Origin: Lachnospiraceae bacterium
Lineage (GTDB): Bacteria; Bacillota; Clostridia; Lachnospirales; Lachnospiraceae
Reading direction: 5' to 3'
DNA: 64,000 nt
Assembly: GCA_017465095.1 (NCBI GenBank)
Contig: JAFTWX010000077.1
Coordinates: 62,001-126,000 of the forward strand
Shown: positions 1-64,000 of the stretch, piece after piece
Layout of the letters: every line of letters begins with the position of its first letter
Position numbering within the stretch: position 1 is the stretch's first letter
Translations under genes and position numbers: made by a program
The notes under the pieces: generated by a model
The model's database searches: none
Told to the model about the DNA's origin: nothing
The model's input: the letters and a program-made list of their open reading frames with translations, nothing else

Positions 1-280
1 TGGCTTCTGCAACTTCCTCCAGCATTTCTTCCACAATTTCTTCCGGTTCATCTGCATCTTCCGCAGTTTCTTCCGCAGTTTCTTCCGCTTCATCAGCAAC
101 AGATTCCTCTTCTGCTTCTGTCGCAAACTCTTCTGCAAGCGCTTTTTCCACTTCTTTCATGGCTTCTTCCACAGCTGTATCCTCTTCCAAATCCAACTGT
201 TCCTCCGTCTGTTTTTCTTCCGGAAGCAACTCATCCACCGCAAGTGACAGATCTTCTTTTAAATCCTGAAAAAATCCCAC
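1..280 (-). CDS. Acidic protein, probable bactofilin-type (polymer-forming) N-terminus, partial
   Basis: The reading frame opens with GTG at 280 and runs off the left edge, giving about 93 residues. A GGAGG ribosome binding site sits at 289-293, eight bases before the GTG; the nearby ATG in another frame stops quickly, so GTG is chosen. The protein begins MGFFQDLKEDLS and then becomes almost entirely Glu, Ala, Val and Asp, with a short tandem Glu-Glu-Thr-Ala repeat encoded by repeated 12-base units near 55-85. From memory, clostridial proteins with such a start and an acidic linker carry a C-terminal bactofilin domain, but that part lies outside the window, so the assignment is an inference. 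It follows the polysaccharide deacetylase by 25 bases and is probably co-transcribed with it. Confidence 0.5.
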   Translation of the reverse strand, partial: MGFFQDLKEDLSLAVDELLPEEKQTEEQLDLEEDTAVEEAMKEVEKALAEEFATEAEEESVADEAEETAEETAEDADEPEEIVEEMLEEVAEA

Positions 281-305
281 TGTATTTTCCTCCGTTTCTT
301 CATTT

Positions 306-1295
306 TCAATCAACGTTTTTTTCTTGTTGCAAATGTTGTACCATCGTCATTTCATCATCCACCGGTACAAGCTCTGTATTTTCCATACTCTGTAATTTTT
401 CAATCATCAAAGGCAATGCCTCGACCGTCGCTGTCTTATCCGACGCATCATGCAAAAGCACCACTGCCGTGTGATATTTCGTCACATGTTCGGTCACGTT
501 ATCGGCAATCTGCTGCGGGCTCAATTTTCTCCCCGTGGCATCTCCGCACGAAACATTCCAGTCCAGATAGTAAATATCCTCCTGCGAAAGATACTCGGTC
601 AGTTCTTCCATCGGCACATCACTGACCCGGTTGGAACTTCCGCCCGGAAAACGATAAAACCTGGACCACACCCCCGTCGTATCATACAGGAATTCCTGCA
701 GTTTTTCCAAATCTGCCGCAAACATCTCCCGTGACTCATAAATCTCATAATATCTGTGGCTGTATGAGTGCATCCCCAGCGTATGTCCTTCCTCAACAAT
801 GCGCCTGTAAAGAGGCTTATATACCTCCTGCGCCTTGCCCGTCACAAAAAAAGTGGCTTTCACATCATACTGCTTTAATATATCAAGTATTTCATCGGTA
901 TACGAACTGGGTCCGTCATCAAATGTCAAATAGACTTTTGTGACCTCCTCATCATTTTGCTGCAAAACATCCGAAGTCTCTATATTTCCCGCATTGCTTA
1001 TCTCTCCCGCCGGCTTATTATCCCCGGGTCCGTCATCCAAAGCAACATCCTGTTGCCCCAGCACAGTCTGATTCGCAACATCCTCCGGATTCACAAACAC
1101 AATCGGGGCATCCTGCAATAACACTGCTTTCTTCGCAGCACTGAGCGCATTAACCTGCTGTTGCAACTGCTCCACCTTAATAAACAAAAGGATACACAGT
1201 ATTATCGGAAGCAGAATACCGACAATCAGGAATGCAATGATCCATTTTTTTAAAACACTGACCCTTGCGGTCCTCTCCTCCGTATTTTGTGACAT
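306..1295 (-). CDS. Membrane-anchored polysaccharide deacetylase (NodB domain)
   Basis: Predicted to deacetylate N-acetyl sugars of peptidoglycan or another surface polysaccharide outside the cell. A hydrophobic anchor (about residues 15-38) and a coiled linker lead to a carbohydrate esterase 4 domain. The catalytic TFDDGPS motif lies near residues 124-130 and the metal-binding HSYSH motif near 175-179. A longer frame starts upstream, but an AAGGAG site stands just before the ATG at 1295, and the longer version would overlap the preceding GGDEF gene, so the 329-residue form is chosen. It lies 64 bases after the GGDEF gene and 25 bases before the acidic bactofilin-like gene, a group that fits cell-envelope remodelling. 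The substrate cannot be read from the sequence. Confidence 0.85.
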   Translation of the reverse strand: MSQNTEERTARVSVLKKWIIAFLIVGILLPIILCILLFIKVEQLQQQVNALSAAKKAVLLQDAPIVFVNPEDVANQTVLGQQDVALDDGPGDNKPAGEISNAGNIETSDVLQQNDEEVTKVYLTFDDGPSSYTDEILDILKQYDVKATFFVTGKAQEVYKPLYRRIVEEGHTLGMHSYSHRYYEIYESREMFAADLEKLQEFLYDTTGVWSRFYRFPGGSSNRVSDVPMEELTEYLSQEDIYYLDWNVSCGDATGRKLSPQQIADNVTEHVTKYHTAVVLLHDASDKTATVEALPLMIEKLQSMENTELVPVDDEMTMVQHLQQEKNVD

Positions 1296-1359
1296 ACAAA
1301 AAATCTCCTTCTTCACATTCGATTTATTGTACCACAAATCATACTTTAAAAAAAGTGTT

Positions 1360-2460
1360 TTAGTATATAATTCTGTTTCTTCCTTCTTCTTTGCCGCGAT
1401 ACAGTTTTTCATCCGCTGCCTTCAGCGTAGCCTCCACATCTTCCTGCTTTAAAAACTCTGTCAAGCCGAAGGTCATCGTCACTTTAATTTCATGTCCGTT
1501 TGTTGCAATCACCGTTTCCTGCACCTTACTGCGGAGCTTCTCGAGCATGGCATAAGCCTCATCCCCGTTGCAATTAAAAAACACAAACAAAAACTCCTCG
1601 CCGCCCCAGCGTATTGCAAAATCTCTTCGCCGCATTTCGCTTTGGAACAAACCCGCAAGTGTTTTCAGCACTTCATCACCTGCGTCATGACCGTAAGTGT
1701 CATTTATCTTTTTAAAATAATCAATATCCCCAATGCTGACACAGCAACTGTCTGCCATTTCCTTATTTTCCGAAACCGCATTCAAAAGATCTCTTCCTTT
1801 TCTGCGGTTATAAAGACCTGTCAGTGCATCTTCCGTCGCCTGTTTCTCCAATATGGCATTGTACTCCAGAAGCTTACCTTCCAATTCCTGGCTGCTCTCA
1901 CTGCAAACAAAGCAAATAAAGGAAATACACCAGAAAATCATAACCGTATTGATAATCTGTAACGTATTTATCTCACCGGACAACAGGACAATTTCCGGCG
2001 TCCGCATATAATACAGCCGGAACAGGCAAAGTCGGAATACGGTGATACAAACTGCAAAAACAATCTTTTTCCCATAATTTTTATATTTTGAGAAAAAGTA
2101 TAAAATGAGCAAAATCATTAAAAAATGCTGTACACCGGTATTCCAGCCAAGAAAATGTACATAGCTGACTACACACACAAGCGTGACGGCCACAAATCCC
2201 CAAAGGGTAAACGACGTCTTCCCCCGATAGGTCATCGCAAACATAGCAAGACAAGCCACAATATACAAAACAAAAAGCGCCATACTGTGAAAATACATAT
2301 ACATGAATCCGCACAGCAATATATTGATGGCATAATACACAATATACGACAACAAAAGAACACGTACAATCACTGTGATTTTCTTCGGTTCATTCACAGC
2401 CCCCGTGTCTTTCCTTACAAAATCAATAACTTTATTTAGTTTCCCTTTTATTGTATCCAT
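1360..2460 (-). CDS. Membrane diguanylate cyclase (GGDEF domain)
   Basis: Makes cyclic di-GMP from two GTP. The first 200 residues hold about six hydrophobic segments, probably a membrane sensor of no family I recognise. The C-terminal GGDEF domain has the active-site sequence RWGGEEF near residues 282-288. Five residues before GGEEF is RRRD, matching the RxxD inhibitory site, so the enzyme is probably active and feedback-controlled. The gene has its own sigma-A-like promoter upstream (2490-2518). The window also encodes a PilZ cyclic di-GMP receptor in the flagellar cluster, so motility control is a plausible output, though local pairing is only an inference. Confidence 0.9.
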   Translation of the reverse strand: MDTIKGKLNKVIDFVRKDTGAVNEPKKITVIVRVLLLSYIVYYAINILLCGFMYMYFHSMALFVLYIVACLAMFAMTYRGKTSFTLWGFVAVTLVCVVSYVHFLGWNTGVQHFLMILLILYFFSKYKNYGKKIVFAVCITVFRLCLFRLYYMRTPEIVLLSGEINTLQIINTVMIFWCISFICFVCSESSQELEGKLLEYNAILEKQATEDALTGLYNRRKGRDLLNAVSENKEMADSCCVSIGDIDYFKKINDTYGHDAGDEVLKTLAGLFQSEMRRRDFAIRWGGEEFLFVFFNCNGDEAYAMLEKLRSKVQETVIATNGHEIKVTMTFGLTEFLKQEDVEATLKAADEKLYRGKEEGRNRIIY

Positions 2461-2489
2461 TTCCTCATCCCCATCTAGATATTGTGTTT

Positions 2490-2518
2490 ATTTTACTACA
2501 TTTTTGAAAGATATGCAA
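2490..2518 (-). promoter_or_regulatory. Sigma-A-like promoter of the GGDEF gene
   Basis: On the minus strand TTGCAT (2513-2518) and TAAAAT (2490-2495) are separated by exactly 17 bases. Transcription would start near 2483, about 23 bases before the start codon at 2460. The promoter lies just past the hairpin that ends the preceding gene. Confidence 0.6.
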
Positions 2519-2552
2519 TGAAATAGAGGAATATCCAAGGACATTCCTCTAG
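2518..2552 (-). terminator. Weak terminator after the DUF3592-like gene
   Basis: A perfect 9-bp inverted repeat (TAGAGGAAT / ATTCCTCTA) spans about 2524-2551 and includes the stop codon of the DUF3592-like gene. The following minus-strand bases are T-rich (TTTCATT) but not a clean T run, so termination may be partial. Confidence 0.5.
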
Positions 2553-3259
2553 CCAAAACATGTAAAAATCCCAAAACCGCCAACCAACAGGCACAACACA
2601 ATTCCGACAATACCCGGAACCGCGCACCATCTCTTCTGATGCTTTTCAAAAAACTCATATGGATTTGACGGATTTATAAAAATATCATAACACTTACCGA
2701 TTACCGGTTCATACATACTTGTATATTCCTCACTGCACAGCTTCCGATATTCCCCGTCATAAAAAAAGCGATACACAGGCGAAACTGCCGCAGATTGATT
2801 TCCGTATCTCTTTAACTCGACACATCGTGCGCGTACCATTTTCGTACACTTTGAATATTTGTGTTCCCGTATCAGCAATCCTATCAATATTGATATTGCA
2901 ATAACGATAAATCCTCCATACATCAACGGATAAATCCATATTAAAACAAATTGAAGCCTTAAACTTTCACTTCCTCGATCCAATATCACACCACAGAACC
3001 CCAGCAAACTCCCTATATACAACAAAGGAATCACAAAGTAATTATATTTCTTTTTCCTTATTGAATAGAAAAAGAGAAAGCCACAAGCAGCCATACAAAT
3101 ACTTCCGGCAATCAACCATGCGCTTAGTTTTCCTGATTCCATACCGTTTGTAATCCAAAGAAAAATAAGCATCAAAATCGGACCTGCTACCGTTTGCAGT
3201 GCAAAGCCTCTTAAAGTATCATAATCTGTTTTCTGTTGATCAAACCGATTCTGCCTCAT
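2549..3259 (-). CDS. DUF3592-like membrane protein
   Basis: A 236-residue protein of unknown function. It has hydrophobic segments near residues 25-40, 48-65, 74-92, 105-125 and 212-232. Between the fourth and last is a cytoplasmic or surface loop with a beta-rich pattern: an Ala-Arg-Cys-Val-Glu-Leu strand, a Pro-Val-Tyr-Arg-Phe-Phe-Tyr-Asp-Gly-Glu turn, and a final Asn-Pro-Ser-Asn-Pro-Tyr-Glu. That layout resembles DUF3592 proteins; the match is by eye. An AGGAG site six bases before the ATG supports the start. It follows the tsf terminator, so it must have its own promoter or depend on read-through. Confidence 0.5.
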   Translation of the reverse strand: MRQNRFDQQKTDYDTLRGFALQTVAGPILMLIFLWITNGMESGKLSAWLIAGSICMAACGFLFFYSIRKKKYNYFVIPLLYIGSLLGFCGVILDRGSESLRLQFVLIWIYPLMYGGFIVIAISILIGLLIREHKYSKCTKMVRARCVELKRYGNQSAAVSPVYRFFYDGEYRKLCSEEYTSMYEPVIGKCYDIFINPSNPYEFFEKHQKRWCAVPGIVGIVLCLLVGGFGIFTCFG

Positions 3260-3276
3260 TCATAGCTCCTTATCAC

Positions 3277-3306
3277 CAAAAACCGCCACTCACACGAGTG
3301 GCGGTT
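3277..3306 (-). terminator. Rho-independent terminator of rpsB-tsf
   Basis: A perfect 11-bp stem (AACCGCCACTC / GAGTGGCGGTT) with a 4-base loop at 3281-3306 is followed on the minus strand by a T run. It lies 41 bases past the tsf stop codon. Confidence 0.9.
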
Positions 3307-3346
3307 CCATAATTTCATATTTGCATAATCACAAATCAGAGTCTTC

Positions 3347-4429
3347 TTAGTTTCCTGACATCTGAGCAGCAACTTCTGCAGCGAAGTCTTCGTTTTTCTT
3401 CTCCATACCTTCACCAACTTCGAAACGAACGAATTTTGTGATTGTAAGAGCCTTGTTTACTGACTCAAGATATTTTCCGACTGTCTGCTTTCCGTCTTCT
3501 GCTTTTACATAAACCTGATCAAGGAGACTGATTTCTTTCAGCTGTTTTGAGATACGTCCTTCGATCATACCGCCGAAAATCTTATTCTCAACGATGTTAG
3601 CTTTATCCTGCATTGCAAGGTCAGCCAGTGTAGCTTTCGCAGCATCTGAAAGGAAGTTGAATAAATACTTGTCATTTTTCTTCTCTTCATATGCAGCAAG
3701 ATCTTCCTCTGTGAATAACTTGTCGCTTACCGCTTTGTCAAACAAAGCATTTAAAATCGGTTTCGGAAGGGAAGCCGAATCATTTAATGAGCTGTCTACT
3801 GTAATATCTCTCATCTTATCGATTTCAGCCTGTGAAATATCAGCTCTTCCGACATACTGCGGATTCATAGCTGCAACCTGCATAGCAACATTTACTAATG
3901 CTTCCTGCTCAGCGTCACCGTTTGCGCCTGTAGCAGCAACCAAAACACCGATTTTTCCGCCTGCGTGAAGATAAGTAGCTACGCAATCACCGGAAACTTT
4001 TGCAAATCTACGGAAAGATAACTTCTCTCCGATTGTAGCTGTCTTTTCAACCAAGAGCTCCTGAAGACCATTTGTAGCGAGAACTGCATCTACATCTTCA
4101 CCGTTTGCACCACCGTTTAACCCTGATGCAAGAGCAGTATCAGCAACTGTCTGCACAAACTCCTGGAATACTTCGTTTTTAGCAACGAAGTCTGTCTCAG
4201 AGTTAACTTCAGCCACAACCGCATCTGTACCGTTTGTAGCTACACGCGCAATACCTTCAGCTGCAATTCTGCTGGCTTTCTTTTCCATTTTAGCCGCACC
4301 GCTTTTTCTTAATACATCAACAGCTGCGTCCATATCGCCGTTTGTTTCTGTAAGAGCTTTTTTACAGTCCATCATACCTGCGCCTGTCATTTCTCTTAAT
4401 TCTTTTACCATAGCTGCTGTAATTGCCAT
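3347..4429 (-). CDS. tsf: Translation elongation factor Ts
   Basis: Guanine nucleotide exchange factor for EF-Tu. The N-terminal ubiquitin-associated-like domain and the hallmark TDFVAKN motif (near residues 79-85) are clear, as is the C-terminal LLDQVYV segment. At 360 residues it is longer than the roughly 280-310 usual in bacteria. The extra length sits between the NPQYVGR motif (near 192) and the VEGRI-like helix (near 290), a roughly 60-residue, mostly helical and charged insertion. The start is set by a GGAGG site before ATG. It follows rpsB by 51 bases in the standard rpsB-tsf order and ends at a strong terminator. Confidence 0.97.
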   Translation of the reverse strand: MAITAAMVKELREMTGAGMMDCKKALTETNGDMDAAVDVLRKSGAAKMEKKASRIAAEGIARVATNGTDAVVAEVNSETDFVAKNEVFQEFVQTVADTALASGLNGGANGEDVDAVLATNGLQELLVEKTATIGEKLSFRRFAKVSGDCVATYLHAGGKIGVLVAATGANGDAEQEALVNVAMQVAAMNPQYVGRADISQAEIDKMRDITVDSSLNDSASLPKPILNALFDKAVSDKLFTEEDLAAYEEKKNDKYLFNFLSDAAKATLADLAMQDKANIVENKIFGGMIEGRISKQLKEISLLDQVYVKAEDGKQTVGKYLESVNKALTITKFVRFEVGEGMEKKNEDFAAEVAAQMSGN

Positions 4430-4480
4430 ATTATTTTCCTCCGTTATTTTCTAAACTTATTTACCATCTATAAAACCGAA

Positions 4481-5209
4481 TTATTCAGCATCTGCCTCTT
4501 CTGCTGCTTCTGCAACTTCCTCAGCTGCTCCCTGGTTTGCTTCGATAACAGCATCTGCCATCTTGGATACGATGAGTTTTACTGCACGGATTGCATCATC
4601 GTTACCCGGGATTACGAAGTCAAGCTCTTCCGGATCACAGTTTGTATCAGCGATACCTACTAATGTGATTCCGAGTGCATGTGCTTCCTGGATACAGATT
4701 CTTTCTTTCTTAGGATCTACTACAAAGATAGCATCCGGAATATGTTCCATCTCTTTGATTCCGCCTAAGTTTTTCTCTAATTTTTCCCACTCTTTCTTAA
4801 GAGCGATAACTTCTTTCTTCGGAAGTACATCAAATGTACCGTCTTCTGACATAGCCTCGATTGCTTTTAAGCGGGCAATTCTTGACTGGATTGTCTTGAA
4901 GTTTGTGAGCATACCGCCTAACCATCTCTCGTTTACGTAGTACATTCCGCAACGCTCTGCCTCTGTCTTAACAGCATCCTGAGCCTGTTTCTTTGTACCA
5001 ACGAAAAGAATCGTACCGCCTGCTGAAGCAACTTCTGAAATTGCCTGATAAGCTTCATCCACTTTACCTACAGATGTCTGTAAGTCGATGATGTGGATAC
5101 CGTTTCTCTCTGTGTAGATGTATGGAGCCATCTTAGGGTTCCATCTTCTTGTCTGATGTCCGAAATGAACACCTGCTTCTAATAACTGTTTCATTGAAAT
5201 AACGCTCAT
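4481..5209 (-). CDS. rpsB: 30S ribosomal protein S2
   Basis: Small-subunit ribosomal protein. The sequence starts with [19 protein letters not shown] and contains the S2 hallmarks RWNPKM and [15 protein letters not shown] segment, with the usual acidic C-terminal tail. Its 242 residues are normal for the family. A GGAGGT site precedes the ATG. The transcript begins at a promoter embedded in the terminator of the preceding flagellar cluster and carries a leader of about 135 bases. tsf follows directly. Confidence 0.98.
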
Positions 5210-5350
5210 GTCTTTACCTCCGTTTGGTTAAAATTTGCTTCCGCACACATCAACTTTCCGTGCCACCTCCGCGTTAAAGAAGCACCGGCCGGAAATCCGT
5301 CTGCGTGTTTAATAGTTACCTGTCTGATCCTCACAGACCACAACGCATAG

Positions 5351-5379
5351 ATTTTAACACAAAAAAGCCCCTGTTTCAA
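5351..5379 (-). promoter_or_regulatory. rpsB promoter overlapping the flagellar-cluster terminator
   Basis: On the minus strand TTGAAA (5374-5379) and TAAAAT (5351-5356) are separated by exactly 17 bases, a near-consensus sigma-A promoter. The -35 element lies in the loop of the upstream terminator and overlaps the stop codon of the last gene of the cluster (TGA at 5376-5378). The predicted start is near 5344. Confidence 0.8.
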
Positions 5380-5387
5380 GGGCTTTT
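5361..5387 (-). terminator. Rho-independent terminator of the flagellar/chemotaxis cluster
   Basis: AAAAGCCC and GGGCTTTT (5363-5370 and 5380-5387) form an 8-bp stem with a 9-base loop, followed on the minus strand by a T run. The stem uses the last codons of the MltG-like gene. Confidence 0.8.
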
Positions 5388-5948
5388 CGTAATAATTTTT
5401 GCAATTTCTTCCTCGCCGGCTCCGACCGGTATTGTGTGGGTGCCGGTGCATATCCGCTTGTCATACCCATTGCTGCACAAATACTTGTCATACGCCTGCG
5501 CATCATCAATCAGTCCGGCCTGCGCCAATTTGCGCGCCACCGTCTGCGAACCGTCACCTCCCTGCACGGTAATTTCAACCGTTTGGTCTGTCTCAATTTC
5601 TTCTATCTGAGCCTCTTCTGACGTTATATTGCTTTCTTCCTCAGACACTTCGTCTTCTTCCGACACCGCTGTCTCCTGCTCTTCTCCCGGCTTCTCCGCC
5701 GGTTCTTCTGACGTCACCGTTTCCGGCTTTTCTTCCGGCTCTTCTGCCGGTTTTTCTGTCTGATTATCCGATACCGTATCCGCAAGAACTACATCGTCAT
5801 ATTCCATGACCATCCCAAGTTCCTCGGCGCGGGCAATAATTTCCTCGTCCGAAAGCTTCTCAGTCTTTCCGTTCAGCGTCACACTCATCAATATCGCAGT
5901 CACCAAAACGCCAATACCGAGACCTCTCATATAATATCGTAATTTCAT
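5376..5948 (-). CDS. Small membrane protein with MltG (YceG)-like N-terminal-type domain, no lytic domain
   Basis: A 190-residue protein with one hydrophobic segment near residues 8-26, a long acidic Glu/Pro/Val linker (about 60-125) and a C-terminal domain (about 125-188). That domain has the pattern Gly-x-Gly-Ser-x-x-Val-Ala-x-x-Leu ... Gly-Leu-Ile ... Tyr-x-x-Tyr-Leu ... Thr-x-x-Ile-Pro-x-Gly, which resembles the LysM-like subdomain of MltG transglycosylases. The catalytic part of MltG is absent. It is the last gene of the flagellar cluster, two bases after the SwrB-like gene, and its stop codon lies in the cluster terminator. A wall-binding role outside the membrane is an inference. Confidence 0.55.
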   Translation of the reverse strand: MKLRYYMRGLGIGVLVTAILMSVTLNGKTEKLSDEEIIARAEELGMVMEYDDVVLADTVSDNQTEKPAEEPEEKPETVTSEEPAEKPGEEQETAVSEEDEVSEEESNITSEEAQIEEIETDQTVEITVQGGDGSQTVARKLAQAGLIDDAQAYDKYLCSNGYDKRICTGTHTIPVGAGEEEIAKIITKSP

Positions 5949-5950
5949 TT

Positions 5951-6715
5951 TTATAACCCCTTAAACAAGTCGATTACCAGCTTCACTTCACCGACTCCCA
6001 AACCAAGCTCCTTGGCAATCGCCACATTGCTTTTTCCTTTCTTGTGAAGCTCCAGAATCCGCTCGTTATTATTATCTGCCGATTCCTGCGTCGCGTCAAA
6101 CTGCAACGAAATATTTTTTGCTTCCTGCAGCTTTTCCTTCTTCTTCGAGGTGGTTTTTGCAGCCGTTTTCTTTGTCGGCTTCTGTTCATTCTTCGGTTCC
6201 GACGATGATTGTATTTTTTCAACACCGGTAAAATCCATCGGTTTGAAAGCCTCATCCAGCGCCTGCGTCGCTTCGGATACTTCCTTCTTTACTACATCCG
6301 CTTCCTGCACCGCTTCGTTGACTTCTTTTACCGCCTTCGTAACTTCACTGGCAGTTTCCTTAATGTTTTCGTGTTTGTCATTGAGCATATCATACAAAAA
6401 CAGTACTTCTTCGTGACTTTTGTGTATGTCTGTCAGTACCGTCTCCGTATATTCTGAAATCGCCGTCAGCTTTTCATTGGAAATACGTTCCAAAGCACGT
6501 TCCGTCCGCTCCATAGAATAGGAAACTGTTTCCTCCACAGTATCCTCCACTTGGGAACGAACATTTTTCAGCTCCGCCTTTAACATTTCCTGTATCTGTT
6601 CCTGCGTCAGCTGTTTATCCACTTCTTCCATCTCGCTCTTACTTTCGGGAACAATAAAGCTTCCGATGAAAATAATCGCACCGAGGATCAACAATATTAT
6701 CTCAAGTGTGGTCAT
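5951..6715 (-). CDS. SwrB-like (DUF6115-type) coiled-coil membrane protein
   Basis: A 254-residue protein: one N-terminal membrane segment (residues 4-22), a long coiled coil (about 30-165), a Lys/Thr-rich linker, and a C-terminal helix-turn-helix-like element (about 215-252) with the pattern ILELHKKGKSNVAIAKELG. The layout is that of Bacillus SwrB/YlxL, which also sits between sigD and rpsB and activates assembly of the flagellar type III export apparatus. Here the gene is in the same stretch of the cluster, separated from the sigma factor gene by fapA and a small gene. The match rests on layout and position; the sequence is too low in complexity to judge by eye. Confidence 0.55.
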   Translation of the reverse strand: MTTLEIILLILGAIIFIGSFIVPESKSEMEEVDKQLTQEQIQEMLKAELKNVRSQVEDTVEETVSYSMERTERALERISNEKLTAISEYTETVLTDIHKSHEEVLFLYDMLNDKHENIKETASEVTKAVKEVNEAVQEADVVKKEVSEATQALDEAFKPMDFTGVEKIQSSSEPKNEQKPTKKTAAKTTSKKKEKLQEAKNISLQFDATQESADNNNERILELHKKGKSNVAIAKELGLGVGEVKLVIDLFKGL

Positions 6716-6759
6716 TTTTCTTCCTCTTTTTTGCCGTTCTTTCTATTCCTCAAATCTTT

Positions 6760-7083
6760 TTATACGGAACACTCAAAATGTGATGTGCCTTTGCGGATCA
6801 CCTTCCCGTCCGTCGAAAAATCCGGTTGTCCCTGTCGTCTTCCTTTTCCGCCATCCCCGTGGTACTCATTTTTCCCCTTTTCTTTGGCATCGTGTCGTCT
6901 CTGATAATTATCCGCTTCATCCGACTCTCTCACCTGGGTTAATTTTTTCTCCACGGTTTTCTCCATGGTATGCTGAAAAATCGACTGATCCATCATCGGC
7001 TTCATATCTTCATTTTGCTTGATCACAGTAAAATCCTGTGTCCTTGTCATAATTCCGTTTAATTGCATCGGCCCGATCGCCAT
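6760..7083 (-). CDS. Hypothetical protein of the flagellar cluster
   Basis: A 107-residue, soluble, very hydrophilic protein that I do not recognise. It begins MAIGPMQLNGIM, has a helical middle rich in Lys, Glu and Gln, and a Gly/Lys/Arg-rich C-terminal third. No membrane segment or known motif is visible. A GGAGGA site stands before the ATG. It lies 13 bases after fapA and 44 bases before the SwrB-like gene, within the same transcript. Its presence in an intact flagellar cluster suggests a motility role, but the sequence itself gives no function. Confidence 0.7.
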   Translation of the reverse strand: MAIGPMQLNGIMTRTQDFTVIKQNEDMKPMMDQSIFQHTMEKTVEKKLTQVRESDEADNYQRRHDAKEKGKNEYHGDGGKGRRQGQPDFSTDGKVIRKGTSHFECSV

Positions 7084-7096
7084 ACGGATTCCTCCT

Positions 7097-8689
7097 TTAC
7101 AATGAGGTAATCTTTACCTCACCATGGTCGTCAATAAAACGACTGAACTTAATATCGCTTTTCAAAGTCAACGAATCTTCACCAATCACAATCTTTGTAC
7201 CCGCATACGCAGTCTCACGCACACATACACAGGCATCCGAGCGGTTGGTCAACATCTGATCCAGTTCTTCAAACTCTGCATTTCCCGCCTCAATCTGAGC
7301 CTTGAGCTGCTGACTTAATTGCATCAGTGAGCGGACATACTGCATCTGCTCCGGCGGCAATTTGACACCGGATTTGATTTTGGCCGCTGCCCCCGTCAAA
7401 GTAGTCTGAATCGTTCCGTATTTTTTATTCATCTCTGCCATTTCTTTTTGCAGTTCTACATAGCGCATTTTCTGCTGTGGGTCGATACCAACCTCAACCA
7501 ACGTATCCGCTCCCATGGCAGACCCCAGTGTTTTACAGGATATTTTTTCGGTAGCGCGCACAGCCCCGCCTGCAATAAATCCCTTTTTACCGTCCACGGT
7601 AATCTGCGTTCTGGCGCTGACCTTGCTGTGCATGATAGAATTGGCCTCCACATGGGTTCCGGCTTCAATTGTGGCATTTTCCACGAACTTGGCAACGACA
7701 CTTCCGCCTGCTTTTAAGACACCTTTGCCCATTCCGTTCATACCGCGGGCGATGATGATATCCCCACCGGCTGTTATGGATGCGCCTTCTACAACGCCGC
7801 GAACCTCTACACTTCCCGTAGCATTGATACTGAATCCCGCCTGTACGTTACCCGACACAATTACATTTCCTTCCGAAGTAATGTTTCCGGTCGCTGTACC
7901 GACATTTTCCACTTCATATACATCGGAAACAAACACGCTGTCGCCTACAAGCATAACATGACCGTTAATCTTTGACCTGATTTCCGTTTTATCCTCGGAA
8001 AGTTCAATCTTATCCCCGAATTTCAGGGCAAGATGCTTGACTTCTATCGGCTTTATACGTTCACCGTAAACGTTAACACCGTAATCACCTTTGTCTTCCG
8101 GCGTCAACTTTGCAAGAACGTCGCCTTCTTTACAATGATTAATCGTATTTAAATTAAAAAAGTCAACCGAACCGTCCTCCAGACGCGTCGGACGTGCATG
8201 GCGGTCTGTATTGAAGAAATATTCGATACTTGCATCACTTCCGTTGCGCGGTGCAAGTCCGGATGCCACAATAATATCGGTACAATATTCCCTCTTCTCA
8301 AGAAACGCATCGATTGCTTTCTCATCAATTCCGTATTTGATATTTTTTTGCGCAAGCTCTCCCAAAATATCCAGTTTACGCATCAATTCTCCTGTCTCAT
8401 TCGGCGGTATAAACCGAATAACAGCAGTCATTTTATCTTCGGACACTTTCAGGAAAAACGTTTCATTTTCCGGTAACCTGTGAGGTACCGGAAGCATAAC
8501 AACCACAGGCTCCGTCTTCAACATCTGAATGGCCTGATATATTTCTTTCACATCATATTGACTGATTCTTTTCGACTGCAGATAAGCCGTCACTTCATTG
8601 ACATCAAGCTTCTGCCCTCCGTCTGTTGCCGGAATCAGTTCAATTCCTGTTCCCATCTGCGTCGACACCAAGCGAAAATAAGAGTTCAT
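7097..8689 (-). CDS. FapA family protein (DUF342)
   Basis: A 530-residue cytoplasmic protein. The N-terminal 170 residues are mixed alpha/beta. The middle (about 170-400) is a repetitive right-handed beta-helix-like region with many short Gly/Val/Asn turns such as GNVIVSGNVQAGFS and GSVEVRGVVEGA, typical of DUF342. The C-terminal part (about 415-490) is a long helix or coiled coil. FapA of Vibrio affects flagellation and binds a PTS protein; in Clostridia the family is common in flagellar clusters but its job is unclear. A GGAGG site supports the start. It follows the sigma factor gene by 43 bases. Confidence 0.85.
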   Translation of the reverse strand: MNSYFRLVSTQMGTGIELIPATDGGQKLDVNEVTAYLQSKRISQYDVKEIYQAIQMLKTEPVVVMLPVPHRLPENETFFLKVSEDKMTAVIRFIPPNETGELMRKLDILGELAQKNIKYGIDEKAIDAFLEKREYCTDIIVASGLAPRNGSDASIEYFFNTDRHARPTRLEDGSVDFFNLNTINHCKEGDVLAKLTPEDKGDYGVNVYGERIKPIEVKHLALKFGDKIELSEDKTEIRSKINGHVMLVGDSVFVSDVYEVENVGTATGNITSEGNVIVSGNVQAGFSINATGSVEVRGVVEGASITAGGDIIIARGMNGMGKGVLKAGGSVVAKFVENATIEAGTHVEANSIMHSKVSARTQITVDGKKGFIAGGAVRATEKISCKTLGSAMGADTLVEVGIDPQQKMRYVELQKEMAEMNKKYGTIQTTLTGAAAKIKSGVKLPPEQMQYVRSLMQLSQQLKAQIEAGNAEFEELDQMLTNRSDACVCVRETAYAGTKIVIGEDSLTLKSDIKFSRFIDDHGEVKITSL

Positions 8690-8732
8690 ACAGCCTCCTT
8701 TCCGTTACGGTTTTCCGTAATTCTCTTCCCTT

Positions 8733-9506
8733 TTACAATGCATCATGCAAAATTCCCATATAATTTCCAAGTCTTGTCTTCATTTTGGAAAGCGCCTTTG
8801 TATGAAGCTGAGAAACACGCGACTCAGACACTTCCAAAATATTGCTGATCTCTTTTAATGTGAGATCTTCATAGTAATACAAAAGAATCACTTTCTTTTC
8901 TTTTTCCGTCAACAGTTCCAACGCTTCCATAAGCATTTCTTTCAGCTCATGCTGCTCCACAATTTTTTCCGGCTGTGCAAAATGCCCCGACACTCTTCCG
9001 CGTTCATTGGAAATATCGCTTCCCTGCTCCAAATATTCATTCAGAGAAACAACACCTGTTATTTTCATCTGAGACTGCCATTCCACATATTCTTCATCAG
9101 AAATACCGAGTCCCAACGCAATTTCCTCGTCAGTTGCCGGTCTTCCGGTTTCCTGCTCCACCTGGCGCATAACAGCCTCTATCTGTTTCTGTTTCTGACG
9201 TATCGTTCTCGGAATCCAGTCCATCTTCCGGATCTGGTCCAAAATGGAACCGCGGATTCGAAGACTTGCATACGTTTCAAATTTTACTTCCTTCAAGGAA
9301 TCATATTTGTCGATCGCATCAATGAGACCAAAAATACCATATCCCACAAGATCATCGAATTCTACATTGTTTCCCAGATACATCCCCAGTCTTCCTGCAA
9401 CAACCTTTACAAGAGGTGCGTATTCTAATATGATTTTTTCTCTGATATCCGGGCTTTTTGTGCGCGCGTAATCAATCCACAAACGCTTTCTTGCCGCCTC
9501 ATCCAT
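8733..9506 (-). CDS. sigD: Flagellar RNA polymerase sigma factor SigD/FliA/WhiG
   Basis: Directs transcription of late flagellar and chemotaxis genes. All expected parts of the group 3 family are present in 257 residues: region 2 (about 20-95, with the FDDLVGYGIFGLIDAI helix), region 3 (about 105-165) and region 4 with a helix-turn-helix near the C-terminus (LTLKEISNILEVSESRVS). The start is placed at the ATG at 9506 because GGGAGG lies seven bases upstream; an in-frame GTG five codons earlier has no ribosome site and overlaps this Shine-Dalgarno. The gene follows the chemotaxis genes, as in B. subtilis. No FlgM anti-sigma gene is present in the window. Confidence 0.95.
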   Translation of the reverse strand: MDEAARKRLWIDYARTKSPDIREKIILEYAPLVKVVAGRLGMYLGNNVEFDDLVGYGIFGLIDAIDKYDSLKEVKFETYASLRIRGSILDQIRKMDWIPRTIRQKQKQIEAVMRQVEQETGRPATDEEIALGLGISDEEYVEWQSQMKITGVVSLNEYLEQGSDISNERGRVSGHFAQPEKIVEQHELKEMLMEALELLTEKEKKVILLYYYEDLTLKEISNILEVSESRVSQLHTKALSKMKTRLGNYMGILHDAL

Positions 9507-9543
9507 ACGATAACCTCCCACAAACAGCCTTTACCCCTAAAGA

Positions 9544-9828
9544 CTATTTTTTCTCAATCACAGAACCGTCCTGGTTTTGATTCTGTCCTTCTTCCCCATC
9601 TTCCTTCTCGGTCTCTTCGCCTTCTTTTTCTTCCTCTTCTTCGGTCTTTACCGGACAGAATTTGTCAAGTAACCGCTTGACCAAACATCCCAAAATATAA
9701 AACACGAAGAAAACAAGCAACACCATCTTTAACGTGGTATTGAGATCATATTCATTCCGATACATAACGATGCTGGTCACCAAACCTGCCAACAACATCA
9801 CAATCGAAGGTATATTCTTTGTTTCCAT
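9544..9828 (-). CDS. Small two-segment membrane protein with acidic tail
   Basis: A 94-residue protein I do not recognise. Two hydrophobic segments (about residues 7-22 and 33-52) are followed by a cytoplasmic-type Lys/Arg stretch and a very acidic tail rich in Glu and Gln. It sits between cheD and the sigma factor gene, 37 bases from the latter and 41 from the former, in the same transcript. A comparable small membrane gene near sigD is seen in many clostridial clusters as far as I recall, but no function can be named. Confidence 0.65.
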   Translation of the reverse strand: METKNIPSIVMLLAGLVTSIVMYRNEYDLNTTLKMVLLVFFVFYILGCLVKRLLDKFCPVKTEEEEEKEGEETEKEDGEEGQNQNQDGSVIEKK

Positions 9829-9869
9829 ACGCTTCTCACTTTATGTAAACCATTTTTCTATCCAAACCC

Positions 9870-10355
9870 CTATATAGAATACGGTTCCTTTCCGACTGCA
9901 CGAATCTGGAACTCACCGGTCTCCGGCGAAAAAACAACCGTTCTACCATAATTTTCACCGGTATCCTCCGCCAAAATCGGAATTCCCAATTCTTTCAATT
10001 TCTGTTTCGTCGCCTCCACGTTGCGCTCACCGACCCGAACAAGGTTGGACTTATTCTGAAAGGCAAACATCTGCGCTCCGCCGGCTATTTTAGCTACCAG
10101 ACGATTTCTGGAAGCCCCCGCCCCGACAACGCAGCGCACCAGTTCTTCTATTCCCGTATCTGCAAATTTCGGAATATTGGAGCTGTCTTTAATTTGTTTA
10201 CTGTCAGGAAGCATAATATGTGCCAAACCTCCGATTCCCGTCACCGGATCACGTAGCGCAATCCCGACACAAGAGCCAAGCCCCAGTGTCGTGATGGTAT
10301 CGGGACTGACACAGACTTTCAAATCTGCCATCCCTACTTTAATCATTTCACTCAT
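9870..10355 (-). CDS. cheD: Chemoreceptor glutamine deamidase CheD
   Basis: Deamidates glutamines of chemoreceptors and, with CheC, takes part in adaptation. The 161-residue protein has the catalytic cysteine in GLGSCVGIAL (Cys29) and the catalytic histidine in GGLAHIMLP (His46), both intact, and the ARIAGG-like VAKIAGGAQMF segment of the family. It directly follows cheC, 23 bases downstream, the standard arrangement for the CheC-CheD pair. The deamidase targets (receptors) are not encoded in this window. Confidence 0.95.
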   Translation of the reverse strand: MSEMIKVGMADLKVCVSPDTITTLGLGSCVGIALRDPVTGIGGLAHIMLPDSKQIKDSSNIPKFADTGIEELVRCVVGAGASRNRLVAKIAGGAQMFAFQNKSNLVRVGERNVEATKQKLKELGIPILAEDTGENYGRTVVFSPETGEFQIRAVGKEPYSI

Positions 10356-10378
10356 ATATTATCCGCTATCCCTTCGGG

Positions 10379-10996
10379 TTAATTCATTCCCAACGAACCG
10401 AGAATTTTGTCATAGGACTCCAGATCCGGCACAAGGATGAAAAATCCATCCAACGTCAAATCATCTGTAAACTGTGTCTGTATCAACAAAATCTTATCTC
10501 CCAAGGTACCGAACTCAATCGCCGGAACACTCAGAATTGCCCCTGCCATATCAATACTGATATCAGGTATCGAAGGAATAATCTTCATATTGGTCAGCAT
10601 GGAAAGCGAATTGAGATAGGCACCTGTAATAATATTGCCGATCTCTTTGAGCGCTGACAATTCCATTTCGTTCAAAGGTTCATCTGTTGCAGCCTCCATA
10701 CCCATCAGTTTCGCAACCAGGGTATGTGCCGACTGTTCATTGAGCAGAAACATGATACTTCCGGTAATATCCCCTTCTACCAGGAGATAAATACCTGCCA
10801 TAATCTGTTCTTCCCCGCCCATGACAGCGCCAACCTCTTTAAAATCAAGCAGTTTCACTTGCGGAACTTTCATATCCACTTTGCATCCGAGCATCTGAGC
10901 CAAAGCAGTCGTTGCATTCCCGGCTCCGATATTTCCAAGCTCTTTCAGTATGTCAAAGTACTGCTGTGAAACATGATTTAAATCAAATTTACTCAT
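10379..10996 (-). CDS. cheC: CheY-P phosphatase CheC
   Basis: Dephosphorylates CheY-P and binds CheD. The protein has 205 residues with the two expected phosphatase motifs: one in LKELGNIGAGNATTAL (near residues 17-32) and one in LKEIGNIITGAYLNSL (near 116-131). In each the Glu and Asn needed for hydrolysis are present, so both sites may be active. It lies between cheW and cheD with gaps of about 25 bases. The window also encodes FliY, which carries a related phosphatase domain, so two CheY-P sinks are present. Confidence 0.95.
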   Translation of the reverse strand: MSKFDLNHVSQQYFDILKELGNIGAGNATTALAQMLGCKVDMKVPQVKLLDFKEVGAVMGGEEQIMAGIYLLVEGDITGSIMFLLNEQSAHTLVAKLMGMEAATDEPLNEMELSALKEIGNIITGAYLNSLSMLTNMKIIPSIPDISIDMAGAILSVPAIEFGTLGDKILLIQTQFTDDLTLDGFFILVPDLESYDKILGSLGMN

Positions 10997-11021
10997 ACAG
11001 CACCGCTCCTTTAATCAGGGT

Positions 11022-11477
11022 TTATGCCTCTTTCTCTGCAAATGTTCCGGATATATCCAGAAGCGAGATAAGACCGTCTTTCTCTTTTCCAACACCGAAA
11101 ATAAAATTTGCTCTCGGATCTTTGGAATCGTAAGCAACCTTCTCAATTGCCCCGTTTTCAAGAGTTACTACTTCTTTTACTTCGTCAACAAGAACACCGA
11201 TGCATTCTCCCGACTCCAATTTGATAATGATAATACGTGTCGCCTTTGTAATCGTATCATCTTCCAGTCCCATTTTAAGTCTGAGGCTGAGTACCGGAAT
11301 AACTTCACCGCGGAGATTGATAACTCCTTTTATGTATGTCTGTACTTTAGGCACTCTTGTAATACGCTGCATACGCACGATATTATCCACATATTTGATA
11401 TCAACACCGAACTGTTCGTCACCGTATTTTACAACGATAAACTGTGTAGTTTCATACTGTTCTCTGATCTCGTTCAT
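11022..11477 (-). CDS. cheW: Chemotaxis coupling protein CheW
   Basis: Couples receptors to the CheA kinase. The 151 residues form a single CheW/SH3-like domain with the signature GVINLRGEVIPVLSLRLKMG region near residues 48-67. A GGGAGG site precedes the ATG. It follows cheA by 15 bases and precedes cheC by 25, matching the B. subtilis order cheB-cheA-cheW-cheC-cheD. Confidence 0.96.
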   Translation of the reverse strand: MNEIREQYETTQFIVVKYGDEQFGVDIKYVDNIVRMQRITRVPKVQTYIKGVINLRGEVIPVLSLRLKMGLEDDTITKATRIIIIKLESGECIGVLVDEVKEVVTLENGAIEKVAYDSKDPRANFIFGVGKEKDGLISLLDISGTFAEKEA

Positions 11478-11492
11478 GTCTGCCTCCCTCTC

Positions 11493-13568
11493 TTATAACA
11501 ATGCATTGGTATCCAGGATAAGAGCGATTTCGCCGTCACCGAGGATGGTAGCACCACTGATAATCTTAGATTTATTGATGTATTTACCAAGTGATTTGAT
11601 AACGATTTCCTGCTGTCCCATCAGTTCATCAACAACGAGGCCGGCAAGCTTATCTCCCTTCTTGACAATGATAACAAGGAGATTTTCGTCCGGAGACTTG
11701 GTAGATTCAATATCCAGAACTTCGTTTAAGCGAATAAGAGGAATAACTGTTCCGCGGAGATTGATTACTTCCTTAGCCTGTACATGCTCGATTTCGCTCG
11801 GATCGATATCTTCCAGAGTCTGAATAGAGCCGAGGGAAATCGCATATTTCTCACCGCCGACTTCTACCATGAGAGCCTGAATAATCGCAAGTGTAAGCGG
11901 AAGACGGATAATGAATGTACTTCCTTCTCCAAGCTTTGTTCTTACATCTACTTCACCGCTGAGTGACTCAATCTTTGACTTAACAACATCAAGACCGACA
12001 CCTCGTCCGGAAACGTCCGTAACCTGTTTCGCCGTTGAGAAACTCGGCAGGAACAAAAGTCCGATAATATCTTTGTCTGACATATTTTCTGCCTGCTCCG
12101 CCGTAATCGCACCACGGGCAATCGCTTTTGCTTTTACAGCCTCCACATCGATACCGTTACCGTCATCTCTTACTTCAATGATAACGTTATTTCCTTCCTG
12201 ATATGCATCCAGGAAGATGGATCCCATCTCCGGTTTTCCTCTCTCTTTACGCACCTGAGAAGACTCAAGTCCGTGGTCGGCAGAGTTACGAAGCAAATGC
12301 ATCAGCGGATCTCCGATTTCATCTACCACGGTACGGTCAAGTTCTGTCTCTTCACCGGACATGTAGAGGGTCATTTTCTTATCTAATTTCTTTGAAAGGT
12401 CACGAATCATCTTAGGGAATTTCTGTACAACGGATTCAATCGGAACCATTCGTACTTTCATAACAGATTCGTGAAGGTTGGTTGTTACACTTTCAAGATA
12501 TTCAATCTGCTCATTAAATGTAGTGTCTGTGAGCATACCTTCCTGCGAAGATGTGGATACCAAAGAGTTCTTTGCGATAATAAGCTCGCTGACAAGATTC
12601 ATGAGAGAATCCAGCTTTTCGATATCGACACGGACCGTACGGTTCACAATCGGTTTGCCTGCCGGTTTCTTCTCCTGTTTTGCCACTGCGTTCTGTGCAC
12701 CGTTGTCCGCTTTGACGGTTTCTTCCACCTGTGCTACCTGAACTTCTTCTTTTGCTTCAGGAACTTTCACTTCCACTTCGCCCACATAAGCGGCCTCAAT
12801 TTCAGAAACATCAAGAACCGCTTTCTTCACTGTCTCCGCATCCGCTTCTGTAATTATAATCATGCTGAAATCAAATTCAAAACGCTCATCTTCAATATCC
12901 TGCGCCGAAGGAACCGAAACGATAATCTCGCCGATATCCTCCAATGCCTTAAAAACAAGGAACGCACGGGCAGCTTTCAAGATACAGCTTTCCTGTACAT
13001 AAACAGAAACACCGAAACATTTTTTGCCCTGTTTTACCGCTTCACCGAGAACCGCGTTCTCTGTGTCGCCGAGTTTAATATCACGCCATTTCTCCTTGGC
13101 CGGATCCTCTGCCTGTGCAGCCGCCGGTGCTGCTGCAGGAGCCTCCTCCGCTACAGGAGCCGCCGGTGCCGGTGCACCTGACCCGCCGTTTGCAAGATAA
13201 TCATTCAAAGCCTTGATTAAATGCTCATTGTCGTTTGTTCCCTCTTCTGTTGTATTCTGAATGTTTTCTGTATATTCTTCCAATGCATCCAGAACCTGGA
13301 ACAACAAATCCACCATGGCGCTGTCAACTTTGATTGTATTGTTGCGCACCTCTGAGAAAACGTTCTCCATGTCATGCGTCAGGGCCTGCAGACGTTTATA
13401 TCCCATAGTACCTGCCATACCTTTCAGCGTATGTGCAGAACGGAAAATCTCATTGATCGTGTCCATATTATCCGGTTCCTGTTCCAGAATCATGAACTGA
13501 TCACTCAGGCTCTGTAAATGTTCTTTTGTTTCGTCCAAGAAAATCTCCAGGTATTGCGTTACATCCAT
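11493..13568 (-). CDS. cheA: Chemotaxis histidine kinase CheA
   Basis: Receptor-controlled kinase that phosphorylates CheY and CheB. The 691 residues show all five domains: P1 with the phospho-accepting His46 in RSAHTLKGMAG; an Ala/Pro linker (about 125-155); P2-like regulator-binding domain (about 160-270); P3 dimer helices (about 315-390); P4 ATPase with the N box (LLRNSADHG), G1 (EVRDDGNGID) and G2 (GRGVGLDVV) boxes; and a C-terminal CheW-like P5 (about 555-690). Length is normal. It begins one base after cheB ends, so the two are translationally linked. Confidence 0.97.
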   Translation of the reverse strand: MDVTQYLEIFLDETKEHLQSLSDQFMILEQEPDNMDTINEIFRSAHTLKGMAGTMGYKRLQALTHDMENVFSEVRNNTIKVDSAMVDLLFQVLDALEEYTENIQNTTEEGTNDNEHLIKALNDYLANGGSGAPAPAAPVAEEAPAAAPAAAQAEDPAKEKWRDIKLGDTENAVLGEAVKQGKKCFGVSVYVQESCILKAARAFLVFKALEDIGEIIVSVPSAQDIEDERFEFDFSMIIITEADAETVKKAVLDVSEIEAAYVGEVEVKVPEAKEEVQVAQVEETVKADNGAQNAVAKQEKKPAGKPIVNRTVRVDIEKLDSLMNLVSELIIAKNSLVSTSSQEGMLTDTTFNEQIEYLESVTTNLHESVMKVRMVPIESVVQKFPKMIRDLSKKLDKKMTLYMSGEETELDRTVVDEIGDPLMHLLRNSADHGLESSQVRKERGKPEMGSIFLDAYQEGNNVIIEVRDDGNGIDVEAVKAKAIARGAITAEQAENMSDKDIIGLLFLPSFSTAKQVTDVSGRGVGLDVVKSKIESLSGEVDVRTKLGEGSTFIIRLPLTLAIIQALMVEVGGEKYAISLGSIQTLEDIDPSEIEHVQAKEVINLRGTVIPLIRLNEVLDIESTKSPDENLLVIIVKKGDKLAGLVVDELMGQQEIVIKSLGKYINKSKIISGATILGDGEIALILDTNALL

Positions 13569-13569
13569 A

Positions 13570-14631
13570 TTATTGTACCCCCGCGTTTAAAATAATAGCC
13601 GAAGCTATGTTGTCTAAAGGTTCTATCCGGTCTGCCATTCCCGTCGCAACAATGCTTCTCGGCATCCCGAACACTGCACAGGTTTCTTGATTCTGTGCGA
13701 TAACATGTATATCTTTCTGCTTTGACAAATTCAAAATGCCCTGTGTTCCGTCCGCTCCCATACCGGTAAGGACAACACAAACGATACTGTCATACTCCGA
13801 TGTCCCCAGCGTTTCATACATGAAGTTGGCACACGGTCTGACGCCTTCCCTTGTCGGCCCGTCCTTAAGAACCAGATAGTGCTTTCCTTTTCTCACGGCA
13901 ACTTCCATGTGTTTTCCGCCCCGGGCAAGATAAACATTACCCTTGCAAATCTCCATTCCGTCCTCTGCCTCCTGAACAGTCAGGGGACTGAGCTCATCCA
14001 AGCGCTGCGCAAGAGAAGCGGTAAATCCTTCCGGCATGTGCTGTACAACCAACACCGGTGCATCCAAATCCGCCGGCAGGTAAGGAATCACTTCCTGCAA
14101 AGCTTTCGGTCCTCCGGTCGAACTGGCAATAGCAACAATTTTCCGGGAATCACCCTCTGTAACCGGCATTTTCACTTTTTCGGATACCTTCACGTAACCG
14201 GAACGTTCCTGTTTTGCCTCGTTCTGCTCCACTGCACACTCCAATATGGAAAGAAAACGCTCCATAAAGGATTCTGTCTTTGCGCCCATAATCGTACTCG
14301 GCTTGTGGATAAAATCCACTGCCCCGAGTTCCAACGCCTTAATCGTAGTCGCCGCCCCTTCCGTAGTGGCAGTACTGTACATAACAACCGTTGTGTCGAT
14401 TCCAAGCTCTTTGATTTGCATCAGAACACCGATTCCGTCCAGTTTCGGCATAACCACATCAAGAATCACCGCATCGTATGTATTTTGCTTTAACAATGCA
14501 ACCGCCTCAATGCCGTTAGCCGCCATATCCTGAACACAGAATCTGTCATCTAATGCTATTATATCACACACTATTCTTCTCATAAGTGCAGAGTCATCTA
14601 CAACTAATATTTTTTTCTTCCTAGAATCCAT
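13570..14631 (-). CDS. cheB: Chemoreceptor methylesterase CheB
   Basis: Response regulator that removes methyl groups from chemoreceptors. The receiver domain has its acidic pocket (VVDDSA) and phospho-acceptor Asp58 in ILDVVMP. The esterase domain carries the catalytic serine in ASSTGGPKAL, histidine in VQHMPEGF and aspartate in LTGMGADG. The ATG at 14631 is chosen, giving 353 residues: the longer frame begins with a TTG lacking a ribosome site. This ATG overlaps the last 11 bases of the PilZ gene, implying coupled translation. The matching methyltransferase gene cheR is not in the window. Confidence 0.95.
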   Translation of the reverse strand: MDSRKKKILVVDDSALMRRIVCDIIALDDRFCVQDMAANGIEAVALLKQNTYDAVILDVVMPKLDGIGVLMQIKELGIDTTVVMYSTATTEGAATTIKALELGAVDFIHKPSTIMGAKTESFMERFLSILECAVEQNEAKQERSGYVKVSEKVKMPVTEGDSRKIVAIASSTGGPKALQEVIPYLPADLDAPVLVVQHMPEGFTASLAQRLDELSPLTVQEAEDGMEICKGNVYLARGGKHMEVAVRKGKHYLVLKDGPTREGVRPCANFMYETLGTSEYDSIVCVVLTGMGADGTQGILNLSKQKDIHVIAQNQETCAVFGMPRSIVATGMADRIEPLDNIASAIILNAGVQ

Positions 14632-15343
14632 TTTTTCGCTGCCTATTCTTTCTTTCTTCCTCAAAAATATAACGAATAATCTCTTCTCTTTCCGAACTCT
14701 CCATATTCAAATACTGCAAACGGTGTTCGTACTCTCCCGGCCGGTTGTCAATCTCCTTCGCAGCAAGAATCTTGCCGGCAATTTCATACTCTTTTTCTCT
14801 CCCGTTAATCATCAGCTTATAAGACAGGTAAATTACCGTCTCCGGCTCATACTTATAATTTGATACAAAACGGACACCGCCGCCGCTGATGTCAACAATG
14901 ACACTTTTTCGAAGCGGAAGTCCCGGCTGAAAATAAAATTCATTCTTTTCTACCGCTTCTATCTCTTCCTCTTCCAGTTCACGGCTGTTCATGTTCAGGA
15001 TACAGGAAAAACGATAATATTCCCTGCGCTGGTGCTTTCGCAAATTGCTGGTCGGCTCACACAAAAGAATAAAATTATTATCACTCTTGTATCTGTCTAT
15101 AATCTTAACGTAGCACTGATACAATCCCTGTTTGGTGTAAAAACAGATATCATATTCACCGTCTACCGGAAGAAGAATCAATTTTGTCTTCTCCATCGGC
15201 ATCAATATTTCAATCTGTTCATCGGAAATCACGTCGTATACTTTCGACGCATAAGCTTTTTTGTCGGACACCGACCCTAAAATCGATCGCTCCACTGTTT
15301 GTAATTCAACCTTTTCCCCCGGTCTGACATATTTTGTTAGCAT
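14621..15343 (-). CDS. PilZ-domain flagellar brake protein (YcgR-like)
   Basis: Probable cyclic di-GMP receptor that slows or halts the flagellar motor. The 240 residues comprise an N-terminal YcgR-type beta-barrel (about 5-95) and a PilZ domain (about 100-225). Both ligand-binding motifs are intact: the RxxxR motif in RREYYRF near residue 105 and the DxSxxG motif in DISGGG near 150. GGAGG precedes the ATG. It lies between flhG and cheB, a position found in many clostridial clusters. The GGDEF enzyme elsewhere in the window is one possible source of ligand. Confidence 0.88.
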   Translation of the reverse strand: MLTKYVRPGEKVELQTVERSILGSVSDKKAYASKVYDVISDEQIEILMPMEKTKLILLPVDGEYDICFYTKQGLYQCYVKIIDRYKSDNNFILLCEPTSNLRKHQRREYYRFSCILNMNSRELEEEEIEAVEKNEFYFQPGLPLRKSVIVDISGGGVRFVSNYKYEPETVIYLSYKLMINGREKEYEIAGKILAAKEIDNRPGEYEHRLQYLNMESSEREEIIRYIFEEERKNRQRKNGF

Positions 15344-15360
15344 GTAACCTCCACTATCTT

Positions 15361-16263
15361 TTATTTATTGTTTTCTGTACCCATGAATTTTTTGTTGACA
15401 ACTATATGCGAGAAAAATGCCGCCATTCCTCTCTTCTTAATGCGTCCCGCCTCTTCCCCGTACATCATGATACGTGTAATTTCCTCAAAAGCGCGGGAAG
15501 ATTTCGCATTTTCATTCTGCAACGATACCGGTTTTTGCTGCATAACCGCATTGGAAAGCTGTGTGTCCTGCGGAATCGAACCGAGATAGCCCAGCGGAAG
15601 CTTGAGATATCTGGAAACAACCGCATTGAGTTTCTGATATAGCACTCTGCCGTCCTGCGGATTATCCACACGGTTAGCCAAAACCTTAATCTGCGTCATA
15701 TCCCGGCTGAAACGCGGATGCCGATTCAATGATTTCAGCAAAGAATAAGAATCGGTAATCGAAGTCGGTTCCGGTGTTGTCACAAGGATAATTTCTCCGC
15801 TGGCAACCAAAAACTCCAAAACCGCATCGGAAATCCCGGCTCCCGTATCAATAATAATAACATCTGCTATCGAATCTAATTTTGCAAGATTCTGTATGAT
15901 ATAGGTTAAGTATTCCCTGTTCAGGTTTGACAATCCGGCAATACCGGATCCTCCGGATATAAAACCGACGCCGCCCGGCCCCCACGTAATAATCTCCGTA
16001 ATATCTTTCCCCTGGTATATTAAATCACATAAGTTATGTTTCGGAACGGTACCAAACATAATCTCAATGTTTGCCAGACCGAAATCTGCATCCAGAATGA
16101 TTACCCTCTGACCGAGTTTACGAAACTGAACAGCCAGATTAATAGAGACGTTGGATTTCCCCACTCCGCCTTTTCCGCTGGTCACCGTAATCACCCGGGC
16201 AAGCGGTCTGCCCTTGGGATTTTTCATTTTAATTATATTTCTAAGCTGTTGTGCCTGATCCAC
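15361..16263 (-). CDS. flhG: Flagellar number/placement ATPase FlhG (YlxH, MinD-like)
   Basis: MinD-family ATPase that works with FlhF in flagellar positioning and number. The 300 residues open with the activating DQAxxLR motif (DQAQQLR, residues 2-8), which in characterised FlhG stimulates FlhF GTPase activity. A deviant Walker A (GKGGVGKS, about 30-37), the switch DADFGLANIE and the DTGAG motif follow. The C-terminal basic amphipathic stretch (about 270-295) fits membrane targeting. The start is GTG, with a possible AAGGA about ten bases upstream. It follows flhF by 27 bases. Confidence 0.95.
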   Translation of the reverse strand: MDQAQQLRNIIKMKNPKGRPLARVITVTSGKGGVGKSNVSINLAVQFRKLGQRVIILDADFGLANIEIMFGTVPKHNLCDLIYQGKDITEIITWGPGGVGFISGGSGIAGLSNLNREYLTYIIQNLAKLDSIADVIIIDTGAGISDAVLEFLVASGEIILVTTPEPTSITDSYSLLKSLNRHPRFSRDMTQIKVLANRVDNPQDGRVLYQKLNAVVSRYLKLPLGYLGSIPQDTQLSNAVMQQKPVSLQNENAKSSRAFEEITRIMMYGEEAGRIKKRGMAAFFSHIVVNKKFMGTENNK

Positions 16264-16290
16264 CTTTACACCATCCTTCCGGCCGATATA

Positions 16291-17520
16291 CTATAAACGA
16301 CCTCCGCCAAGAAGAAGTTTTACCGTCTCCTGTGCGTTAAAATCAGCAATGTCATCCGGAACATTTTGTCCGCATGTCACATAGGACATCGCTGCTCCCG
16401 TATACAATTTCAGATTCAGCAGATTGCCGAGAGATGTAGTCTCATCCAACTTGGTAAAAATCAAGTTGTAATCGGTAATGGCTTTGTAAGAATCTGCAAT
16501 ACTGATCAAATCTCTGTATTTAGTTGTCGCGCTGACAACGAGATAAACTTCCTTTTCCACAGATGCGTCGAGAACATCTATCATCGCTTTCATGCTTTCG
16601 TGAAGCTCTGTATTGTGATGGGAATGTCCCGCCGTATCGACCAATATAAAATCATATTCTTTAAAATCTGCAATTGCTGCCTGAATTTCCGGTGCAGTAT
16701 AAATCACCCGGAACGGCACCTCCAAAATACTCGCGTAGGTGCGAAGCTGCTCCGCCGCAGCAATACGGTAAGTATCCGCCGTCAGCAACGCAATCTTTTT
16801 CTTCTGTTCCACCGAAAGTTTTGATGCCAACTTGGCGATTGTTGTCGTTTTTCCCACACCGGTCGGTCCGATAAAATACACAATCTTCGGTCCTTTTTCT
16901 GCCGGTGTGATGGTACATGCTTTTCCAAACTTAAGTACCATCTTCTGATAGACATTGGAAAGCATAAAATCAATCGGCATATTCGGCTTCATGGTACGGT
17001 CCAAATCATCAATCAGCTGGTTTGCATATTTTTCATGGAGCTCGTTCTCCATCATCATATTGTAAAGAAGTTTAAAAAATTCAATATTTGCGTTTTTTTC
17101 GCTCTCCTGAACTTCTTCTTTTTGCCCAATCTGCTTTTCGAGCATACTCTGAAGCGTGTTCAACTTCTCCTCAATTCCGCTTTCTTCGCTCTTCTCATTT
17201 TCTTTTTTCGGTTCCGCTGCCGGTTCTGCTGCCGGCTTGACAACCTGCTCGCTCTTTTTCGGTTCCGTTTTTTCTTTGTTCACCTGACTTTGGGCAATTT
17301 CGCTGACTGCAGCCACTGCCGAGCGAAGATTCGCTGTCTGGTCCGCAGTCTCCTCTTCCAACGCAACCGTCACTTCAATCAGCTGCGGTTTCAAAATACT
17401 GAACAGACCTTTTTTCTTAACCTGTTTCACATTCATAAGAACAACGGAATTTCCCAGTTCTTTTTTCGCAACTGCCAGAGCTTCTTCTTCTGTCTTTCCC
17501 TGAAACTTCTTGATTATCAT
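16291..17520 (-). CDS. flhF: Flagellar SRP-like GTPase FlhF
   Basis: SRP-family GTPase that fixes the site of flagellar assembly. In the 409 residues an N-terminal basic domain (1-60) is followed by a long Glu/Lys/Ala linker (about 75-145), the N domain (about 150-215) and the G domain. GTPase motifs are intact: GPTGVGKTTTIAKLA (G1), TADTYRIAAAEQL (G2), DTAGHS (G3) and TKLDE (G4). Its ATG directly abuts the flhA stop codon (TAA-ATG). flhG follows, the typical pairing. Confidence 0.96.
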   Translation of the reverse strand: MIIKKFQGKTEEEALAVAKKELGNSVVLMNVKQVKKKGLFSILKPQLIEVTVALEEETADQTANLRSAVAAVSEIAQSQVNKEKTEPKKSEQVVKPAAEPAAEPKKENEKSEESGIEEKLNTLQSMLEKQIGQKEEVQESEKNANIEFFKLLYNMMMENELHEKYANQLIDDLDRTMKPNMPIDFMLSNVYQKMVLKFGKACTITPAEKGPKIVYFIGPTGVGKTTTIAKLASKLSVEQKKKIALLTADTYRIAAAEQLRTYASILEVPFRVIYTAPEIQAAIADFKEYDFILVDTAGHSHHNTELHESMKAMIDVLDASVEKEVYLVVSATTKYRDLISIADSYKAITDYNLIFTKLDETTSLGNLLNLKLYTGAAMSYVTCGQNVPDDIADFNAQETVKLLLGGGRL

Positions 17521-19554
17521 TTATGCACTCACCATCCCTACAGATTGCAATTCTACATTTGTTTCAACTTCATTATATGACACTACGATTAAATCTTTAA
17601 AATAGTCTTCCGTCAAACGTTTAAAATACATACGAACGATCGGCGACGTAATAATAATCGGATTCTTTCCGAGGCTTTCCAGTTTTTCCACCTCTGCCTG
17701 CACAGACGCCATGATTGCCTTGGTGCGCTCCGGAGCCAACGTAAGATAAGCCCCCTGTTCCGTCTGTTTGACGCTTCCCATAATCTCCTGTTCCACCTGC
17801 GGGTCCAGCGTCACCACACTGGTCGTTTCATTGGCCGGGAAATATCTGGCAGAAATCGCACGTTTCAAACTCTGACGGGCATACTCGGTCAAAATATCCG
17901 TATCACGGGTGGTCGGTGCATAATCCGCCATCGTCTCAAAAATAGTAAGCAGATCACGAATGGAAATGCCTTCCTTAAGCAGATTTTGCAATACTTTCTG
18001 CACCTCGCCGAGGCCGAGCATCTTCGGCACAAGCTCCTCCACGATAGACGGATTGCTCTCTTTCAGATTGTCCACCAGATTCTGAACATCCTGGCGGCTT
18101 AAGAGTTCCGCAATATGACGGCGGATAATTTCCGTAAGATGCGTCGCAATAATGGAAGGCGGATCTACCACGGTATAACCCAAGCTTTCCGCACGTTCTC
18201 TCTGACCTTCCGTAATCCATACAGCCGGCAGATGGAAAGAAGGCTCGAATGTCTTGATACCGGTAATCTCTTCTTCCACATATCCCGGATTCATAGCCAT
18301 GTAATGATCAAATAAAATCTCACCTTCACTGACCTGAATACCTTTGATTTTAATAATATATTGATTCGGGTTTAACTGAATATTGTCACGCAAACGGATA
18401 ATCGGCACTATAGTACCGAGTTCCAGCGCAATCTGTCTACGAATCATAACAACACGGTCAAGCAAATCTCCGCCTTGATTGACATCTGCAAGAGGAATGA
18501 TACCGTAACCGAATTCCAGCTCGATCGGGTCCACCTGTAAAAGAGAAGTGACATTCTCCGGCTGACGTATTTCCTCCACCGCCATCTCCTCTTCGTTGGC
18601 CTCACTCTCAATCTGGGCAGTTTCAATGGTGCTCGCCATCATACGACCCACAACGATAAACACTGCACCGACGGTCAGGAAGATAAGTGTGCTAAGCGGC
18701 GTAATAATACCGAGACCGATGAGAACCGCTCCAACCAGATACATCGTCTTCGGTACACCGAACAGCTGCTTGATGAGCACGGAACCGAAATCCGCATCCT
18801 TGCTTCCCTTTGTTACCAGAATACCGGTGGAAAGTGAAATCAAAAGGGACGGAATCTGGCTGACAAGACCGTCACCGATGGTCAAAACAGCATATTCTTC
18901 CAGCGCTGCCGTAATGTCCATATTCTGACGAAGCACGCCCATGAGAATACCGCCGATAATGTTGACCGCAGTGATGATAAGACCTGCCGTGGCATCTCCT
19001 TTGACGTACTTCACCGCACCATCCATGGAACCGAAGAAGCTGGCTTCCTGCTGAATCTTGTCACGGCGTTCCTTCGCCTGTTTATCTGTGATAGCACCGG
19101 TATTTAAATCGGCATCAATGGCCATCTGCTTACCGGGCATCGCGTCCAACGTAAATCTGGCAGTTACTTCCGCAACTCGCTCAGAACCTTTGTTGATTAC
19201 CATAAACTGAATGATAATCAAAATAATAAACACAATCGCTCCCATAATAAGGTCATTTCCACCTACGAATTCTCCGAAGGTACGGACCACGTTACCCGGA
19301 TCTCCCGTTGTAAGGATGAGACGGGTAGATGAAACGTTGAGGGCGATTCGGAAGATGGTTGTAAACAGAAGGATGGTCGGATAATAGGACATATCCAGCG
19401 CTTCCCTCGCAAACATGGAACCGAACATAATGGCAAAAGCCACCGCCATGTTGCAGGCAAGAAGCACGTCCAAAAGTCCTGACGGAATCGGTACAATAAG
19501 CATAATAAACGCCGCAAGGACATACGCCGCAACGCCGATATCTGCTTTTTTCAT
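17521..19554 (-). CDS. flhA: Flagellar export gate protein FlhA
   Basis: Large subunit of the flagellar type III export gate. Of the 677 residues, the first 310 hold about eight membrane segments with the conserved loop between them (about 115-185, including the FHIPEP-family MPGKQMAIDADLNTG region). The C-terminal half (about 330-675) is the soluble platform that binds chaperone-substrate complexes. Length is normal. The gene follows flhB by 32 bases and abuts flhF. Confidence 0.97.
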   Translation of the reverse strand: MKKADIGVAAYVLAAFIMLIVPIPSGLLDVLLACNMAVAFAIMFGSMFAREALDMSYYPTILLFTTIFRIALNVSSTRLILTTGDPGNVVRTFGEFVGGNDLIMGAIVFIILIIIQFMVINKGSERVAEVTARFTLDAMPGKQMAIDADLNTGAITDKQAKERRDKIQQEASFFGSMDGAVKYVKGDATAGLIITAVNIIGGILMGVLRQNMDITAALEEYAVLTIGDGLVSQIPSLLISLSTGILVTKGSKDADFGSVLIKQLFGVPKTMYLVGAVLIGLGIITPLSTLIFLTVGAVFIVVGRMMASTIETAQIESEANEEEMAVEEIRQPENVTSLLQVDPIELEFGYGIIPLADVNQGGDLLDRVVMIRRQIALELGTIVPIIRLRDNIQLNPNQYIIKIKGIQVSEGEILFDHYMAMNPGYVEEEITGIKTFEPSFHLPAVWITEGQRERAESLGYTVVDPPSIIATHLTEIIRRHIAELLSRQDVQNLVDNLKESNPSIVEELVPKMLGLGEVQKVLQNLLKEGISIRDLLTIFETMADYAPTTRDTDILTEYARQSLKRAISARYFPANETTSVVTLDPQVEQEIMGSVKQTEQGAYLTLAPERTKAIMASVQAEVEKLESLGKNPIIITSPIVRMYFKRLTEDYFKDLIVVSYNEVETNVELQSVGMVSA

Positions 19555-19586
19555 TCCGTCACCTTCTTTCCGTCAAATTTTATCTG

Positions 19587-20696
19587 TTATATCTTCCCTT
19601 TGATATGGTATACCATTGCAAGCACTTCTGCCACTGTCTGGTAGAGCTCCGGCGGAACCTGTTCGCCGATTTCCACATTGTAATAAAGCATTCGTGCAAG
19701 TGGTTTGTTTTCTACAATTTCAACTTTATTTTCTCTTGCTACTTCCTTAATCTTTGCTGCAAGATGATCTTCACCTTTTGCCAATACAATCGGCGCCGGT
19801 GCAATTTCTAAATCATACTGTATCGCAACAGCAAAATGCGTCGGGTTGGTAATAACCACATCCGCTTTCGGGATATTTTGCATCATACGTCTTCTGGACG
19901 ATTCCTGCATACGCTGACGCTGCTTTCCTTTTACCGCCGGATCTCCTTCAGCATTTTTATATTCATCTTTTACTTCCTGCTTGGTCATCTTCTGATCTTC
20001 ATGGAATTTATGCTTTTGATACGCAAAATCAAGCAGGGCAATAATAATGTACACAACGGATATTTTTAACCCGAGACTGATTGCAATATCTCCCGCCACG
20101 GCAATTCCCTGCCACAAAGTCATATTAAACAGCAGATATATAACTTCCATCTGATCCCGCAACGTCGTGTACACAACGTAAATAATCAAGCCGATTTTTA
20201 AAACAGATTTCAGCAATTCCATCAGGGACTGTGCAGAAAATATTCTTTTAAAACCGCTGACCGGATTCATCTTACTGAATTTCGGCTTCAAAGGCTTCGT
20301 TGTAATGTGCCATTTTACCTGAATCAAATCTGCCAAAAAAGCCAATATAAAACCAACGGCAAGAAACGGCGCAATCATCAGCGTAATGTGCAGCATAATA
20401 TGGCGCAGATATACCATCATATCACCGGTGCGGAATTCTCCGTTATGTAATTTGATAAATTCCGGAATCCGATTATAGCCGTCCGAAAACGCCTCCAAAA
20501 AGTTTTCTCCCAAAAAACCGACAATGACATTCATCAGCGCAAACACGCCGATCATGGTAAACGCATTGGCTATCTCCTTGCTCTTGGCTACCTGACCTTC
20601 ATCCCTGGCATCCTTGAGCTTTTTGGCGGTAGGTTCCTCGGTTTTCTCTCCTCCGGGTCCTTCCTTCGCGAAGAACTGAAGATCTAATTCCATCAT
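19587..20696 (-). CDS. flhB: Flagellar export switch protein FlhB
   Basis: Controls the export switch from rod/hook to filament substrates. The 369 residues have a basic N-terminus with the EKTEEPTAKKL motif, four membrane segments (about 40-210) and the C-terminal domain with the self-cleaving NPTH site at residues 284-287, intact. The start overlaps the fliR stop by four bases (ATGA), so translation is probably coupled. A second in-frame ATG follows immediately. Confidence 0.96.
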   Translation of the reverse strand: MMELDLQFFAKEGPGGEKTEEPTAKKLKDARDEGQVAKSKEIANAFTMIGVFALMNVIVGFLGENFLEAFSDGYNRIPEFIKLHNGEFRTGDMMVYLRHIMLHITLMIAPFLAVGFILAFLADLIQVKWHITTKPLKPKFSKMNPVSGFKRIFSAQSLMELLKSVLKIGLIIYVVYTTLRDQMEVIYLLFNMTLWQGIAVAGDIAISLGLKISVVYIIIALLDFAYQKHKFHEDQKMTKQEVKDEYKNAEGDPAVKGKQRQRMQESSRRRMMQNIPKADVVITNPTHFAVAIQYDLEIAPAPIVLAKGEDHLAAKIKEVARENKVEIVENKPLARMLYYNVEIGEQVPPELYQTVAEVLAMVYHIKGKI

Positions 20697-21478
20697 GGCA
20701 TTAAAGCCTCCACAAACGCAACAATCATAACTTTCATTTCCGTATAAATGAAATCACTGACATACGGCAGCATTCCCGTTGTCAGAAACATAATACCCAA
20801 TCCGAGAAGTATCTTGAGCTGCATTCCGACCGCAAACATATTCAGCTGCGGCGAAACCTTGGCAAGAATACCAAGTACAACATTTAATATCAGCGTGCAG
20901 CAAAAAATCGGAAGACAAATACGGAATCCGATATTTACATAGCTGCTCAAAAAAGAAATAACCGGCTCCAGCATCAAATCCGTTCGAAATACCGCCCCTG
21001 CCACAGGTATCAGCTCATACGTATCAACGATAGCCTGTATGAGATACCGATGCATTCCGGACACAACCAGCATGAGCATAACCATGTACTGGTAATAAAA
21101 ACCGGAAATGGTAACATTTTCTTTCGTGGTCGGATCCATGGCGTTTACCATGGCAAAACCGATCTCCATGTCCACCATTCGTCCCGCAAAAAAAACAATA
21201 GAGCTGCATATATTGGCTCCCCAGCCAATCATCAGCCCGACAATCGCTTCCTTTAAAACAATCGTCGCATATTGCAGCACCGTAGTGTAAACCACCTGCT
21301 CATGCGGCATTGTTGTAAAATATACAAGATAAGAAAGAAATACACCAAGCGCAATTTTAAACTGTCCCGGTGTACTGTCCATTCCATAAAACGGGGCTGC
21401 AAAAAGAAAACAGGTCATGCGGACAATGATCAAAAGAAATATTTCAAGTTCCTGTAATGAAAAACTGTATTCTATCAT
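20693..21478 (-). CDS. fliR: Flagellar export gate protein FliR
   Basis: Membrane component of the export gate that completes the FliP-FliQ-FliR helical core. The 261 residues are almost wholly hydrophobic, with about six membrane segments and the conserved GxxxxxMVDMEIGFAMVN region near residues 95-115. It lies four bases after fliQ and overlaps flhB. Confidence 0.95.
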   Translation of the reverse strand: MIEYSFSLQELEIFLLIIVRMTCFLFAAPFYGMDSTPGQFKIALGVFLSYLVYFTTMPHEQVVYTTVLQYATIVLKEAIVGLMIGWGANICSSIVFFAGRMVDMEIGFAMVNAMDPTTKENVTISGFYYQYMVMLMLVVSGMHRYLIQAIVDTYELIPVAGAVFRTDLMLEPVISFLSSYVNIGFRICLPIFCCTLILNVVLGILAKVSPQLNMFAVGMQLKILLGLGIMFLTTGMLPYVSDFIYTEMKVMIVAFVEALMP

Positions 21479-21482
21479 ATTT

Positions 21483-21752
21483 CTACCTTATGTAAATCGC
21501 AAAATCAGACCACATCTCCGTCATAAGTGATGTCATATTATTTAACATCCAATGTCCGACCAGCATTAACGTTACAAAAACCCCAAGAATTTTCGGAACA
21601 AACGTAAGTGTCTGTTCCTGAATGGATGTAACCGTCTGGAAAATACTGACAACCAGACCGATTACAAGTGATATAAGCAAAACAGGAGCCGCCGTCAAAA
21701 TAATGGTATACAATGCCTTATTGGCAATTTCCATAACCATATCGATTGTCAT
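21483..21752 (-). CDS. fliQ: Flagellar export gate protein FliQ
   Basis: An 89-residue protein with two membrane segments (about residues 14-38 and 52-74), normal for FliQ, including the FQTVTSIQEQTLTFVPK loop that marks the family. GGAGTG precedes the ATG. It sits between fliP and fliR in the standard gate-gene order. Confidence 0.95.
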   Translation of the reverse strand: MTIDMVMEIANKALYTIILTAAPVLLISLVIGLVVSIFQTVTSIQEQTLTFVPKILGVFVTLMLVGHWMLNNMTSLMTEMWSDFAIYIR

Positions 21753-21794
21753 CGTCTCACTCCTATCTTTCTGCTATATATGCTGCCTCGGCAG

Positions 21795-22646
21795 CTACAT
21801 AAATGTTTTTACCAAATTCACAATAACAAGATTCCATCCGTCCGCAAGAACAAATAAAAGTATCTTAAACGGCATGGAAATCGTCGTCGGCGGAAGCATC
21901 ATCATACCCATACTCATAAGGGCCGATGAAACTACCATATCAATAACCAAAAACGGTACATATATTACGAATCCAATGATGAACGCCGTCCGAAGTTCGC
22001 TGACCATAAATGCCGGAATCAATGCACTCGTCGGGATATCTTCCAGTTCTCCCGTCCACTCATATCCGCCGATTTCACAAAACATCTTGGCATCCTTGAG
22101 CTGGGTCTGCTTGTACATAAAATCGCGAATCGGCTCTGCAGCCGCCTCCAATGCTTCTTCCTGTGACAATTCGCCTGCCTCAAAAGGAATCAGCGCCTGT
22201 TCATTGATCTCCGTGATAGTCGGACTCATAATAAAATAAGTCAGGAACAACGCAAGACCGATAATTACCTGGTTCGGCGGTGCTGTCTGTGTATTCAGCG
22301 CCTGTCTTGTAAAATGCATTACAATTAAAATTCGGGTATAGGATGTAAGACATATCAGCAATGTCGGCGCAATCGCAATCGCCGTCAATACAAGCAAAAT
22401 CCGAATCGGTCCCGCAACGGATCCGTTGCCGTCGTCATATGTAATTGTCATTGTATTTGCAATATTCAAATTGGCAAGTTCATCCGCTGTTTCCGATGTC
22501 CCCGGATCGTTGATATTCGTTCGATCCTCCGTTTGCCCCGCGAAATTAGAATCCATGGTCGTCGCATGTACAGCCATCGTCCCCATGAAAACAAAAATCC
22601 CAAGCACCAGAGCCATAGCGCATATTCGCAATACTCTTTTATTCAT
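21795..22646 (-). CDS. fliP: Flagellar export gate protein FliP
   Basis: Core gate subunit. A signal-like segment (about residues 5-28) and a variable periplasmic-type stretch lead to the conserved FliP domain with three to four membrane segments and the motifs TSYTRILIVMHFTRQAL and SALIPAFMVSELRTAF. The ATG at 22646 overlaps the end of fliO by eight bases and has a purine-rich GGATAAGG just upstream; a longer upstream reading frame would lie inside fliO. The protein then has 283 residues, near the usual length. Confidence 0.95.
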   Translation of the reverse strand: MNKRVLRICAMALVLGIFVFMGTMAVHATTMDSNFAGQTEDRTNINDPGTSETADELANLNIANTMTITYDDGNGSVAGPIRILLVLTAIAIAPTLLICLTSYTRILIVMHFTRQALNTQTAPPNQVIIGLALFLTYFIMSPTITEINEQALIPFEAGELSQEEALEAAAEPIRDFMYKQTQLKDAKMFCEIGGYEWTGELEDIPTSALIPAFMVSELRTAFIIGFVIYVPFLVIDMVVSSALMSMGMMMLPPTTISMPFKILLFVLADGWNLVIVNLVKTFM

Positions 22647-23022
22647 CCTTATCCGCCTGCTTTTTTCTGCTGTTCTTCGCTTTCTCCAAAATCGCCCTGA
22701 AATCAATCGGCTGTATATCGCCTTCCGAATCCGTTTTCAGATTCAGCTGCTCCGCTTCTATCTCTGACAGCATCGTAATCGTATCTTTTCCGATTCCGAT
22801 TACAAAATATCTGTCACCGACGCGAACGATCTGAAGATATTTATTCGGTGCAATTCTGGTTGTCTCAACAACTTCCATATTGCCCGAAGTCATAGTCTGT
22901 TTCTGATATTTTGCAATGAACCTAGTCGTCCAAAAGGTAATAAACAGCACAAACACAAAAATGATAATCGCCGTAAACAACTGAACAACCGATTCTACTG
23001 CTCCGGAAGACATCAATATCAT
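22639..23022 (-). CDS. fliO: Flagellar biosynthesis protein FliO (FliZ family)
   Basis: Assists assembly of the FliP-containing gate. The 127 residues have one membrane segment (about 15-35) followed by a small cytoplasmic domain with the family pattern LQIVRVGDRYFVIGIGKDTI (about 62-82). It starts one base after cheY and overlaps fliP. There is no strong ribosome site, which suggests coupling to cheY. Confidence 0.9.
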   Translation of the reverse strand: MILMSSGAVESVVQLFTAIIIFVFVLFITFWTTRFIAKYQKQTMTSGNMEVVETTRIAPNKYLQIVRVGDRYFVIGIGKDTITMLSEIEAEQLNLKTDSEGDIQPIDFRAILEKAKNSRKKQADKDE

Positions 23023-23023
23023 A

Positions 23024-23386
23024 TTAGCCCACTACTTTCTTGACCGCTTCAAGAACACGCTCAGCCTGGAACGGTTTTACGATAAAGTCTCTTGCTCCGG
23101 CCTGGATAGACTCGATAACCATCGCCTGCTGACCCATAGCCGAACACATAATAACCATAGCGCCAGGATCGGAAGCTTTGATTTTCTTTAACGCCTGAAT
23201 TCCGTCCATCTCCGGCATTGTAATATCCATAAGAACGAGGTCCGGTTTTACTTCCGCATATTTTTCCACTGCCTTCAAACCGTTTTCAGCCTCACCGGCA
23301 ACATTGTATCCGTTCTTTGTAAGGATATCCTTAATCATCATTCTCATAAAAGCTGCGTCGTCACAAATTAAAATGTTTTTTGCCAT
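23024..23386 (-). CDS. cheY: Chemotaxis response regulator CheY
   Basis: Single receiver domain of 120 residues that, when phosphorylated by CheA, binds the motor switch. The acidic pocket Asp9/Asp10, phospho-acceptor Asp54 (LMDITMP), the switch Ser near 81 (MCSAMG) and the lysine in FIVKPF are all present. It lies between fliY and fliO as in B. subtilis. Confidence 0.96.
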   Translation of the reverse strand: MAKNILICDDAAFMRMMIKDILTKNGYNVAGEAENGLKAVEKYAEVKPDLVLMDITMPEMDGIQALKKIKASDPGAMVIMCSAMGQQAMVIESIQAGARDFIVKPFQAERVLEAVKKVVG

Positions 23387-23413
23387 TTTTATTTCTCTCC
23401 TATTTCTTTTACT

Positions 23414-24607
23414 TTATTTTACGATTTCCGTTACTCTGATACCAAAACTCTCCTCGATTACAACAACCTCTCCCTTAGCTACAAACTTACCGTTTACAAG
23501 CACATCGATCGGTTCTCCAGCAATCTTGTCAAGTTCTATGATCGTACCCGGTGTGAAATCAAGAATTTCAGCAATAGATTTTTTGGTTCGTCCAAGCTCC
23601 ACCGTCACTTCAAGCGGAACGTCCATAATCAGTCCGATATTTTCCTGACTGACTGCACCGCCGCCGCTTCCGCCGAACGCCTGGAACTGTGCCGGCTGAA
23701 TATTCATGCTCTGCATCGGCACCATCTGCGGCATCGCCATCATTTGCGGCTGCATACCCATCGGAGGCATTCCGTATCCCATAGCCATCGGATCCGGTTG
23801 CATCGGCATAGGCTGCGGTGCCGGCTGAGGCATCGGAGCTACCTGTTCCGGAACAAACGGTTGCGGAACCGGTTCCGGGGTCGGAGCCGGTTCTGGTTCC
23901 GGTTCTGCTCCTCCCGTCTGATTTCCGATAAAGATTTCATACAGTGACTTGGCAAAATCGATTGGATACAGCTGCATGATTGTACTGTCCACCAAATCTT
24001 CAATCTGCATCCTAAACTCAATTTTTACAAACTGTTCATCCAAAAACGGAGCAATATCACCGCCGCGCTTATTGTCAAGCATATTTACAAGGCTTGCATC
24101 AGGCGGGCTGATATCAATCATCTTACCGAGCATGGAAGAAAGAGATGTGGCCGATGAGCCCATCATCTGGTTCATCGCCTCGGAAATCGCACTTAAATGC
24201 AGTTCTCCGAGCTCACCTTCCGTGTTGGTTCCGTCACCACCCATCATAAGATCGGTGATTACCTTTACATCATGTTCTCTTAATATTAAAATATTGGCTC
24301 CGTCAAGGCCTACCGTATATCGAATCTGAATAAATACACATGGTCTTTCATGGTCATCTATAAAATTTTCCCATGTAGCTACGGACACGACAGGCGTTGT
24401 AATATTTACTTTGCGATTCACCAGCGAGTACAGCGTCGTCGCCGATGTACCCATGCTGATATTAGCAATTTCACCAATGGCATCCTTCTCAATATCACTC
24501 AGTTCAATAAGCCCTTCCGACGAAGCAGGTTCGGCCGGAGCATCTCCGCCGATATCCATACCACTTAGCAGTGCATTAATCTCGTCCTGAGACAACATAC
24601 CGTCCAT
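23414..24607 (-). CDS. fliY: Motor switch phosphatase FliY (CheC-like plus FliN domain)
   Basis: Component of the C-ring that also dephosphorylates CheY-P. The 397 residues begin with a FliM-like peptide (MLSQDEINALL), then a CheC-type domain with two motifs (IGEIANISMGTSATT near 40 and ISEAMNQMMGSSATS near 140), a long Pro/Met/Gln-rich linker (about 230-305), and a C-terminal FliN/SpoA domain (about 315-395). In the second motif the Glu and Asn of the phosphatase site are present. It starts three bases after fliM. Confidence 0.95.
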   Translation of the reverse strand: MDGMLSQDEINALLSGMDIGGDAPAEPASSEGLIELSDIEKDAIGEIANISMGTSATTLYSLVNRKVNITTPVVSVATWENFIDDHERPCVFIQIRYTVGLDGANILILREHDVKVITDLMMGGDGTNTEGELGELHLSAISEAMNQMMGSSATSLSSMLGKMIDISPPDASLVNMLDNKRGGDIAPFLDEQFVKIEFRMQIEDLVDSTIMQLYPIDFAKSLYEIFIGNQTGGAEPEPEPAPTPEPVPQPFVPEQVAPMPQPAPQPMPMQPDPMAMGYGMPPMGMQPQMMAMPQMVPMQSMNIQPAQFQAFGGSGGGAVSQENIGLIMDVPLEVTVELGRTKKSIAEILDFTPGTIIELDKIAGEPIDVLVNGKFVAKGEVVVIEESFGIRVTEIVK

Positions 24608-24610
24608 GGA

Positions 24611-25591
24611 TTATTCCTCCTCTCTCACTACCGTCATTACCCGGACTGCATAATTATCTTTGTTCGTGCCGGGCAAAGCAGTAAATTTTTTCAGATTTCC
24701 AACGTAGATCGGAAGTTCTTCATCTACTTTGGAGTCAAGCCGGATGACATCGCCGACCTGCAAGTTCGCAAAATCCATAACGGATACTATGCTCTTTCCG
24801 AGTACCGCTTTCACCGGTACCGTCGTGCGCTTAATCATCGACTCAATATATTCTGCATAATTCTCATCACTGATGCTTTGCATCGTCGAGAACCAGAATT
24901 TCGTATTCAACTTATCCATGATTTCTTCCAACGTAATGTACGGAAGACATGCATTCATATATCCCTCTATTTCACCGATTCGCACATTGAGTGTAACAAT
25001 GGCAATCATTTCATTCGGTGCAATAATCTGGGCAAACTGCGCATTGGTCTCGATTCGTTCCATGAACGGATCCAAATCCACCACATTCTTCCACGGTTCA
25101 CGCAGAAGCTGCATACACGCAATCATAATTTTATCGAGAATTGACATTTCAATTTCCGAAAATTCTCTGTTCTTTTCAAGCGGAATTCCGGAACCGCCAA
25201 GCATTCGGTCCAAAATAGCAAAACCGAGATTCGGCGAAAGCTCCAAAATAATATTACCATTCAGCGGCACAAAATTAATAATTCCGAGTACAACCGGATT
25301 ACTAAGGGCATTGGTAAATTCCGAGAAAGTTACCGTTTCCGAACTGGCCACATTTACCTGCACTGTTTTTCTGAGATACACCGGCAGGTTGGTAGACAAA
25401 AGACGCCCGTAATGTTCAAAGATGATTTCCAGAGTTCGCAAATGTTCTTTTGAGAACTTGGCCGGTCGTTTAAAGTCGTAATTTTTCGCTGTTTTTTCCG
25501 GCGTTTCTTTGATTTCTTCCACATCCAGTTCACCACTGCTCAGCGCATTCAGCAAACTGTCTATCTCACTTTGAGATAAAACGTCTCCCAC
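24611..25591 (-). CDS. fliM: Flagellar motor switch protein FliM
   Basis: C-ring protein that binds CheY-P. The N-terminal CheY-binding peptide (LSQSEIDSLLNAL), the CheC-like middle domain (about 50-225) and the C-terminal SpoA domain are present. The start is placed at a GTG at 25591, giving 326 residues: an AGGAGG site lies eight bases upstream, while the GTG three codons earlier is part of that site. The resulting MGDVLSQ start is usual for the family. Confidence 0.96.
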   Translation of the reverse strand: MGDVLSQSEIDSLLNALSSGELDVEEIKETPEKTAKNYDFKRPAKFSKEHLRTLEIIFEHYGRLLSTNLPVYLRKTVQVNVASSETVTFSEFTNALSNPVVLGIINFVPLNGNIILELSPNLGFAILDRMLGGSGIPLEKNREFSEIEMSILDKIMIACMQLLREPWKNVVDLDPFMERIETNAQFAQIIAPNEMIAIVTLNVRIGEIEGYMNACLPYITLEEIMDKLNTKFWFSTMQSISDENYAEYIESMIKRTTVPVKAVLGKSIVSVMDFANLQVGDVIRLDSKVDEELPIYVGNLKKFTALPGTNKDNYAVRVMTVVREEE

Positions 25592-25629
25592 CTGACTCAC
25601 CTCCTGTTTATGTAATGTCCGGTAAGTGC

Positions 25630-26154
25630 TTACTGCTCAATAATATCCCGGAATGTGACTTTATAAATAAACTCAGAATCAAACATCGTCTGAATTCTCT
25701 TCAGAATATCTTCACGGACCGCATCACCGTTGTCCGCCTGAATCTGTTCCATCGTATAATCGCCGAAAGCTTCCACAATCAAACCTTTAATCAAACTTTC
25801 TTTTGCCGCCATGGTCTCGGCTGCACCATACGTTTCGTAATCATCATGGTTCATATCCATGGCAAGTGTCACCGACACGAGTGCAAAATGATCTTTTCCG
25901 TCCGCACCTTTTTTCAGCGGAATCGTCATCTGATCTGCGATGTCATAAACTGCCGTATCATCAATAGATACCTCTGCAACCTCTTCGCCCGCCTTACCGC
26001 TCTCAAGCTCGAGATTCAGTATTTTTGCAATATCGCCGATTACAGCAGCTGTCTTTTTATTTGTTGATGTCACACTGATCATGATTACTGTTGAAAAAAC
26101 CAAATTGACAATCAGCAATGCAAGAATCAGGATAGATAACAAATTTTTTTTCAT
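25630..26154 (-). CDS. fliL: Flagellar basal body-associated protein FliL
   Basis: Stator-associated membrane protein. One N-terminal membrane segment (about residues 5-27) is followed by the extracytoplasmic FliL domain ending in the conserved pattern VREDILKRIQTMF ... VTFRDIIEQ. At 174 residues it is of ordinary length. It lies 26 bases after motB and 38 before fliM, in line with a role around the stator. Confidence 0.92.
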   Translation of the reverse strand: MKKNLLSILILALLIVNLVFSTVIMISVTSTNKKTAAVIGDIAKILNLELESGKAGEEVAEVSIDDTAVYDIADQMTIPLKKGADGKDHFALVSVTLAMDMNHDDYETYGAAETMAAKESLIKGLIVEAFGDYTMEQIQADNGDAVREDILKRIQTMFDSEFIYKVTFRDIIEQ

Positions 26155-26180
26155 GTTCTGTCTTCTCCCTTTATCTCATT

Positions 26181-26984
26181 CTAATAACCGGATAATTCGG
26201 TATAGATTTTAATCTCCACACGTCTGTTCTGCGCTCTTCCTTCCGGTGTCGTATTATCCGCAATCGGAACATGCTCACCTCTTCCGGAATGTTTGAGTAC
26301 CGAAGGCTCCAACGATGTGGTGCTCATAAAATAATCAAACACGGAAAGCGCACGAAAACTCGAGAGCACATCATTGTTTGCAAATTTGGAATTGCTGATC
26401 GGAACATTGTCCGTATGACCTTCAATCTCAATGGTACTCTCTGCGTAGCGCACAAGAATCATCCCCACCTTGTCAAGAAGCGGAAGTGCCTCCTCCTTCA
26501 GCTGATCACTTCCGGAATCGAAAAGGAACGCACCGTTTAATGTCAAAGAAACATATTGGGATGTGAAATCAACGGAAATATCTCCTTCATGCTGATTGCC
26601 ATCCTCCGCAAGGGCTTCCTCTACCTTTTCCGCAAGTTCCTCCGATTCGGACAGCTTTTTCTCCTCAAACTCTTCGAAAACATCTACATCCTGCTCCGAC
26701 TCAGCGGTTTTTCCCGTGCTGTTTATGTATTTGTCAAGCTCATTCAGCTGGCTCACACCGTTGCTGATGAGTATACCGTCTCCGATCGCTGTTGCTCCCG
26801 CCTCAAAAATACTGAACGTCTGCGAAAAAGATGCCGCAACTTCGTCAAACTTTTTGGCATCCACACTGGACATGGAGAACAAAAGAACGAAGAAACAAAG
26901 AAGAAGATTCATCAGGTCACTAAACGTGGCCATCCACTCCGGCGATCCCTCCGGCGGTGCCTCTTCTTTTCTTTTCTTAGCCAT
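26181..26984 (-). CDS. motB: Flagellar stator protein MotB
   Basis: Stator subunit that binds peptidoglycan and conducts ions. The 267 residues have one membrane segment with the essential aspartate Asp23 (TFSDLMNLLLCFF), a plug and linker rich in Glu, and an OmpA-like domain with the IEIEGHTDNVPI motif. The ATG at 26984 overlaps the motA stop by eight bases and has AAGGTGG upstream; an upstream GTG is a part of that site. Whether protons or sodium are used cannot be judged. Confidence 0.95.
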   Translation of the reverse strand: MAKKRKEEAPPEGSPEWMATFSDLMNLLLCFFVLLFSMSSVDAKKFDEVAASFSQTFSIFEAGATAIGDGILISNGVSQLNELDKYINSTGKTAESEQDVDVFEEFEEKKLSESEELAEKVEEALAEDGNQHEGDISVDFTSQYVSLTLNGAFLFDSGSDQLKEEALPLLDKVGMILVRYAESTIEIEGHTDNVPISNSKFANNDVLSSFRALSVFDYFMSTTSLEPSVLKHSGRGEHVPIADNTTPEGRAQNRRVEIKIYTELSGY

Positions 26985-27774
26985 CCATTTCACCACCTTC
27001 GCCCTGTCCTGTTTCTCTGTCTTTCGGTGCCAGGAACGATTTTAATTTTTCCTCGATAACACGCGGATTTTCACCCGCCTGAATCGACAACAGACCCTCG
27101 ACCATAATCTCTTTGATCGTAATCTCTGTATCATTATTGGTACTCAGCTTGCTCGCTACCGGCGTACAAATCCAGTTGGCAAGAAGTGAACCGTATAACG
27201 TCGTAAGAAGCGCAACCGCCATGTTCGGTCCGATCGCGGAAGGATCCGATAAGTTCTGCAACATGTTAACAAGACCGATCAATGTACCGATCATACCCCA
27301 CGCAGGACCCATGGCCCCAAGGTCTTTCCAAAAACTCATTTTCTGTTTGTGTCTGGCATCCAGACTGGAAAGTTCTGTCTCCATGATACCACGCACGAGC
27401 TCCGGGTCTGTTCCGTCAACAATTAACAGGATTCCCTTCTTCAAAAAAGCATCATCCAAATCGGCTGCTGCTTCTTCCAAAGAAAGCAATCCTTCTTTAC
27501 GCGCAACATTTGATAAATCAATAATCTTCTGAATCATTTCGGCTGTATCAAGATTCGGCGTTTTAAAAATCAAAGTAAAACTCTTTAAACCACCTATGTA
27601 ATCTGCCATGGAATAACTTGCCATTACCGCAAAAAAGGAACCACCGAATGTAATCAACGCAGATGCCGGATCCAGGAAGTTACCTAATGCCGCCCACCCC
27701 AGATCACCTGTTACAATACCGAAAATACAAAGAGCAAAACATATGACTAATCCTAAAATCGAAGCTAAATCCAA
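26977..27774 (-). CDS. motA: Flagellar stator protein MotA
   Basis: Ion-channel stator subunit with four membrane segments and a large cytoplasmic loop (about 60-145) that contacts FliG. The loop carries conserved charged residues and the MSFWKDLGAMGPAWGMIGTL region marks the family. The start is placed at a TTG at 27774: AGGTGA lies five bases upstream, and the start MDLASILG is the usual one. The GTG three codons earlier is itself inside that site. The gene has its own promoter at 27828-27856. Confidence 0.95.
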   Translation of the reverse strand: MDLASILGLVICFALCIFGIVTGDLGWAALGNFLDPASALITFGGSFFAVMASYSMADYIGGLKSFTLIFKTPNLDTAEMIQKIIDLSNVARKEGLLSLEEAAADLDDAFLKKGILLIVDGTDPELVRGIMETELSSLDARHKQKMSFWKDLGAMGPAWGMIGTLIGLVNMLQNLSDPSAIGPNMAVALLTTLYGSLLANWICTPVASKLSTNNDTEITIKEIMVEGLLSIQAGENPRVIEEKLKSFLAPKDRETGQGEGGEMDG

Positions 27775-27827
27775 AACAATCACCTGTCTATTTTTACTCT
27801 GCTATGCAAAAATATCCTTTCTACACA

Positions 27828-27856
27828 ATTTTACTAGATTTTTAACCTCTTGTCTA
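27828..27856 (-). promoter_or_regulatory. Sigma-A-like promoter of the motA-to-sigD unit
   Basis: On the minus strand TAGACA (27851-27856) and TAAAAT (27828-27833) are separated by exactly 17 bases. Transcription would start near 27821, 47 bases before the motA start. It lies in the only large gap (213 bases) of the flagellar cluster. Confidence 0.7.
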
Positions 27857-27906
27857 CTTACTTTTACAATTATTTGCACACCCAAAATATGTAATTTTTA
27901 TAAAAT

Positions 27907-27941
27907 ATGGTTAAGGGCGCTGGCTCAGCGCCACCGCCCTT
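27907..27941 (-). terminator. Imperfect terminator or attenuator hairpin after flgE
   Basis: GGGCG-rich inverted repeats at 27913-27941 can fold in two ways: an outer 7-bp plus inner 4-bp stem, or a compact 6-bp stem (GGCGCT / AGCGCC, 27916-27932). The bases after it on the minus strand (TTAACCATATTTTA) are AT-rich but lack a clean T run, so it may only partly stop transcription or protect the flgE end. Confidence 0.5.
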
Positions 27942-27987
27942 TTCATACCTCAAAAATGCTGTATGATTATCCTGTTATTTTATGAAA

Positions 27988-29619
27988 TTAACGTTTCAGA
28001 TTTACAAGTTCTTCCAAAAGCGTATCGGAAACAGTGATAATTCTCGAGTTCGCCTGGAAACCTCTCTGTGTTGTAATCATCTCTGTAAACTCAGAGGAAA
28101 GGTCTACGTTACTCATTTCCAAAACGCCGGTAGTCATATATCCGCCGTCTGCAGTTACATCAAGACCGATTCCGTCAAACTCACCGGAGTTCATAGTCGC
28201 CGAATAAAGGTTATCTCCCTCTTTCTGAAGACCGGATGCATTTGCAAATGTCGCTACTGCAATCTGTCCGAGGAGCTTTGTCTGTCCATTGTCATAAGAA
28301 GCATAAATCATACCGTCGTTCTGAATGGATACACCTGACATTTCACCGAGTTTTCTTCCGGCTCCGAGTCCGTCTGTATCACCGCTCACTGCGCTGATTG
28401 TACTTGTTCCGTTGTTGTTGTAGTTGGAAGAAGGTGAAAAATCAATGTTGATATCTTCAAACGCACTTCCCGCCTCATCGCCGAAGCTGAGAACCAGTTC
28501 CAGGTTGTTTGTCAAACCGTTCACACTCTGAATCTGTCCTGTGCTTGTATTGTACTGAACCACTCCACCGGTAATCTGTTTTCCGGCAACCGCAATCGAA
28601 CCGTCATCCGGGCTGATAGCACTTGCAAGATTGTTTGCTTCGATAAGTGCTCCGAGTGTTGTTGTTGTTCCATCCGGATTTGCTATATACAATTTTGCAA
28701 ATTCTTCATATGTAGTGTAGCCGTATGCATTCGCTACGATTTCCTGCTGTTCTGCCGTAAGCTCACCTGCAAGATTGATATTCTGCGAATTGCCCGCATC
28801 ATCTAAATATGTCAACGTCGTTCCGTTAATCGTATAACCGTTTGCCAGTGTGAGATTCTGCGCATCTTCTACCGTCTTCACTGCTCCGAGCTGGATATTG
28901 GTTGTATCGATTGCATCACCGTTGGAATCCAAAACATCCGCAAGCTCTACCGTATACATACCCTCCGTTCCCGTAGCTTTCATGGAAAGCTTTGCAGTGT
29001 AAGCGTAACCGAGACTGTCAAAGAAATTGACACTGACAATCTTACCCGCTTCGGAACTAACCGACGGGTCATTTTTATCAATAATACCGGACACATATGC
29101 TTCTGTTGTAGCCTCCGGCGGATATGTCATATTCTCCGCACTCATGATACGAAGTGCGCTGACCGTATCTTTTGCAATATTTCCGTCTCTTACCTGCCAT
29201 CCCTGCACGGTATATCCGTTGGATGTCATAGCAAGATTACCCTGTCCGTCCACATAGAAAGAACCGTCTCTTGTAAAGAAGGTATCCTGTCCGTTGCTGA
29301 CAATAAACAGCGCTTCCCCTGTAATTTTAAGGTCGAACGGATTTCCGGTTGACTGTGTTGCACCGGTTGTCTCGATAGATGTAGAAATCGCACCCGTAGT
29401 AACACCGAGACCGATCTGTCTTGCATTGGTACCGGCTCTTCCGGTTTCCGCATTGGCACCGGATGCTGCCTGTGTTGTCTGATACATAAGCTCTGAGAAT
29501 GTAATCGACTGAGACTTGAATGCTGTTGTGTTAACGTTTGCGATGTTGTTACCGATAACGTCCATTTTTGTCTGGTGAGCCTTCAGGCCTGATACACCAG
29601 AATAAAGTGATCTCATCAT
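27988..29619 (-). CDS. flgE: Flagellar hook protein FlgE
   Basis: Forms the flexible hook. The N-terminal rod/hook motif (SLYSGVSGLKAHQTKMDVIGNN) and the C-terminal FlgE signature (VDLSSEFTEMITTQRGFQANSRIITVSD) are intact. At 543 residues it is longer than the roughly 260-400 of many hook proteins; the extra length is in the surface-exposed middle (about 150-420), rich in Asn, Thr and Gly. AGGAGG precedes two adjacent ATG codons; the first is chosen. It ends the rod/hook half of the cluster. Confidence 0.95.
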   Translation of the reverse strand: MMRSLYSGVSGLKAHQTKMDVIGNNIANVNTTAFKSQSITFSELMYQTTQAASGANAETGRAGTNARQIGLGVTTGAISTSIETTGATQSTGNPFDLKITGEALFIVSNGQDTFFTRDGSFYVDGQGNLAMTSNGYTVQGWQVRDGNIAKDTVSALRIMSAENMTYPPEATTEAYVSGIIDKNDPSVSSEAGKIVSVNFFDSLGYAYTAKLSMKATGTEGMYTVELADVLDSNGDAIDTTNIQLGAVKTVEDAQNLTLANGYTINGTTLTYLDDAGNSQNINLAGELTAEQQEIVANAYGYTTYEEFAKLYIANPDGTTTTLGALIEANNLASAISPDDGSIAVAGKQITGGVVQYNTSTGQIQSVNGLTNNLELVLSFGDEAGSAFEDINIDFSPSSNYNNNGTSTISAVSGDTDGLGAGRKLGEMSGVSIQNDGMIYASYDNGQTKLLGQIAVATFANASGLQKEGDNLYSATMNSGEFDGIGLDVTADGGYMTTGVLEMSNVDLSSEFTEMITTQRGFQANSRIITVSDTLLEELVNLKR

Positions 29620-29694
29620 AATGAATGACCTCCTGTTTTCCCGGTCCGTCTATTCCCTCTGTCAGTCAGGAATATTAGCCTCCATAAGGTCCGG

Positions 29695-30093
29695 CTAGTT
29701 GATAACGGCTCCGTCAATATTTGTAAAAATGTTTTCTTCTGTGGTTCCGGATCCCATCGCTGTGATGACTGTCCGGCTTCCGGTACTGACGATGAATGCA
29801 AGATCATCGATCAATACAAGTGGTTCTTTAATCCCTTTTCCGCTTGCCTTATCCGTTCCTTCTTTCAACCGGGTAAGTTGCTCACTGCTGAGACTGATGT
29901 TTCTTTCCGCCAGGCGACTTGTCGCATGCTTGGAAAATTTAAGTTCTCCCGTCTCCCCACCGACAACCGCTTTTTGGTTCAGTATCTGTTCAAAACTGAG
30001 CCCGTCACTCTGCGGTAAGTAATTCCCGGTCACTGCGGAACTGTTTTTCGGCACCTGCACTGCGGATAGGTATGGACTGTTTTGAATGTTCAT
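29695..30093 (-). CDS. Flagellar operon protein of the TIGR02530 type
   Basis: A 132-residue protein with the family pattern LKFSKHATSRLAERNISLS followed by KGIKEPLVLIDDLAFIVST and RTVITAM near the C-terminus. Such proteins are found beside flgD and flgE in Firmicutes flagellar clusters; their role is not established, though position suggests a hook-assembly function. GGAGGAGG precedes the ATG. It lies 46 bases after flgD and 75 before flgE. Confidence 0.85.
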   Translation of the reverse strand: MNIQNSPYLSAVQVPKNSSAVTGNYLPQSDGLSFEQILNQKAVVGGETGELKFSKHATSRLAERNISLSSEQLTRLKEGTDKASGKGIKEPLVLIDDLAFIVSTGSRTVITAMGSGTTEENIFTNIDGAVIN

Positions 30094-30139
30094 ATATCCT
30101 CCTCCATGAGAATGCCTTATTTCATTTCCCTATAACGTT

Positions 30140-30808
30140 TTATTCGTTGCTGTTATTATTATCGGCAGAATTTTCCGCTGCCTTAACCACCTGTGTCAAC
30201 TTTTCTCTGTACTGCTCGATTTTCTGTTTTACCTCGTTTGCAACGAATGTCTTCTGATAATCATCCATTCCGTCATAGGTCTCCAAAATCTCTGTAATTG
30301 CATTTTTATCGGAAAGTGTGATTTTTTCCACTTCCGGAAGCTTTGAAATATCGCTGACAAGGTTAGATGCCAGTCCGTATGCTGTCAAGTATGCCTCATC
30401 ACACACATAGGTTACATCATCCAGAGAATACAGCGATTCATCAATCGCCACAAGTGCTTTGCCGTTCTCATACTTCACATAATCAACTTTCCCCATAATT
30501 GTGGACTCTACACCACTTTCACTGGTCGTCGTAACTTCTACTGTCTTACCTACCAATCCGGAAGCACGGCTGAGATCCATACTCTGGCTCATATTCTGCA
30601 TTTGTTCTACCTCAGAGAACGTAGCATACTGTGCGATATACTCCGTATTGGATGTCGGTTCCAACGGGTCCTGATATTTCATCTGTGCCACAAGGAGCTG
30701 AAGAAAATCGTCTTTTCCCAGGGATGTTTTCCCTTTCTCCGAAGCCTCTGATGTTGCTGAAACTGCATTAGACACAAGACCGTCTTCTATAATTGCAGAT
30801 ACACCCAT
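30140..30808 (-). CDS. flgD: Hook cap protein FlgD
   Basis: Scaffolds hook assembly at the tip. The conserved N-terminal domain has the KDDFLQLLVAQMKYQDPLEP motif (about 32-51) and the QMQNMSQSMDL segment. The middle (about 85-140) is the beta-rich part. The last 80 residues are a Lys/Glu-rich helical extension that is not typical of FlgD as I know it. Length is 222. It follows fliK by 16 bases. Confidence 0.93.
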   Translation of the reverse strand: MGVSAIIEDGLVSNAVSATSEASEKGKTSLGKDDFLQLLVAQMKYQDPLEPTSNTEYIAQYATFSEVEQMQNMSQSMDLSRASGLVGKTVEVTTTSESGVESTIMGKVDYVKYENGKALVAIDESLYSLDDVTYVCDEAYLTAYGLASNLVSDISKLPEVEKITLSDKNAITEILETYDGMDDYQKTFVANEVKQKIEQYREKLTQVVKAAENSADNNNSNE

Positions 30809-30824
30809 TGTCGTTCCTCCTTTT

Positions 30825-32249
30825 TTATACCCGGAAATTCATTCGGTTGCCGCCCATCCGCATCATCTCAATCTGCAAACGGTCTGCATCTGACATTTCC
30901 ATCTCTTCTAACTCTTCCTGCCCGATTTCATCCAGGTCAAGAATTCTTCTGCTGCTCTTCTTTTCTCTTGCAGCTTCCTCCTCAGCATCTTTTCCGTGCT
31001 GATCCAGATTCTGCTCAAACTCGTGACTGGCCACAGTCACTTCCACCGCATCGATTTTCAATCCCTGCGCCTGCAAAGACTCACGAAGCTGCATCATCTG
31101 CCCTTCCAACGCCGAACGAATCGCTTCGTCCTGCACCGTAAGCTGTGCACTGATTGTTCCGTCCTTTGCGAGCACTTGGAGATTTACCGTTCCCAGTTCT
31201 ACCGGATGAAGCTGAATCTCCATAGATGAAATCTTTTCCGAGTGATGAAGTCTCACATAATCTGAAATCTGATCAATCATCTCTCTCGTTCTTTCCAGAT
31301 CAAACTGTCCTTCAAAAATCTCTTCCGCCGATGTTTGGTTTACATAATTCACATCGCCATTGACTGCTGTCTGTGCGTTCTGTCCGTTCATAAGTGCTGA
31401 ATTCTTATCTTCACCTTTGTCCATGGCACTGTTTTCATGTTTCGATGCCTGCTGTTTATCCGTCAACGCCTCCGTTTCGGATGTTCCGTCCTCCTCAGCT
31501 ACTTTCATCACGGCTGCATCTTTGGATTCCGCCGGTTCTTCCGCAATCACTTCCGCTTCCTGCACCACCGGTTCGGATGTCACCTGTGACATCTCATCTG
31601 TCATCTGTGTCTGCATCTGCTGCGAATCCATAGGTACGTTTTCCCCGGCATTTTGCATGCTCATCTGCTTGTCAATCACTGCCTGAAGCTCTTCCATGCT
31701 CATCCCGAGTTCATCCGCCAGCGACTGCATCTGATTCTGCACCGTCTGCGTCAAATCCGTAATCTGCGAAAACAGCGTCTCGTCCGTAAGCACTTCCACC
31801 GGCTGAACACCGGTCAGTTCCGCTGCCAAAACAACCATATTGCCCTGTGATAAAAGATCCATCACACCAAGGCCGAGCACTTCCATCGCTTCCCGCACTT
31901 CTTCTTCGGACACGCCCAATTCCTCGGCAATCTCTTTGACAATCGCTTCTTCTTCCGCTTCTACTTCTTCGGACACCTGCTCTGCCGCCATATCTTCCTT
32001 TGACGCCGCCGCATCCGCCTCACGGATTTCTTTGCGTCCCGTATGCTGTGCTGCATTTTTTTCAGCATGAACTTTCACTTCCGAACCACGCATGGCTTCT
32101 GTGCCGTCGTCCTGCTGCCCGGCAGAAGCAAACTGCATCGCATCCGAGAACTGCATCTGTGCCTCAGCCACCGGTGCTCCGGCTTTTACTGCCTTTGTCG
32201 CCGATACATAGCCCGTCTGCTGCATTTCCATAATTGATGCACTTGTCAT
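30825..32249 (-). CDS. fliK: Hook-length control protein FliK
   Basis: Secreted molecular ruler for hook length. The N-terminal two thirds of the 474 residues are acidic, low-complexity and rich in Glu, Gln, Ala and Met, as expected for a ruler. The conserved Flg_hook domain lies at about 330-430 with MEIQLHPVELGTVNLQV and the LRESLQAQGLKIDAVEV segment. The ATG at 32249 is chosen because AAGGAGG lies just upstream; the longer frame lacks one. Confidence 0.92.
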   Translation of the reverse strand: MTSASIMEMQQTGYVSATKAVKAGAPVAEAQMQFSDAMQFASAGQQDDGTEAMRGSEVKVHAEKNAAQHTGRKEIREADAAASKEDMAAEQVSEEVEAEEEAIVKEIAEELGVSEEEVREAMEVLGLGVMDLLSQGNMVVLAAELTGVQPVEVLTDETLFSQITDLTQTVQNQMQSLADELGMSMEELQAVIDKQMSMQNAGENVPMDSQQMQTQMTDEMSQVTSEPVVQEAEVIAEEPAESKDAAVMKVAEEDGTSETEALTDKQQASKHENSAMDKGEDKNSALMNGQNAQTAVNGDVNYVNQTSAEEIFEGQFDLERTREMIDQISDYVRLHHSEKISSMEIQLHPVELGTVNLQVLAKDGTISAQLTVQDEAIRSALEGQMMQLRESLQAQGLKIDAVEVTVASHEFEQNLDQHGKDAEEEAAREKKSSRRILDLDEIGQEELEEMEMSDADRLQIEMMRMGGNRMNFRV

Positions 32250-32316
32250 ATACGTCCTCCTTTCTGAGCGATTATATAAATCCTCAGAATAATTATCGGA
32301 CATTTCTCTGTAAAAC

Positions 32317-33186
32317 TTAAGTCTGCGGATCCATTATTTTGGTAATTTTCGCTGCCACAACCGGATCCATAACTCCGAGTATTGCACCGCGGTCTTCCGC
32401 TGTCATGACACTCAAAATACGCGCAACCAAATCCAGATTGTCTGTCATAGATTCAAAAATCGCTGCCGCTTCTTTCGGTTTCATTTCGGAATATGCTGCT
32501 GCATAATCCTCCACTTCCTTGGTCTCCTGCTGATCCTTGATCACCTCTTTGTAAAGTGCCTCCGCCGTTGCCGGATCCATAGCCTCATAATACTTGGCAT
32601 ACTCATCAGCCCCCGGGCCGTTTTCTGCATAAATAACTTCCTCGTAAAATTCATTTTTAATTTTCTGGAATTCCAACTGATTGTTCTCAAACGTCTCCAA
32701 ACGTTTAATCTCTGCTTCCATCTGCTGGATTGTCGTACCGTCCGTCGTCGTCTCCGATCTGGCCGCCTCCAACTGAAGCTCAAGCACTTTGATATAATCA
32801 ACGGCCTCCTGGATGGTCGCATATCCTTCATATCCGGTCTCATCCGCTGTCGTTTCCGGAGCCGGCAAAATCTTATTTACCACCGGAACATTTTTCAGAA
32901 GGGGTGTCATTACATTGGTTCCGAATCCGCCCACATCCAATTTGATGAGAAGACAAATAATCGCAATCCACACAACCACAATAACAAAAGTCACAATCGC
33001 AACCGAAAACGGATTTCCCTCCGATTCTTCTGCGAGCTGTGCCTCCTCAAGCGCAAGCTCTTTTGCACGCGCCTTCGCCTCTTTCTTTTGCTGCTGTTGC
33101 TGCTGTTTCAGCCTCTTTTTTTCTTCTTTCAGTCTTTTTTTGTCTGCCTTGATATCCAAACCGGTTACACCCAGTTCCTGTGCCAT
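32317..33186 (-). CDS. MotE-like protein (YlxF position, MgtE N-like domain)
   Basis: A 289-residue protein with a Lys/Gln-rich cytoplasmic start (about 15-50, including six consecutive Gln), one membrane segment (about 62-84), a coiled coil (about 125-170) and a C-terminal domain of MgtE N type with repeated Met-Asp/Lys-Pro turns (YEAMDPATAE, YSEMKPKEAA, LGVMDPVVAA). MotE proteins in this position stabilise the stator; in B. subtilis the gene here is ylxF. It lies between fliJ and fliK. Confidence 0.8.
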   Translation of the reverse strand: MAQELGVTGLDIKADKKRLKEEKKRLKQQQQQQKKEAKARAKELALEEAQLAEESEGNPFSVAIVTFVIVVVWIAIICLLIKLDVGGFGTNVMTPLLKNVPVVNKILPAPETTADETGYEGYATIQEAVDYIKVLELQLEAARSETTTDGTTIQQMEAEIKRLETFENNQLEFQKIKNEFYEEVIYAENGPGADEYAKYYEAMDPATAEALYKEVIKDQQETKEVEDYAAAYSEMKPKEAAAIFESMTDNLDLVARILSVMTAEDRGAILGVMDPVVAAKITKIMDPQT

Positions 33187-33206
33187 TGTTTCACCTTCCT
33201 TCGCCG

Positions 33207-33650
33207 TTAATCGCGTCCGTATGTATAACTGGTCAGCTGGTCAATCTGTTTGCTTTCTTCCGCTTTTTCATCCAGAAGAAACTGCTCAAACGCCCGCTCC
33301 TTTAATATCTCATGGGTCTTGCGTTCCTTCATCAAATCCACCATGACCTTTTTCTTCTGCTCTACTTTTCGCTCCGCCGCATGAATGCGGAGCGCCTGCT
33401 GCTTCATCTTATCCTTCTGAATTTCTTTTGATAACGTATTGTCCTCAATATCTTTAATGCTGAGGGATTCTTTCAGTCGGAGCCGCCGGGATTCTTCCTC
33501 CAGCTCCTTGTTATGAGCAAGCATCTGCGCAAGCACTTCCTGTTCCTGCGCCAGTTCCATGCTTGCAGCCGCGAACTCATTTTTCGCCTGCACTTCCAGC
33601 TTTTCTTTGATATTCAGGATATTTTGCATTCTGTAACGAAATCTTCCCAT
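33207..33650 (-). CDS. fliJ: Flagellar export stalk protein FliJ
   Basis: Central stalk of the export ATPase. The 147 residues form one long antiparallel coiled coil, rich in Glu, Lys and Gln, starting with MGRFRYRMQNILNIKEKLE, which is typical of FliJ. It lies 18 bases after fliI. Confidence 0.9.
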   Translation of the reverse strand: MGRFRYRMQNILNIKEKLEVQAKNEFAAASMELAQEQEVLAQMLAHNKELEEESRRLRLKESLSIKDIEDNTLSKEIQKDKMKQQALRIHAAERKVEQKKKVMVDLMKERKTHEILKERAFEQFLLDEKAEESKQIDQLTSYTYGRD

Positions 33651-33668
33651 AACTCCTCATCGGCAGAT

Positions 33669-34985
33669 TTATTCAAAAATCTGTTTCATCATTTCTACTT
33701 CCTGCTCGAAATCAAATTTTTCATCCGTCTGCTGCAGCAAAAAGCGATTTACCGCATCTATTTTCTCTATGGCATTGTCAATACCCGGATTGCTTCCTTT
33801 TTTGTAAGCACCGATATTGATCAAATCTTCCGCTTCGTTGTAAGTGGCCATGACATTTTTCAATTTTCCCGCCACCTGCTTGTGTTCTTTTTCTGCAATC
33901 TGACTCATGCATCGGGAAATACTCTGCAACACATCGATTGCCGGATAATGATTTTTGTGGGCCAATTTTCGATTGAGCATAATATGTCCGTCCAAAATAC
34001 TTCTGGCCGTATCCGTAATCGGTTCATTGAAATCATCGCCGTCCACAAGAACCGTATAAAGTCCCGTAATGGAACCTTTGTCCGAACGTCCTGCTCTCTC
34101 CAAAAGTTTCGGCATCTCCGAATACACACTCGGCGGATATCCGCGTGTCACCGGCGGTTCCCCGCTGGCAAGTCCGATTTCCCGCTGTGCCATGGAAAAA
34201 CGGGTCAGGGAATCCATCATCAGCAAGACATCCTTTCCTTTATCGCGAAAATACTCGGCGATGGCTGTCGCTGTTTTGGCTGCCTTATTTCGCTCCAACG
34301 CCGGTTTGTCGGATGTTGCAACCACAACAATCGAGCGCTTCATACCTTCCTCACCGAGGTCCCGTTCAATAAACTCGCGCACCTCACGGCCACGCTCGCC
34401 GATTAGTGCAATGACATTGATATCAGCCTTTGTATTGCGGGCAAACATTCCCATAAGTGTGGATTTTCCAACACCGGATCCGGCAAAAATACCGATACGC
34501 TGTCCTTTTCCGACCGTAATCAGACCGTCCACCGCTTTCACACCGAGAGGAAGCACCTCGTCGATAATCTCCCTCGCCATCGGGTCAGGCGGCGGCGCCT
34601 CAACCGGGTACTCCTGCGCTCCGTCCATAAGGCTTTCGTCCGAAAAACGCCCGAGTCCATCGAGCGTCTTTCCCAGCAACTGCGGTCCAACCTTAACACT
34701 AAGCGGATAACCTTCGTTTTCCACGACGCACCCTCCGCCGATTCCGTCTGTCACCTCATAAGGCATAAGAATCGTGTGGCGGTCTTTAAAGCCTACCACT
34801 TCTGCGGTAATATAATCACCGGTGCGCCCTGTTTTATAAATACGGCAAAGATCGCCGAGACGGGCATCCGGTCCGGCCGATTCAATGGTCAGACCTACCA
34901 CGTTGACAATCTTTCCCAGTCTTTTAAAATATACATCGTCTTTTAACTTTTCGTATTTTTTAAACTGCATTTCTGAATAGCTCAA
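33669..34985 (-). CDS. fliI: Flagellum-specific export ATPase FliI
   Basis: Hexameric ATPase that energises flagellar export. The 438 residues show the F1-beta-like fold with Walker A (GIFAGSGVGKSTL near 165-177), Walker B (DVLLMMDSLTRF) and the SITGLYTVLVDGDD motif. The start is TTG, which has AGAGGA seven bases upstream; the next in-frame ATG five codons later has none. fliH ends three bases earlier. Confidence 0.97.
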   Translation of the reverse strand: MSYSEMQFKKYEKLKDDVYFKRLGKIVNVVGLTIESAGPDARLGDLCRIYKTGRTGDYITAEVVGFKDRHTILMPYEVTDGIGGGCVVENEGYPLSVKVGPQLLGKTLDGLGRFSDESLMDGAQEYPVEAPPPDPMAREIIDEVLPLGVKAVDGLITVGKGQRIGIFAGSGVGKSTLMGMFARNTKADINVIALIGERGREVREFIERDLGEEGMKRSIVVVATSDKPALERNKAAKTATAIAEYFRDKGKDVLLMMDSLTRFSMAQREIGLASGEPPVTRGYPPSVYSEMPKLLERAGRSDKGSITGLYTVLVDGDDFNEPITDTARSILDGHIMLNRKLAHKNHYPAIDVLQSISRCMSQIAEKEHKQVAGKLKNVMATYNEAEDLINIGAYKKGSNPGIDNAIEKIDAVNRFLLQQTDEKFDFEQEVEMMKQIFE

Positions 34986-34988
34986 GGC

Positions 34989-35885
34989 TTAATCCTCTTT
35001 TCCCGTGTAGGAAAGCAGCAAAAGCTTTCTCTTTAATTCCGTCAATTGCACCGAAAGACTGCAGTCAAATATACCGTCTTCCGTTTCAACCAGACACTCA
35101 TTTTTAGACAAGGTCCGGTCTTCCACAATCTCAAGCTGCGCATTTTTCACACAGCCTTCCTCCATAATCTGGGCTTTCTGCATACTCATGTAAGAATAAT
35201 CCGCCTCAGATACATGAATCAGGTAATTGTCGCTCATCTCTACGCTGCGGAGCGTATTGGCAACCAGATGCTGCAACACATTGCGGTACTGGGATAACTC
35301 CACCTGAAACACATGCTCATAAACCCCGGTCAGTTCCTTAATCAGATAAGGCTCCATATCCGCCATCTTCTCTTCATAAAGACGAGCAAGTTCCTGCTCT
35401 TTTCTGGCATATTCATTGCGGACAGCCTCCGCTTCGGCCTCCGCCTTTTGTATTCCCTGGCTGTAGCCGTCCTGCATTCCCTGCTGCCGGGCATCTTCTT
35501 TCATCTGTCTGGCTTCCTGCTCTGCCATAGCACGGGTCTGCTGCAATATCTCTTCCGCCTGCGCATGAGCCTGTTGCAAAATTTCTTCCGCCTGTGCCCC
35601 CGCCGCTTTTAACTCTTCTGCCGCCTGTTCACTCTGCTGCGTTCTAACAAGCTCCGCGTCCGTCCCTTCGGCAAAAAGCAGATCAACCTGTTCCCCTTCC
35701 GCTCCGTCCGCATCATCAAAAGCACTCGGCCGGTAAGCCATCACATCCTCCGAAGCAAAAGCTTCATCCGGCGCAGCAATCATCTTTTCTTCTATCTTTT
35801 TGTTGGAATCAATGACACAAACCTCATCCTGGTTCACCATGACCCAACCGGACTTCAACAAATTTTGTCTATACCACGATTTCAT
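34989..35885 (-). CDS. fliH: Flagellar assembly protein FliH
   Basis: Peripheral stalk and regulator of FliI. The N-terminal part is acidic; the middle (about 100-190) is a long Ala/Glu/Gln coiled coil with near-repeats (AEEILQQAHAQAEEILQQ); the C-terminal domain (about 195-298) carries the FliH/V-ATPase E pattern. The ATG at 35885 is chosen (298 residues) because GAGGTGG lies just upstream; it overlaps the fliG end by 17 bases. Confidence 0.92.
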   Translation of the reverse strand: MKSWYRQNLLKSGWVMVNQDEVCVIDSNKKIEEKMIAAPDEAFASEDVMAYRPSAFDDADGAEGEQVDLLFAEGTDAELVRTQQSEQAAEELKAAGAQAEEILQQAHAQAEEILQQTRAMAEQEARQMKEDARQQGMQDGYSQGIQKAEAEAEAVRNEYARKEQELARLYEEKMADMEPYLIKELTGVYEHVFQVELSQYRNVLQHLVANTLRSVEMSDNYLIHVSEADYSYMSMQKAQIMEEGCVKNAQLEIVEDRTLSKNECLVETEDGIFDCSLSVQLTELKRKLLLLSYTGKED

Positions 35886-36885
35886 CGCCACCACCTCTGG
35901 AGATAACAATTTCTGCCGAATCTTCAAGTTTACGTATGATATTAACAATCTTCTGCTGTGCTTCCTCAACATCCTTCATACGGACAGGACCCATAAATTC
36001 CATATCCTCGCGGATCATAGCCGCAAGACGTTTTGAAAGGTTATTAAAGATAGCATTCTGTACCTGTTCGTTGGCTCCCTTAAGAGCAATCGCAAGGTCT
36101 GAATTTTCCACATCGCGAAGAACACGCTGAATTGCACGGTCATCAAGCAGCAGGATATCCTCGAATACGAACATCTTCTTGCGGATTTCGTCTGCAAGTT
36201 CCGGTTCCTCGATTTCCAATGTCTCCATAATGTGTTTTTCTGTTCCGCGGTCCACAGTGTTGAGGATTTCTACCACTGCATCGACACCGCCGATTACGTT
36301 GTACTCCTGGTTTACAAGAGAAGAAAGCTTTGTCTCGAGCACACGTTCCACCTCTTTGATCACATCCGGACTGGTACGGTCCATCGTCGCAACACGCTTT
36401 GCCACATCCGCCTGTCGGTCCGGTGCCAAGGCTGATAAAATCTGTGCAGCCTGTGATGGTGAAAGATAAGACATAATCAATGCGATTGTCTGCGGATGTT
36501 CGTCCTGAATAAAGTTGAGAAGCTGTGAAGCATCCGCCTTGCGGACAAACTCGAACGGTTTTACCTGAAGGGATGCAGTAAGTCTTCCGATTACTTCCAT
36601 CGCCTTTTCCGGTCCGAGCGCTCCCTCTAAAAGCTCCTTGGCATATCCGATACCGCCCTCGGCGATATACTGCTGTGCCAGACATATCTCATAAAATTCA
36701 TTGATCACGTCATCCTTTACCTGGGTCGTAATACTCTTCGTATTGGCAATCTCCAAGGTGAGTTCTTCGATTTCCTCTTCTTTCAGATGTTTAAAAATCT
36801 GAGACGATTTCTCCGGTCCGAGAGAAATCAAAAGAATTGCCGCTTTTTGTATTCCTGTATAGCTTGAGTCTGCATAACGGGCCAT
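35869..36885 (-). CDS. fliG: Motor switch protein FliG
   Basis: Switch protein that takes torque from MotA. The 338 residues comprise the N domain that binds FliF, the middle armadillo domain with the EHPQTIALIMSYL motif (about 125-137), and the C domain with the conserved charged torque helix (LLDDRAIQRVLRDVENSDLAIALKGA region near 255-280). Lengths and motifs are normal. It lies six bases after fliF. Confidence 0.97.
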   Translation of the reverse strand: MARYADSSYTGIQKAAILLISLGPEKSSQIFKHLKEEEIEELTLEIANTKSITTQVKDDVINEFYEICLAQQYIAEGGIGYAKELLEGALGPEKAMEVIGRLTASLQVKPFEFVRKADASQLLNFIQDEHPQTIALIMSYLSPSQAAQILSALAPDRQADVAKRVATMDRTSPDVIKEVERVLETKLSSLVNQEYNVIGGVDAVVEILNTVDRGTEKHIMETLEIEEPELADEIRKKMFVFEDILLLDDRAIQRVLRDVENSDLAIALKGANEQVQNAIFNNLSKRLAAMIREDMEFMGPVRMKDVEEAQQKIVNIIRKLEDSAEIVISRGGGDEIVV

Positions 36886-36891
36886 TCTTTA

Positions 36892-38493
36892 TTACCCCCA
36901 ATCTTCCGTCAGCCAGTTGCGGAGCAGATTTGCCACCGCATCCGGATTTTCATCCACGAATTTTTCAATCATTTTACGTGCATCTGATTTGCCCTCCAAA
37001 TCAATGTCTTCCATCTCAGGTTCCGGTGTAGACTGCAGCATCTTTTCCACTGCCAGTTCTTCTTCCGGCTCCTCTTCCTTCTGCATACGCATGCTTCGGA
37101 TTACTACAAAAGCAAGCACACCGAGAATTGCTATGATCAGCAAAATCTGCACAATATCCGTCGCCTCAACCGCCGGTCCCTCTTTATCCATAAATACCGG
37201 AACCTCATAGGCCACAATCGAAATATTCTCCGCCGCAATGCCGGTAGCCGTCTGCACGATGCTGTACATGTCCTCATCTACTTCCAGCTTGATCTGCTCG
37301 GCATTGGCCGCCTTGAACTCTTCCCATGTAATATCATTGAGAAGCCCCTGCTCCTCGATTTCTTCTTCATTGTACATATGAAGCTTTTTCGCCGTAACCG
37401 AAATGGACGACTCATCGTAAACAATCAATCCCGCCGGAGTAAGTTTTTCCGTCACTCTCTCGCTCGGGAGATATTTCCGTTCCTCCTCTGTCACTGTCGA
37501 TGTACTTCCGTCACCGTTCTCAATGACATAGGTCGTTCCGTCCTGATCGTTACTTCCCGTTCCCGGTTCCCCGCTGATTCCGCTTTCATTTTCAGAAGAA
37601 TAAATATTTTCCTGTGCAAGATATCCCTGCGACAATCCCTCCTCCACATAGTAATTGTGGTCTGTCTCTTTGTAAGAAGAAAAATCAAGCGATAAATTGC
37701 TGGCCACTTCAATGGAATCGTACAAATCCGTTCCGAGAAGGACGCTTTTCACTTCCTGCTTTACCAGCTTCTCCGCTTCCTGTTTCATGGAGAGCTGTGT
37801 ACCGACATTGCCAACACCGGATGCCTGCGTCTCGCCCGAGAACAGCAGATTTCCGATGGTATCAATAATTGTGACATTGTCCGTATTGGAATTGCCCATG
37901 GCAGTGGCTATGTAATGCGCCAGCGAAGATGCCACCTCCTGAGGCATATCGCCCGAAAGTTCCAACACTACCGACGCAGAAGACTCCAGATTCTGACTAA
38001 TCAGCGTTCCGTCATCCTCCGGAACCGTCAACGTTACATGGGCATCCTTGACGAAATCATTGGCCTCCAGGTCCTCTTCCATTTTTGCTTCTTTATATAC
38101 AACATATCTTTTCTGCTTATCCGACTCCGTCGTGGTGAATCCGCCGCTGGTCACATCTTCTATTCCGAAACCTTCGGAAGAAATGTCGTTTGCTCCGAGA
38201 ACAAGACGCGCATCGGAGAGCTGTTCTTCCAAAACATAGACCGTCAGCGCATCGTCCGACGTGTAGTGGTCAATCTCATTTGCCTCCAGAATCTCCGTCA
38301 CTTCCGCCGCCACCGATGTGGATTCGCAAATTTTAACGACTGTATACTGCGGTCTCGTCAGCACATAGCTGAGTACACCGATTGCCACAATCACACCGGC
38401 AACCGAACATATAATAATCGTCTTCTGCTTCGGTGTAAATTTGTTCCACCACTCTAATATTTTATTGGGGATCTCTTTTAATTTGTCCACCAT
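36892..38493 (-). CDS. fliF: Flagellar MS-ring protein FliF
   Basis: Builds the membrane MS ring. Two membrane segments flank a large extracytoplasmic part (about residues 27-48 and 445-463). The YscJ-like ring-building domain follows the first segment (ARVVLGANDISSEGFG-like region near 95-110), and the C-terminal tail contains the FliG-binding stretch (VDENPDAVANLLRNWL). At 533 residues it is normal. Confidence 0.96.
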   Translation of the reverse strand: MVDKLKEIPNKILEWWNKFTPKQKTIIICSVAGVIVAIGVLSYVLTRPQYTVVKICESTSVAAEVTEILEANEIDHYTSDDALTVYVLEEQLSDARLVLGANDISSEGFGIEDVTSGGFTTTESDKQKRYVVYKEAKMEEDLEANDFVKDAHVTLTVPEDDGTLISQNLESSASVVLELSGDMPQEVASSLAHYIATAMGNSNTDNVTIIDTIGNLLFSGETQASGVGNVGTQLSMKQEAEKLVKQEVKSVLLGTDLYDSIEVASNLSLDFSSYKETDHNYYVEEGLSQGYLAQENIYSSENESGISGEPGTGSNDQDGTTYVIENGDGSTSTVTEEERKYLPSERVTEKLTPAGLIVYDESSISVTAKKLHMYNEEEIEEQGLLNDITWEEFKAANAEQIKLEVDEDMYSIVQTATGIAAENISIVAYEVPVFMDKEGPAVEATDIVQILLIIAILGVLAFVVIRSMRMQKEEEPEEELAVEKMLQSTPEPEMEDIDLEGKSDARKMIEKFVDENPDAVANLLRNWLTEDWG

Positions 38494-38518
38494 TTTTCTC
38501 TCCTGCTTTCCTCAGTTA

Positions 38519-38845
38519 TTAAATCTGCATATTCATAATTGTACGATAAGACTCAAGGAACTTATCACGCACCGCAACTGTATACTGCAATGCAGTCGAC
38601 GCTTTCTGCAGCGCAATGGTGAGATCGTGCGTATTTTCCGTTTCACCGAGCGCAAGACGCATCTGCTCATCCTCCGCATCCGAAATATATGCATTTGTCG
38701 AATTGAGACTCTTCACCGCCGAATCCAAAAAGGAAGCGAACACATCGGTATTTCCCGCTCCCGCAATCGATGTGTCGTATGTATTATCTTTGATCGCATT
38801 CTGGATGACTCCGCTGCTCACATTATATAAAGAACTGATATCCAT
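38519..38845 (-). CDS. fliE: Hook-basal body protein FliE
   Basis: Links the MS ring to the rod. The 108 residues end in the conserved helical region with TVAVRDKFLESYRTIMNMQI. It follows flgC in the standard flgB-flgC-fliE-fliF order. Confidence 0.93.
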   Translation of the reverse strand: MDISSLYNVSSGVIQNAIKDNTYDTSIAGAGNTDVFASFLDSAVKSLNSTNAYISDAEDEQMRLALGETENTHDLTIALQKASTALQYTVAVRDKFLESYRTIMNMQI

Positions 38846-38886
38846 CTTTTACTCCTCACTTGTCAAATCCTAAGCTGCTTTCCCGG

Positions 38887-39324
38887 TTACTGTGCCATCT
38901 CCAGACCTTTGACCGCCATACTCTTGCTGGCCGTAAAGGCTGTTGCATTAGCTTCATAAGCTCTGGTCGCATCGATGAGATTTGTCATCTCTGTCACCAC
39001 GTCCACGTTCGGGTAAGAAACATAACCGTTCTCATCCGCATCCGGATGCGCCGGGTCATATACCATCTTGAGATCTGTGGAAGTATCCTCAAAAGTCGCT
39101 GCCACCTTGACTCCGGCCGCCTGATAAGTCCCTTTGGCCTTGTCCAGGGCACTGGAAAAACTGTGTCCGTTTCCCTTTTCCGCAAAAATCACAGACTTGC
39201 GACGATAAGGTGTTCCATCCTCTGTTCTCGTTGTATCTACATTGGCTATATTTTCAGAAATCACATCCAGGCGATAACGCTGCGCGGTAAGACCCGATGC
39301 ATTAATATCAAAAGATTCAAACAT
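38887..39324 (-). CDS. flgC: Proximal rod protein FlgC
   Basis: Rod protein of 145 residues. The N-terminal rod motif (LTAQRYRLDVISENIANVDT) and the C-terminal VDVVTEMTNLIDATRAYEANATAF stretch are intact. It lies 28 bases after flgB. Confidence 0.95.
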   Translation of the reverse strand: MFESFDINASGLTAQRYRLDVISENIANVDTTRTEDGTPYRRKSVIFAEKGNGHSFSSALDKAKGTYQAAGVKVAATFEDTSTDLKMVYDPAHPDADENGYVSYPNVDVVTEMTNLIDATRAYEANATAFTASKSMAVKGLEMAQ

Positions 39325-39352
39325 AATAACTCCTCCTCTAACCGAAAACTAT

Positions 39353-39742
39353 TTATTTCATTACCATAGACAATCTTGCAAATTCCTGATTGGTGCTTGT
39401 CACCAATGCATTGTACTTAATCTGGTTACTGGCAAGATATGCGTTTTCTGTATCGATATCCACGTTGTTACCATCCAGGCGATAAGAGAAACCGGAGTAG
39501 TCTGTGTATGTAGTCGGTGTCAAAGAACGCATACTGAGGGACGCAACCTTGTAATCTGTCTCTATATACTTCGCATCACTCATAGCCCGACGCAATGTCT
39601 CTTCAAACGCCACGTCCTGTCTCTTGTAATTCGGTGTTGTCGCATTGGCAATGTTGTGGGAAATAATTTCATTTCTCTTCCACGCAGCATCCTGCGCTTT
39701 GTCAAGGACATTCACATAATTAAACACATTGGAATTAATCAT
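39353..39742 (-). CDS. flgB: Proximal rod protein FlgB
   Basis: First gene of the flagellar cluster. The protein of 129 residues has the rod motif with ISHNIANATTPNYKRQDVAFEE. The ATG at 39742 is chosen for its AAGGAG site; the frame extends seven codons further but without one. A promoter lies about 40 bases upstream. Confidence 0.95.
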   Translation of the reverse strand: MINSNVFNYVNVLDKAQDAAWKRNEIISHNIANATTPNYKRQDVAFEETLRRAMSDAKYIETDYKVASLSMRSLTPTTYTDYSGFSYRLDGNNVDIDTENAYLASNQIKYNALVTSTNQEFARLSMVMK

Positions 39743-39782
39743 ACAACCACTCCTTCCGGGCATACTTCGCCCACTCTATTTC

Positions 39783-39810
39783 ATTATAAAGAAAATCATA
39801 AAAAACACAA
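39783..39810 (-). promoter_or_regulatory. Probable sigma-A promoter of flgB
   Basis: On the minus strand a perfect TATAAT (39783-39788) lies 16 bases after TTGTGT (39805-39810). The -35 matches only in its TTG part. Transcription would start near 39776, 34 bases before the flgB start. No sigma-D type element was seen here. Confidence 0.55.
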
Positions 39811-39886
39811 GGTTTTCTTCGCAAAAAATAACATTATATTGTGGATAATTTTACAAAAACCACTAAATATAGTTTATGTAAACCAC

Positions 39887-39919
39887 AAAAATGGATTTAC
39901 ACTCGTGCAAATCCATTTT
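39887..39919 (-). terminator. Rho-independent terminator of codY
   Basis: AAAATGGATTTGCAC and GTGTAAATCCATTTT form a 15-bp stem with one G-U pair and a tiny loop, with a T run on the 3' side. It lies 47 bases past the codY stop codon and separates codY from the flagellar promoter. Confidence 0.85.
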
Positions 39920-39965
39920 CCTTACGGGAAACATCCGTATTCCCCACTATTCACTTTCAACCGGT

Positions 39966-40742
39966 CTATCTCGCCGCTTCTTCCAGCTTCTCATAGACAT
40001 ATTCATTGAGTACCTTAATCCTGGTACCTTTCATCCCTGACGAATGGGATTCAATCACGCCTGCACTCTGCAGTTTGCGGATCGCATTTACAATCACCGA
40101 ACGCGTAATTCCGATTTCATCGGCTATCTTGCTGGCAACAAGAGTATCCTCTTCCTTTTCCCGAAGCTCAGCAAAAATCATCCGGATTGCATCCATCTCC
40201 GATTTGGACAGCGTTTCAAGGGCCGCATCCACCACTTCTCTCTTCCGGTGCTCCTCCGCGCTCTCCTCATTCACCGAACGCATCATCTCAAGGCCGACCA
40301 CCGTAGTTCCATATTCACATAATATTATATCGTCAATTTCGTACGGTTTCTCAAGCTTATAAATAAATAAAGTTCCGAGACGCTCGCCGGCGATATTAAT
40401 CGGTGCCACGAGAGCCTTGTATTCACTCATGCCTTCCCCTTCAAACCCCAGCGTCTCCAAATTGACATTTTCCTTTGTGGAAAGCACACTCAAAAAACGT
40501 TCATTAAGTGCACTGTCTACAAATGTACCGACACCTATCTTAAGAGAATCCGAAAGCACCTGTATCTCTTCCCGGTTTCCAACGCCCAAAACCTTTCCTT
40601 TTTTGCTGACTACCAGAACATTGGAATGCAATATCTCTCTGAGTACAATGCAAATATCGTTAAAGACAACCTTGCTCTCCTTATTGTTATGAAGCAAATT
40701 ACCAATCTTTCTGGTTTTATCTAATAATTGTACGCTGCTCAT
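39966..40742 (-). CDS. codY: GTP-sensing global repressor CodY
   Basis: Nutritional regulator that binds branched-chain amino acids and GTP. The N-terminal GAF domain spans about 1-155; the winged helix-turn-helix (about 200-245) contains the highly conserved ASKIADEIGITRSVIVNAIR and the wing with SSGMKGTRIKV. The ATG at 40742 is preceded by GGGGAG; the frame's earlier TTG is in that site. Length of 258 residues is normal. It lies between topA and flgB, as in B. subtilis, where CodY represses the flagellar operon. Its promoter is inside the topA terminator. Confidence 0.97.
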   Translation of the reverse strand: MSSVQLLDKTRKIGNLLHNNKESKVVFNDICIVLREILHSNVLVVSKKGKVLGVGNREEIQVLSDSLKIGVGTFVDSALNERFLSVLSTKENVNLETLGFEGEGMSEYKALVAPINIAGERLGTLFIYKLEKPYEIDDIILCEYGTTVVGLEMMRSVNEESAEEHRKREVVDAALETLSKSEMDAIRMIFAELREKEEDTLVASKIADEIGITRSVIVNAIRKLQSAGVIESHSSGMKGTRIKVLNEYVYEKLEEAAR

Positions 40743-40757
40743 GTTTCTCCCCAATTC

Positions 40758-40804
40758 AAAAAAACAAGTATCAAGATACTCTTATATAGTACCACAATAC
40801 TTGT
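40758..40804 (-). terminator. Terminator of topA
   Basis: ACAAGTAT (40797-40804) and ATACTTGT (40764-40771) pair in an 8-bp outer stem with a further inner 4-bp stem, followed on the minus strand by seven T. It lies 41 bases past the topA stop. Confidence 0.65.
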
Positions 40805-40814
40805 TTTTTTTCAA
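40786..40814 (-). promoter_or_regulatory. codY promoter within the topA terminator
   Basis: TTGAAA (40809-40814) and TACTAT (40786-40791) on the minus strand are exactly 17 bases apart. The -10 element falls in the loop of the topA terminator, so the start would be near 40779, and only the 3' arm of the hairpin would be in the codY transcript. Confidence 0.6.
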
Positions 40815-40844
40815 TATATTCGCACAATTTAATAAATAATCTAA

Positions 40845-42923
40845 CTATTTATTCTCCCGGCTTTTTTCCTCTACATAAGAGCAGCTTTCCTTGGCGCAGA
40901 CAAGCTTGTTTCCTTTTTCCAGCAATGCCTCGCCGCAAACCGGGCAAACCTTACCGCTCGGCTTCTGCCATACCATAAAATCACATTCCGGACTGCTCTC
41001 ACAGCTGTAATAGCGTCTTCCTTTTTTCGTCTTGCGGATTACCACTTCTTTTCCGCACTTCGGACAGGCAACGCCGATTTTTTCCAAATAAGGCTTCGTA
41101 TTGCGACATTCCGGGAATCCCGGGCAGGCAAGAAACTTACCGTGCGGTCCGTACTTAATCACCATCTGTCTTCCGCAAAGCTCGCAGACCTCATCTGACA
41201 CTTCATCCGCGATCTCAACCGATTCCAGCTCTTTCTCCGCTTTTTCTACCGCCTCGTGAAGATCCGGGTAGAAATTCTCGATAACGATTTTCCACTGAAC
41301 CGTGCCCTCCTCTACAGAGTCAAGCAATGATTCCAGATTGGCCGTAAAATTCACATTGACAATACTCGGGAATGCATCCTTCATAATCTTGTTCACGGCT
41401 TCTCCCAGCTCTGTCACATAAAGGTTTTTCGCTTCCTTTACGATGTAGCGGCGGGCAAGAATCGTTGTGATCGTCGGCGCATACGTACTCGGACGTCCGA
41501 TTCCCAGTTCCTCCAATGTCCGCACAAGACTTGCCTCCGTGTAATGAGCCGGCGGTTGTGTAAAATGCTGTTTCTCATCAAACGCTTCGAATGTAACTTT
41601 ATTATCCTTGCTCAAATTCTGCAAAAGTACAGCATTGTCCGCCTTTTCTTCCTCATCCTGGGTGTAGACTACCATAAATCCCTGGAATTTCAGGCTGGAT
41701 GCAGCCATGGTAAAACGATATCCCGCTGCATCAATCTTCACCGATGTCGTTTCATACAGCGCCGGTGCCATTCGGCTGGCAACAAAACGTTTCCAAATCA
41801 GCTGATACAGACGAAGAAGATCTCTGCTCAGGGAATTTTTCAAATCCGAAGGAATCCGGCCTATATCGGTCGGACGAATCGCCTCGTGGGCATCCTGTAT
41901 TTTCTTTTTGTTCTTATCAGCGGTATGTATCGCCGCGGCATAATCCTGTCCGTATGTTTCAGAGACAAATTTATAGCTTGCTGCCTCCGCCTCATCGGAA
42001 ACTCTTGTGGAATCCGTACGAAGATAGGTAATCAGACCCACCGTACCGCTTCCTTTAATCTCAACACCTTCGTACAGCTGCTGTGCCAAACGCATTGTCT
42101 TTTGCGTAGAAAAATTCAAAACCTTACTTGCTTCCTGCTGAAGCGTGGACGTCGTAAACGGAAGAGGCGCTTTTTTCACTCTCTCTCCCTTCTTAATATC
42201 CGTTATTTCATAGGAAGCATTTTTTAATGCCTTTTTAATCTGATCCAGTTCTTCTTTTGAAGAAATCGCTTTCTTTTCCTGCGCTGTACCGTAAAAATGG
42301 GCACAAAGAGGCTTTTTACTGCCTGCAACACCTAAGATGGCATCCAGTGTCCAGTATTCCTCCGGAATGAACGCATTAATCTCGTCCTCACGGTCACAGA
42401 TAATACGGAGCGCTACGGACTGCACACGGCCCGCCGAAAGCCCTCTCTTCACCTTCGCCCAAAGGAGCGGAGATATTTTATAACCCACCATACGGTCAAG
42501 AACACGTCTCGCCTGCTGCGCATCCACCAGACTCATATCGATGGAACGTGCATTTTTTAACGATTCTTTCACGGCATTTTTGGTAATCTCATTAAAGGTA
42601 ATACGGTACACCTTTTTATCCTGAAGCTTCAGTGCCTCATAAAGATGCCATGAAATTGCCTCTCCTTCCCGGTCCGGGTCGGTTGCCAGATATATCTTTT
42701 CCGCCTTCTTCACTTCTTTTCGAAGCGCTGCCAAAATATCGCCTTTTCCGCGAATGGTAATATATTTCGGTTCAAAATTATTTTCCGGTGATATACCCAT
42801 CTGACTCTTCGGAAGGTCTCGGACATGTCCGTTACTGGCCATGACCTCATAATTACTTCCCAAAAACTTCTTAATCGTCTTCACTTTGGCAGGTGACTCT
42901 ACAATTACTAAATACTTTGCCAT
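40845..42923 (-). CDS. topA: DNA topoisomerase I
   Basis: Type IA topoisomerase that relaxes negative supercoils. The Toprim domain is at the N-terminus (VIVESPAKVKTIKKFLG; TDPDREGEAISWHL near 80). The catalytic tyrosine lies in LITYLRTDSTRVS. Three C-terminal zinc ribbons follow, each with Cys-x2-Cys pairs (CELCGRQ/CPGFPEC, CPKCGKE/CESSPEC, CPVCGEA/CAKESC). Length of 692 residues is normal. It has its own promoter and terminator. Confidence 0.98.
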   Translation of the reverse strand: MAKYLVIVESPAKVKTIKKFLGSNYEVMASNGHVRDLPKSQMGISPENNFEPKYITIRGKGDILAALRKEVKKAEKIYLATDPDREGEAISWHLYEALKLQDKKVYRITFNEITKNAVKESLKNARSIDMSLVDAQQARRVLDRMVGYKISPLLWAKVKRGLSAGRVQSVALRIICDREDEINAFIPEEYWTLDAILGVAGSKKPLCAHFYGTAQEKKAISSKEELDQIKKALKNASYEITDIKKGERVKKAPLPFTTSTLQQEASKVLNFSTQKTMRLAQQLYEGVEIKGSGTVGLITYLRTDSTRVSDEAEAASYKFVSETYGQDYAAAIHTADKNKKKIQDAHEAIRPTDIGRIPSDLKNSLSRDLLRLYQLIWKRFVASRMAPALYETTSVKIDAAGYRFTMAASSLKFQGFMVVYTQDEEEKADNAVLLQNLSKDNKVTFEAFDEKQHFTQPPAHYTEASLVRTLEELGIGRPSTYAPTITTILARRYIVKEAKNLYVTELGEAVNKIMKDAFPSIVNVNFTANLESLLDSVEEGTVQWKIVIENFYPDLHEAVEKAEKELESVEIADEVSDEVCELCGRQMVIKYGPHGKFLACPGFPECRNTKPYLEKIGVACPKCGKEVVIRKTKKGRRYYSCESSPECDFMVWQKPSGKVCPVCGEALLEKGNKLVCAKESCSYVEEKSRENK

Positions 42924-42973
42924 TTCTTCTTCCCCTATTCACTACTCTTGATTATTTTTCATAATCGTTTCAA

Positions 42974-43002
42974 ACTATACACTAAATTTCAAATTGTGTA
43001 AA
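42974..43002 (-). promoter_or_regulatory. Sigma-A-like promoter of topA
   Basis: TTTACA (42997-43002) and TATAGT (42974-42979) on the minus strand are 17 bases apart, each one mismatch from consensus. Transcription would begin near 42967, 44 bases before the start codon. Confidence 0.7.
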
Positions 43003-43022
43003 GTTCTTTTTTTGTATACAAG

Positions 43023-43058
43023 AAAAAAAGGAAAGAATCCCAAATGGAATTCTTTCCT
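43023..43058 (-). terminator. Rho-independent terminator of the pilus operon
   Basis: AGGAAAGAAT and ATTCTTTCCT (43029-43038 and 43049-43058) form a 10-bp stem, extended by CC/GG, followed on the minus strand by a run of seven T. It lies 30 bases past the stop codon of the 1645-residue protein gene. Confidence 0.85.
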
Positions 43059-43087
43059 GATTTTTAATATTTTATCTGCTTTTCAGA

Positions 43088-46000
43088 TTAGTCCAGATCA
43101 AGGAGATCTGCTTTGGTTACGGTGAGTTCGCTGTAACCTTCACCCTTGACATTCACAACCGTAGACTCTCCACCCTGCGAAGAATCTGTGACAATCTTAG
43201 TATTTACCTTAAGATAAATTGTATAATGGCTGTCATCTTTCAAATATGTCATAGGAAGATAGAATCCATAGACAACTCCACTTTCCAGCAAGGAAAGCTT
43301 GCCTGTATCATCAGGGTACACTTCATTTGCAAATCTTCCCTCACTTACCTGATATGTCAGAATTTCTTTGCTGATATCAACTACAGGAACTTCTGCATCA
43401 TTGATATTAAGCTTTACGATATCACGCATTGTACCATCATCCATCCGGAATTGATCACCGTCTTTAGACACCCTGTTACCTTCCGCCTTCAGATAATACT
43501 CTACAGACAGATATTTCTTACCACGTACAAAGTTTGTATCTGTCAATCGATAGTAAATCGGAGTCGCTGCCGAAACATCTGCATCACCCTTTAATGCCGT
43601 ATCCGTATCATTCGGATTTACAAACTGATACAGGAAGGTACCATCTGCTTTTTTCAGTACAGAAGATTCTTCTGATACGTTTTCATCATAAGGTACTGCA
43701 ATACCATTCACCGGTGTGCTTGTTGCTGTAGGCGGTGTTTCAAAGAAACCTGCCGTCGGTGCAACCTGATCCGCATTAAACGCTGCAAACAAAGTGTTTA
43801 CAAAGAGCTGCGCCTCGTCAGAAGTAAATCCGGTCACATCCTTCGAATCTCCGTATCCGGTATAGGTGATATTACCTTTGTTGTACACATAATAACTGTC
43901 TGCCGGAACCGGTCCTGCTGCATCATCTGCGTAAGCGTTATAATTCGCACCGCCACCCTTATTTTCAGTTCTCTCTCCGAGTGCATACCATACAACTACA
44001 TCGGATTCTCCGTCGTTATCATCGTCCGCATCCAAATCCAGCTCCAGATGCTGTGCATGGGTCTGCACAACCTCAATTTCGTCCTTAAGAATATACGGAT
44101 AAGATGTAATCTGTCCGTTGTTCAGTTTTTCAGCAATATAACTGCCTCGTCCGATAGAAAGACTGTTTCCGACTGACTCAACTTTGGTAGAATTCAACCA
44201 CTTCTTACCATCCTTATTAATCAAACCATAAATGGTGTAATTTGATATACCCTGCGTATATTTGGACGTATTCTCTCTTGCCCCGGAAGACTTATACGAA
44301 GGTTCATACGCTACATTCTTTCCGGTCGACTCAATAAGCAATACCTTATCTTTGTCACCCGAACGGGTATAACCCACACCGGAATGCAGATAATCCAGTC
44401 CGTGTCCAAAAACACTTGCCTCCAAATCACCCATCGTCTCTCCGTCAGCCTTATCCACAATATTTTGTGTAACACCATATTTATCCGCACCGAGCAAATT
44501 TCTAAGATACTGCGTCTGCGTATGGTTTGAAGCATAAATCATAAAGTCGTGCGCCATAAGCACCGGCTTGTCACTCTCAATGAATTTCTGTAACGCAATA
44601 ATAGAGTTTGTGCTCGGAATCTTCTCGAAGTTGTCACCATATCCGAAAACAAGCATGTTGACACCGACAATATCATCTTTCGCATCGTTCTCCGTATCAT
44701 TATCGTCCACAACAAAGGTGTCAAAATACTCCAGCGCATATTCTTCTACACTTCTGTTATTGCCATTTGCAAGATACTTGGCATCAAAATCATCTGAAAA
44801 CTCCTGTGTTGTCATCGTATGGAACACAACTTCATATCCCGGAACAGCATCCAAATATTTCGCAAAATCAGATTCTTCTGTCTCTGCCTGTTCTTCCAAG
44901 TCCAAAGTTGAGTCGGCAACTTTCGTAATTTGAAGAATCTTAATCAGCTTATCTTCTCCCTTGTTTTTAACAACCGTACTTCCTTCCGCAGAAGCATGAA
45001 CGTTGGTATCCACCGTAGACTGAATATTAATCTTCCACTGGAGATATCCGCTGTATGCATCATCCAACTCACGGGTCATCTGATATTCAACGCCTTTGCT
45101 CAGCAGATAATTGTTATCCTTATCACGCGGAGCCTCCGCACCGCTTGCTTTTACCACAATCTGCATATCGCGAATATTTTCAGAAACCTTCGAATACTTA
45201 CCATCCTTATTTACATCAATAAACAGAGACGGAATATATGTCGTATTAATGCCTGTATCCGCTGTCAACGTTGTAATGATAAAATCATATACCAGTTTTC
45301 TTGTACCATCCGGCTGTTCTTCCATATAAGTTATCGTATCCGGATCAATAATTTCCGTACCTGCCTGATAACCATAAGAATATTCTGTCGGCACGCTCAT
45401 CATTGTAAGCTCAAGCTTCTCTGTTGCAATATATTTTTCCAAAACAGTCTTATTAACTGCTCCTGATGCAATATCCATCACACTTGCAAGGTTTTCATAG
45501 ATTTTGTAGTACTCATTTCCCGTTGTATTCTCATATTTACCTGAATCGGAATTAAACAAAAAACCTCTTGCAAAACTTAAGAATTCATACATATTCGATG
45601 AGGTATCCACACGTCCGTGATCCACATCGGCACCATCTCCTGCAACCGCCGTCGGATTAATTTCAGTCGTTCCCACATCATTTTGTGCCACCAGGTCTCC
45701 GGCCACAAGCACCAATCCATCCGCCTCCAGATAATTCTTTAATTTCTGAAGCTTATCCTTCGTCAAATCACGTCCGTTATATCTTGTCTGGTACGTATCA
45801 ATATCCAAATGCTCACGCAAATCCTTGAAGGTACCGTCCGCCTGAGGATTACGAGATACCGTTGTAACAATATCACCGATATTATAATAGACCATACCGT
45901 TCATATCGGAATCATTATAAACCGGCAGATTTGCCTTATCGGTCTCCGTACTGCTATAACGCTTATTTACAATCTTTTTGGTCGTCAATGATCCTGTATA

Positions 46001-48025
46001 ATACAGATTGCCTGTCTTATTGGTTGTCTCACTACCGATATAGATTACATCGTACGTCTCAATCAGGTCATCATTTCGACCGTTAAACTCATCAATCGTC
46101 ATCGACGTAAATGTGATGTAATCTGCTTTGTCATCATAGTAATTTCCAAGGTAGGATTTGATGAACGCATCTCTGTTCTTCATAACAGTTCCGTTCTCTT
46201 CCAAATAGCCATACTCATCGGAACCTCTTGTCTCATTGTAGAGGAATGCTGTTACCGGCTGAATCTCAAGCACATGCAACGCATTTTTCATAACTGTGAG
46301 CGGATTTCCGTCACTGATCAAAATATACTGAATTGCAACTGCAGGTGTTACCGATGCAAGCATCTGACCTGTCGTTGAGTTCTTATTCGTCGTAACAATG
46401 TAACCTAATACATCCGAGAATCCCTGCTGCGCAACACTTGCCTTGTAGGCACTGTTAAAATCACCGTTGGCAAATATATCTCCTGCATCGACCAATGACT
46501 TCGGGGTATCAAAATCACTCATATGATGGTTGTATACATATACATTTCCGGTTACAAAGTTTCCGTTTGCTCCGGTCATCATAGAAGCCTTCAGATCGTT
46601 CAGCGCATCTCCGGTCATGAAATCAATATTCTGAAGCTCATCGGATTCTGCTGTTGTCGTGCCGGATTTAATTACAAACGCATCTTCGTATTCCGAACGA
46701 ATTTCACTCTGCGACTCTCTCCATAAAAGAATGGCAAGCTTAGACACATTGGACGCCGAATCCGCAGAATAACATGCGTAATCCATCATGATTGCCTTGT
46801 GATTCAGCACCTCTTTGTTATAAAGTGCAAGCAATACTTCTTTTGAAATATCGGAAGTTGCAGAAGCTGAAAATCTTGCAGATGTTCCTGAGATATACAC
46901 AAGATCTGCTTTCTCAATATCCGCAGTTGTAACTGTCGATGCAACTTTTACGTCATATTGGATATCTTTTGAATCATACTTATCTCCGCTACCGAGAACA
47001 TATTCTTTAAAGCTATTGCTGCTTTTAAAAATATAGTTGCCATCCGTATAATAATAGATTACAAGATCACTGTAGCCATAATACAATGTCTTAGTTGTCT
47101 GTGTCTCCGAACGGGTAAACTTTACATTTCCGAGACCTTTTCCCTTATTATTCTCATAATCATCCACTGGTGTGATGTATTCCAAATTCGGATCTGATTT
47201 TGACCGCGGAAAATCCATGACCGTAAGATCAATATCATCCGTTACCGGCGTTAAAATCGTAACCGTATTGGTCACCGGGTCATACGGATGATTCTGACTG
47301 AGGGTACTGTCTTCACTGACAGATACGTGCTCTTCCTTACAGATCGTGCCGTTTTCATCAATGGTATACCCATCTGCAATATTGTAATCTCCGGCGCCGA
47401 GCTCATACACACCCTTTGCCAAAGCTCCCGGCAATGGTTCTGCACTTACATCCGGTTTGTATTGGATGAAAGCAGGTGCCGGAGTATTATTACCATCGTC
47501 CTTTACAAAATAAATCGGATAATCATGTGCTCCGTCCGCTCCATACGGCTTAATCAAACCATAGTTACGCATATTCTGAAGAACGGTTGGCGTATTCGCA
47601 TCCTTAAGAGCACCGCTCGAGTTATATATCGGACCTCCGTGTTCTGTACCACACGTTACAAAAGTCGGGCTGTAGCTCTTAATATCCTTCCGAAGACCTC
47701 CATTTTGATCCTTTGGATAATAGCGCAGGAAATAACCCATCTCAGCATTTTCATTTGTCGATAAAAGCTGCCAATTATTTTCTGTATATGTATATGTAAC
47801 AGTCTCACCATCCGGTACTATTTCCAAAATATTCAAAAAGACTCCGTCATTATCACCGGCATAAGTTCCGTCGTACGGATATCGTTCCGTAATCTTATCA
47901 AACACTCTCACATCAGCGGCTGCTTCCTGCATGCTCTGCATAGAACCCACAAAAAACATCACTCCGGCCATGACAAATCCGATACCGCCAACTATTATTC
48001 TTTTCAGTTTCTTATTCCTTATCAT
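43088..48025 (-). CDS. Giant exported protein of the pilus operon (DUF5057-like)
   Basis: A 1645-residue protein with an N-terminal signal (basic start, hydrophobic 10-29, possible cleavage after Ala-Ala-Ala near 37). It has no prepilin motif, sortase motif or C-terminal anchor. Three divergent modules can be seen by eye, each opening with a hydrophobic strand of the type ILEIVP (near 65, 587 and 1028). Each then has a strand for something like 'what is seen' (VYISGTS near 373, VIYIGSE near 658, MLVFGYGD near 1125) and ends with a strand plus small turn (AIMMDYA near 411, LVLVAGDL near 770, PVLMAHDF near 1150). The pattern recalls glutamine-amidotransferase-like or ThuA-like folds. The last 250 residues are beta-rich. 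Named DUF5057 from memory only. It closes the pilus operon, 38 bases after the 832-residue pseudopilin. Confidence 0.75.
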   Translation of the reverse strand: MIRNKKLKRIIVGGIGFVMAGVMFFVGSMQSMQEAAADVRVFDKITERYPYDGTYAGDNDGVFLNILEIVPDGETVTYTYTENNWQLLSTNENAEMGYFLRYYPKDQNGGLRKDIKSYSPTFVTCGTEHGGPIYNSSGALKDANTPTVLQNMRNYGLIKPYGADGAHDYPIYFVKDDGNNTPAPAFIQYKPDVSAEPLPGALAKGVYELGAGDYNIADGYTIDENGTICKEEHVSVSEDSTLSQNHPYDPVTNTVTILTPVTDDIDLTVMDFPRSKSDPNLEYITPVDDYENNKGKGLGNVKFTRSETQTTKTLYYGYSDLVIYYYTDGNYIFKSSNSFKEYVLGSGDKYDSKDIQYDVKVASTVTTADIEKADLVYISGTSARFSASATSDISKEVLLALYNKEVLNHKAIMMDYACYSADSASNVSKLAILLWRESQSEIRSEYEDAFVIKSGTTTAESDELQNIDFMTGDALNDLKASMMTGANGNFVTGNVYVYNHHMSDFDTPKSLVDAGDIFANGDFNSAYKASVAQQGFSDVLGYIVTTNKNSTTGQMLASVTPAVAIQYILISDGNPLTVMKNALHVLEIQPVTAFLYNETRGSDEYGYLEENGTVMKNRDAFIKSYLGNYYDDKADYITFTSMTIDEFNGRNDDLIETYDVIYIGSETTNKTGNLYYTGSLTTKKIVNKRYSSTETDKANLPVYNDSDMNGMVYYNIGDIVTTVSRNPQADGTFKDLREHLDIDTYQTRYNGRDLTKDKLQKLKNYLEADGLVLVAGDLVAQNDVGTTEINPTAVAGDGADVDHGRVDTSSNMYEFLSFARGFLFNSDSGKYENTTGNEYYKIYENLASVMDIASGAVNKTVLEKYIATEKLELTMMSVPTEYSYGYQAGTEIIDPDTITYMEEQPDGTRKLVYDFIITTLTADTGINTTYIPSLFIDVNKDGKYSKVSENIRDMQIVVKASGAEAPRDKDNNYLLSKGVEYQMTRELDDAYSGYLQWKINIQSTVDTNVHASAEGSTVVKNKGEDKLIKILQITKVADSTLDLEEQAETEESDFAKYLDAVPGYEVVFHTMTTQEFSDDFDAKYLANGNNRSVEEYALEYFDTFVVDDNDTENDAKDDIVGVNMLVFGYGDNFEKIPSTNSIIALQKFIESDKPVLMAHDFMIYASNHTQTQYLRNLLGADKYGVTQNIVDKADGETMGDLEASVFGHGLDYLHSGVGYTRSGDKDKVLLIESTGKNVAYEPSYKSSGARENTSKYTQGISNYTIYGLINKDGKKWLNSTKVESVGNSLSIGRGSYIAEKLNNGQITSYPYILKDEIEVVQTHAQHLELDLDADDDNDGESDVVVWYALGERTENKGGGANYNAYADDAAGPVPADSYYVYNKGNITYTGYGDSKDVTGFTSDEAQLFVNTLFAAFNADQVAPTAGFFETPPTATSTPVNGIAVPYDENVSEESSVLKKADGTFLYQFVNPNDTDTALKGDADVSAATPIYYRLTDTNFVRGKKYLSVEYYLKAEGNRVSKDGDQFRMDDGTMRDIVKLNINDAEVPVVDISKEILTYQVSEGRFANEVYPDDTGKLSLLESGVVYGFYLPMTYLKDDSHYTIYLKVNTKIVTDSSQGGESTVVNVKGEGYSELTVTKADLLDLD

Positions 48026-48063
48026 ATTCTCTCTCCAATCAGAACAAGTCCTTACTTTCCTGC

Positions 48064-50562
48064 TTATTTCTGCCAGAACTTATAGGTTGTATTGTATCTG
48101 TAAGTCTTTCCGCCATACTTACAGTAGTATTTGTTTGACTCCTTATAAACAGTAGCCGTAACTATTGCTCCACTGGAATTCAAACCTGTAATCTCCGTAT
48201 GTTTTCCTGCTTCAATATTTGTTCTCTGCTCCGACGTCCACGCCATGGTATTTCCGGCATCCTGCGCCGGTCCCTGAACATAGACATCTGTACCTTCCAC
48301 ATTGGCAATCAGCACCTTGTAGTCCGTGTAAGATGCTGCGTCCTGCTGAATATAATAATAATCATTGGCAGCCAATCGCAAAGTTGCAGGTGCCGTCAAA
48401 TATTTTTTCTGTGCTGTAAGTGCTTTTGCCGTCAACTGAATGGACGCCGTATCCACATACTGGTTCGTATCTCCATATCCACTGGTCATCTGCACATTAA
48501 AATACGGATTGATGTCTGCCTTACCCGGCTGCACCAAATTGTTCTTAAAATCATCAATAAATGTTCCGAAATAATACATTCCGTTACGCGGTGACAAAAG
48601 ATTGTAGTAAGCTGTTTTTACATAAATATTCTTTGCATCACCTTTTTTCATTACAAGCACATCAGAAGCCGGACTGATTTTGGAAACCATAACAGGCTGC
48701 AATTGATAAATAGTCGCGTTAGTATCATTCGCATAACCGGTATTGCCTTCCCAGCTACCTGTATGAATATCATCCACACTGATTCCCAGTTTTGCAGCCA
48801 TCTCCTTTTTATGTGTGTCGTTTGCAGCACCATTCAAATAGTAGATTGTTTTGTTTCCCTCATGCACCGCATATCCAATACAAAAATGAATCTTAAAATT
48901 ACCTTGGTAAAATTGGTTTTTCTGATTATCATTGTACAAGAACGCATCATAATCGATATACACATAATACTGCCCATTTTGATAAATCAGTTTTACATAT
49001 CTGCCAATCTTATCCAATTCATTCACCGTCATACAACCGGTAATTTCAGTAATCGCCATATAAACCACTTCGGAAATGGTTGTATTTTTTATATTTTTAC
49101 CCTTCCAGAAATTGGACATATTTGTATAGTATCCACGGCTGTAGAAACCAGAATCATCCGTATTATCGCTTGGTGCCACACCAAACACATATTCTGCAAA
49201 GTAGCTATTGTCAAATTTTGAAGTTGCCACAACTTTATAAAGCTGACCGTTAGCCGCAGATGATCCCATCGTAACGGTATTGGAAGTAGATGTTAATGTC
49301 TCTTTGTTTGCCAATGTAGCAAACGCTGTATTTGTACAAACTTCCCAATCTCCGGTTGTTTCATTCTTAATGTAAAGTTCCCAATCGATTCCGCCGCCAT
49401 AGGCAATATTACTTGCTACAATAGATGCATTCAGATTGAGCGGAAGGAACTTACCGTCAGTGCCTTTATATACATAGCCCTGCGCTTCCGGCGAAGGCGT
49501 TCCTCCATAAAGCTCTGAAAAACGGCTGTTCCACTGTGTTGCTCCGCTGAGTGCATAAAGATTAATACTCTTAATACGGCGAAGGAGAATCTGCGCTGTC
49601 TTCGGACTTGCTTTCAATGTTCCGCCCGACGTTGTAGGAACAGTCTTATTAATTACGAGTGTAAAAGAATCACTCAATGAATTTTTAAACATCTTAGTGT
49701 CATTTTGGCACTTTAAATTACTTGTTTCAGCATCTACTTCCGACATCGTATAAATCGCTTCGTCTTCATTTCTAAGTTCCCACGATACATTCGTTCCTGC
49801 TGTACTCTGATTGGTGTAAACCGTTGCAACGAACGGGATTCCGGTCTGTGTGTATGTTCGTTTATTAGCATCATTTATTGAGTCAATGTAATAGAACGGA
49901 ACCGTCTCATTTACAATATCAACATATACAATCTGCGGGTTAAGCTGCAACGTAACATATGCATTCTCATCCGGAGTCGATGTACTAGTATCCTTGTCCG
50001 CATAAGCTCTGTTTCTCATCAAAACCTGATAGTTTCCGTCGTAGGTTCTTCCGCCTTTCTCGTAAGAAAGCGTGAAACGCAACATATTTTCACTTTTCAC
50101 GCGGGATGTGTCCACCGTGAAATCAGCAATATAGCTTCCAAGCAATGCCTCTGTCACAGTTCCCCAACCGGAACCATTGTCCGTACGTTCTGCAAGATAA
50201 AGTTCTTTGCTTGCAGCTTTTCTTCCGATAATATACTGTTTCGTTGCACCGTCTACCGTCGAATCCAAGATAAGAATCTTTCCTGCATCTGATTCATACC
50301 CGAAACTCTCTGTCGTTGTAGACGCAGCATCATAAGAGTCAATGGCAAGTTCGTTAATCATATTGGCAACCAGCTGTGCTTCCGACTGCAACTGCGCTTC
50401 CACGCTCAGTCTGGTGTAGGTTTTCGATGATGTGGACATAAAAAGCCCGACCGACACACCGAGCACCGCCGTAATAGCAATCGCTGTAATCAGCTCAATG
50501 ATTGTAAAACCAAGACTGCTCTTTCTTTCTTTTTTCATGAATCTTCTCACTCTCTTACCCAT
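48064..50562 (-). CDS. Giant PilW/PulJ-like minor pseudopilin
   Basis: An 832-residue protein with a prepilin start: a basic leader ending in Gly18, then FTIIE with Glu at +5 and a hydrophobic helix (SLGFTIIELITAIAITAV). PilD-type peptidase should cut after Gly18. Minor pilins of this kind usually have 150-300 residues. The extra 600 residues look like a row of beta domains rich in Thr, Asn, Ser and Tyr, with Ig-like stretches (about 195-330) and no recognised motif. The longer start is kept for its GGGAGAAGAG site; ATG at residue 9 is an alternative. It lies 29 bases after the small pseudopilin. Confidence 0.85.
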   Translation of the reverse strand: MGKRVRRFMKKERKSSLGFTIIELITAIAITAVLGVSVGLFMSTSSKTYTRLSVEAQLQSEAQLVANMINELAIDSYDAASTTTESFGYESDAGKILILDSTVDGATKQYIIGRKAASKELYLAERTDNGSGWGTVTEALLGSYIADFTVDTSRVKSENMLRFTLSYEKGGRTYDGNYQVLMRNRAYADKDTSTSTPDENAYVTLQLNPQIVYVDIVNETVPFYYIDSINDANKRTYTQTGIPFVATVYTNQSTAGTNVSWELRNEDEAIYTMSEVDAETSNLKCQNDTKMFKNSLSDSFTLVINKTVPTTSGGTLKASPKTAQILLRRIKSINLYALSGATQWNSRFSELYGGTPSPEAQGYVYKGTDGKFLPLNLNASIVASNIAYGGGIDWELYIKNETTGDWEVCTNTAFATLANKETLTSTSNTVTMGSSAANGQLYKVVATSKFDNSYFAEYVFGVAPSDNTDDSGFYSRGYYTNMSNFWKGKNIKNTTISEVVYMAITEITGCMTVNELDKIGRYVKLIYQNGQYYVYIDYDAFLYNDNQKNQFYQGNFKIHFCIGYAVHEGNKTIYYLNGAANDTHKKEMAAKLGISVDDIHTGSWEGNTGYANDTNATIYQLQPVMVSKISPASDVLVMKKGDAKNIYVKTAYYNLLSPRNGMYYFGTFIDDFKNNLVQPGKADINPYFNVQMTSGYGDTNQYVDTASIQLTAKALTAQKKYLTAPATLRLAANDYYYIQQDAASYTDYKVLIANVEGTDVYVQGPAQDAGNTMAWTSEQRTNIEAGKHTEITGLNSSGAIVTATVYKESNKYYCKYGGKTYRYNTTYKFWQK

Positions 50563-50591
50563 TAATCTCTTCTCCCACTATGTGTTGCGAA

Positions 50592-51134
50592 TTATTCTTT
50601 CCGAACCGTATCGGATATCACCTTTCCGGTCTTTGAAATCACTTTAACATCATATGTTTTTCTACCGCTGGTAAACCGAAGTAAAACATCGTATTCAGCC
50701 GGATTTCCATACATGTCTAAAAGTGCTCCGGTACCTCTGTTGAAATATATTCTGTACCTTCTGCCGTCATTTATCGGTATCCATATAGAACCAACCGACC
50801 ACTCTTCGTATACCTTTACATCCACTTTTCCTTCATTAATCTGCTCTCGATTGCTGCGATATTCGCTCCCGGTGCCGATATCATATACAGTACTCACAAA
50901 ATAATCATCTCCGTCACGGGAAATTTCCCATGCCATTCCACCCGGTTTCTTTGCCTTGCCGAGAGTTACCACTTTGTTCTCTGCCAAACTTGATGCCACT
51001 TTATCTGCCGCTTCACGCGCCCGGTATCCGGTAAGCTGACTGAGACTGTATGCCCCCGTCGCCGTCAAAATAGACAAAATTGCTATTACAATTACTATTT
51101 CTACCAGTGAAATACCTGCATTATTTCTCTTCAT
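50592..51134 (-). CDS. GspH/FimT-like minor pseudopilin
   Basis: A 180-residue prepilin-like protein. The short leader ends in Gly7, followed by ISLVE with Glu at +5 and a hydrophobic helix. The +1 residue is Ile, where Phe or Met is usual. The rest is beta-rich, of ordinary size for GspH. The ATG at 51134 is chosen because AGGCGGTGA lies five bases upstream; an earlier GTG is inside that site. It lies between the two giant pseudopilin genes. Confidence 0.88.
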   Translation of the reverse strand: MKRNNAGISLVEIVIVIAILSILTATGAYSLSQLTGYRAREAADKVASSLAENKVVTLGKAKKPGGMAWEISRDGDDYFVSTVYDIGTGSEYRSNREQINEGKVDVKVYEEWSVGSIWIPINDGRRYRIYFNRGTGALLDMYGNPAEYDVLLRFTSGRKTYDVKVISKTGKVISDTVRKE

Positions 51135-51146
51135 ATACTTCACCGC

Positions 51147-53582
51147 CTATTCTTTCTTCCAGTTCTGATATACAATCAAATCACTAAGTTCCACTGCTTC
51201 ATCCTCTGCCACTTCGCTTCCACTGATCGCATAACTGATTTCACCGCTCGCTCCGAAAATCTCATACGCATAGATATCATTACCGGATGCACTGTCATGC
51301 ACTTTTGCACGCATTGCCTGGATTACATCGGACGGACTGTATTCAACGCTTGAACATCCCGTACAGATATAAATATTTCCGCCTGCAATTGCAAGTCCCT
51401 TGAAATCTCTGTCCATATAAATATCGCCTGACGCAACAAGCAATCTGATATCACTCGGGCAATCGCTCACCACTACATCACCGTCAAAGATTCTTGCAGA
51501 AACACTTCCTGCCGCAAATGCTTTTCCGTGCATTTCCGCAAGCTTAGAGTCATCGACGAGAGAATCAAAAATTTCGATTCCCTGCTGTGCAGCAGCAATT
51601 CCCTCATCATCTGCTCTTAAGCTGTACATCAGCGCATGATATGCCTCGGAATACTCAGTCTGCCAAGTCAGCATATTTTTATATTTTTCATATTCTGAAA
51701 TGTCATCTTCCAAAAATACAACCTCGCCGTTGCCGTCAATATAAAAAGCATTACCGGCAAGCGTCATATTTGTTGTCAATCCACTGTTCCAACTCATATT
51801 TCGGATATAGGAAGACACATAATCATTAATACCTTCCTTATCATATTCATAATACGCTTTGTAGAACTCGTTTGCCATCGTCTCATTTACACCGAAATCA
51901 AGGTACAAATATACAAGAACGGTACCGTTGATACGTCTGTATACTGCCTTGTAATCGTTCGTATATGAAACTCCACCCAGCTTAGTCCAAAGCTTATCTA
52001 ATCGAACCGCCTCATAGACATCTTCCATTACCGGCTGTCCGTTGTTCATGACTGTATTGCCGGCTGCATCCTTCTTTTCCACCGGCGTTGTAAGCAACTC
52101 ATATTCGGCGTATGTCATCGGGTTCTTTGCAATCACCTGCTCACCGGTAGAAATCTTATATCCGATACATTCTGTCGGCACCATATAAAGAAGCTGGTTT
52201 GCCTTAACAGAAATGGATTCTCCCATCATGAAATCCAACTCATTTTTCGGAAGCGTTGCTGTTCCTCCCGTATATTTTGTCGCTTCATCATTTAAAATAT
52301 CAGAATACGCTTCTTCATCTCTAATCTTATCTGTATCAATACTTGATGCTGCTACTGTCGTACCGTCAGCGGCCGTATAAACATGCGCAAGACGATCTAC
52401 ATCCGCATCATATTTTGACGCACCCACATAAGCATGACCGGACAAAAGAAGCGAATCCAACTGACTGAAATCGATTCTTGTATCGCCGCCGTTAATCAAA
52501 ATGGAACTGCTTCCATCAGCATTTCCCAATGTATTTCCATACCCTTTATAGTCACCGTCAATTTCTACATAGCTTGATTTGCCGCCAATCGTAAGATCAT
52601 CGCCGACAAAACTGCTTCCCTCCATTACAAACTCACTTGATGTTACGTTGATATTATCTACATATGTCGTAAATGATTCATCAATATGAAGTCCTGCGGA
52701 TCTATTTGCATTATCAACCGAAAGAGAATCTGCAATCAGATTATAGGTTTTGTCTGCCGCATCCGCCGAGTCCTTTATAAAACGCAGTCTCTTTTGGTCT
52801 GCAACAACAACACCTTCATACCCACCAAACACGTTACCTGTAATGGTGGTATCGCTTCCTTTTGTAACACTCGATACCGAATTCGAATTGTTGTTTTCAT
52901 TAACCAGCGAATCATTGGCAATCAATGAGAAGTTCTCAATATCCATCTTAGATGCTGCCTGTGCAAATCCGATTTCCGGAACTTTAATACGGATATCAGT
53001 TCTGATAATAGAAACATATCCTCTGTCGTCGGTAAAAACAACTTTTAAATTATGTAATGTAATATAATTTCTGGTTGGGGCAATCTCCAGCTTATTATCA
53101 CCGTCAGCTGCAAGATAAACCCCCTGCAGACCGGCTGTGTCCACAACATTCATGCTGTTTTTTGTCAGAAAGCTCTTAAGATGGTCTACATTCCATTTGC
53201 CTGCAATCGGATTACCGCTCCCATCCTTTGGCTGCAATTTTTTTTCAATATTCGCCAAATAACTCTCCTTGAACTGCGCCTCCATTACATCCGAAGTGTT
53301 TCCATTGGAATTATTCATCGTCTTGACATATGCCTCTGACATACACTCCGATACATCGAGCTGCAGACCGGCATTTACAACATCCAGTGCATATTCTGCC
53401 GAATAGAAGTTATCTTTTGCCAATGTGTCGCTTGCTTTCATAAGATAGTTGCAGTAAGCCATATAAAGAATCATGGCAACAAGCATTCCCACGAAGGCAA
53501 TCGCAATGATAACCATTACCAAGGCAGCACCTTTATTGTCTCTTTTTGTATTTTGCAATTCTTTCTTTATTTTCGAAATCAT
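51147..53582 (-). CDS. Giant PilX/GspK-like pseudopilin
   Basis: An 811-residue protein. The basic leader ends in Gly18, followed by AALVMVIIAIAFVGMLVAMI, the N-terminal type of PilX and GspK. The usual Glu at +5 is replaced by Met, as in GspK, which caps the tip of pseudopili. The middle (about 215-380) has a run of short Gly/Asp/Ser turns (DDLTIGGKSS, GDYKGYGN) suggesting a beta-helix. The C-terminal region contains a similar stretch (GDVVVSDCPSDIRLLVASG). Three Cys near the end could form a disulphide. It is far larger than any PilX or GspK I know (200-330 residues). Confidence 0.8.
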   Translation of the reverse strand: MISKIKKELQNTKRDNKGAALVMVIIAIAFVGMLVAMILYMAYCNYLMKASDTLAKDNFYSAEYALDVVNAGLQLDVSECMSEAYVKTMNNSNGNTSDVMEAQFKESYLANIEKKLQPKDGSGNPIAGKWNVDHLKSFLTKNSMNVVDTAGLQGVYLAADGDNKLEIAPTRNYITLHNLKVVFTDDRGYVSIIRTDIRIKVPEIGFAQAASKMDIENFSLIANDSLVNENNNSNSVSSVTKGSDTTITGNVFGGYEGVVVADQKRLRFIKDSADAADKTYNLIADSLSVDNANRSAGLHIDESFTTYVDNINVTSSEFVMEGSSFVGDDLTIGGKSSYVEIDGDYKGYGNTLGNADGSSSILINGGDTRIDFSQLDSLLLSGHAYVGASKYDADVDRLAHVYTAADGTTVAASSIDTDKIRDEEAYSDILNDEATKYTGGTATLPKNELDFMMGESISVKANQLLYMVPTECIGYKISTGEQVIAKNPMTYAEYELLTTPVEKKDAAGNTVMNNGQPVMEDVYEAVRLDKLWTKLGGVSYTNDYKAVYRRINGTVLVYLYLDFGVNETMANEFYKAYYEYDKEGINDYVSSYIRNMSWNSGLTTNMTLAGNAFYIDGNGEVVFLEDDISEYEKYKNMLTWQTEYSEAYHALMYSLRADDEGIAAAQQGIEIFDSLVDDSKLAEMHGKAFAAGSVSARIFDGDVVVSDCPSDIRLLVASGDIYMDRDFKGLAIAGGNIYICTGCSSVEYSPSDVIQAMRAKVHDSASGNDIYAYEIFGASGEISYAISGSEVAEDEAVELSDLIVYQNWKKE

Positions 53583-53610
53583 TGAAGGTCTTCCTTTCTA
53601 CTTGTTACCC

Positions 53611-54957
53611 TTAATTGGATACTCCACCATCAAATGTTGCAACCTTTTTCCCTGTAGAAGGGTCATACAAATTAACGGTTGCTTTGTAAATTGTATTTTT
53701 GTCTTTTCTCTTATAACCTGCCGAGAAGTTCGTCTTATATATATCTTCCGTCAACAAACTACCATTATAGTAATATTCTGCGCGATATGATTTATAGGTA
53801 GAATCTCCCGCCGTCATTGGATCTCCATTGTCCTTCGTCGCCGGCATAACTTTCTTCAGTTCATCCGTAAGAAGCTCGCTTCCGTCCTCATGATGCGTAC
53901 GGAAATTGTATCTCTGAGACGGTGCGCTCAAATCATAACGCAGATTGGATACAATATGCACATCCTGTGTAGACGCCCCCGACATATCTTTGGAAACAAC
54001 AGCTACACGACATCCAAACAAAGCATTATAATCCATTTCCGACTGTGCTAAATTTCCATAAGCATCCGCATTCTGTGTACGAATCAGATATACGGTAATC
54101 TCCTCACCTGTCGTATTTTCTACGACAAAGTTTTCACGCTTCTCAACATCGTTATAGGAGGCATTTTCAATCCCCTTAAAGTAAATATATACACTTCGAG
54201 GAAACTTATCGGAATCCATTCTTGAAATATTTTCCTTTGAACATAATACATGATCTGTATTACTATTTCCTAAGATTGCCGCTTCTCCGGAAGCCAGCGT
54301 GTAATTGCGATAAACACCGACTCTGTAATTCGGAGCGGCTTCCGTTCCGAGATTTTCAATTTTAACTGTCGTTGTACGAACCATCTTGCCGACATAACTG
54401 TTCTGATTCGTACCGATAGTTGAGCTTAAAGCGAAATTTTTCGCTGCAGTTTCAATATCCTCCGTCGGAATCTCGAATGTCGCATCATAATACTGATTAA
54501 TTTCGGAAATGTTGGCCACATTCTGGTCATTAAAGCCTTTCTGGTCATCTCCCGTCGGATCTAAAACAAGCTCAACCAAATACTTGTTGTAATTTGTTCC
54601 TACCGTCTCTACATCCGAAAACTTATATGTTAATACATCTCCGGTTCCTGAGACAACCTCTATATTACCGTATGTTGTACTCTGCGGCAAAATTGTTCCG
54701 GCAAGACTCTTGGTCCCGGTCGTATCGGCCTTGACATCTTTGATGCAATAATCAATCTCTTCTGCCGTATAGCCACTGAGACCCTCCATAATATCTTGGG
54801 CGAGGCTCATTTCATTTAAATATTTCCGTCCTTTTAAGTTTAATTTTGAGGACTGTATAAAGTTTGCAATCAGAGGTGTAATTACGATCGCAAGAATCGC
54901 AACCGCAATAATCAATTCTACTAATGTAAAACCTCTGTTATTTCTCATTTTTTTCAT
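53611..54957 (-). CDS. PilV/GspI-like minor pseudopilin, enlarged
   Basis: A 448-residue prepilin-like protein. The leader MKKMRNNRG is followed by FTLVELIIAVAILAIVI with Glu at +5. The globular part (about 40-448) is beta-rich and about twice the normal size. The ATG at 54957 is chosen because AAGGGG lies nine bases upstream; the longer frame starts with a TTG and no site. It lies 18 bases after pilO and 29 before the PilX-like gene. Confidence 0.87.
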   Translation of the reverse strand: MKKMRNNRGFTLVELIIAVAILAIVITPLIANFIQSSKLNLKGRKYLNEMSLAQDIMEGLSGYTAEEIDYCIKDVKADTTGTKSLAGTILPQSTTYGNIEVVSGTGDVLTYKFSDVETVGTNYNKYLVELVLDPTGDDQKGFNDQNVANISEINQYYDATFEIPTEDIETAAKNFALSSTIGTNQNSYVGKMVRTTTVKIENLGTEAAPNYRVGVYRNYTLASGEAAILGNSNTDHVLCSKENISRMDSDKFPRSVYIYFKGIENASYNDVEKRENFVVENTTGEEITVYLIRTQNADAYGNLAQSEMDYNALFGCRVAVVSKDMSGASTQDVHIVSNLRYDLSAPSQRYNFRTHHEDGSELLTDELKKVMPATKDNGDPMTAGDSTYKSYRAEYYYNGSLLTEDIYKTNFSAGYKRKDKNTIYKATVNLYDPSTGKKVATFDGGVSN

Positions 54958-54995
54958 AAATGCGAACCCCTTTGCCAAGTGTTATCGTTTCTATC

Positions 54996-55733
54996 TTACT
55001 GCGCAGCTGCTTTTGCATCCGCTTCCGCTTTTCTCTTTACCGTATTAAAGATATCATTTGTTCCGTAAACAATACCATCTACAGACGGTGTTGTATATTC
55101 AGCTTCTGTACCTGTCAGTGAGTACATACTGAAAGCAATCGCGCTGACAAGACCACCGGTCTCTGCATCGAATGCAATGGAAACTGTATCTACGGATTTT
55201 CTGTTTAAATCTGTGTTAATCTGCTTAAGCACATCCTTCAAAGAATTGTAGGACGAATACAACTCCGTTGTTACCGGTGTCTTGTAAAGCAGAATTTCAG
55301 GAGTAGCTGTTGTGTCTGTTGTCACCTCTGCTCCTTCTTCAGCAGCTGCATCTCCTGTTTCAACCGGAGCTTCCGCCGCCGGAGCTTCTACCGTAATTGC
55401 AGTTGTTGTTCCCATGCTGATACTCTTTGCAAGTGCATCATGGTCATCTTCTGTTGCAATCAAATAAAGAATTTCGTCTTCACAAAGATACTGAGCCGGG
55501 AACTGCGCTATAATCTCATCGATTTTAAGCTGCATTGCTGCTGTATCATCTAAATACTGCTGTTTATTGTTTGCAAGCTCCTGCAAACGATCTACTTCCT
55601 GTTTTAATTTTGCATTTTCTTTCTGCATGATTTCTGTCTCAGCTGTCAGTGGCTTGTATGCTGCAAGATACGCTGCAAGGGCAAGCACAACGCCGAGAAC
55701 CAAAAGTAATACGCTTTTATCTGATTTTTTCAT
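54996..55733 (-). CDS. pilO: PilO-like inner-membrane assembly protein
   Basis: A 245-residue protein with one membrane segment (about 7-27), a coiled coil (about 30-75), an Ala/Glu/Thr linker (about 115-145) and a C-terminal alpha/beta domain like PilO. It should pair with the PilN part of the upstream gene product to link the cytoplasmic PilM ring to the pilus. The extended acidic linker is unusual. It lies 19 bases after the pilM-pilN fusion. Confidence 0.8.
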   Translation of the reverse strand: MKKSDKSVLLLVLGVVLALAAYLAAYKPLTAETEIMQKENAKLKQEVDRLQELANNKQQYLDDTAAMQLKIDEIIAQFPAQYLCEDEILYLIATEDDHDALAKSISMGTTTAITVEAPAAEAPVETGDAAAEEGAEVTTDTTATPEILLYKTPVTTELYSSYNSLKDVLKQINTDLNRKSVDTVSIAFDAETGGLVSAIAFSMYSLTGTEAEYTTPSVDGIVYGTNDIFNTVKRKAEADAKAAAQ

Positions 55734-55752
55734 TACTTTTTCCTCCTATTCC

Positions 55753-57552
55753 CTATTCTTCTGTCGCTTCCGCGTCCTCTGCCACTTCTTCTATAAGTGC
55801 CGGATTTACGCCGTATGTACATAATGCAGTGAATGAAACTGCAACTTCTCCTGTCTGGCTGTCCTCTTCTTCTAAGATACTGTCAACCCTTACATCGGCG
55901 AAATTGTCGAATGTACGAAGTTTGAGAATAGTGGCTACTGCCTCTTCCTTAGTTTTAACCTGCATTGAGATAGCAATCTGTGTTGCATTAGCATTCATAG
56001 AACTTACAACAACATTCTTAGGAAGCTTCTGCTCAAGCTCTACAAAAACATCATATAAATCTCTGTTGTAATTTTCTGTCTGCGCGTATACAGCAGTCAG
56101 ATAATCACAATCTGCTTTTGTCTGAACATAGGTATTGTAAATATCCTGTACCGGTTCAAGCTGTGCTTTCTTTTCTGCCAAATTAACACCCTCTACCTTT
56201 GCGAGATAGTATGGCGGCACTGACATTGCAAGAAGCACAATCGCTGCAAGAAGACCGATAACAAAAACAACAATCGGAAGCTTATCGCCGGAGACGCTGC
56301 TCTTTGCTCCTTTTCCTTTTTTCGCTTTATCCTGCTGCATAGAAACAGGCATGAAACCTACAGAACCAAGACCGGCTCCGATTACGGAGATGTAATCACC
56401 GAGAGATACGTCATGAAGATGTAATCCCTGGTTGATGTTGGTTCCTGCAAGGTCCTTTAATACTTCAACTTCACGTCCGAGTTCTTCGGAAAGAAGACCT
56501 GCGAATCCCCAAAAGTCAGCTGCAATACCTGTGATAATAATATTGTCGATTGCTGCGTCTCTGTTCTTTGAGTTGTAGTAGTCAATAACACGAACGATAG
56601 AGCTGATGAGCTGTTCGTATGCGTATGTAACATCTCTTCTTAAACGAAGCATCTTGAGGTTTGCACCGGCCTGTTTTGCAGCTACCGTTGTGCTTGCAAC
56701 CTGAGATGCATCTCCGGTAGAAGCTGCCGCAGCAATGGCTGCTTCATTTAATCTTTCAAGTTCTGCAACTTCTGCCTCTTTATCTTTGAGTGTTTCCTCT
56801 TCTTCCGCCTTCATAACAAGGTTGTTTTTACGAAGTGTCTTAACTGCTGCTTCGTAAGAAAGCGGTTCGCCGTATACATCTGTTTCCATCATGATGTCTA
56901 CAACCTGGTCAGCACCGTAAATACCGGAACGCTGCATTGTAATAACACCATTGTTTGTTACGGTAAGAAGAGAACTTCTTTCATCAATTTTAACTGTAAG
57001 GTTTACACCCTTAGCAAATCTATGACGGAGAGCCTGGAAAATACTGTTACCACTATAATCGATAGAAGATAACTCAAGGCCAAGCTGCTGAGCCAGATAA
57101 TAGTAACCGTCAAGAATTTCGGACGGACATGCCATAATCATAACTCTGTACTGTTTTGTGCCGGCTTCGTCAGTCACTGTGTCCATAATGTTGTGTGCAA
57201 ACTGATATGCGCTCGGATCAACCGGGAAGTAATCTGTGATGTTGTTCATCAACATCTCTCTTACTTTGTTTTCCTTAACTAACGGAATCGTTGCCTCTCT
57301 GTTCGCAATCTTTGTGGATGAAACTGCAAAGATAACTTTCTTTGCGCTCATGCCGTTTGCAGCAATGTAGGATTTCAGATCCTGTACGTAAGATTCTGTA
57401 GGATTGATTAATCCGTCATTCAGAATTCCTTCCGGTGTTTTCATACTGAAAACTCCATAAACCTGTGGATGTTTTGACTGGAAGTCCATCTCACAAACCT
57501 GTGTGAACGAATATCCAATCTCAATACTAAGTACTCTTTGCGCTTTTGCCAT
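55753..57552 (-). CDS. PilM-PilN fusion protein
   Basis: A 599-residue protein. Residues 1-400 are an actin-like PilM ATPase (starts with VLSIEIGYSFTQVCE; IDYSGNSIFQAL near 160; IIITGIAADFWGFAGLL near 345). A Glu/Ala-rich helical insertion of roughly 60 residues interrupts it near 235-295. After a basic linker (about 405-425) comes a membrane segment (about 430-452) and a PilN-like coiled coil plus small domain (about 455-585) with LPKNVVVSSMNA. In most systems these are two proteins, PilM in the cytoplasm and PilN in the membrane bound by a short N-terminal peptide. The single frame has no stop or frameshift. Confidence 0.85.
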   Translation of the reverse strand: MAKAQRVLSIEIGYSFTQVCEMDFQSKHPQVYGVFSMKTPEGILNDGLINPTESYVQDLKSYIAANGMSAKKVIFAVSSTKIANREATIPLVKENKVREMLMNNITDYFPVDPSAYQFAHNIMDTVTDEAGTKQYRVMIMACPSEILDGYYYLAQQLGLELSSIDYSGNSIFQALRHRFAKGVNLTVKIDERSSLLTVTNNGVITMQRSGIYGADQVVDIMMETDVYGEPLSYEAAVKTLRKNNLVMKAEEEETLKDKEAEVAELERLNEAAIAAAASTGDASQVASTTVAAKQAGANLKMLRLRRDVTYAYEQLISSIVRVIDYYNSKNRDAAIDNIIITGIAADFWGFAGLLSEELGREVEVLKDLAGTNINQGLHLHDVSLGDYISVIGAGLGSVGFMPVSMQQDKAKKGKGAKSSVSGDKLPIVVFVIGLLAAIVLLAMSVPPYYLAKVEGVNLAEKKAQLEPVQDIYNTYVQTKADCDYLTAVYAQTENYNRDLYDVFVELEQKLPKNVVVSSMNANATQIAISMQVKTKEEAVATILKLRTFDNFADVRVDSILEEEDSQTGEVAVSFTALCTYGVNPALIEEVAEDAEATEE

Positions 57553-57637
57553 GATTTACCTCCTAAAGTGATAGGTTTTTAATTACCCTCGTTCTTTCTT
57601 TTTCTTAATTATATCTATATAAAGTCCGCTTCGCCGA

Positions 57638-58417
57638 CTAAGGTGTCACAAGCAAACTAATATACCAGTTAATAAACTGTTCGCCCCACAGCACCGATAT
57701 AAAGATACCGGCCGCCAAATACGGGCCCATTGCAAGTACATGTCCTTCATCCGACAATTTCATACGGATAAGATGTATGACCGATCCGAGAATACATCCC
57801 AGAATCAAAGCCAATAATGATAATTTCCAGCCGATCAAAAGTCCGGCCGCACGCATCAACCGCACATCACCGTACCCGATCGCTGCGCCCTTTGATGCCC
57901 AAAATAAAATTTCCAAAAAACCACTGACAGCAAGGAGGCCGATTACGTAAGTCACCCAATCCCCTAAGTGTAAACCTAAGTGAACCAGCCCCAGTGCCAG
58001 TATAAACAAGTTGATTCCGTATGGAATCTCATAAGTTCTAAAATCTATAACGCTCAACACGATGAGCGCCGATGTCAATAAACAGTATATCGCTAAATCT
58101 ATACTCCACCCGTTAACGATAAAGATCAGAACATACAATATTCCGTTCAGCGCCTCCACAATGGGGTACTGCACAGATATATGTTCTTTACATTTGCGAC
58201 ATTTACCACGCAAAAACAGATAACTGAACAGCGGAATCAAATCAAACCAACGAAGCTGATAACCACAACTCATGCAATGGCTTCTGTCCTTCGAAAGGCT
58301 TTCCTTTGCGGGAATGCGATAGATGCAGACATTGAGAAAGCTACCTATCACAATCCCGAAAAGAAATATGACAATTCCTAATATTATGTTCTCCTGTAAT
58401 AACAAGTCCGTGGTCAT
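57638..58417 (-). CDS. pilD: Prepilin peptidase / N-methyltransferase PilD
   Basis: Cuts prepilin leaders and methylates the new N-terminus. The 259 residues contain GSFLNVCIYRIP (25-36), the two zinc Cys pairs (Cys48/51 and Cys73/76), and the catalytic aspartates Asp125 (VIDFRTYEIP) and Asp184 in GYGD. About seven membrane segments. It directly follows the major pilin, and its substrates are the six prepilin-type proteins in the operon. Confidence 0.95.
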   Translation of the reverse strand: MTTDLLLQENIILGIVIFLFGIVIGSFLNVCIYRIPAKESLSKDRSHCMSCGYQLRWFDLIPLFSYLFLRGKCRKCKEHISVQYPIVEALNGILYVLIFIVNGWSIDLAIYCLLTSALIVLSVIDFRTYEIPYGINLFILALGLVHLGLHLGDWVTYVIGLLAVSGFLEILFWASKGAAIGYGDVRLMRAAGLLIGWKLSLLALILGCILGSVIHLIRMKLSDEGHVLAMGPYLAAGIFISVLWGEQFINWYISLLVTP

Positions 58418-58452
58418 AGGGGGAAATGTCTCCTTAAATGTTTGTTAGATGC

Positions 58453-58471
58453 TGCTAAATATTAGTTAGCA
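58453..58471 (-). other. Small hairpin enclosing the pilin stop codon
   Basis: TGCTAA and TTAGCA form a perfect 6-bp stem with a 7-base loop. The stop codon of the 156-residue pilin gene lies partly in the loop. There is no T run, so it is more likely to protect or process the pilin mRNA end than to terminate. Confidence 0.35.
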
Positions 58472-58932
58472 CCAGCACCTACTGTAATACCTGAAGATGA
58501 GTCATTCTGCTGACCTGTATATACTGTGTAGTTTCCGTTAGCATCTACAGAAATACTGATTACGTTGCTTCCGGCTTCCTTAGCAATTTTGGATTTTAAT
58601 TTACCTTCAACAGAAGCACCTGATCCGCTGAGACCCTGTCCTAATGTATCAAGAACTACAGAACTGAAGTCAACATCACTACCATTACCACTGAAGCTTG
58701 TGAAAGTATAGGAACCTGAGCCTAAGATTGTTCCTGTGCTGATATCAGGATCTCCTGCAGCTGTTGTAAGAGCATTGTAAACGCTGTCAAGAAGGTCTTT
58801 ATCAGCTGATACTCTTGATTTTTCTACATATTTGATGTACTGAGGTGCTAAAACACCGATTAAGATTGCCATGATAGCAATAACGATAATTAACTCAACG
58901 AGTGAGAAACCTTTGTTGTTTGTCTTTTTCAT
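58462..58932 (-). CDS. pilA: Major type IV pilin (PilA)
   Basis: A 156-residue prepilin. The leader MKKTNNKG is followed by FSLVELIIVIAIMAILIGVLAP, with Glu at +5 and the standard alpha-1 helix ending in YIKYVEKSR. The rest is Gly/Ser/Thr-rich and lacks the C-terminal cysteine pair of many Gram-negative pilins, as usual in Gram-positives. GGAGAGG precedes the ATG. It is followed by pilD. Confidence 0.92.
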   Translation of the reverse strand: MKKTNNKGFSLVELIIVIAIMAILIGVLAPQYIKYVEKSRVSADKDLLDSVYNALTTAAGDPDISTGTILGSGSYTFTSFSGNGSDVDFSSVVLDTLGQGLSGSGASVEGKLKSKIAKEAGSNVISISVDANGNYTVYTGQQNDSSSGITVGAGAN

Positions 58933-59006
58933 TTTAAACCTCTCCTTTTTTAATATATTGTTTATTTATTTAATTCCCGCCCCCTATTTGCAGGAGTTAA
59001 ACCATA

Positions 59007-59408
59007 TTAGTTCCAGCCGACCTGAATGGCTATTTTGTAGTCGTCTGCGTTGGCAACGAACTGTACTGTATAACACATATCTTTATATTCGTTTGATACA
59101 ATTTTAGCGCTTTCCCAACCGGAAATATATTCCGGAAGGATATCCTCTTCAAGCGCCGTATTATTAGAATAAACTCCCGTCGCATCAAACTTAATATAAT
59201 CATTTTCATTGATCATCGAGAAATAGTCCTCATCCGAAGCGATTACATTGGCAAGCTCCGCAAGCTCACTTGCAAGCTTATCATCCTTCGCTTTGCGGGA
59301 TTTCTCAACATATTTTACATATTGCGGAGCAAGAAGCCCTATCATAACTGCCATAATAGCAATGACGATAATCAGCTCCACCAAAGAAAAACCCCCATTT
59401 TTTTTCAT
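59007..59408 (-). CDS. Second type IV pilin-like protein
   Basis: A 133-residue prepilin. The leader MKKNGG is followed by FSLVELIIVIAIMAVMIGLLAPQYVKYVEKSR, nearly identical in its alpha-1 helix to the following pilin but with an unrelated acidic C-terminal half, ending in a single Trp-Asn. It may be an alternative major or a minor pilin. It lies 19 bases after pilC. Confidence 0.9.
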   Translation of the reverse strand: MKKNGGFSLVELIIVIAIMAVMIGLLAPQYVKYVEKSRKAKDDKLASELAELANVIASDEDYFSMINENDYIKFDATGVYSNNTALEEDILPEYISGWESAKIVSNEYKDMCYTVQFVANADDYKIAIQVGWN

Positions 59409-59427
59409 AAGAACCCCTTTTTACTTT

Positions 59428-60648
59428 TTATAAGTTGTCGAGACCCGTGTACATAGAAGCCATAGGCGCAAGTACGGCACCGATGATAACCATACAAATC
59501 GCAGCAAGACCGATAATCATGAGCGGCTCTAACGCTGCCATGAGAGATTCGGTTGCAACTTCCACTTCTTCTTCGTAATACTCTGCAAGAGTATCAAGCA
59601 TCGTCTCAATATTACCGGTTTCCTCACCGATACGAACCATGTGGTGTACCATCGGCGGGAACAATCCGCATTTCTCAATCGGCTGTGAAAGCGGAATACC
59701 CTGCATAACATCGCTTCTCGCATCCTTCATCGCCGTTGTGAAGTAACGGTTACTCATTGTCTCTGCTACAATCTCTACCGCATCCGGCATCGAGATACCT
59801 GCCGCAAGCATCGTAGATAAGTTACGGGCAAACTTTGCTGCATTCTGTTTTACGGTAAGATCTGCAAAAAGCGGAATCTTAATCGCCATCTTCGCCACGA
59901 AAATCTCACCGGTTTCCGTTCTGACAAACCAACGAATCACGAAAGTCAAAACAACAACAATAACAAGAGCAAGTAACCAGTTAGCCTTCAACCAGTCAGA
60001 CGCCGCAACGACCGCAAGTGTAATCGCCGGCATGTCAATCTCCATATCCGCAAACATGTTCATGAATGTCGGTACGATATATGTAAGCATTACGATAACT
60101 ACAACAACCGCAACGATAAGTACCATGATCGGATATACCATTGTTTTCTTGATAAGACCCTGAATCTTGGCAGATTTCTCAAACTGAACCGCCATACGCT
60201 CGAATGCAACATCCAAACTACCGGATGCCTCACCGGCGCTTACCATATGAATCAAAAGTTTCGGGAATACATCCGGAGCCTTTGCCATAGACGCTGCGAG
60301 CGACTCACCCTTCTGCACACCGAGATAAACTTCCTGAAGACCGTTTCTCAATCTGTCGTTTTCTGTCTGTTCTGTCAGCATACGCATTGTCTCGAGAATC
60401 GTTACACCGGCACGATGCATACTTACAAACTGACGACAGAAAATACTCATATCACGAACCGGTATTTTCTTTTTAAAGAGATCCGCCATATTGATATCTT
60501 TATCAAGAATACCCTGTTCTTTGATCTCTGTAGGCATTTTACCTTCTTTTTTCAGCTGCTCCGCAGCTCTCTGTTCGTTGTCGGCCTCGATTGTACCGTT
60601 TACTGTCTTTCCGGATTTATCCACCGCCGAATACTTATATACTGCCAC
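59428..60648 (-). CDS. pilC: Pilus assembly platform protein PilC (GspF family)
   Basis: Inner-membrane platform that couples ATPase motion to pilin insertion. The 406 residues have two GspF domains (about 70-195 and 275-400) and three membrane segments (near 170-195, 222-240 and 375-395). An N-terminal domain (1-60) starts AVYKYSAVDKSGK. The start is GTG with AGGAGG nine bases upstream. Confidence 0.95.
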   Translation of the reverse strand: MAVYKYSAVDKSGKTVNGTIEADNEQRAAEQLKKEGKMPTEIKEQGILDKDINMADLFKKKIPVRDMSIFCRQFVSMHRAGVTILETMRMLTEQTENDRLRNGLQEVYLGVQKGESLAASMAKAPDVFPKLLIHMVSAGEASGSLDVAFERMAVQFEKSAKIQGLIKKTMVYPIMVLIVAVVVVIVMLTYIVPTFMNMFADMEIDMPAITLAVVAASDWLKANWLLALVIVVVLTFVIRWFVRTETGEIFVAKMAIKIPLFADLTVKQNAAKFARNLSTMLAAGISMPDAVEIVAETMSNRYFTTAMKDARSDVMQGIPLSQPIEKCGLFPPMVHHMVRIGEETGNIETMLDTLAEYYEEEVEVATESLMAALEPLMIIGLAAICMVIIGAVLAPMASMYTGLDNL

Positions 60649-60691
60649 TTCTTTTGCCCTCCTGGTTTTTTCTTATATATTTCCATGAACC

Positions 60692-62395
60692 TTAAGCTTC
60701 AAACGAAACCTTAATCATTTCACTCACCGATGTAATTCCGTCAAGCACATATCTGGTTGCACTCATACGGAGTGTATTCATACCGTTCTTAAGAGCCGCT
60801 TCTTTAATCTGATCTGCGTCACCGCCCCTTGCAATGATACGTTTTACATCGTTGCTGACTTCCATAATCTCATAAACACCGATTCGTCCGCGGTAACCGC
60901 TGTTGTCACAGTTCGGACATCCTTTCGGCACATGTATCTCTACCTGTGCATCCGGCTCAAATCCTAATACTTCAAGCTCATCTGCATTGGCAAGACGTTT
61001 TTCCTTACATCTCGGACACAACCTACGAACAAGACGCTGTGCAATGATACCAACCACCGAGTCAGCGATAAGGTAGGACTCTACTCCCATATCCGCCAAA
61101 CGGGAAACCGTGCTGGCTGCTGAGTTCGTATGCAGTGTACTTACAACAAGGTGACCCGTGATAGACGCCTGAACCGCGATACTCGCCGTCTCGCCGTCTC
61201 GAATCTCTCCGATCATGATGATATCCGGGTCCTGACGAAGGATGGATCTAAGCGCACTGGCAAAGGTAAGTCCCGCTTTTACATTGGTCTGTACCTGGTT
61301 GATACCGGCCACATTTGCCTCGACCGGGTCCTCTACCGTGATAATGTTTACATCCTCTGTATTCAGCTCACTGAGTGCTGTGTACAGTGTCGTCGATTTA
61401 CCCGAACCGGTAGGTCCTGTTACAAGGATAATACCATACGGATTCTTTAATATATGTGTAAATACTTTACGCTCTTCATCATTAAAACCAAGTTCTGAAA
61501 TATCACGTGTCAGGTTACCTTTGTTCGTGATACGCATAACGGTTTTTTCGCCGTATACCGTAGGAAGGATAGATACACGGATATCGTACTCTCTTCCGTC
61601 TACAAACGTAGTGATACGACCGTCCTGCGGTTTACGTTTTTCCGAAATATCCATTCCGCCGATAACCTTAAGTCTGGCAACAATCGCCGGAAGAAGTTTA
61701 ATATTATATGTCATCCTCTCAAAGAGAGCACCGTCAATACGATAACGGACGCGGACATTTCTCTCCAGCGCTTCAATATGTATATCGGAAGTCCTCTGGC
61801 GAACTGCCTGCTCCAACATAGAGTTTACAAGCTGTACAATCGGCGAGTTATTGACGTCGTCATTGATCATCTTGTCAATCTCATCCTCCTGGAAGAGATC
61901 GGCTCTTTCCTGCTCGTAATCGCTGGCCGCTTTAATAGCCTCCGCATTACCGAAATACTTGTCAATCGCAAGCATGATTTCCTGCGGTGTCGCAACCACC
62001 GGTTGAATCATTCGGTTGCAAATCATGGAAAGGTCATCGATCGCAAGCATATCCATCGGATCCGACATCGCCATCAAGATTACATTCACATTGCGATCAT
62101 CATACATATACGGAATCGCGGAATATTTCTTTAAGATGTCCGGTTCAAACATGGAAAGCAAATCATCCGGCACGCGACCGTTCTGCAAATCGGCTCTGGC
62201 ATAACCAAGCTGATGACACAACGCATTTGCCATGGTTTCATCTGAAATGAATCCTTCTTCCACCAAAATCTCGCCGAGACGTTTTTTCTTTTCTTTTTGA
62301 AGCGCAAGCGCTTCGTCCAACTGTTCAGGTGACAGAATCCCTTCATTAATTAAGATATCACCAATACGTACTTTTCTTCTACCTGATAACCCCAT
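60692..62395 (-). CDS. pilB: Pilus assembly ATPase PilB (GspE family)
   Basis: Hexameric ATPase for pilus extension. The 567 residues have a GspE N domain (about 5-150), Walker A (GPTGSGKSTTLYTAL near 325-339), Asp box, Walker B (DPDIIMIGEIRD) and the four-Cys zinc motif (CPRCKEK ... CPNCDNSG). First gene of the operon; its promoter lies about 100 bases upstream. No PilT retraction ATPase is present in the window. Confidence 0.97.
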   Translation of the reverse strand: MGLSGRRKVRIGDILINEGILSPEQLDEALALQKEKKKRLGEILVEEGFISDETMANALCHQLGYARADLQNGRVPDDLLSMFEPDILKKYSAIPYMYDDRNVNVILMAMSDPMDMLAIDDLSMICNRMIQPVVATPQEIMLAIDKYFGNAEAIKAASDYEQERADLFQEDEIDKMINDDVNNSPIVQLVNSMLEQAVRQRTSDIHIEALERNVRVRYRIDGALFERMTYNIKLLPAIVARLKVIGGMDISEKRKPQDGRITTFVDGREYDIRVSILPTVYGEKTVMRITNKGNLTRDISELGFNDEERKVFTHILKNPYGIILVTGPTGSGKSTTLYTALSELNTEDVNIITVEDPVEANVAGINQVQTNVKAGLTFASALRSILRQDPDIIMIGEIRDGETASIAVQASITGHLVVSTLHTNSAASTVSRLADMGVESYLIADSVVGIIAQRLVRRLCPRCKEKRLANADELEVLGFEPDAQVEIHVPKGCPNCDNSGYRGRIGVYEIMEVSNDVKRIIARGGDADQIKEAALKNGMNTLRMSATRYVLDGITSVSEMIKVSFEA

Positions 62396-62451
62396 TGTCC
62401 TGTCCTTTCATACTATATTTAGTGTTTTCTTCAAAATTAAGACCAGAATTC

Positions 62452-62482
62452 GTATGCATGGGCATACTGAACCCATAGTATG
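62452..62482 (-). promoter_or_regulatory. Leader of pilB with two exclusive hairpins
   Basis: In the minus-strand transcript the segment around 62462-62468 can pair with either CATACT-type bases upstream (62477-62482 with 62463-62468) or with GTATGC (62452-62457 with 62462-62467). Each stem is a perfect 6 bp. The two folds exclude one another. No known riboswitch pattern or T run was recognised. Confidence 0.35.
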
Positions 62483-62497
62483 AATTTTATGTAAATC

Positions 62498-62526
62498 ATT
62501 TTAACATTTTCTTAAAAATGTGTAAA
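62498..62526 (-). promoter_or_regulatory. Sigma-A promoter of the pilus operon
   Basis: TTTACA (62521-62526) and TAAAAT (62498-62503) on the minus strand are exactly 17 bases apart, each one mismatch from consensus. Transcription would start near 62491, about 96 bases before the pilB start. The rest of the 62504-62646 gap is AT-rich with nothing further that I can name. Confidence 0.75.
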
Positions 62527-62646
62527 CCCTTAGAAAGGCATTATTGTTCGTTTATTTGCACAATATTTTTTTATATTTTTTAAGCATCTTGCACATATTG
62601 GTTGCATTTTCCTGCTTTTTTCGCAACCAAAGTGTACAAAAAATGT

Positions 62647-62679
62647 AAAAAAGGAAGGATTCCGCCGTGGAACCCTTCC
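62647..62679 (-). terminator. Rho-independent terminator of the BspA-like gene
   Basis: GGAAGGGTTCC and GGAATCCTTCC (62653-62679) form an 11-bp stem with one G-U pair and a 5-base loop, followed by a T run. It lies ten bases past the stop codon. Confidence 0.85.
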
Positions 62680-62689
62680 AAAACGCAAG

Positions 62690-64000
62690 TTATTTAATTT
62701 TTACTTTCTTGCCCTGTCCTTTTTTGAACAGTTTCTTGTATGTTCCTTTTTTGCTGTTCGGAACATCAATCACAGCTTTCTTATAAATACCCTTAAACGC
62801 ATTCTTTCCGACCTTTGTAACCACTTTACTCTTTACATTGATCTTTTTCAGTTTCTTACAGTTGTAGAAAGCCTTACTTCCGATGGAAGTCACTTTCTTC
62901 GGAATTGTAATCTTTGCCAACGAACTGCAATTCGCAAAGGCTGAATTTCCGATCTTCGTAAGCTTTGCACTGGAACTGATGGAAACCGTTGTAAGCGCTT
63001 TACATCCACTGAATGCACTCGTTCCGATTTCCTTGATTTTCTTAGGAAGCGTTACTTTCTGCAACGATGTACACTTATAAAATGCTTTTTTACCGATCTT
63101 GGTTACATTCTTTCCGACAGAAACAGAAGTAATGGTGGTATTTCCGCTGAACGCATTGTTTGCAACTTCCGTTACCTTGCACGGATATCCGTTCACCATC
63201 ATCGTATCCGGAATCACTACTGTGGCAGCACCGGTCTTCGGTGCAACATAAACAGCTTCACCCGGATCATTTTTCGTCGGCTTCTTAGTTACCTGCACGG
63301 TTTCTCCTGTTTCCGTAACTGTCGGATCATCTGTAGAAATCGGCGGATACGTCACATCATATGTACTTCTGAAATCTTTTGTCGTTCCGTTTGACAGCTT
63401 CACTGTTACCGTAAATGTAACCTTGACTTTTTCCGTCGTCACCTTGTGAATCGTCACATTTCCGTTTGCATCAATCGACGCAACCGACGGATTATCCGAT
63501 TTATATGTAATTACGTTATCGGATATCTTCGAAAGGTTCGCAAGATTTCCGTCTGCTCTGGAAACCTTCTGCTTGAGACAGTTTTCAACCGTCTCAAGTA
63601 CGGAGAACTTATCTCCCACCTTGACACCCTTCTTATATTCTTCCGGAACGCTGAGCTTAATATTGCTGATATCCGGTTTTACTTTAATCTTCCATGTCGT
63701 TTTGATGTTCGGACGCTCTTCCGGATAAATCGTGATTACCGCATCGCCCGCACCGACCGGCTTAATCTCAAATGCCTTATTATCCGTCAATTTCGCCGTC
63801 AGTTTCCATGAAGAAGCCGTTTGTTCTTTCACATCATTTGTCGTCTTTGCAACCACAACTGCCGGATTGCTTGACTCGATAATCAAGTTAGCCGTTTCAG
63901 GCTGCCAGTTGGTATCAACCGCACAATTGATTTTATACCACAATTTCTTTGTTGTATTTCCGTTTGGAACTTCCCATACAGTCTCTCCGGCTGTCTGATG
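62690..64000 (-). CDS. BspA-like leucine-rich-repeat surface protein, 3' part
   Basis: The frame is open to the right edge; the first in-frame start-like codon in the window (TTG at 63943) is internal, and 19 further codons precede it. The visible 436 residues have Ig-like Big_2 domain(s) (with NPSVASIDANGNVTI near the middle), a Thr/Pro linker, then about six BspA-type repeats of 23 residues (patterns IGKKAFYKCTSLQKVTLP and IGNSAFANCSSLAKITIP). The C-terminus is very basic (KKLFKKGQGKKVKIK), and no anchor or sortase motif is seen. Probably secreted and cell-surface bound. The N-terminus and signal lie outside the window. Confidence 0.88.
   Translation of the reverse strand, partial: HQTAGETVWEVPNGNTTKKLWYKINCAVDTNWQPETANLIIESSNPAVVVAKTTNDVKEQTASSWKLTAKLTDNKAFEIKPVGAGDAVITIYPEERPNIKTTWKIKVKPDISNIKLSVPEEYKKGVKVGDKFSVLETVENCLKQKVSRADGNLANLSKISDNVITYKSDNPSVASIDANGNVTIHKVTTEKVKVTFTVTVKLSNGTTKDFRSTYDVTYPPISTDDPTVTETGETVQVTKKPTKNDPGEAVYVAPKTGAATVVIPDTMMVNGYPCKVTEVANNAFSGNTTITSVSVGKNVTKIGKKAFYKCTSLQKVTLPKKIKEIGTSAFSGCKALTTVSISSSAKLTKIGNSAFANCSSLAKITIPKKVTSIGSKAFYNCKKLKKINVKSKVVTKVGKNAFKGIYKKAVIDVPNSKKGTYKKLFKKGQGKKVKIK

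Follow-up and report, generated by a model that had tools for sequence, protein, structure and literature searches.

A large exported DUF5057 protein at the end of a Lachnospiraceae type IV pilus operon, a probable non-pilin tip component

The window, a stretch of 64,000 nucleotides from a Lachnospiraceae bacterium, carries on its minus strand a type IV pilus operon with the order pilB, pilC, two pilA, pilD, pilMN, pilO, pilV, pilX, fimU, pilW and, finally, a gene of the family DUF5057. The genes, listed in this order, and the end of the transcript are the following.

60692..62395, minus strand: PilB extension ATPase (PF00437, E 2e-138 at this site in its own genome)
59428..60648, minus strand: PilC platform protein (sequence)
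58462..59408, minus strand: two major-pilin-like genes, at 58462-58932 and 59007-59408 (sequence)
57638..58417, minus strand: PilD prepilin peptidase (sequence)
55753..57552, minus strand: PilM/PilN fusion-like (position and sequence)
54996..55733, minus strand: PilO-like (position and sequence)
53611..54978, minus strand: PilV-like minor pilin, 455 aa (PF07963, E 7e-10)
51147..53582, minus strand: PilX/GspK-like large minor pilin, 811 aa, no Glu at +5 (sequence and alignment)
50592..51143, minus strand: FimU/GspH-like minor pilin, 183 aa (PF07963, E 4.4e-6)
48064..50562, minus strand: PilW-like large minor pilin, 832 aa, class III signal with Glu5 (ORF; N_methyl weak)
43088..48025, minus strand: DUF5057 gene, an exported non-pilin of 1645 aa (ORF; Pfam PF16480, E 4.9e-67)
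43029..43058, minus strand: intrinsic terminator, end of the pil transcript (13-pair stem, 4-base loop, T-rich tail)

The DUF5057 reading frame starts with ATG, preceded by the ribosome-binding sequence GGAGAG. It can be placed at the very end of the pil transcript, as had been proposed in an earlier note on this DNA, because it lies on the same strand as the pilW-like gene, at a distance of only 38 bp, and because the terminator begins 30 bp past its stop codon; a promoter-like site ahead of topA follows. A PilT gene is present in the same genome, about 8 kb upstream of the window end. The immediate upstream neighbour of pilB, in the same orientation, encodes a giant BspA/LRR_5-like surface protein of 1867 aa (window 62690-64000; L209:1691-7294). 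The operon as a whole is located between dprA- and topA-like genes (window 39353-42923; L209), in a gene order (dprA..topA-codY-flgB) that we take to resemble that of Bacillus subtilis, suggesting that the pil operon was inserted into an old gene order.

A DUF5057 gene is found at the end of the pil operon in about a fifth of the Lachnospiraceae genomes. An alignment-based search of named genome contigs yielded 116 relatives, and gene neighbourhoods were counted for 117 loci with at least 1.5 kb of upstream sequence, duplicates having been removed; the set includes Kineothrix, Anaerosporobacter, Lachnotalea, Mobilisporobacter, Velocimicrobium, Anaerobium and Butyricicoccus. In 112 of the 117 loci two or more pil families directly precede DUF5057 on its strand, and in 110 the nearest upstream gene is PilW-like; the labels PilW, FimU and so on were assigned in the relatives with profiles derived from the operon described here. 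One of the five remaining loci (L160) shows PilW and then the contig end. In three others (L305-L307), from a family with genomes of 5.6-6.8 Mb, DUF5057 is divergent from a pilB-pilT-pilC-pilA-pilD-pilM-pilO operon; this arrangement was read gene by gene in L305 and L306, and L307 was placed by its membership of the same family. L168, an apparent exception, has FimU- and PilW-like genes just upstream. The linkage to upstream pil genes holds across the Lachnospiraceae and three other families of the Clostridia, in which DUF5057 closes the pil operon or lies inside it. The homologues are thus located almost exclusively at pil operons, and the outcome that the earlier note had named as contrary to its reading, homologues mostly away from pil genes, did not arise.

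Some variation in the surroundings was observed as well. The last of the five remaining loci (L056:12150-16097) is a true orphan: its DUF5057 gene is flanked by comM- and dprA/topA-like genes, and no pil operon adjoins it. In L127, L131, L133, L139, L140, L148, L152, L153, L158, L161, L163 and L170 pilB is located directly or nearly directly after DUF5057, and not at the start of the operon. Elsewhere DUF5057 is directly followed by a gene for a further exported-looking protein of 1400-1500 aa (L138:13994-18331, L146:13918-18396), which in L138 contains Big_2 and fn3 domains. In a degenerate pil operon (L308:4879-11000) the minor pilins are missing, and pilB-pilT-pilC are followed by what remains of DUF5057 (652 aa).

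The presence of DUF5057 closely follows that of the PilX-like minor pilin. Among 397 genomes of the family, 75 have both DUF5057 and a strong PilX match, 10 have PilX only, 5 have DUF5057 only and 307 have neither (Fisher P 3e-63, a value that ignores relatedness). One of the PilX-only genomes has a divergent DUF5057 (L175), and most of the others that were checked encode a large exported protein in the DUF5057 slot, with an ILEIVP-like strand near the start and/or an LFxLD-like end; these slot proteins gave no Pfam match where scanned. In L178 the locus runs off the contig, and within the stretch read in L181 no such slot protein was found. One of the DUF5057-only genomes holds a relic of a pil operon with a DUF5057 fragment. 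A sub-threshold match in G447 (L208) was discarded, as it is an unrelated fn3-like protein. The single orphan copy might be taken as a sign that DUF5057 is a hitchhiker, i.e. an exported protein that has nothing to do with the pilus and only happens to be encoded in its operon. Such an explanation is hardly credible, given that the linkage persists in several families of the Bacillota, even where DUF5057 is inverted relative to the neighbouring operon, and that presence and absence track PilX.

The 1645-aa protein matches PF16480 with 227.4 bits, against a cut-off of 27.9, over residues 753-1160, and the family name DUF5057 given in the earlier note is therefore right. The Pfam model spans only the end of the second module described below, a linker domain and the start of the third module, and its borders are at odds with the natural domain borders. 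We found no mention of the family in the open PMC literature, and no relatives in phages. The protein can be divided as follows.

47912..48025, minus strand: signal-peptide-like N-terminus without prepilin motif, residues 1-38 (sequence; AxA-type end in close relatives)
46226..47848, minus strand: module 1, residues 60-600, alpha/beta with large insertions (AlphaFold2 pLDDT 87.6, pTM 0.86; hhalign to module 2, 90%)
45416..46294, minus strand: module 2, residues 578-870, alpha/beta (AlphaFold2; hhalign to module 3, 92-95%)
44951..45433, minus strand: linker beta domain with EF-hand-like loop, residues 865-1025 (AlphaFold2 strands; alignment)
43736..44962, minus strand: module 3, residues 1022-1430, ThuA-like alpha/beta (hhalign to ThuA profile 73%, score 41.9)
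43091..43738, minus strand: C-terminal beta domain, residues 1430-1645 (AlphaFold2 strands; only partial, Ig-like fold matches)

At the N-terminus, positively charged residues are followed by a hydrophobic stretch and, judged by sequence, an AxA-type end (..MQEAAA|DVR). The class III signal peptide of type IV pilins is absent from it, in line with the signal-like N-terminus without prepilin motif that had been noticed before. Similar ends in close relatives (..VQA|E, ..VAA|T) suggest that the N-terminus is cleaved, but it could also stay uncleaved as a membrane anchor. In the latter case DUF5057 might be an assembly factor at the membrane or wall, anchored by its N-terminal helix, that steers the pilus through the peptidoglycan; its close co-occurrence with the operon would fit such a role. 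Apart from the AxA-type ends, the properties of the family make this quite unlikely: no peptidoglycan-binding domain was found by Pfam in the protein or in the scanned relatives, and the wide variation in length, from about 700 to 2850 aa, together with fused adhesive domains, would be unusual for a scaffold. PA14 is fused to the DUF5057 core in L206. In L305:1638-6281 and L306:14006-18613 the core is fused to pAdhesive_15, an ice-binding-like adhesive domain, and to Big_2 repeats.

Three copies of the same order of elements (a strand, a strand plus glycine, a strand plus small residues) had been seen in the protein by eye. Family profiles of the three stretches were compared using hhalign, with 60 column-shuffled controls per pair and with the profile trimmed of 23 overlapping residues for modules 1 and 2. 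The scores were 55 for modules 2 and 3 (92%), 49 for modules 1 and 2 (90%) and 41 for modules 1 and 3 (63%), whereas the best control score was 21. The alignment of modules 2 and 3 passes in order through LHVLEIQP/IKILQIT, the strand-helix pair MTIDEFN/MTTQEF, YDVIYIGS/NMLVFGYGD and LEADGLVLVAGD/IESDKPVLMAHD. These aligned columns are the very elements named before, and the repeats are thus real, with module 1 as the most diverged copy.

Module 3 was also compared to a profile of 26 ThuA sequences (PF06283 family). It scored 41.9 against a null of 12.9 +/- 2.1 from 40 controls, none of which reached that score; the scores against the flavodoxin and vWA profiles were 17.5 and 12.6, respectively. 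The alignment includes the strand with the conserved His of ThuA, which pairs with H1159, and a second, collinear alignment matches GRVFYxxxGH of ThuA to GNITYTGxGH near the end of the module. In 30 module-3 sequences no match to the Pfam ThuA family (PF06283) was found at E <= 1. The profile comparison thus supports a reading of module 3 as a remote ThuA relative, below Pfam detection, and the other modules would be of ThuA type through their relation to module 3. By profile comparison the three modules are related to each other, which goes against the three unrelated folds that the earlier note had named as a contrary outcome. DUF5057 differs from the ThuA family, to whose profile module 3 aligns, by its large insertions, its triplication with beta domains and its export.

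The order of the elements had been likened earlier to a ThuA-type or class I glutamine-amidotransferase fold. The likeness to ThuA is borne out for module 3, but module 3 is not an amidotransferase, because there is no conserved Cys: the three cysteines of the 1645-aa protein are not common to its relatives, in line with the earlier remark that no catalytic Cys-His pair is visible. Glutamine amidotransferase activity was consequently rejected. Several polar residues of module 3 are well conserved, namely H1159 (109/124), D1160 (114/124), H1323 (110/124) and Q1325 (113/124). As H1159 is the counterpart of the conserved His in ThuA, one could think of a surface enzyme presented by the pilus, in which the His-Asp pair (H1159-D1160) and the THxQ motif act on carbohydrate. 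We consider this very unlikely: a conserved Cys and a Pfam ThuA match are both lacking in module 3, modules 1 and 2 have no such conserved residue set, and the conserved polar residues would equally suit binding of a ligand or a metal.

AlphaFold2 models were built with alignments of the related loci, for residues 40-600 (pLDDT 87.6, pTM 0.86) and 570-1645 (pLDDT 85.5, pTM 0.88). In the predicted secondary structure the alpha/beta modules are parted by a linker domain that is rich in strands, as is the C-terminal domain that follows them. A Foldseek comparison of both models to the PDB gave no whole-fold match: the best match of residues 570-1645 had an E-value of 5.5e-5 yet a TM-score of 0.09, and for residues 40-600 nothing was found below E 0.1. 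The model of residues 570-1645 likewise had no whole-fold match among viral models, and the sequence profile of module 3 retrieved nothing convincing from the PDB. TcpF and CofJ were absent among the PDB fold matches listed for both models.

Besides the polar residues of module 3, three short segments were compared among the relatives.

45179..45217, minus strand: calcium-type loop 1, DVNKDGKYSKVSE, residues 937-949 (conservation in 124 relatives)
44000..44026, minus strand: calcium-type loop 2, DDDNDGESD, i.e. Dx[DN]xDGxxD, residues 1334-1342 (about half of 124 relatives)
43091..43114, minus strand: conserved C-terminal tail KADLLDLD-COOH (conservation in 116 complete proteins)

In loop 1 the conserved positions are D937 (124/124), N939 (105/124), D941 (107/124), G942 (114/124) and E949 (111/124). 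Both loops have the motif of an EF-hand-like calcium loop and may accordingly be putative calcium-binding sites, and Dx[DN]xDGxxD is the consensus of the calcium loop of PilY1 (PMC8833165). In the tail, L at position -2 is found in 112 of the 116 proteins and is one of just two nearly invariant columns in the C-terminal domain; position -4 is F or L in 105 and position -5 is L or M in 102. The tail is missing in at least some relatives outside the Lachnospiraceae. At the end of the pil operon of L206 (L206:2136-11869) two exported proteins are encoded in tandem, one with DUF5057 and PA14 (1942 aa) and one with NPCBM and SdrD_B but without DUF5057 (1234 aa). Both end in a similar tail of the K-L-x-S-L-D type, which may act as a docking signal in its own right, apart from DUF5057.

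With its conserved free C-terminus (112/116) as a docking signal, DUF5057 could also be thought of as a soluble cargo that hooks onto a minor pilin, leaves the cell with the extending pilus and is then released to act off the fibre. The genetic logic would be that of TcpF and TcpB, where a secreted protein of the pilus operon is held via one terminus (PMC9565799). Nevertheless, a monoderm releases a Sec substrate without a pilus, TcpF docks by its N-terminus whereas the conserved end of DUF5057 is the C-terminus, and a size of up to 2400-2800 aa with fused adhesive and Ig-like domains suits a bound adhesin better; a TcpF/CofJ-like role is therefore unlikely.

DUF5057 had been proposed as a partner of giant minor pilins. 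This is only half right: almost every locus has a large PilX-like pilin (about 670-1300 aa), but the PilW-like pilin falls into size classes of either about 170-310 or about 420-1280 aa. By alignment the PilX-like pilin has no Glu5, and GspK/PilX proteins in general lack this residue. In the model for M. xanthus, PilX is the pilin that meets PilY1.

Taken together, we propose that DUF5057 probably belongs, as a non-pilin, to the tip of a type IVa pilus in a monoderm, and that it works like PilC/PilY1 with unrelated modules. The position at the operon end, the linkage to pil genes, the tracking of PilX, the adhesive fusions, the calcium-type loops and the tail all point to a tip protein in the PilY1 slot, as do the Glu5-less PilX-like pilin, reminiscent of M. 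xanthus PilX at PilY1, and the nearby PilT gene. The absence of sequence similarity to PilY1, the L056 orphan, the possible membrane anchor and the lack of the tail in some relatives outside the Lachnospiraceae argue against it. The tip location, docking partner, ligand, calcium binding, adhesion and priming role that we infer for DUF5057 would combine as follows. The protein would be secreted by Sec and wait at the outer face of the membrane, the minor pilins would cap the fibre and DUF5057 would dock on them, and extension of the pilus would take it out through the wall. The three ThuA-like modules with their variable insertions would touch a surface or glycan, the calcium loops would stiffen the protein, and PilT-driven retraction would pull on it.

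With respect to adhesion of Gram-positive type IV pili, reviews deny a non-pilin tip protein and point to modular pilins. A large, dedicated tip protein tied to the pil operon of a major family of gut and rumen bacteria would be a general answer to how these pili adhere. If DUF5057 is such a protein, the likely adhesin of many Lachnospiraceae has been named, an unrelated protein has taken the PilY1 slot, and a function can be given to a Pfam family that lacked one. We consider the chances about evenly balanced for the wider proposal that DUF5057 forms a class of non-pilin tip proteins of type IV pili that evolved independently of PilC/PilY1 and TcpF/CofJ, in which a chain of ThuA-related modules sits with its C-terminal tail on a Glu5-less PilX, lineage-specific adhesive domains are inserted, and a complete PilY1-like tip for priming and adhesion is provided to monoderm gut bacteria.

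PilC/PilY1 is described in reviews as the non-pilin tip effector of diderm type IVa pili. It is a large exported non-pilin encoded with FimU, PilV, PilW and PilX, modular and with variable adhesive parts (PMC7541494, PMC8833165, PMC10191384), and late-stage components such as PilC have been reported missing for monoderm type IV pili (PMC6916266). The PilY1 beta-propeller domain (PF05567) had no Pfam match in the DUF5057 protein; in the family genomes it was found in 0 of 200, and the control genomes likewise gave 0 positives. The profile of the vWA domain, which forms the N-terminus of many PilY1 proteins, scored 11-13 against the three modules, the level of the shuffled controls. Membership of the PilY1 family was rejected on both grounds. 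Compared to TcpF, an operon-encoded secreted protein bound via its N-terminus by the tip minor pilin TcpB (PMC9565799), and to CofJ, both of type IVb pili, DUF5057 is also a secreted protein encoded in a pilus operon, but it is much larger, its conserved end is C-terminal, the machinery is type IVa-like and the fusions are adhesin-like. In Streptococcus sanguinis, PilB and PilC are modular minor pilins with grafted domains, a monoderm route to a sticky pilus (PMC8179133, PMC9934059); in the pili considered here the adhesive part would be a separate non-pilin, yet PilX, and often PilW, are large as well. Rather than the "new kind of Gram-positive pilus tip" of the earlier note, DUF5057 is better described as a non-homologous occupant of the PilC/PilY1 slot of diderms: like PilC/PilY1 it is encoded with FimU, PilV, PilW and PilX minor pilins and carries the Dx[DN]xDGxxD loop, but it is found in monoderms and appears to be built of three ThuA-like alpha/beta modules and beta domains.
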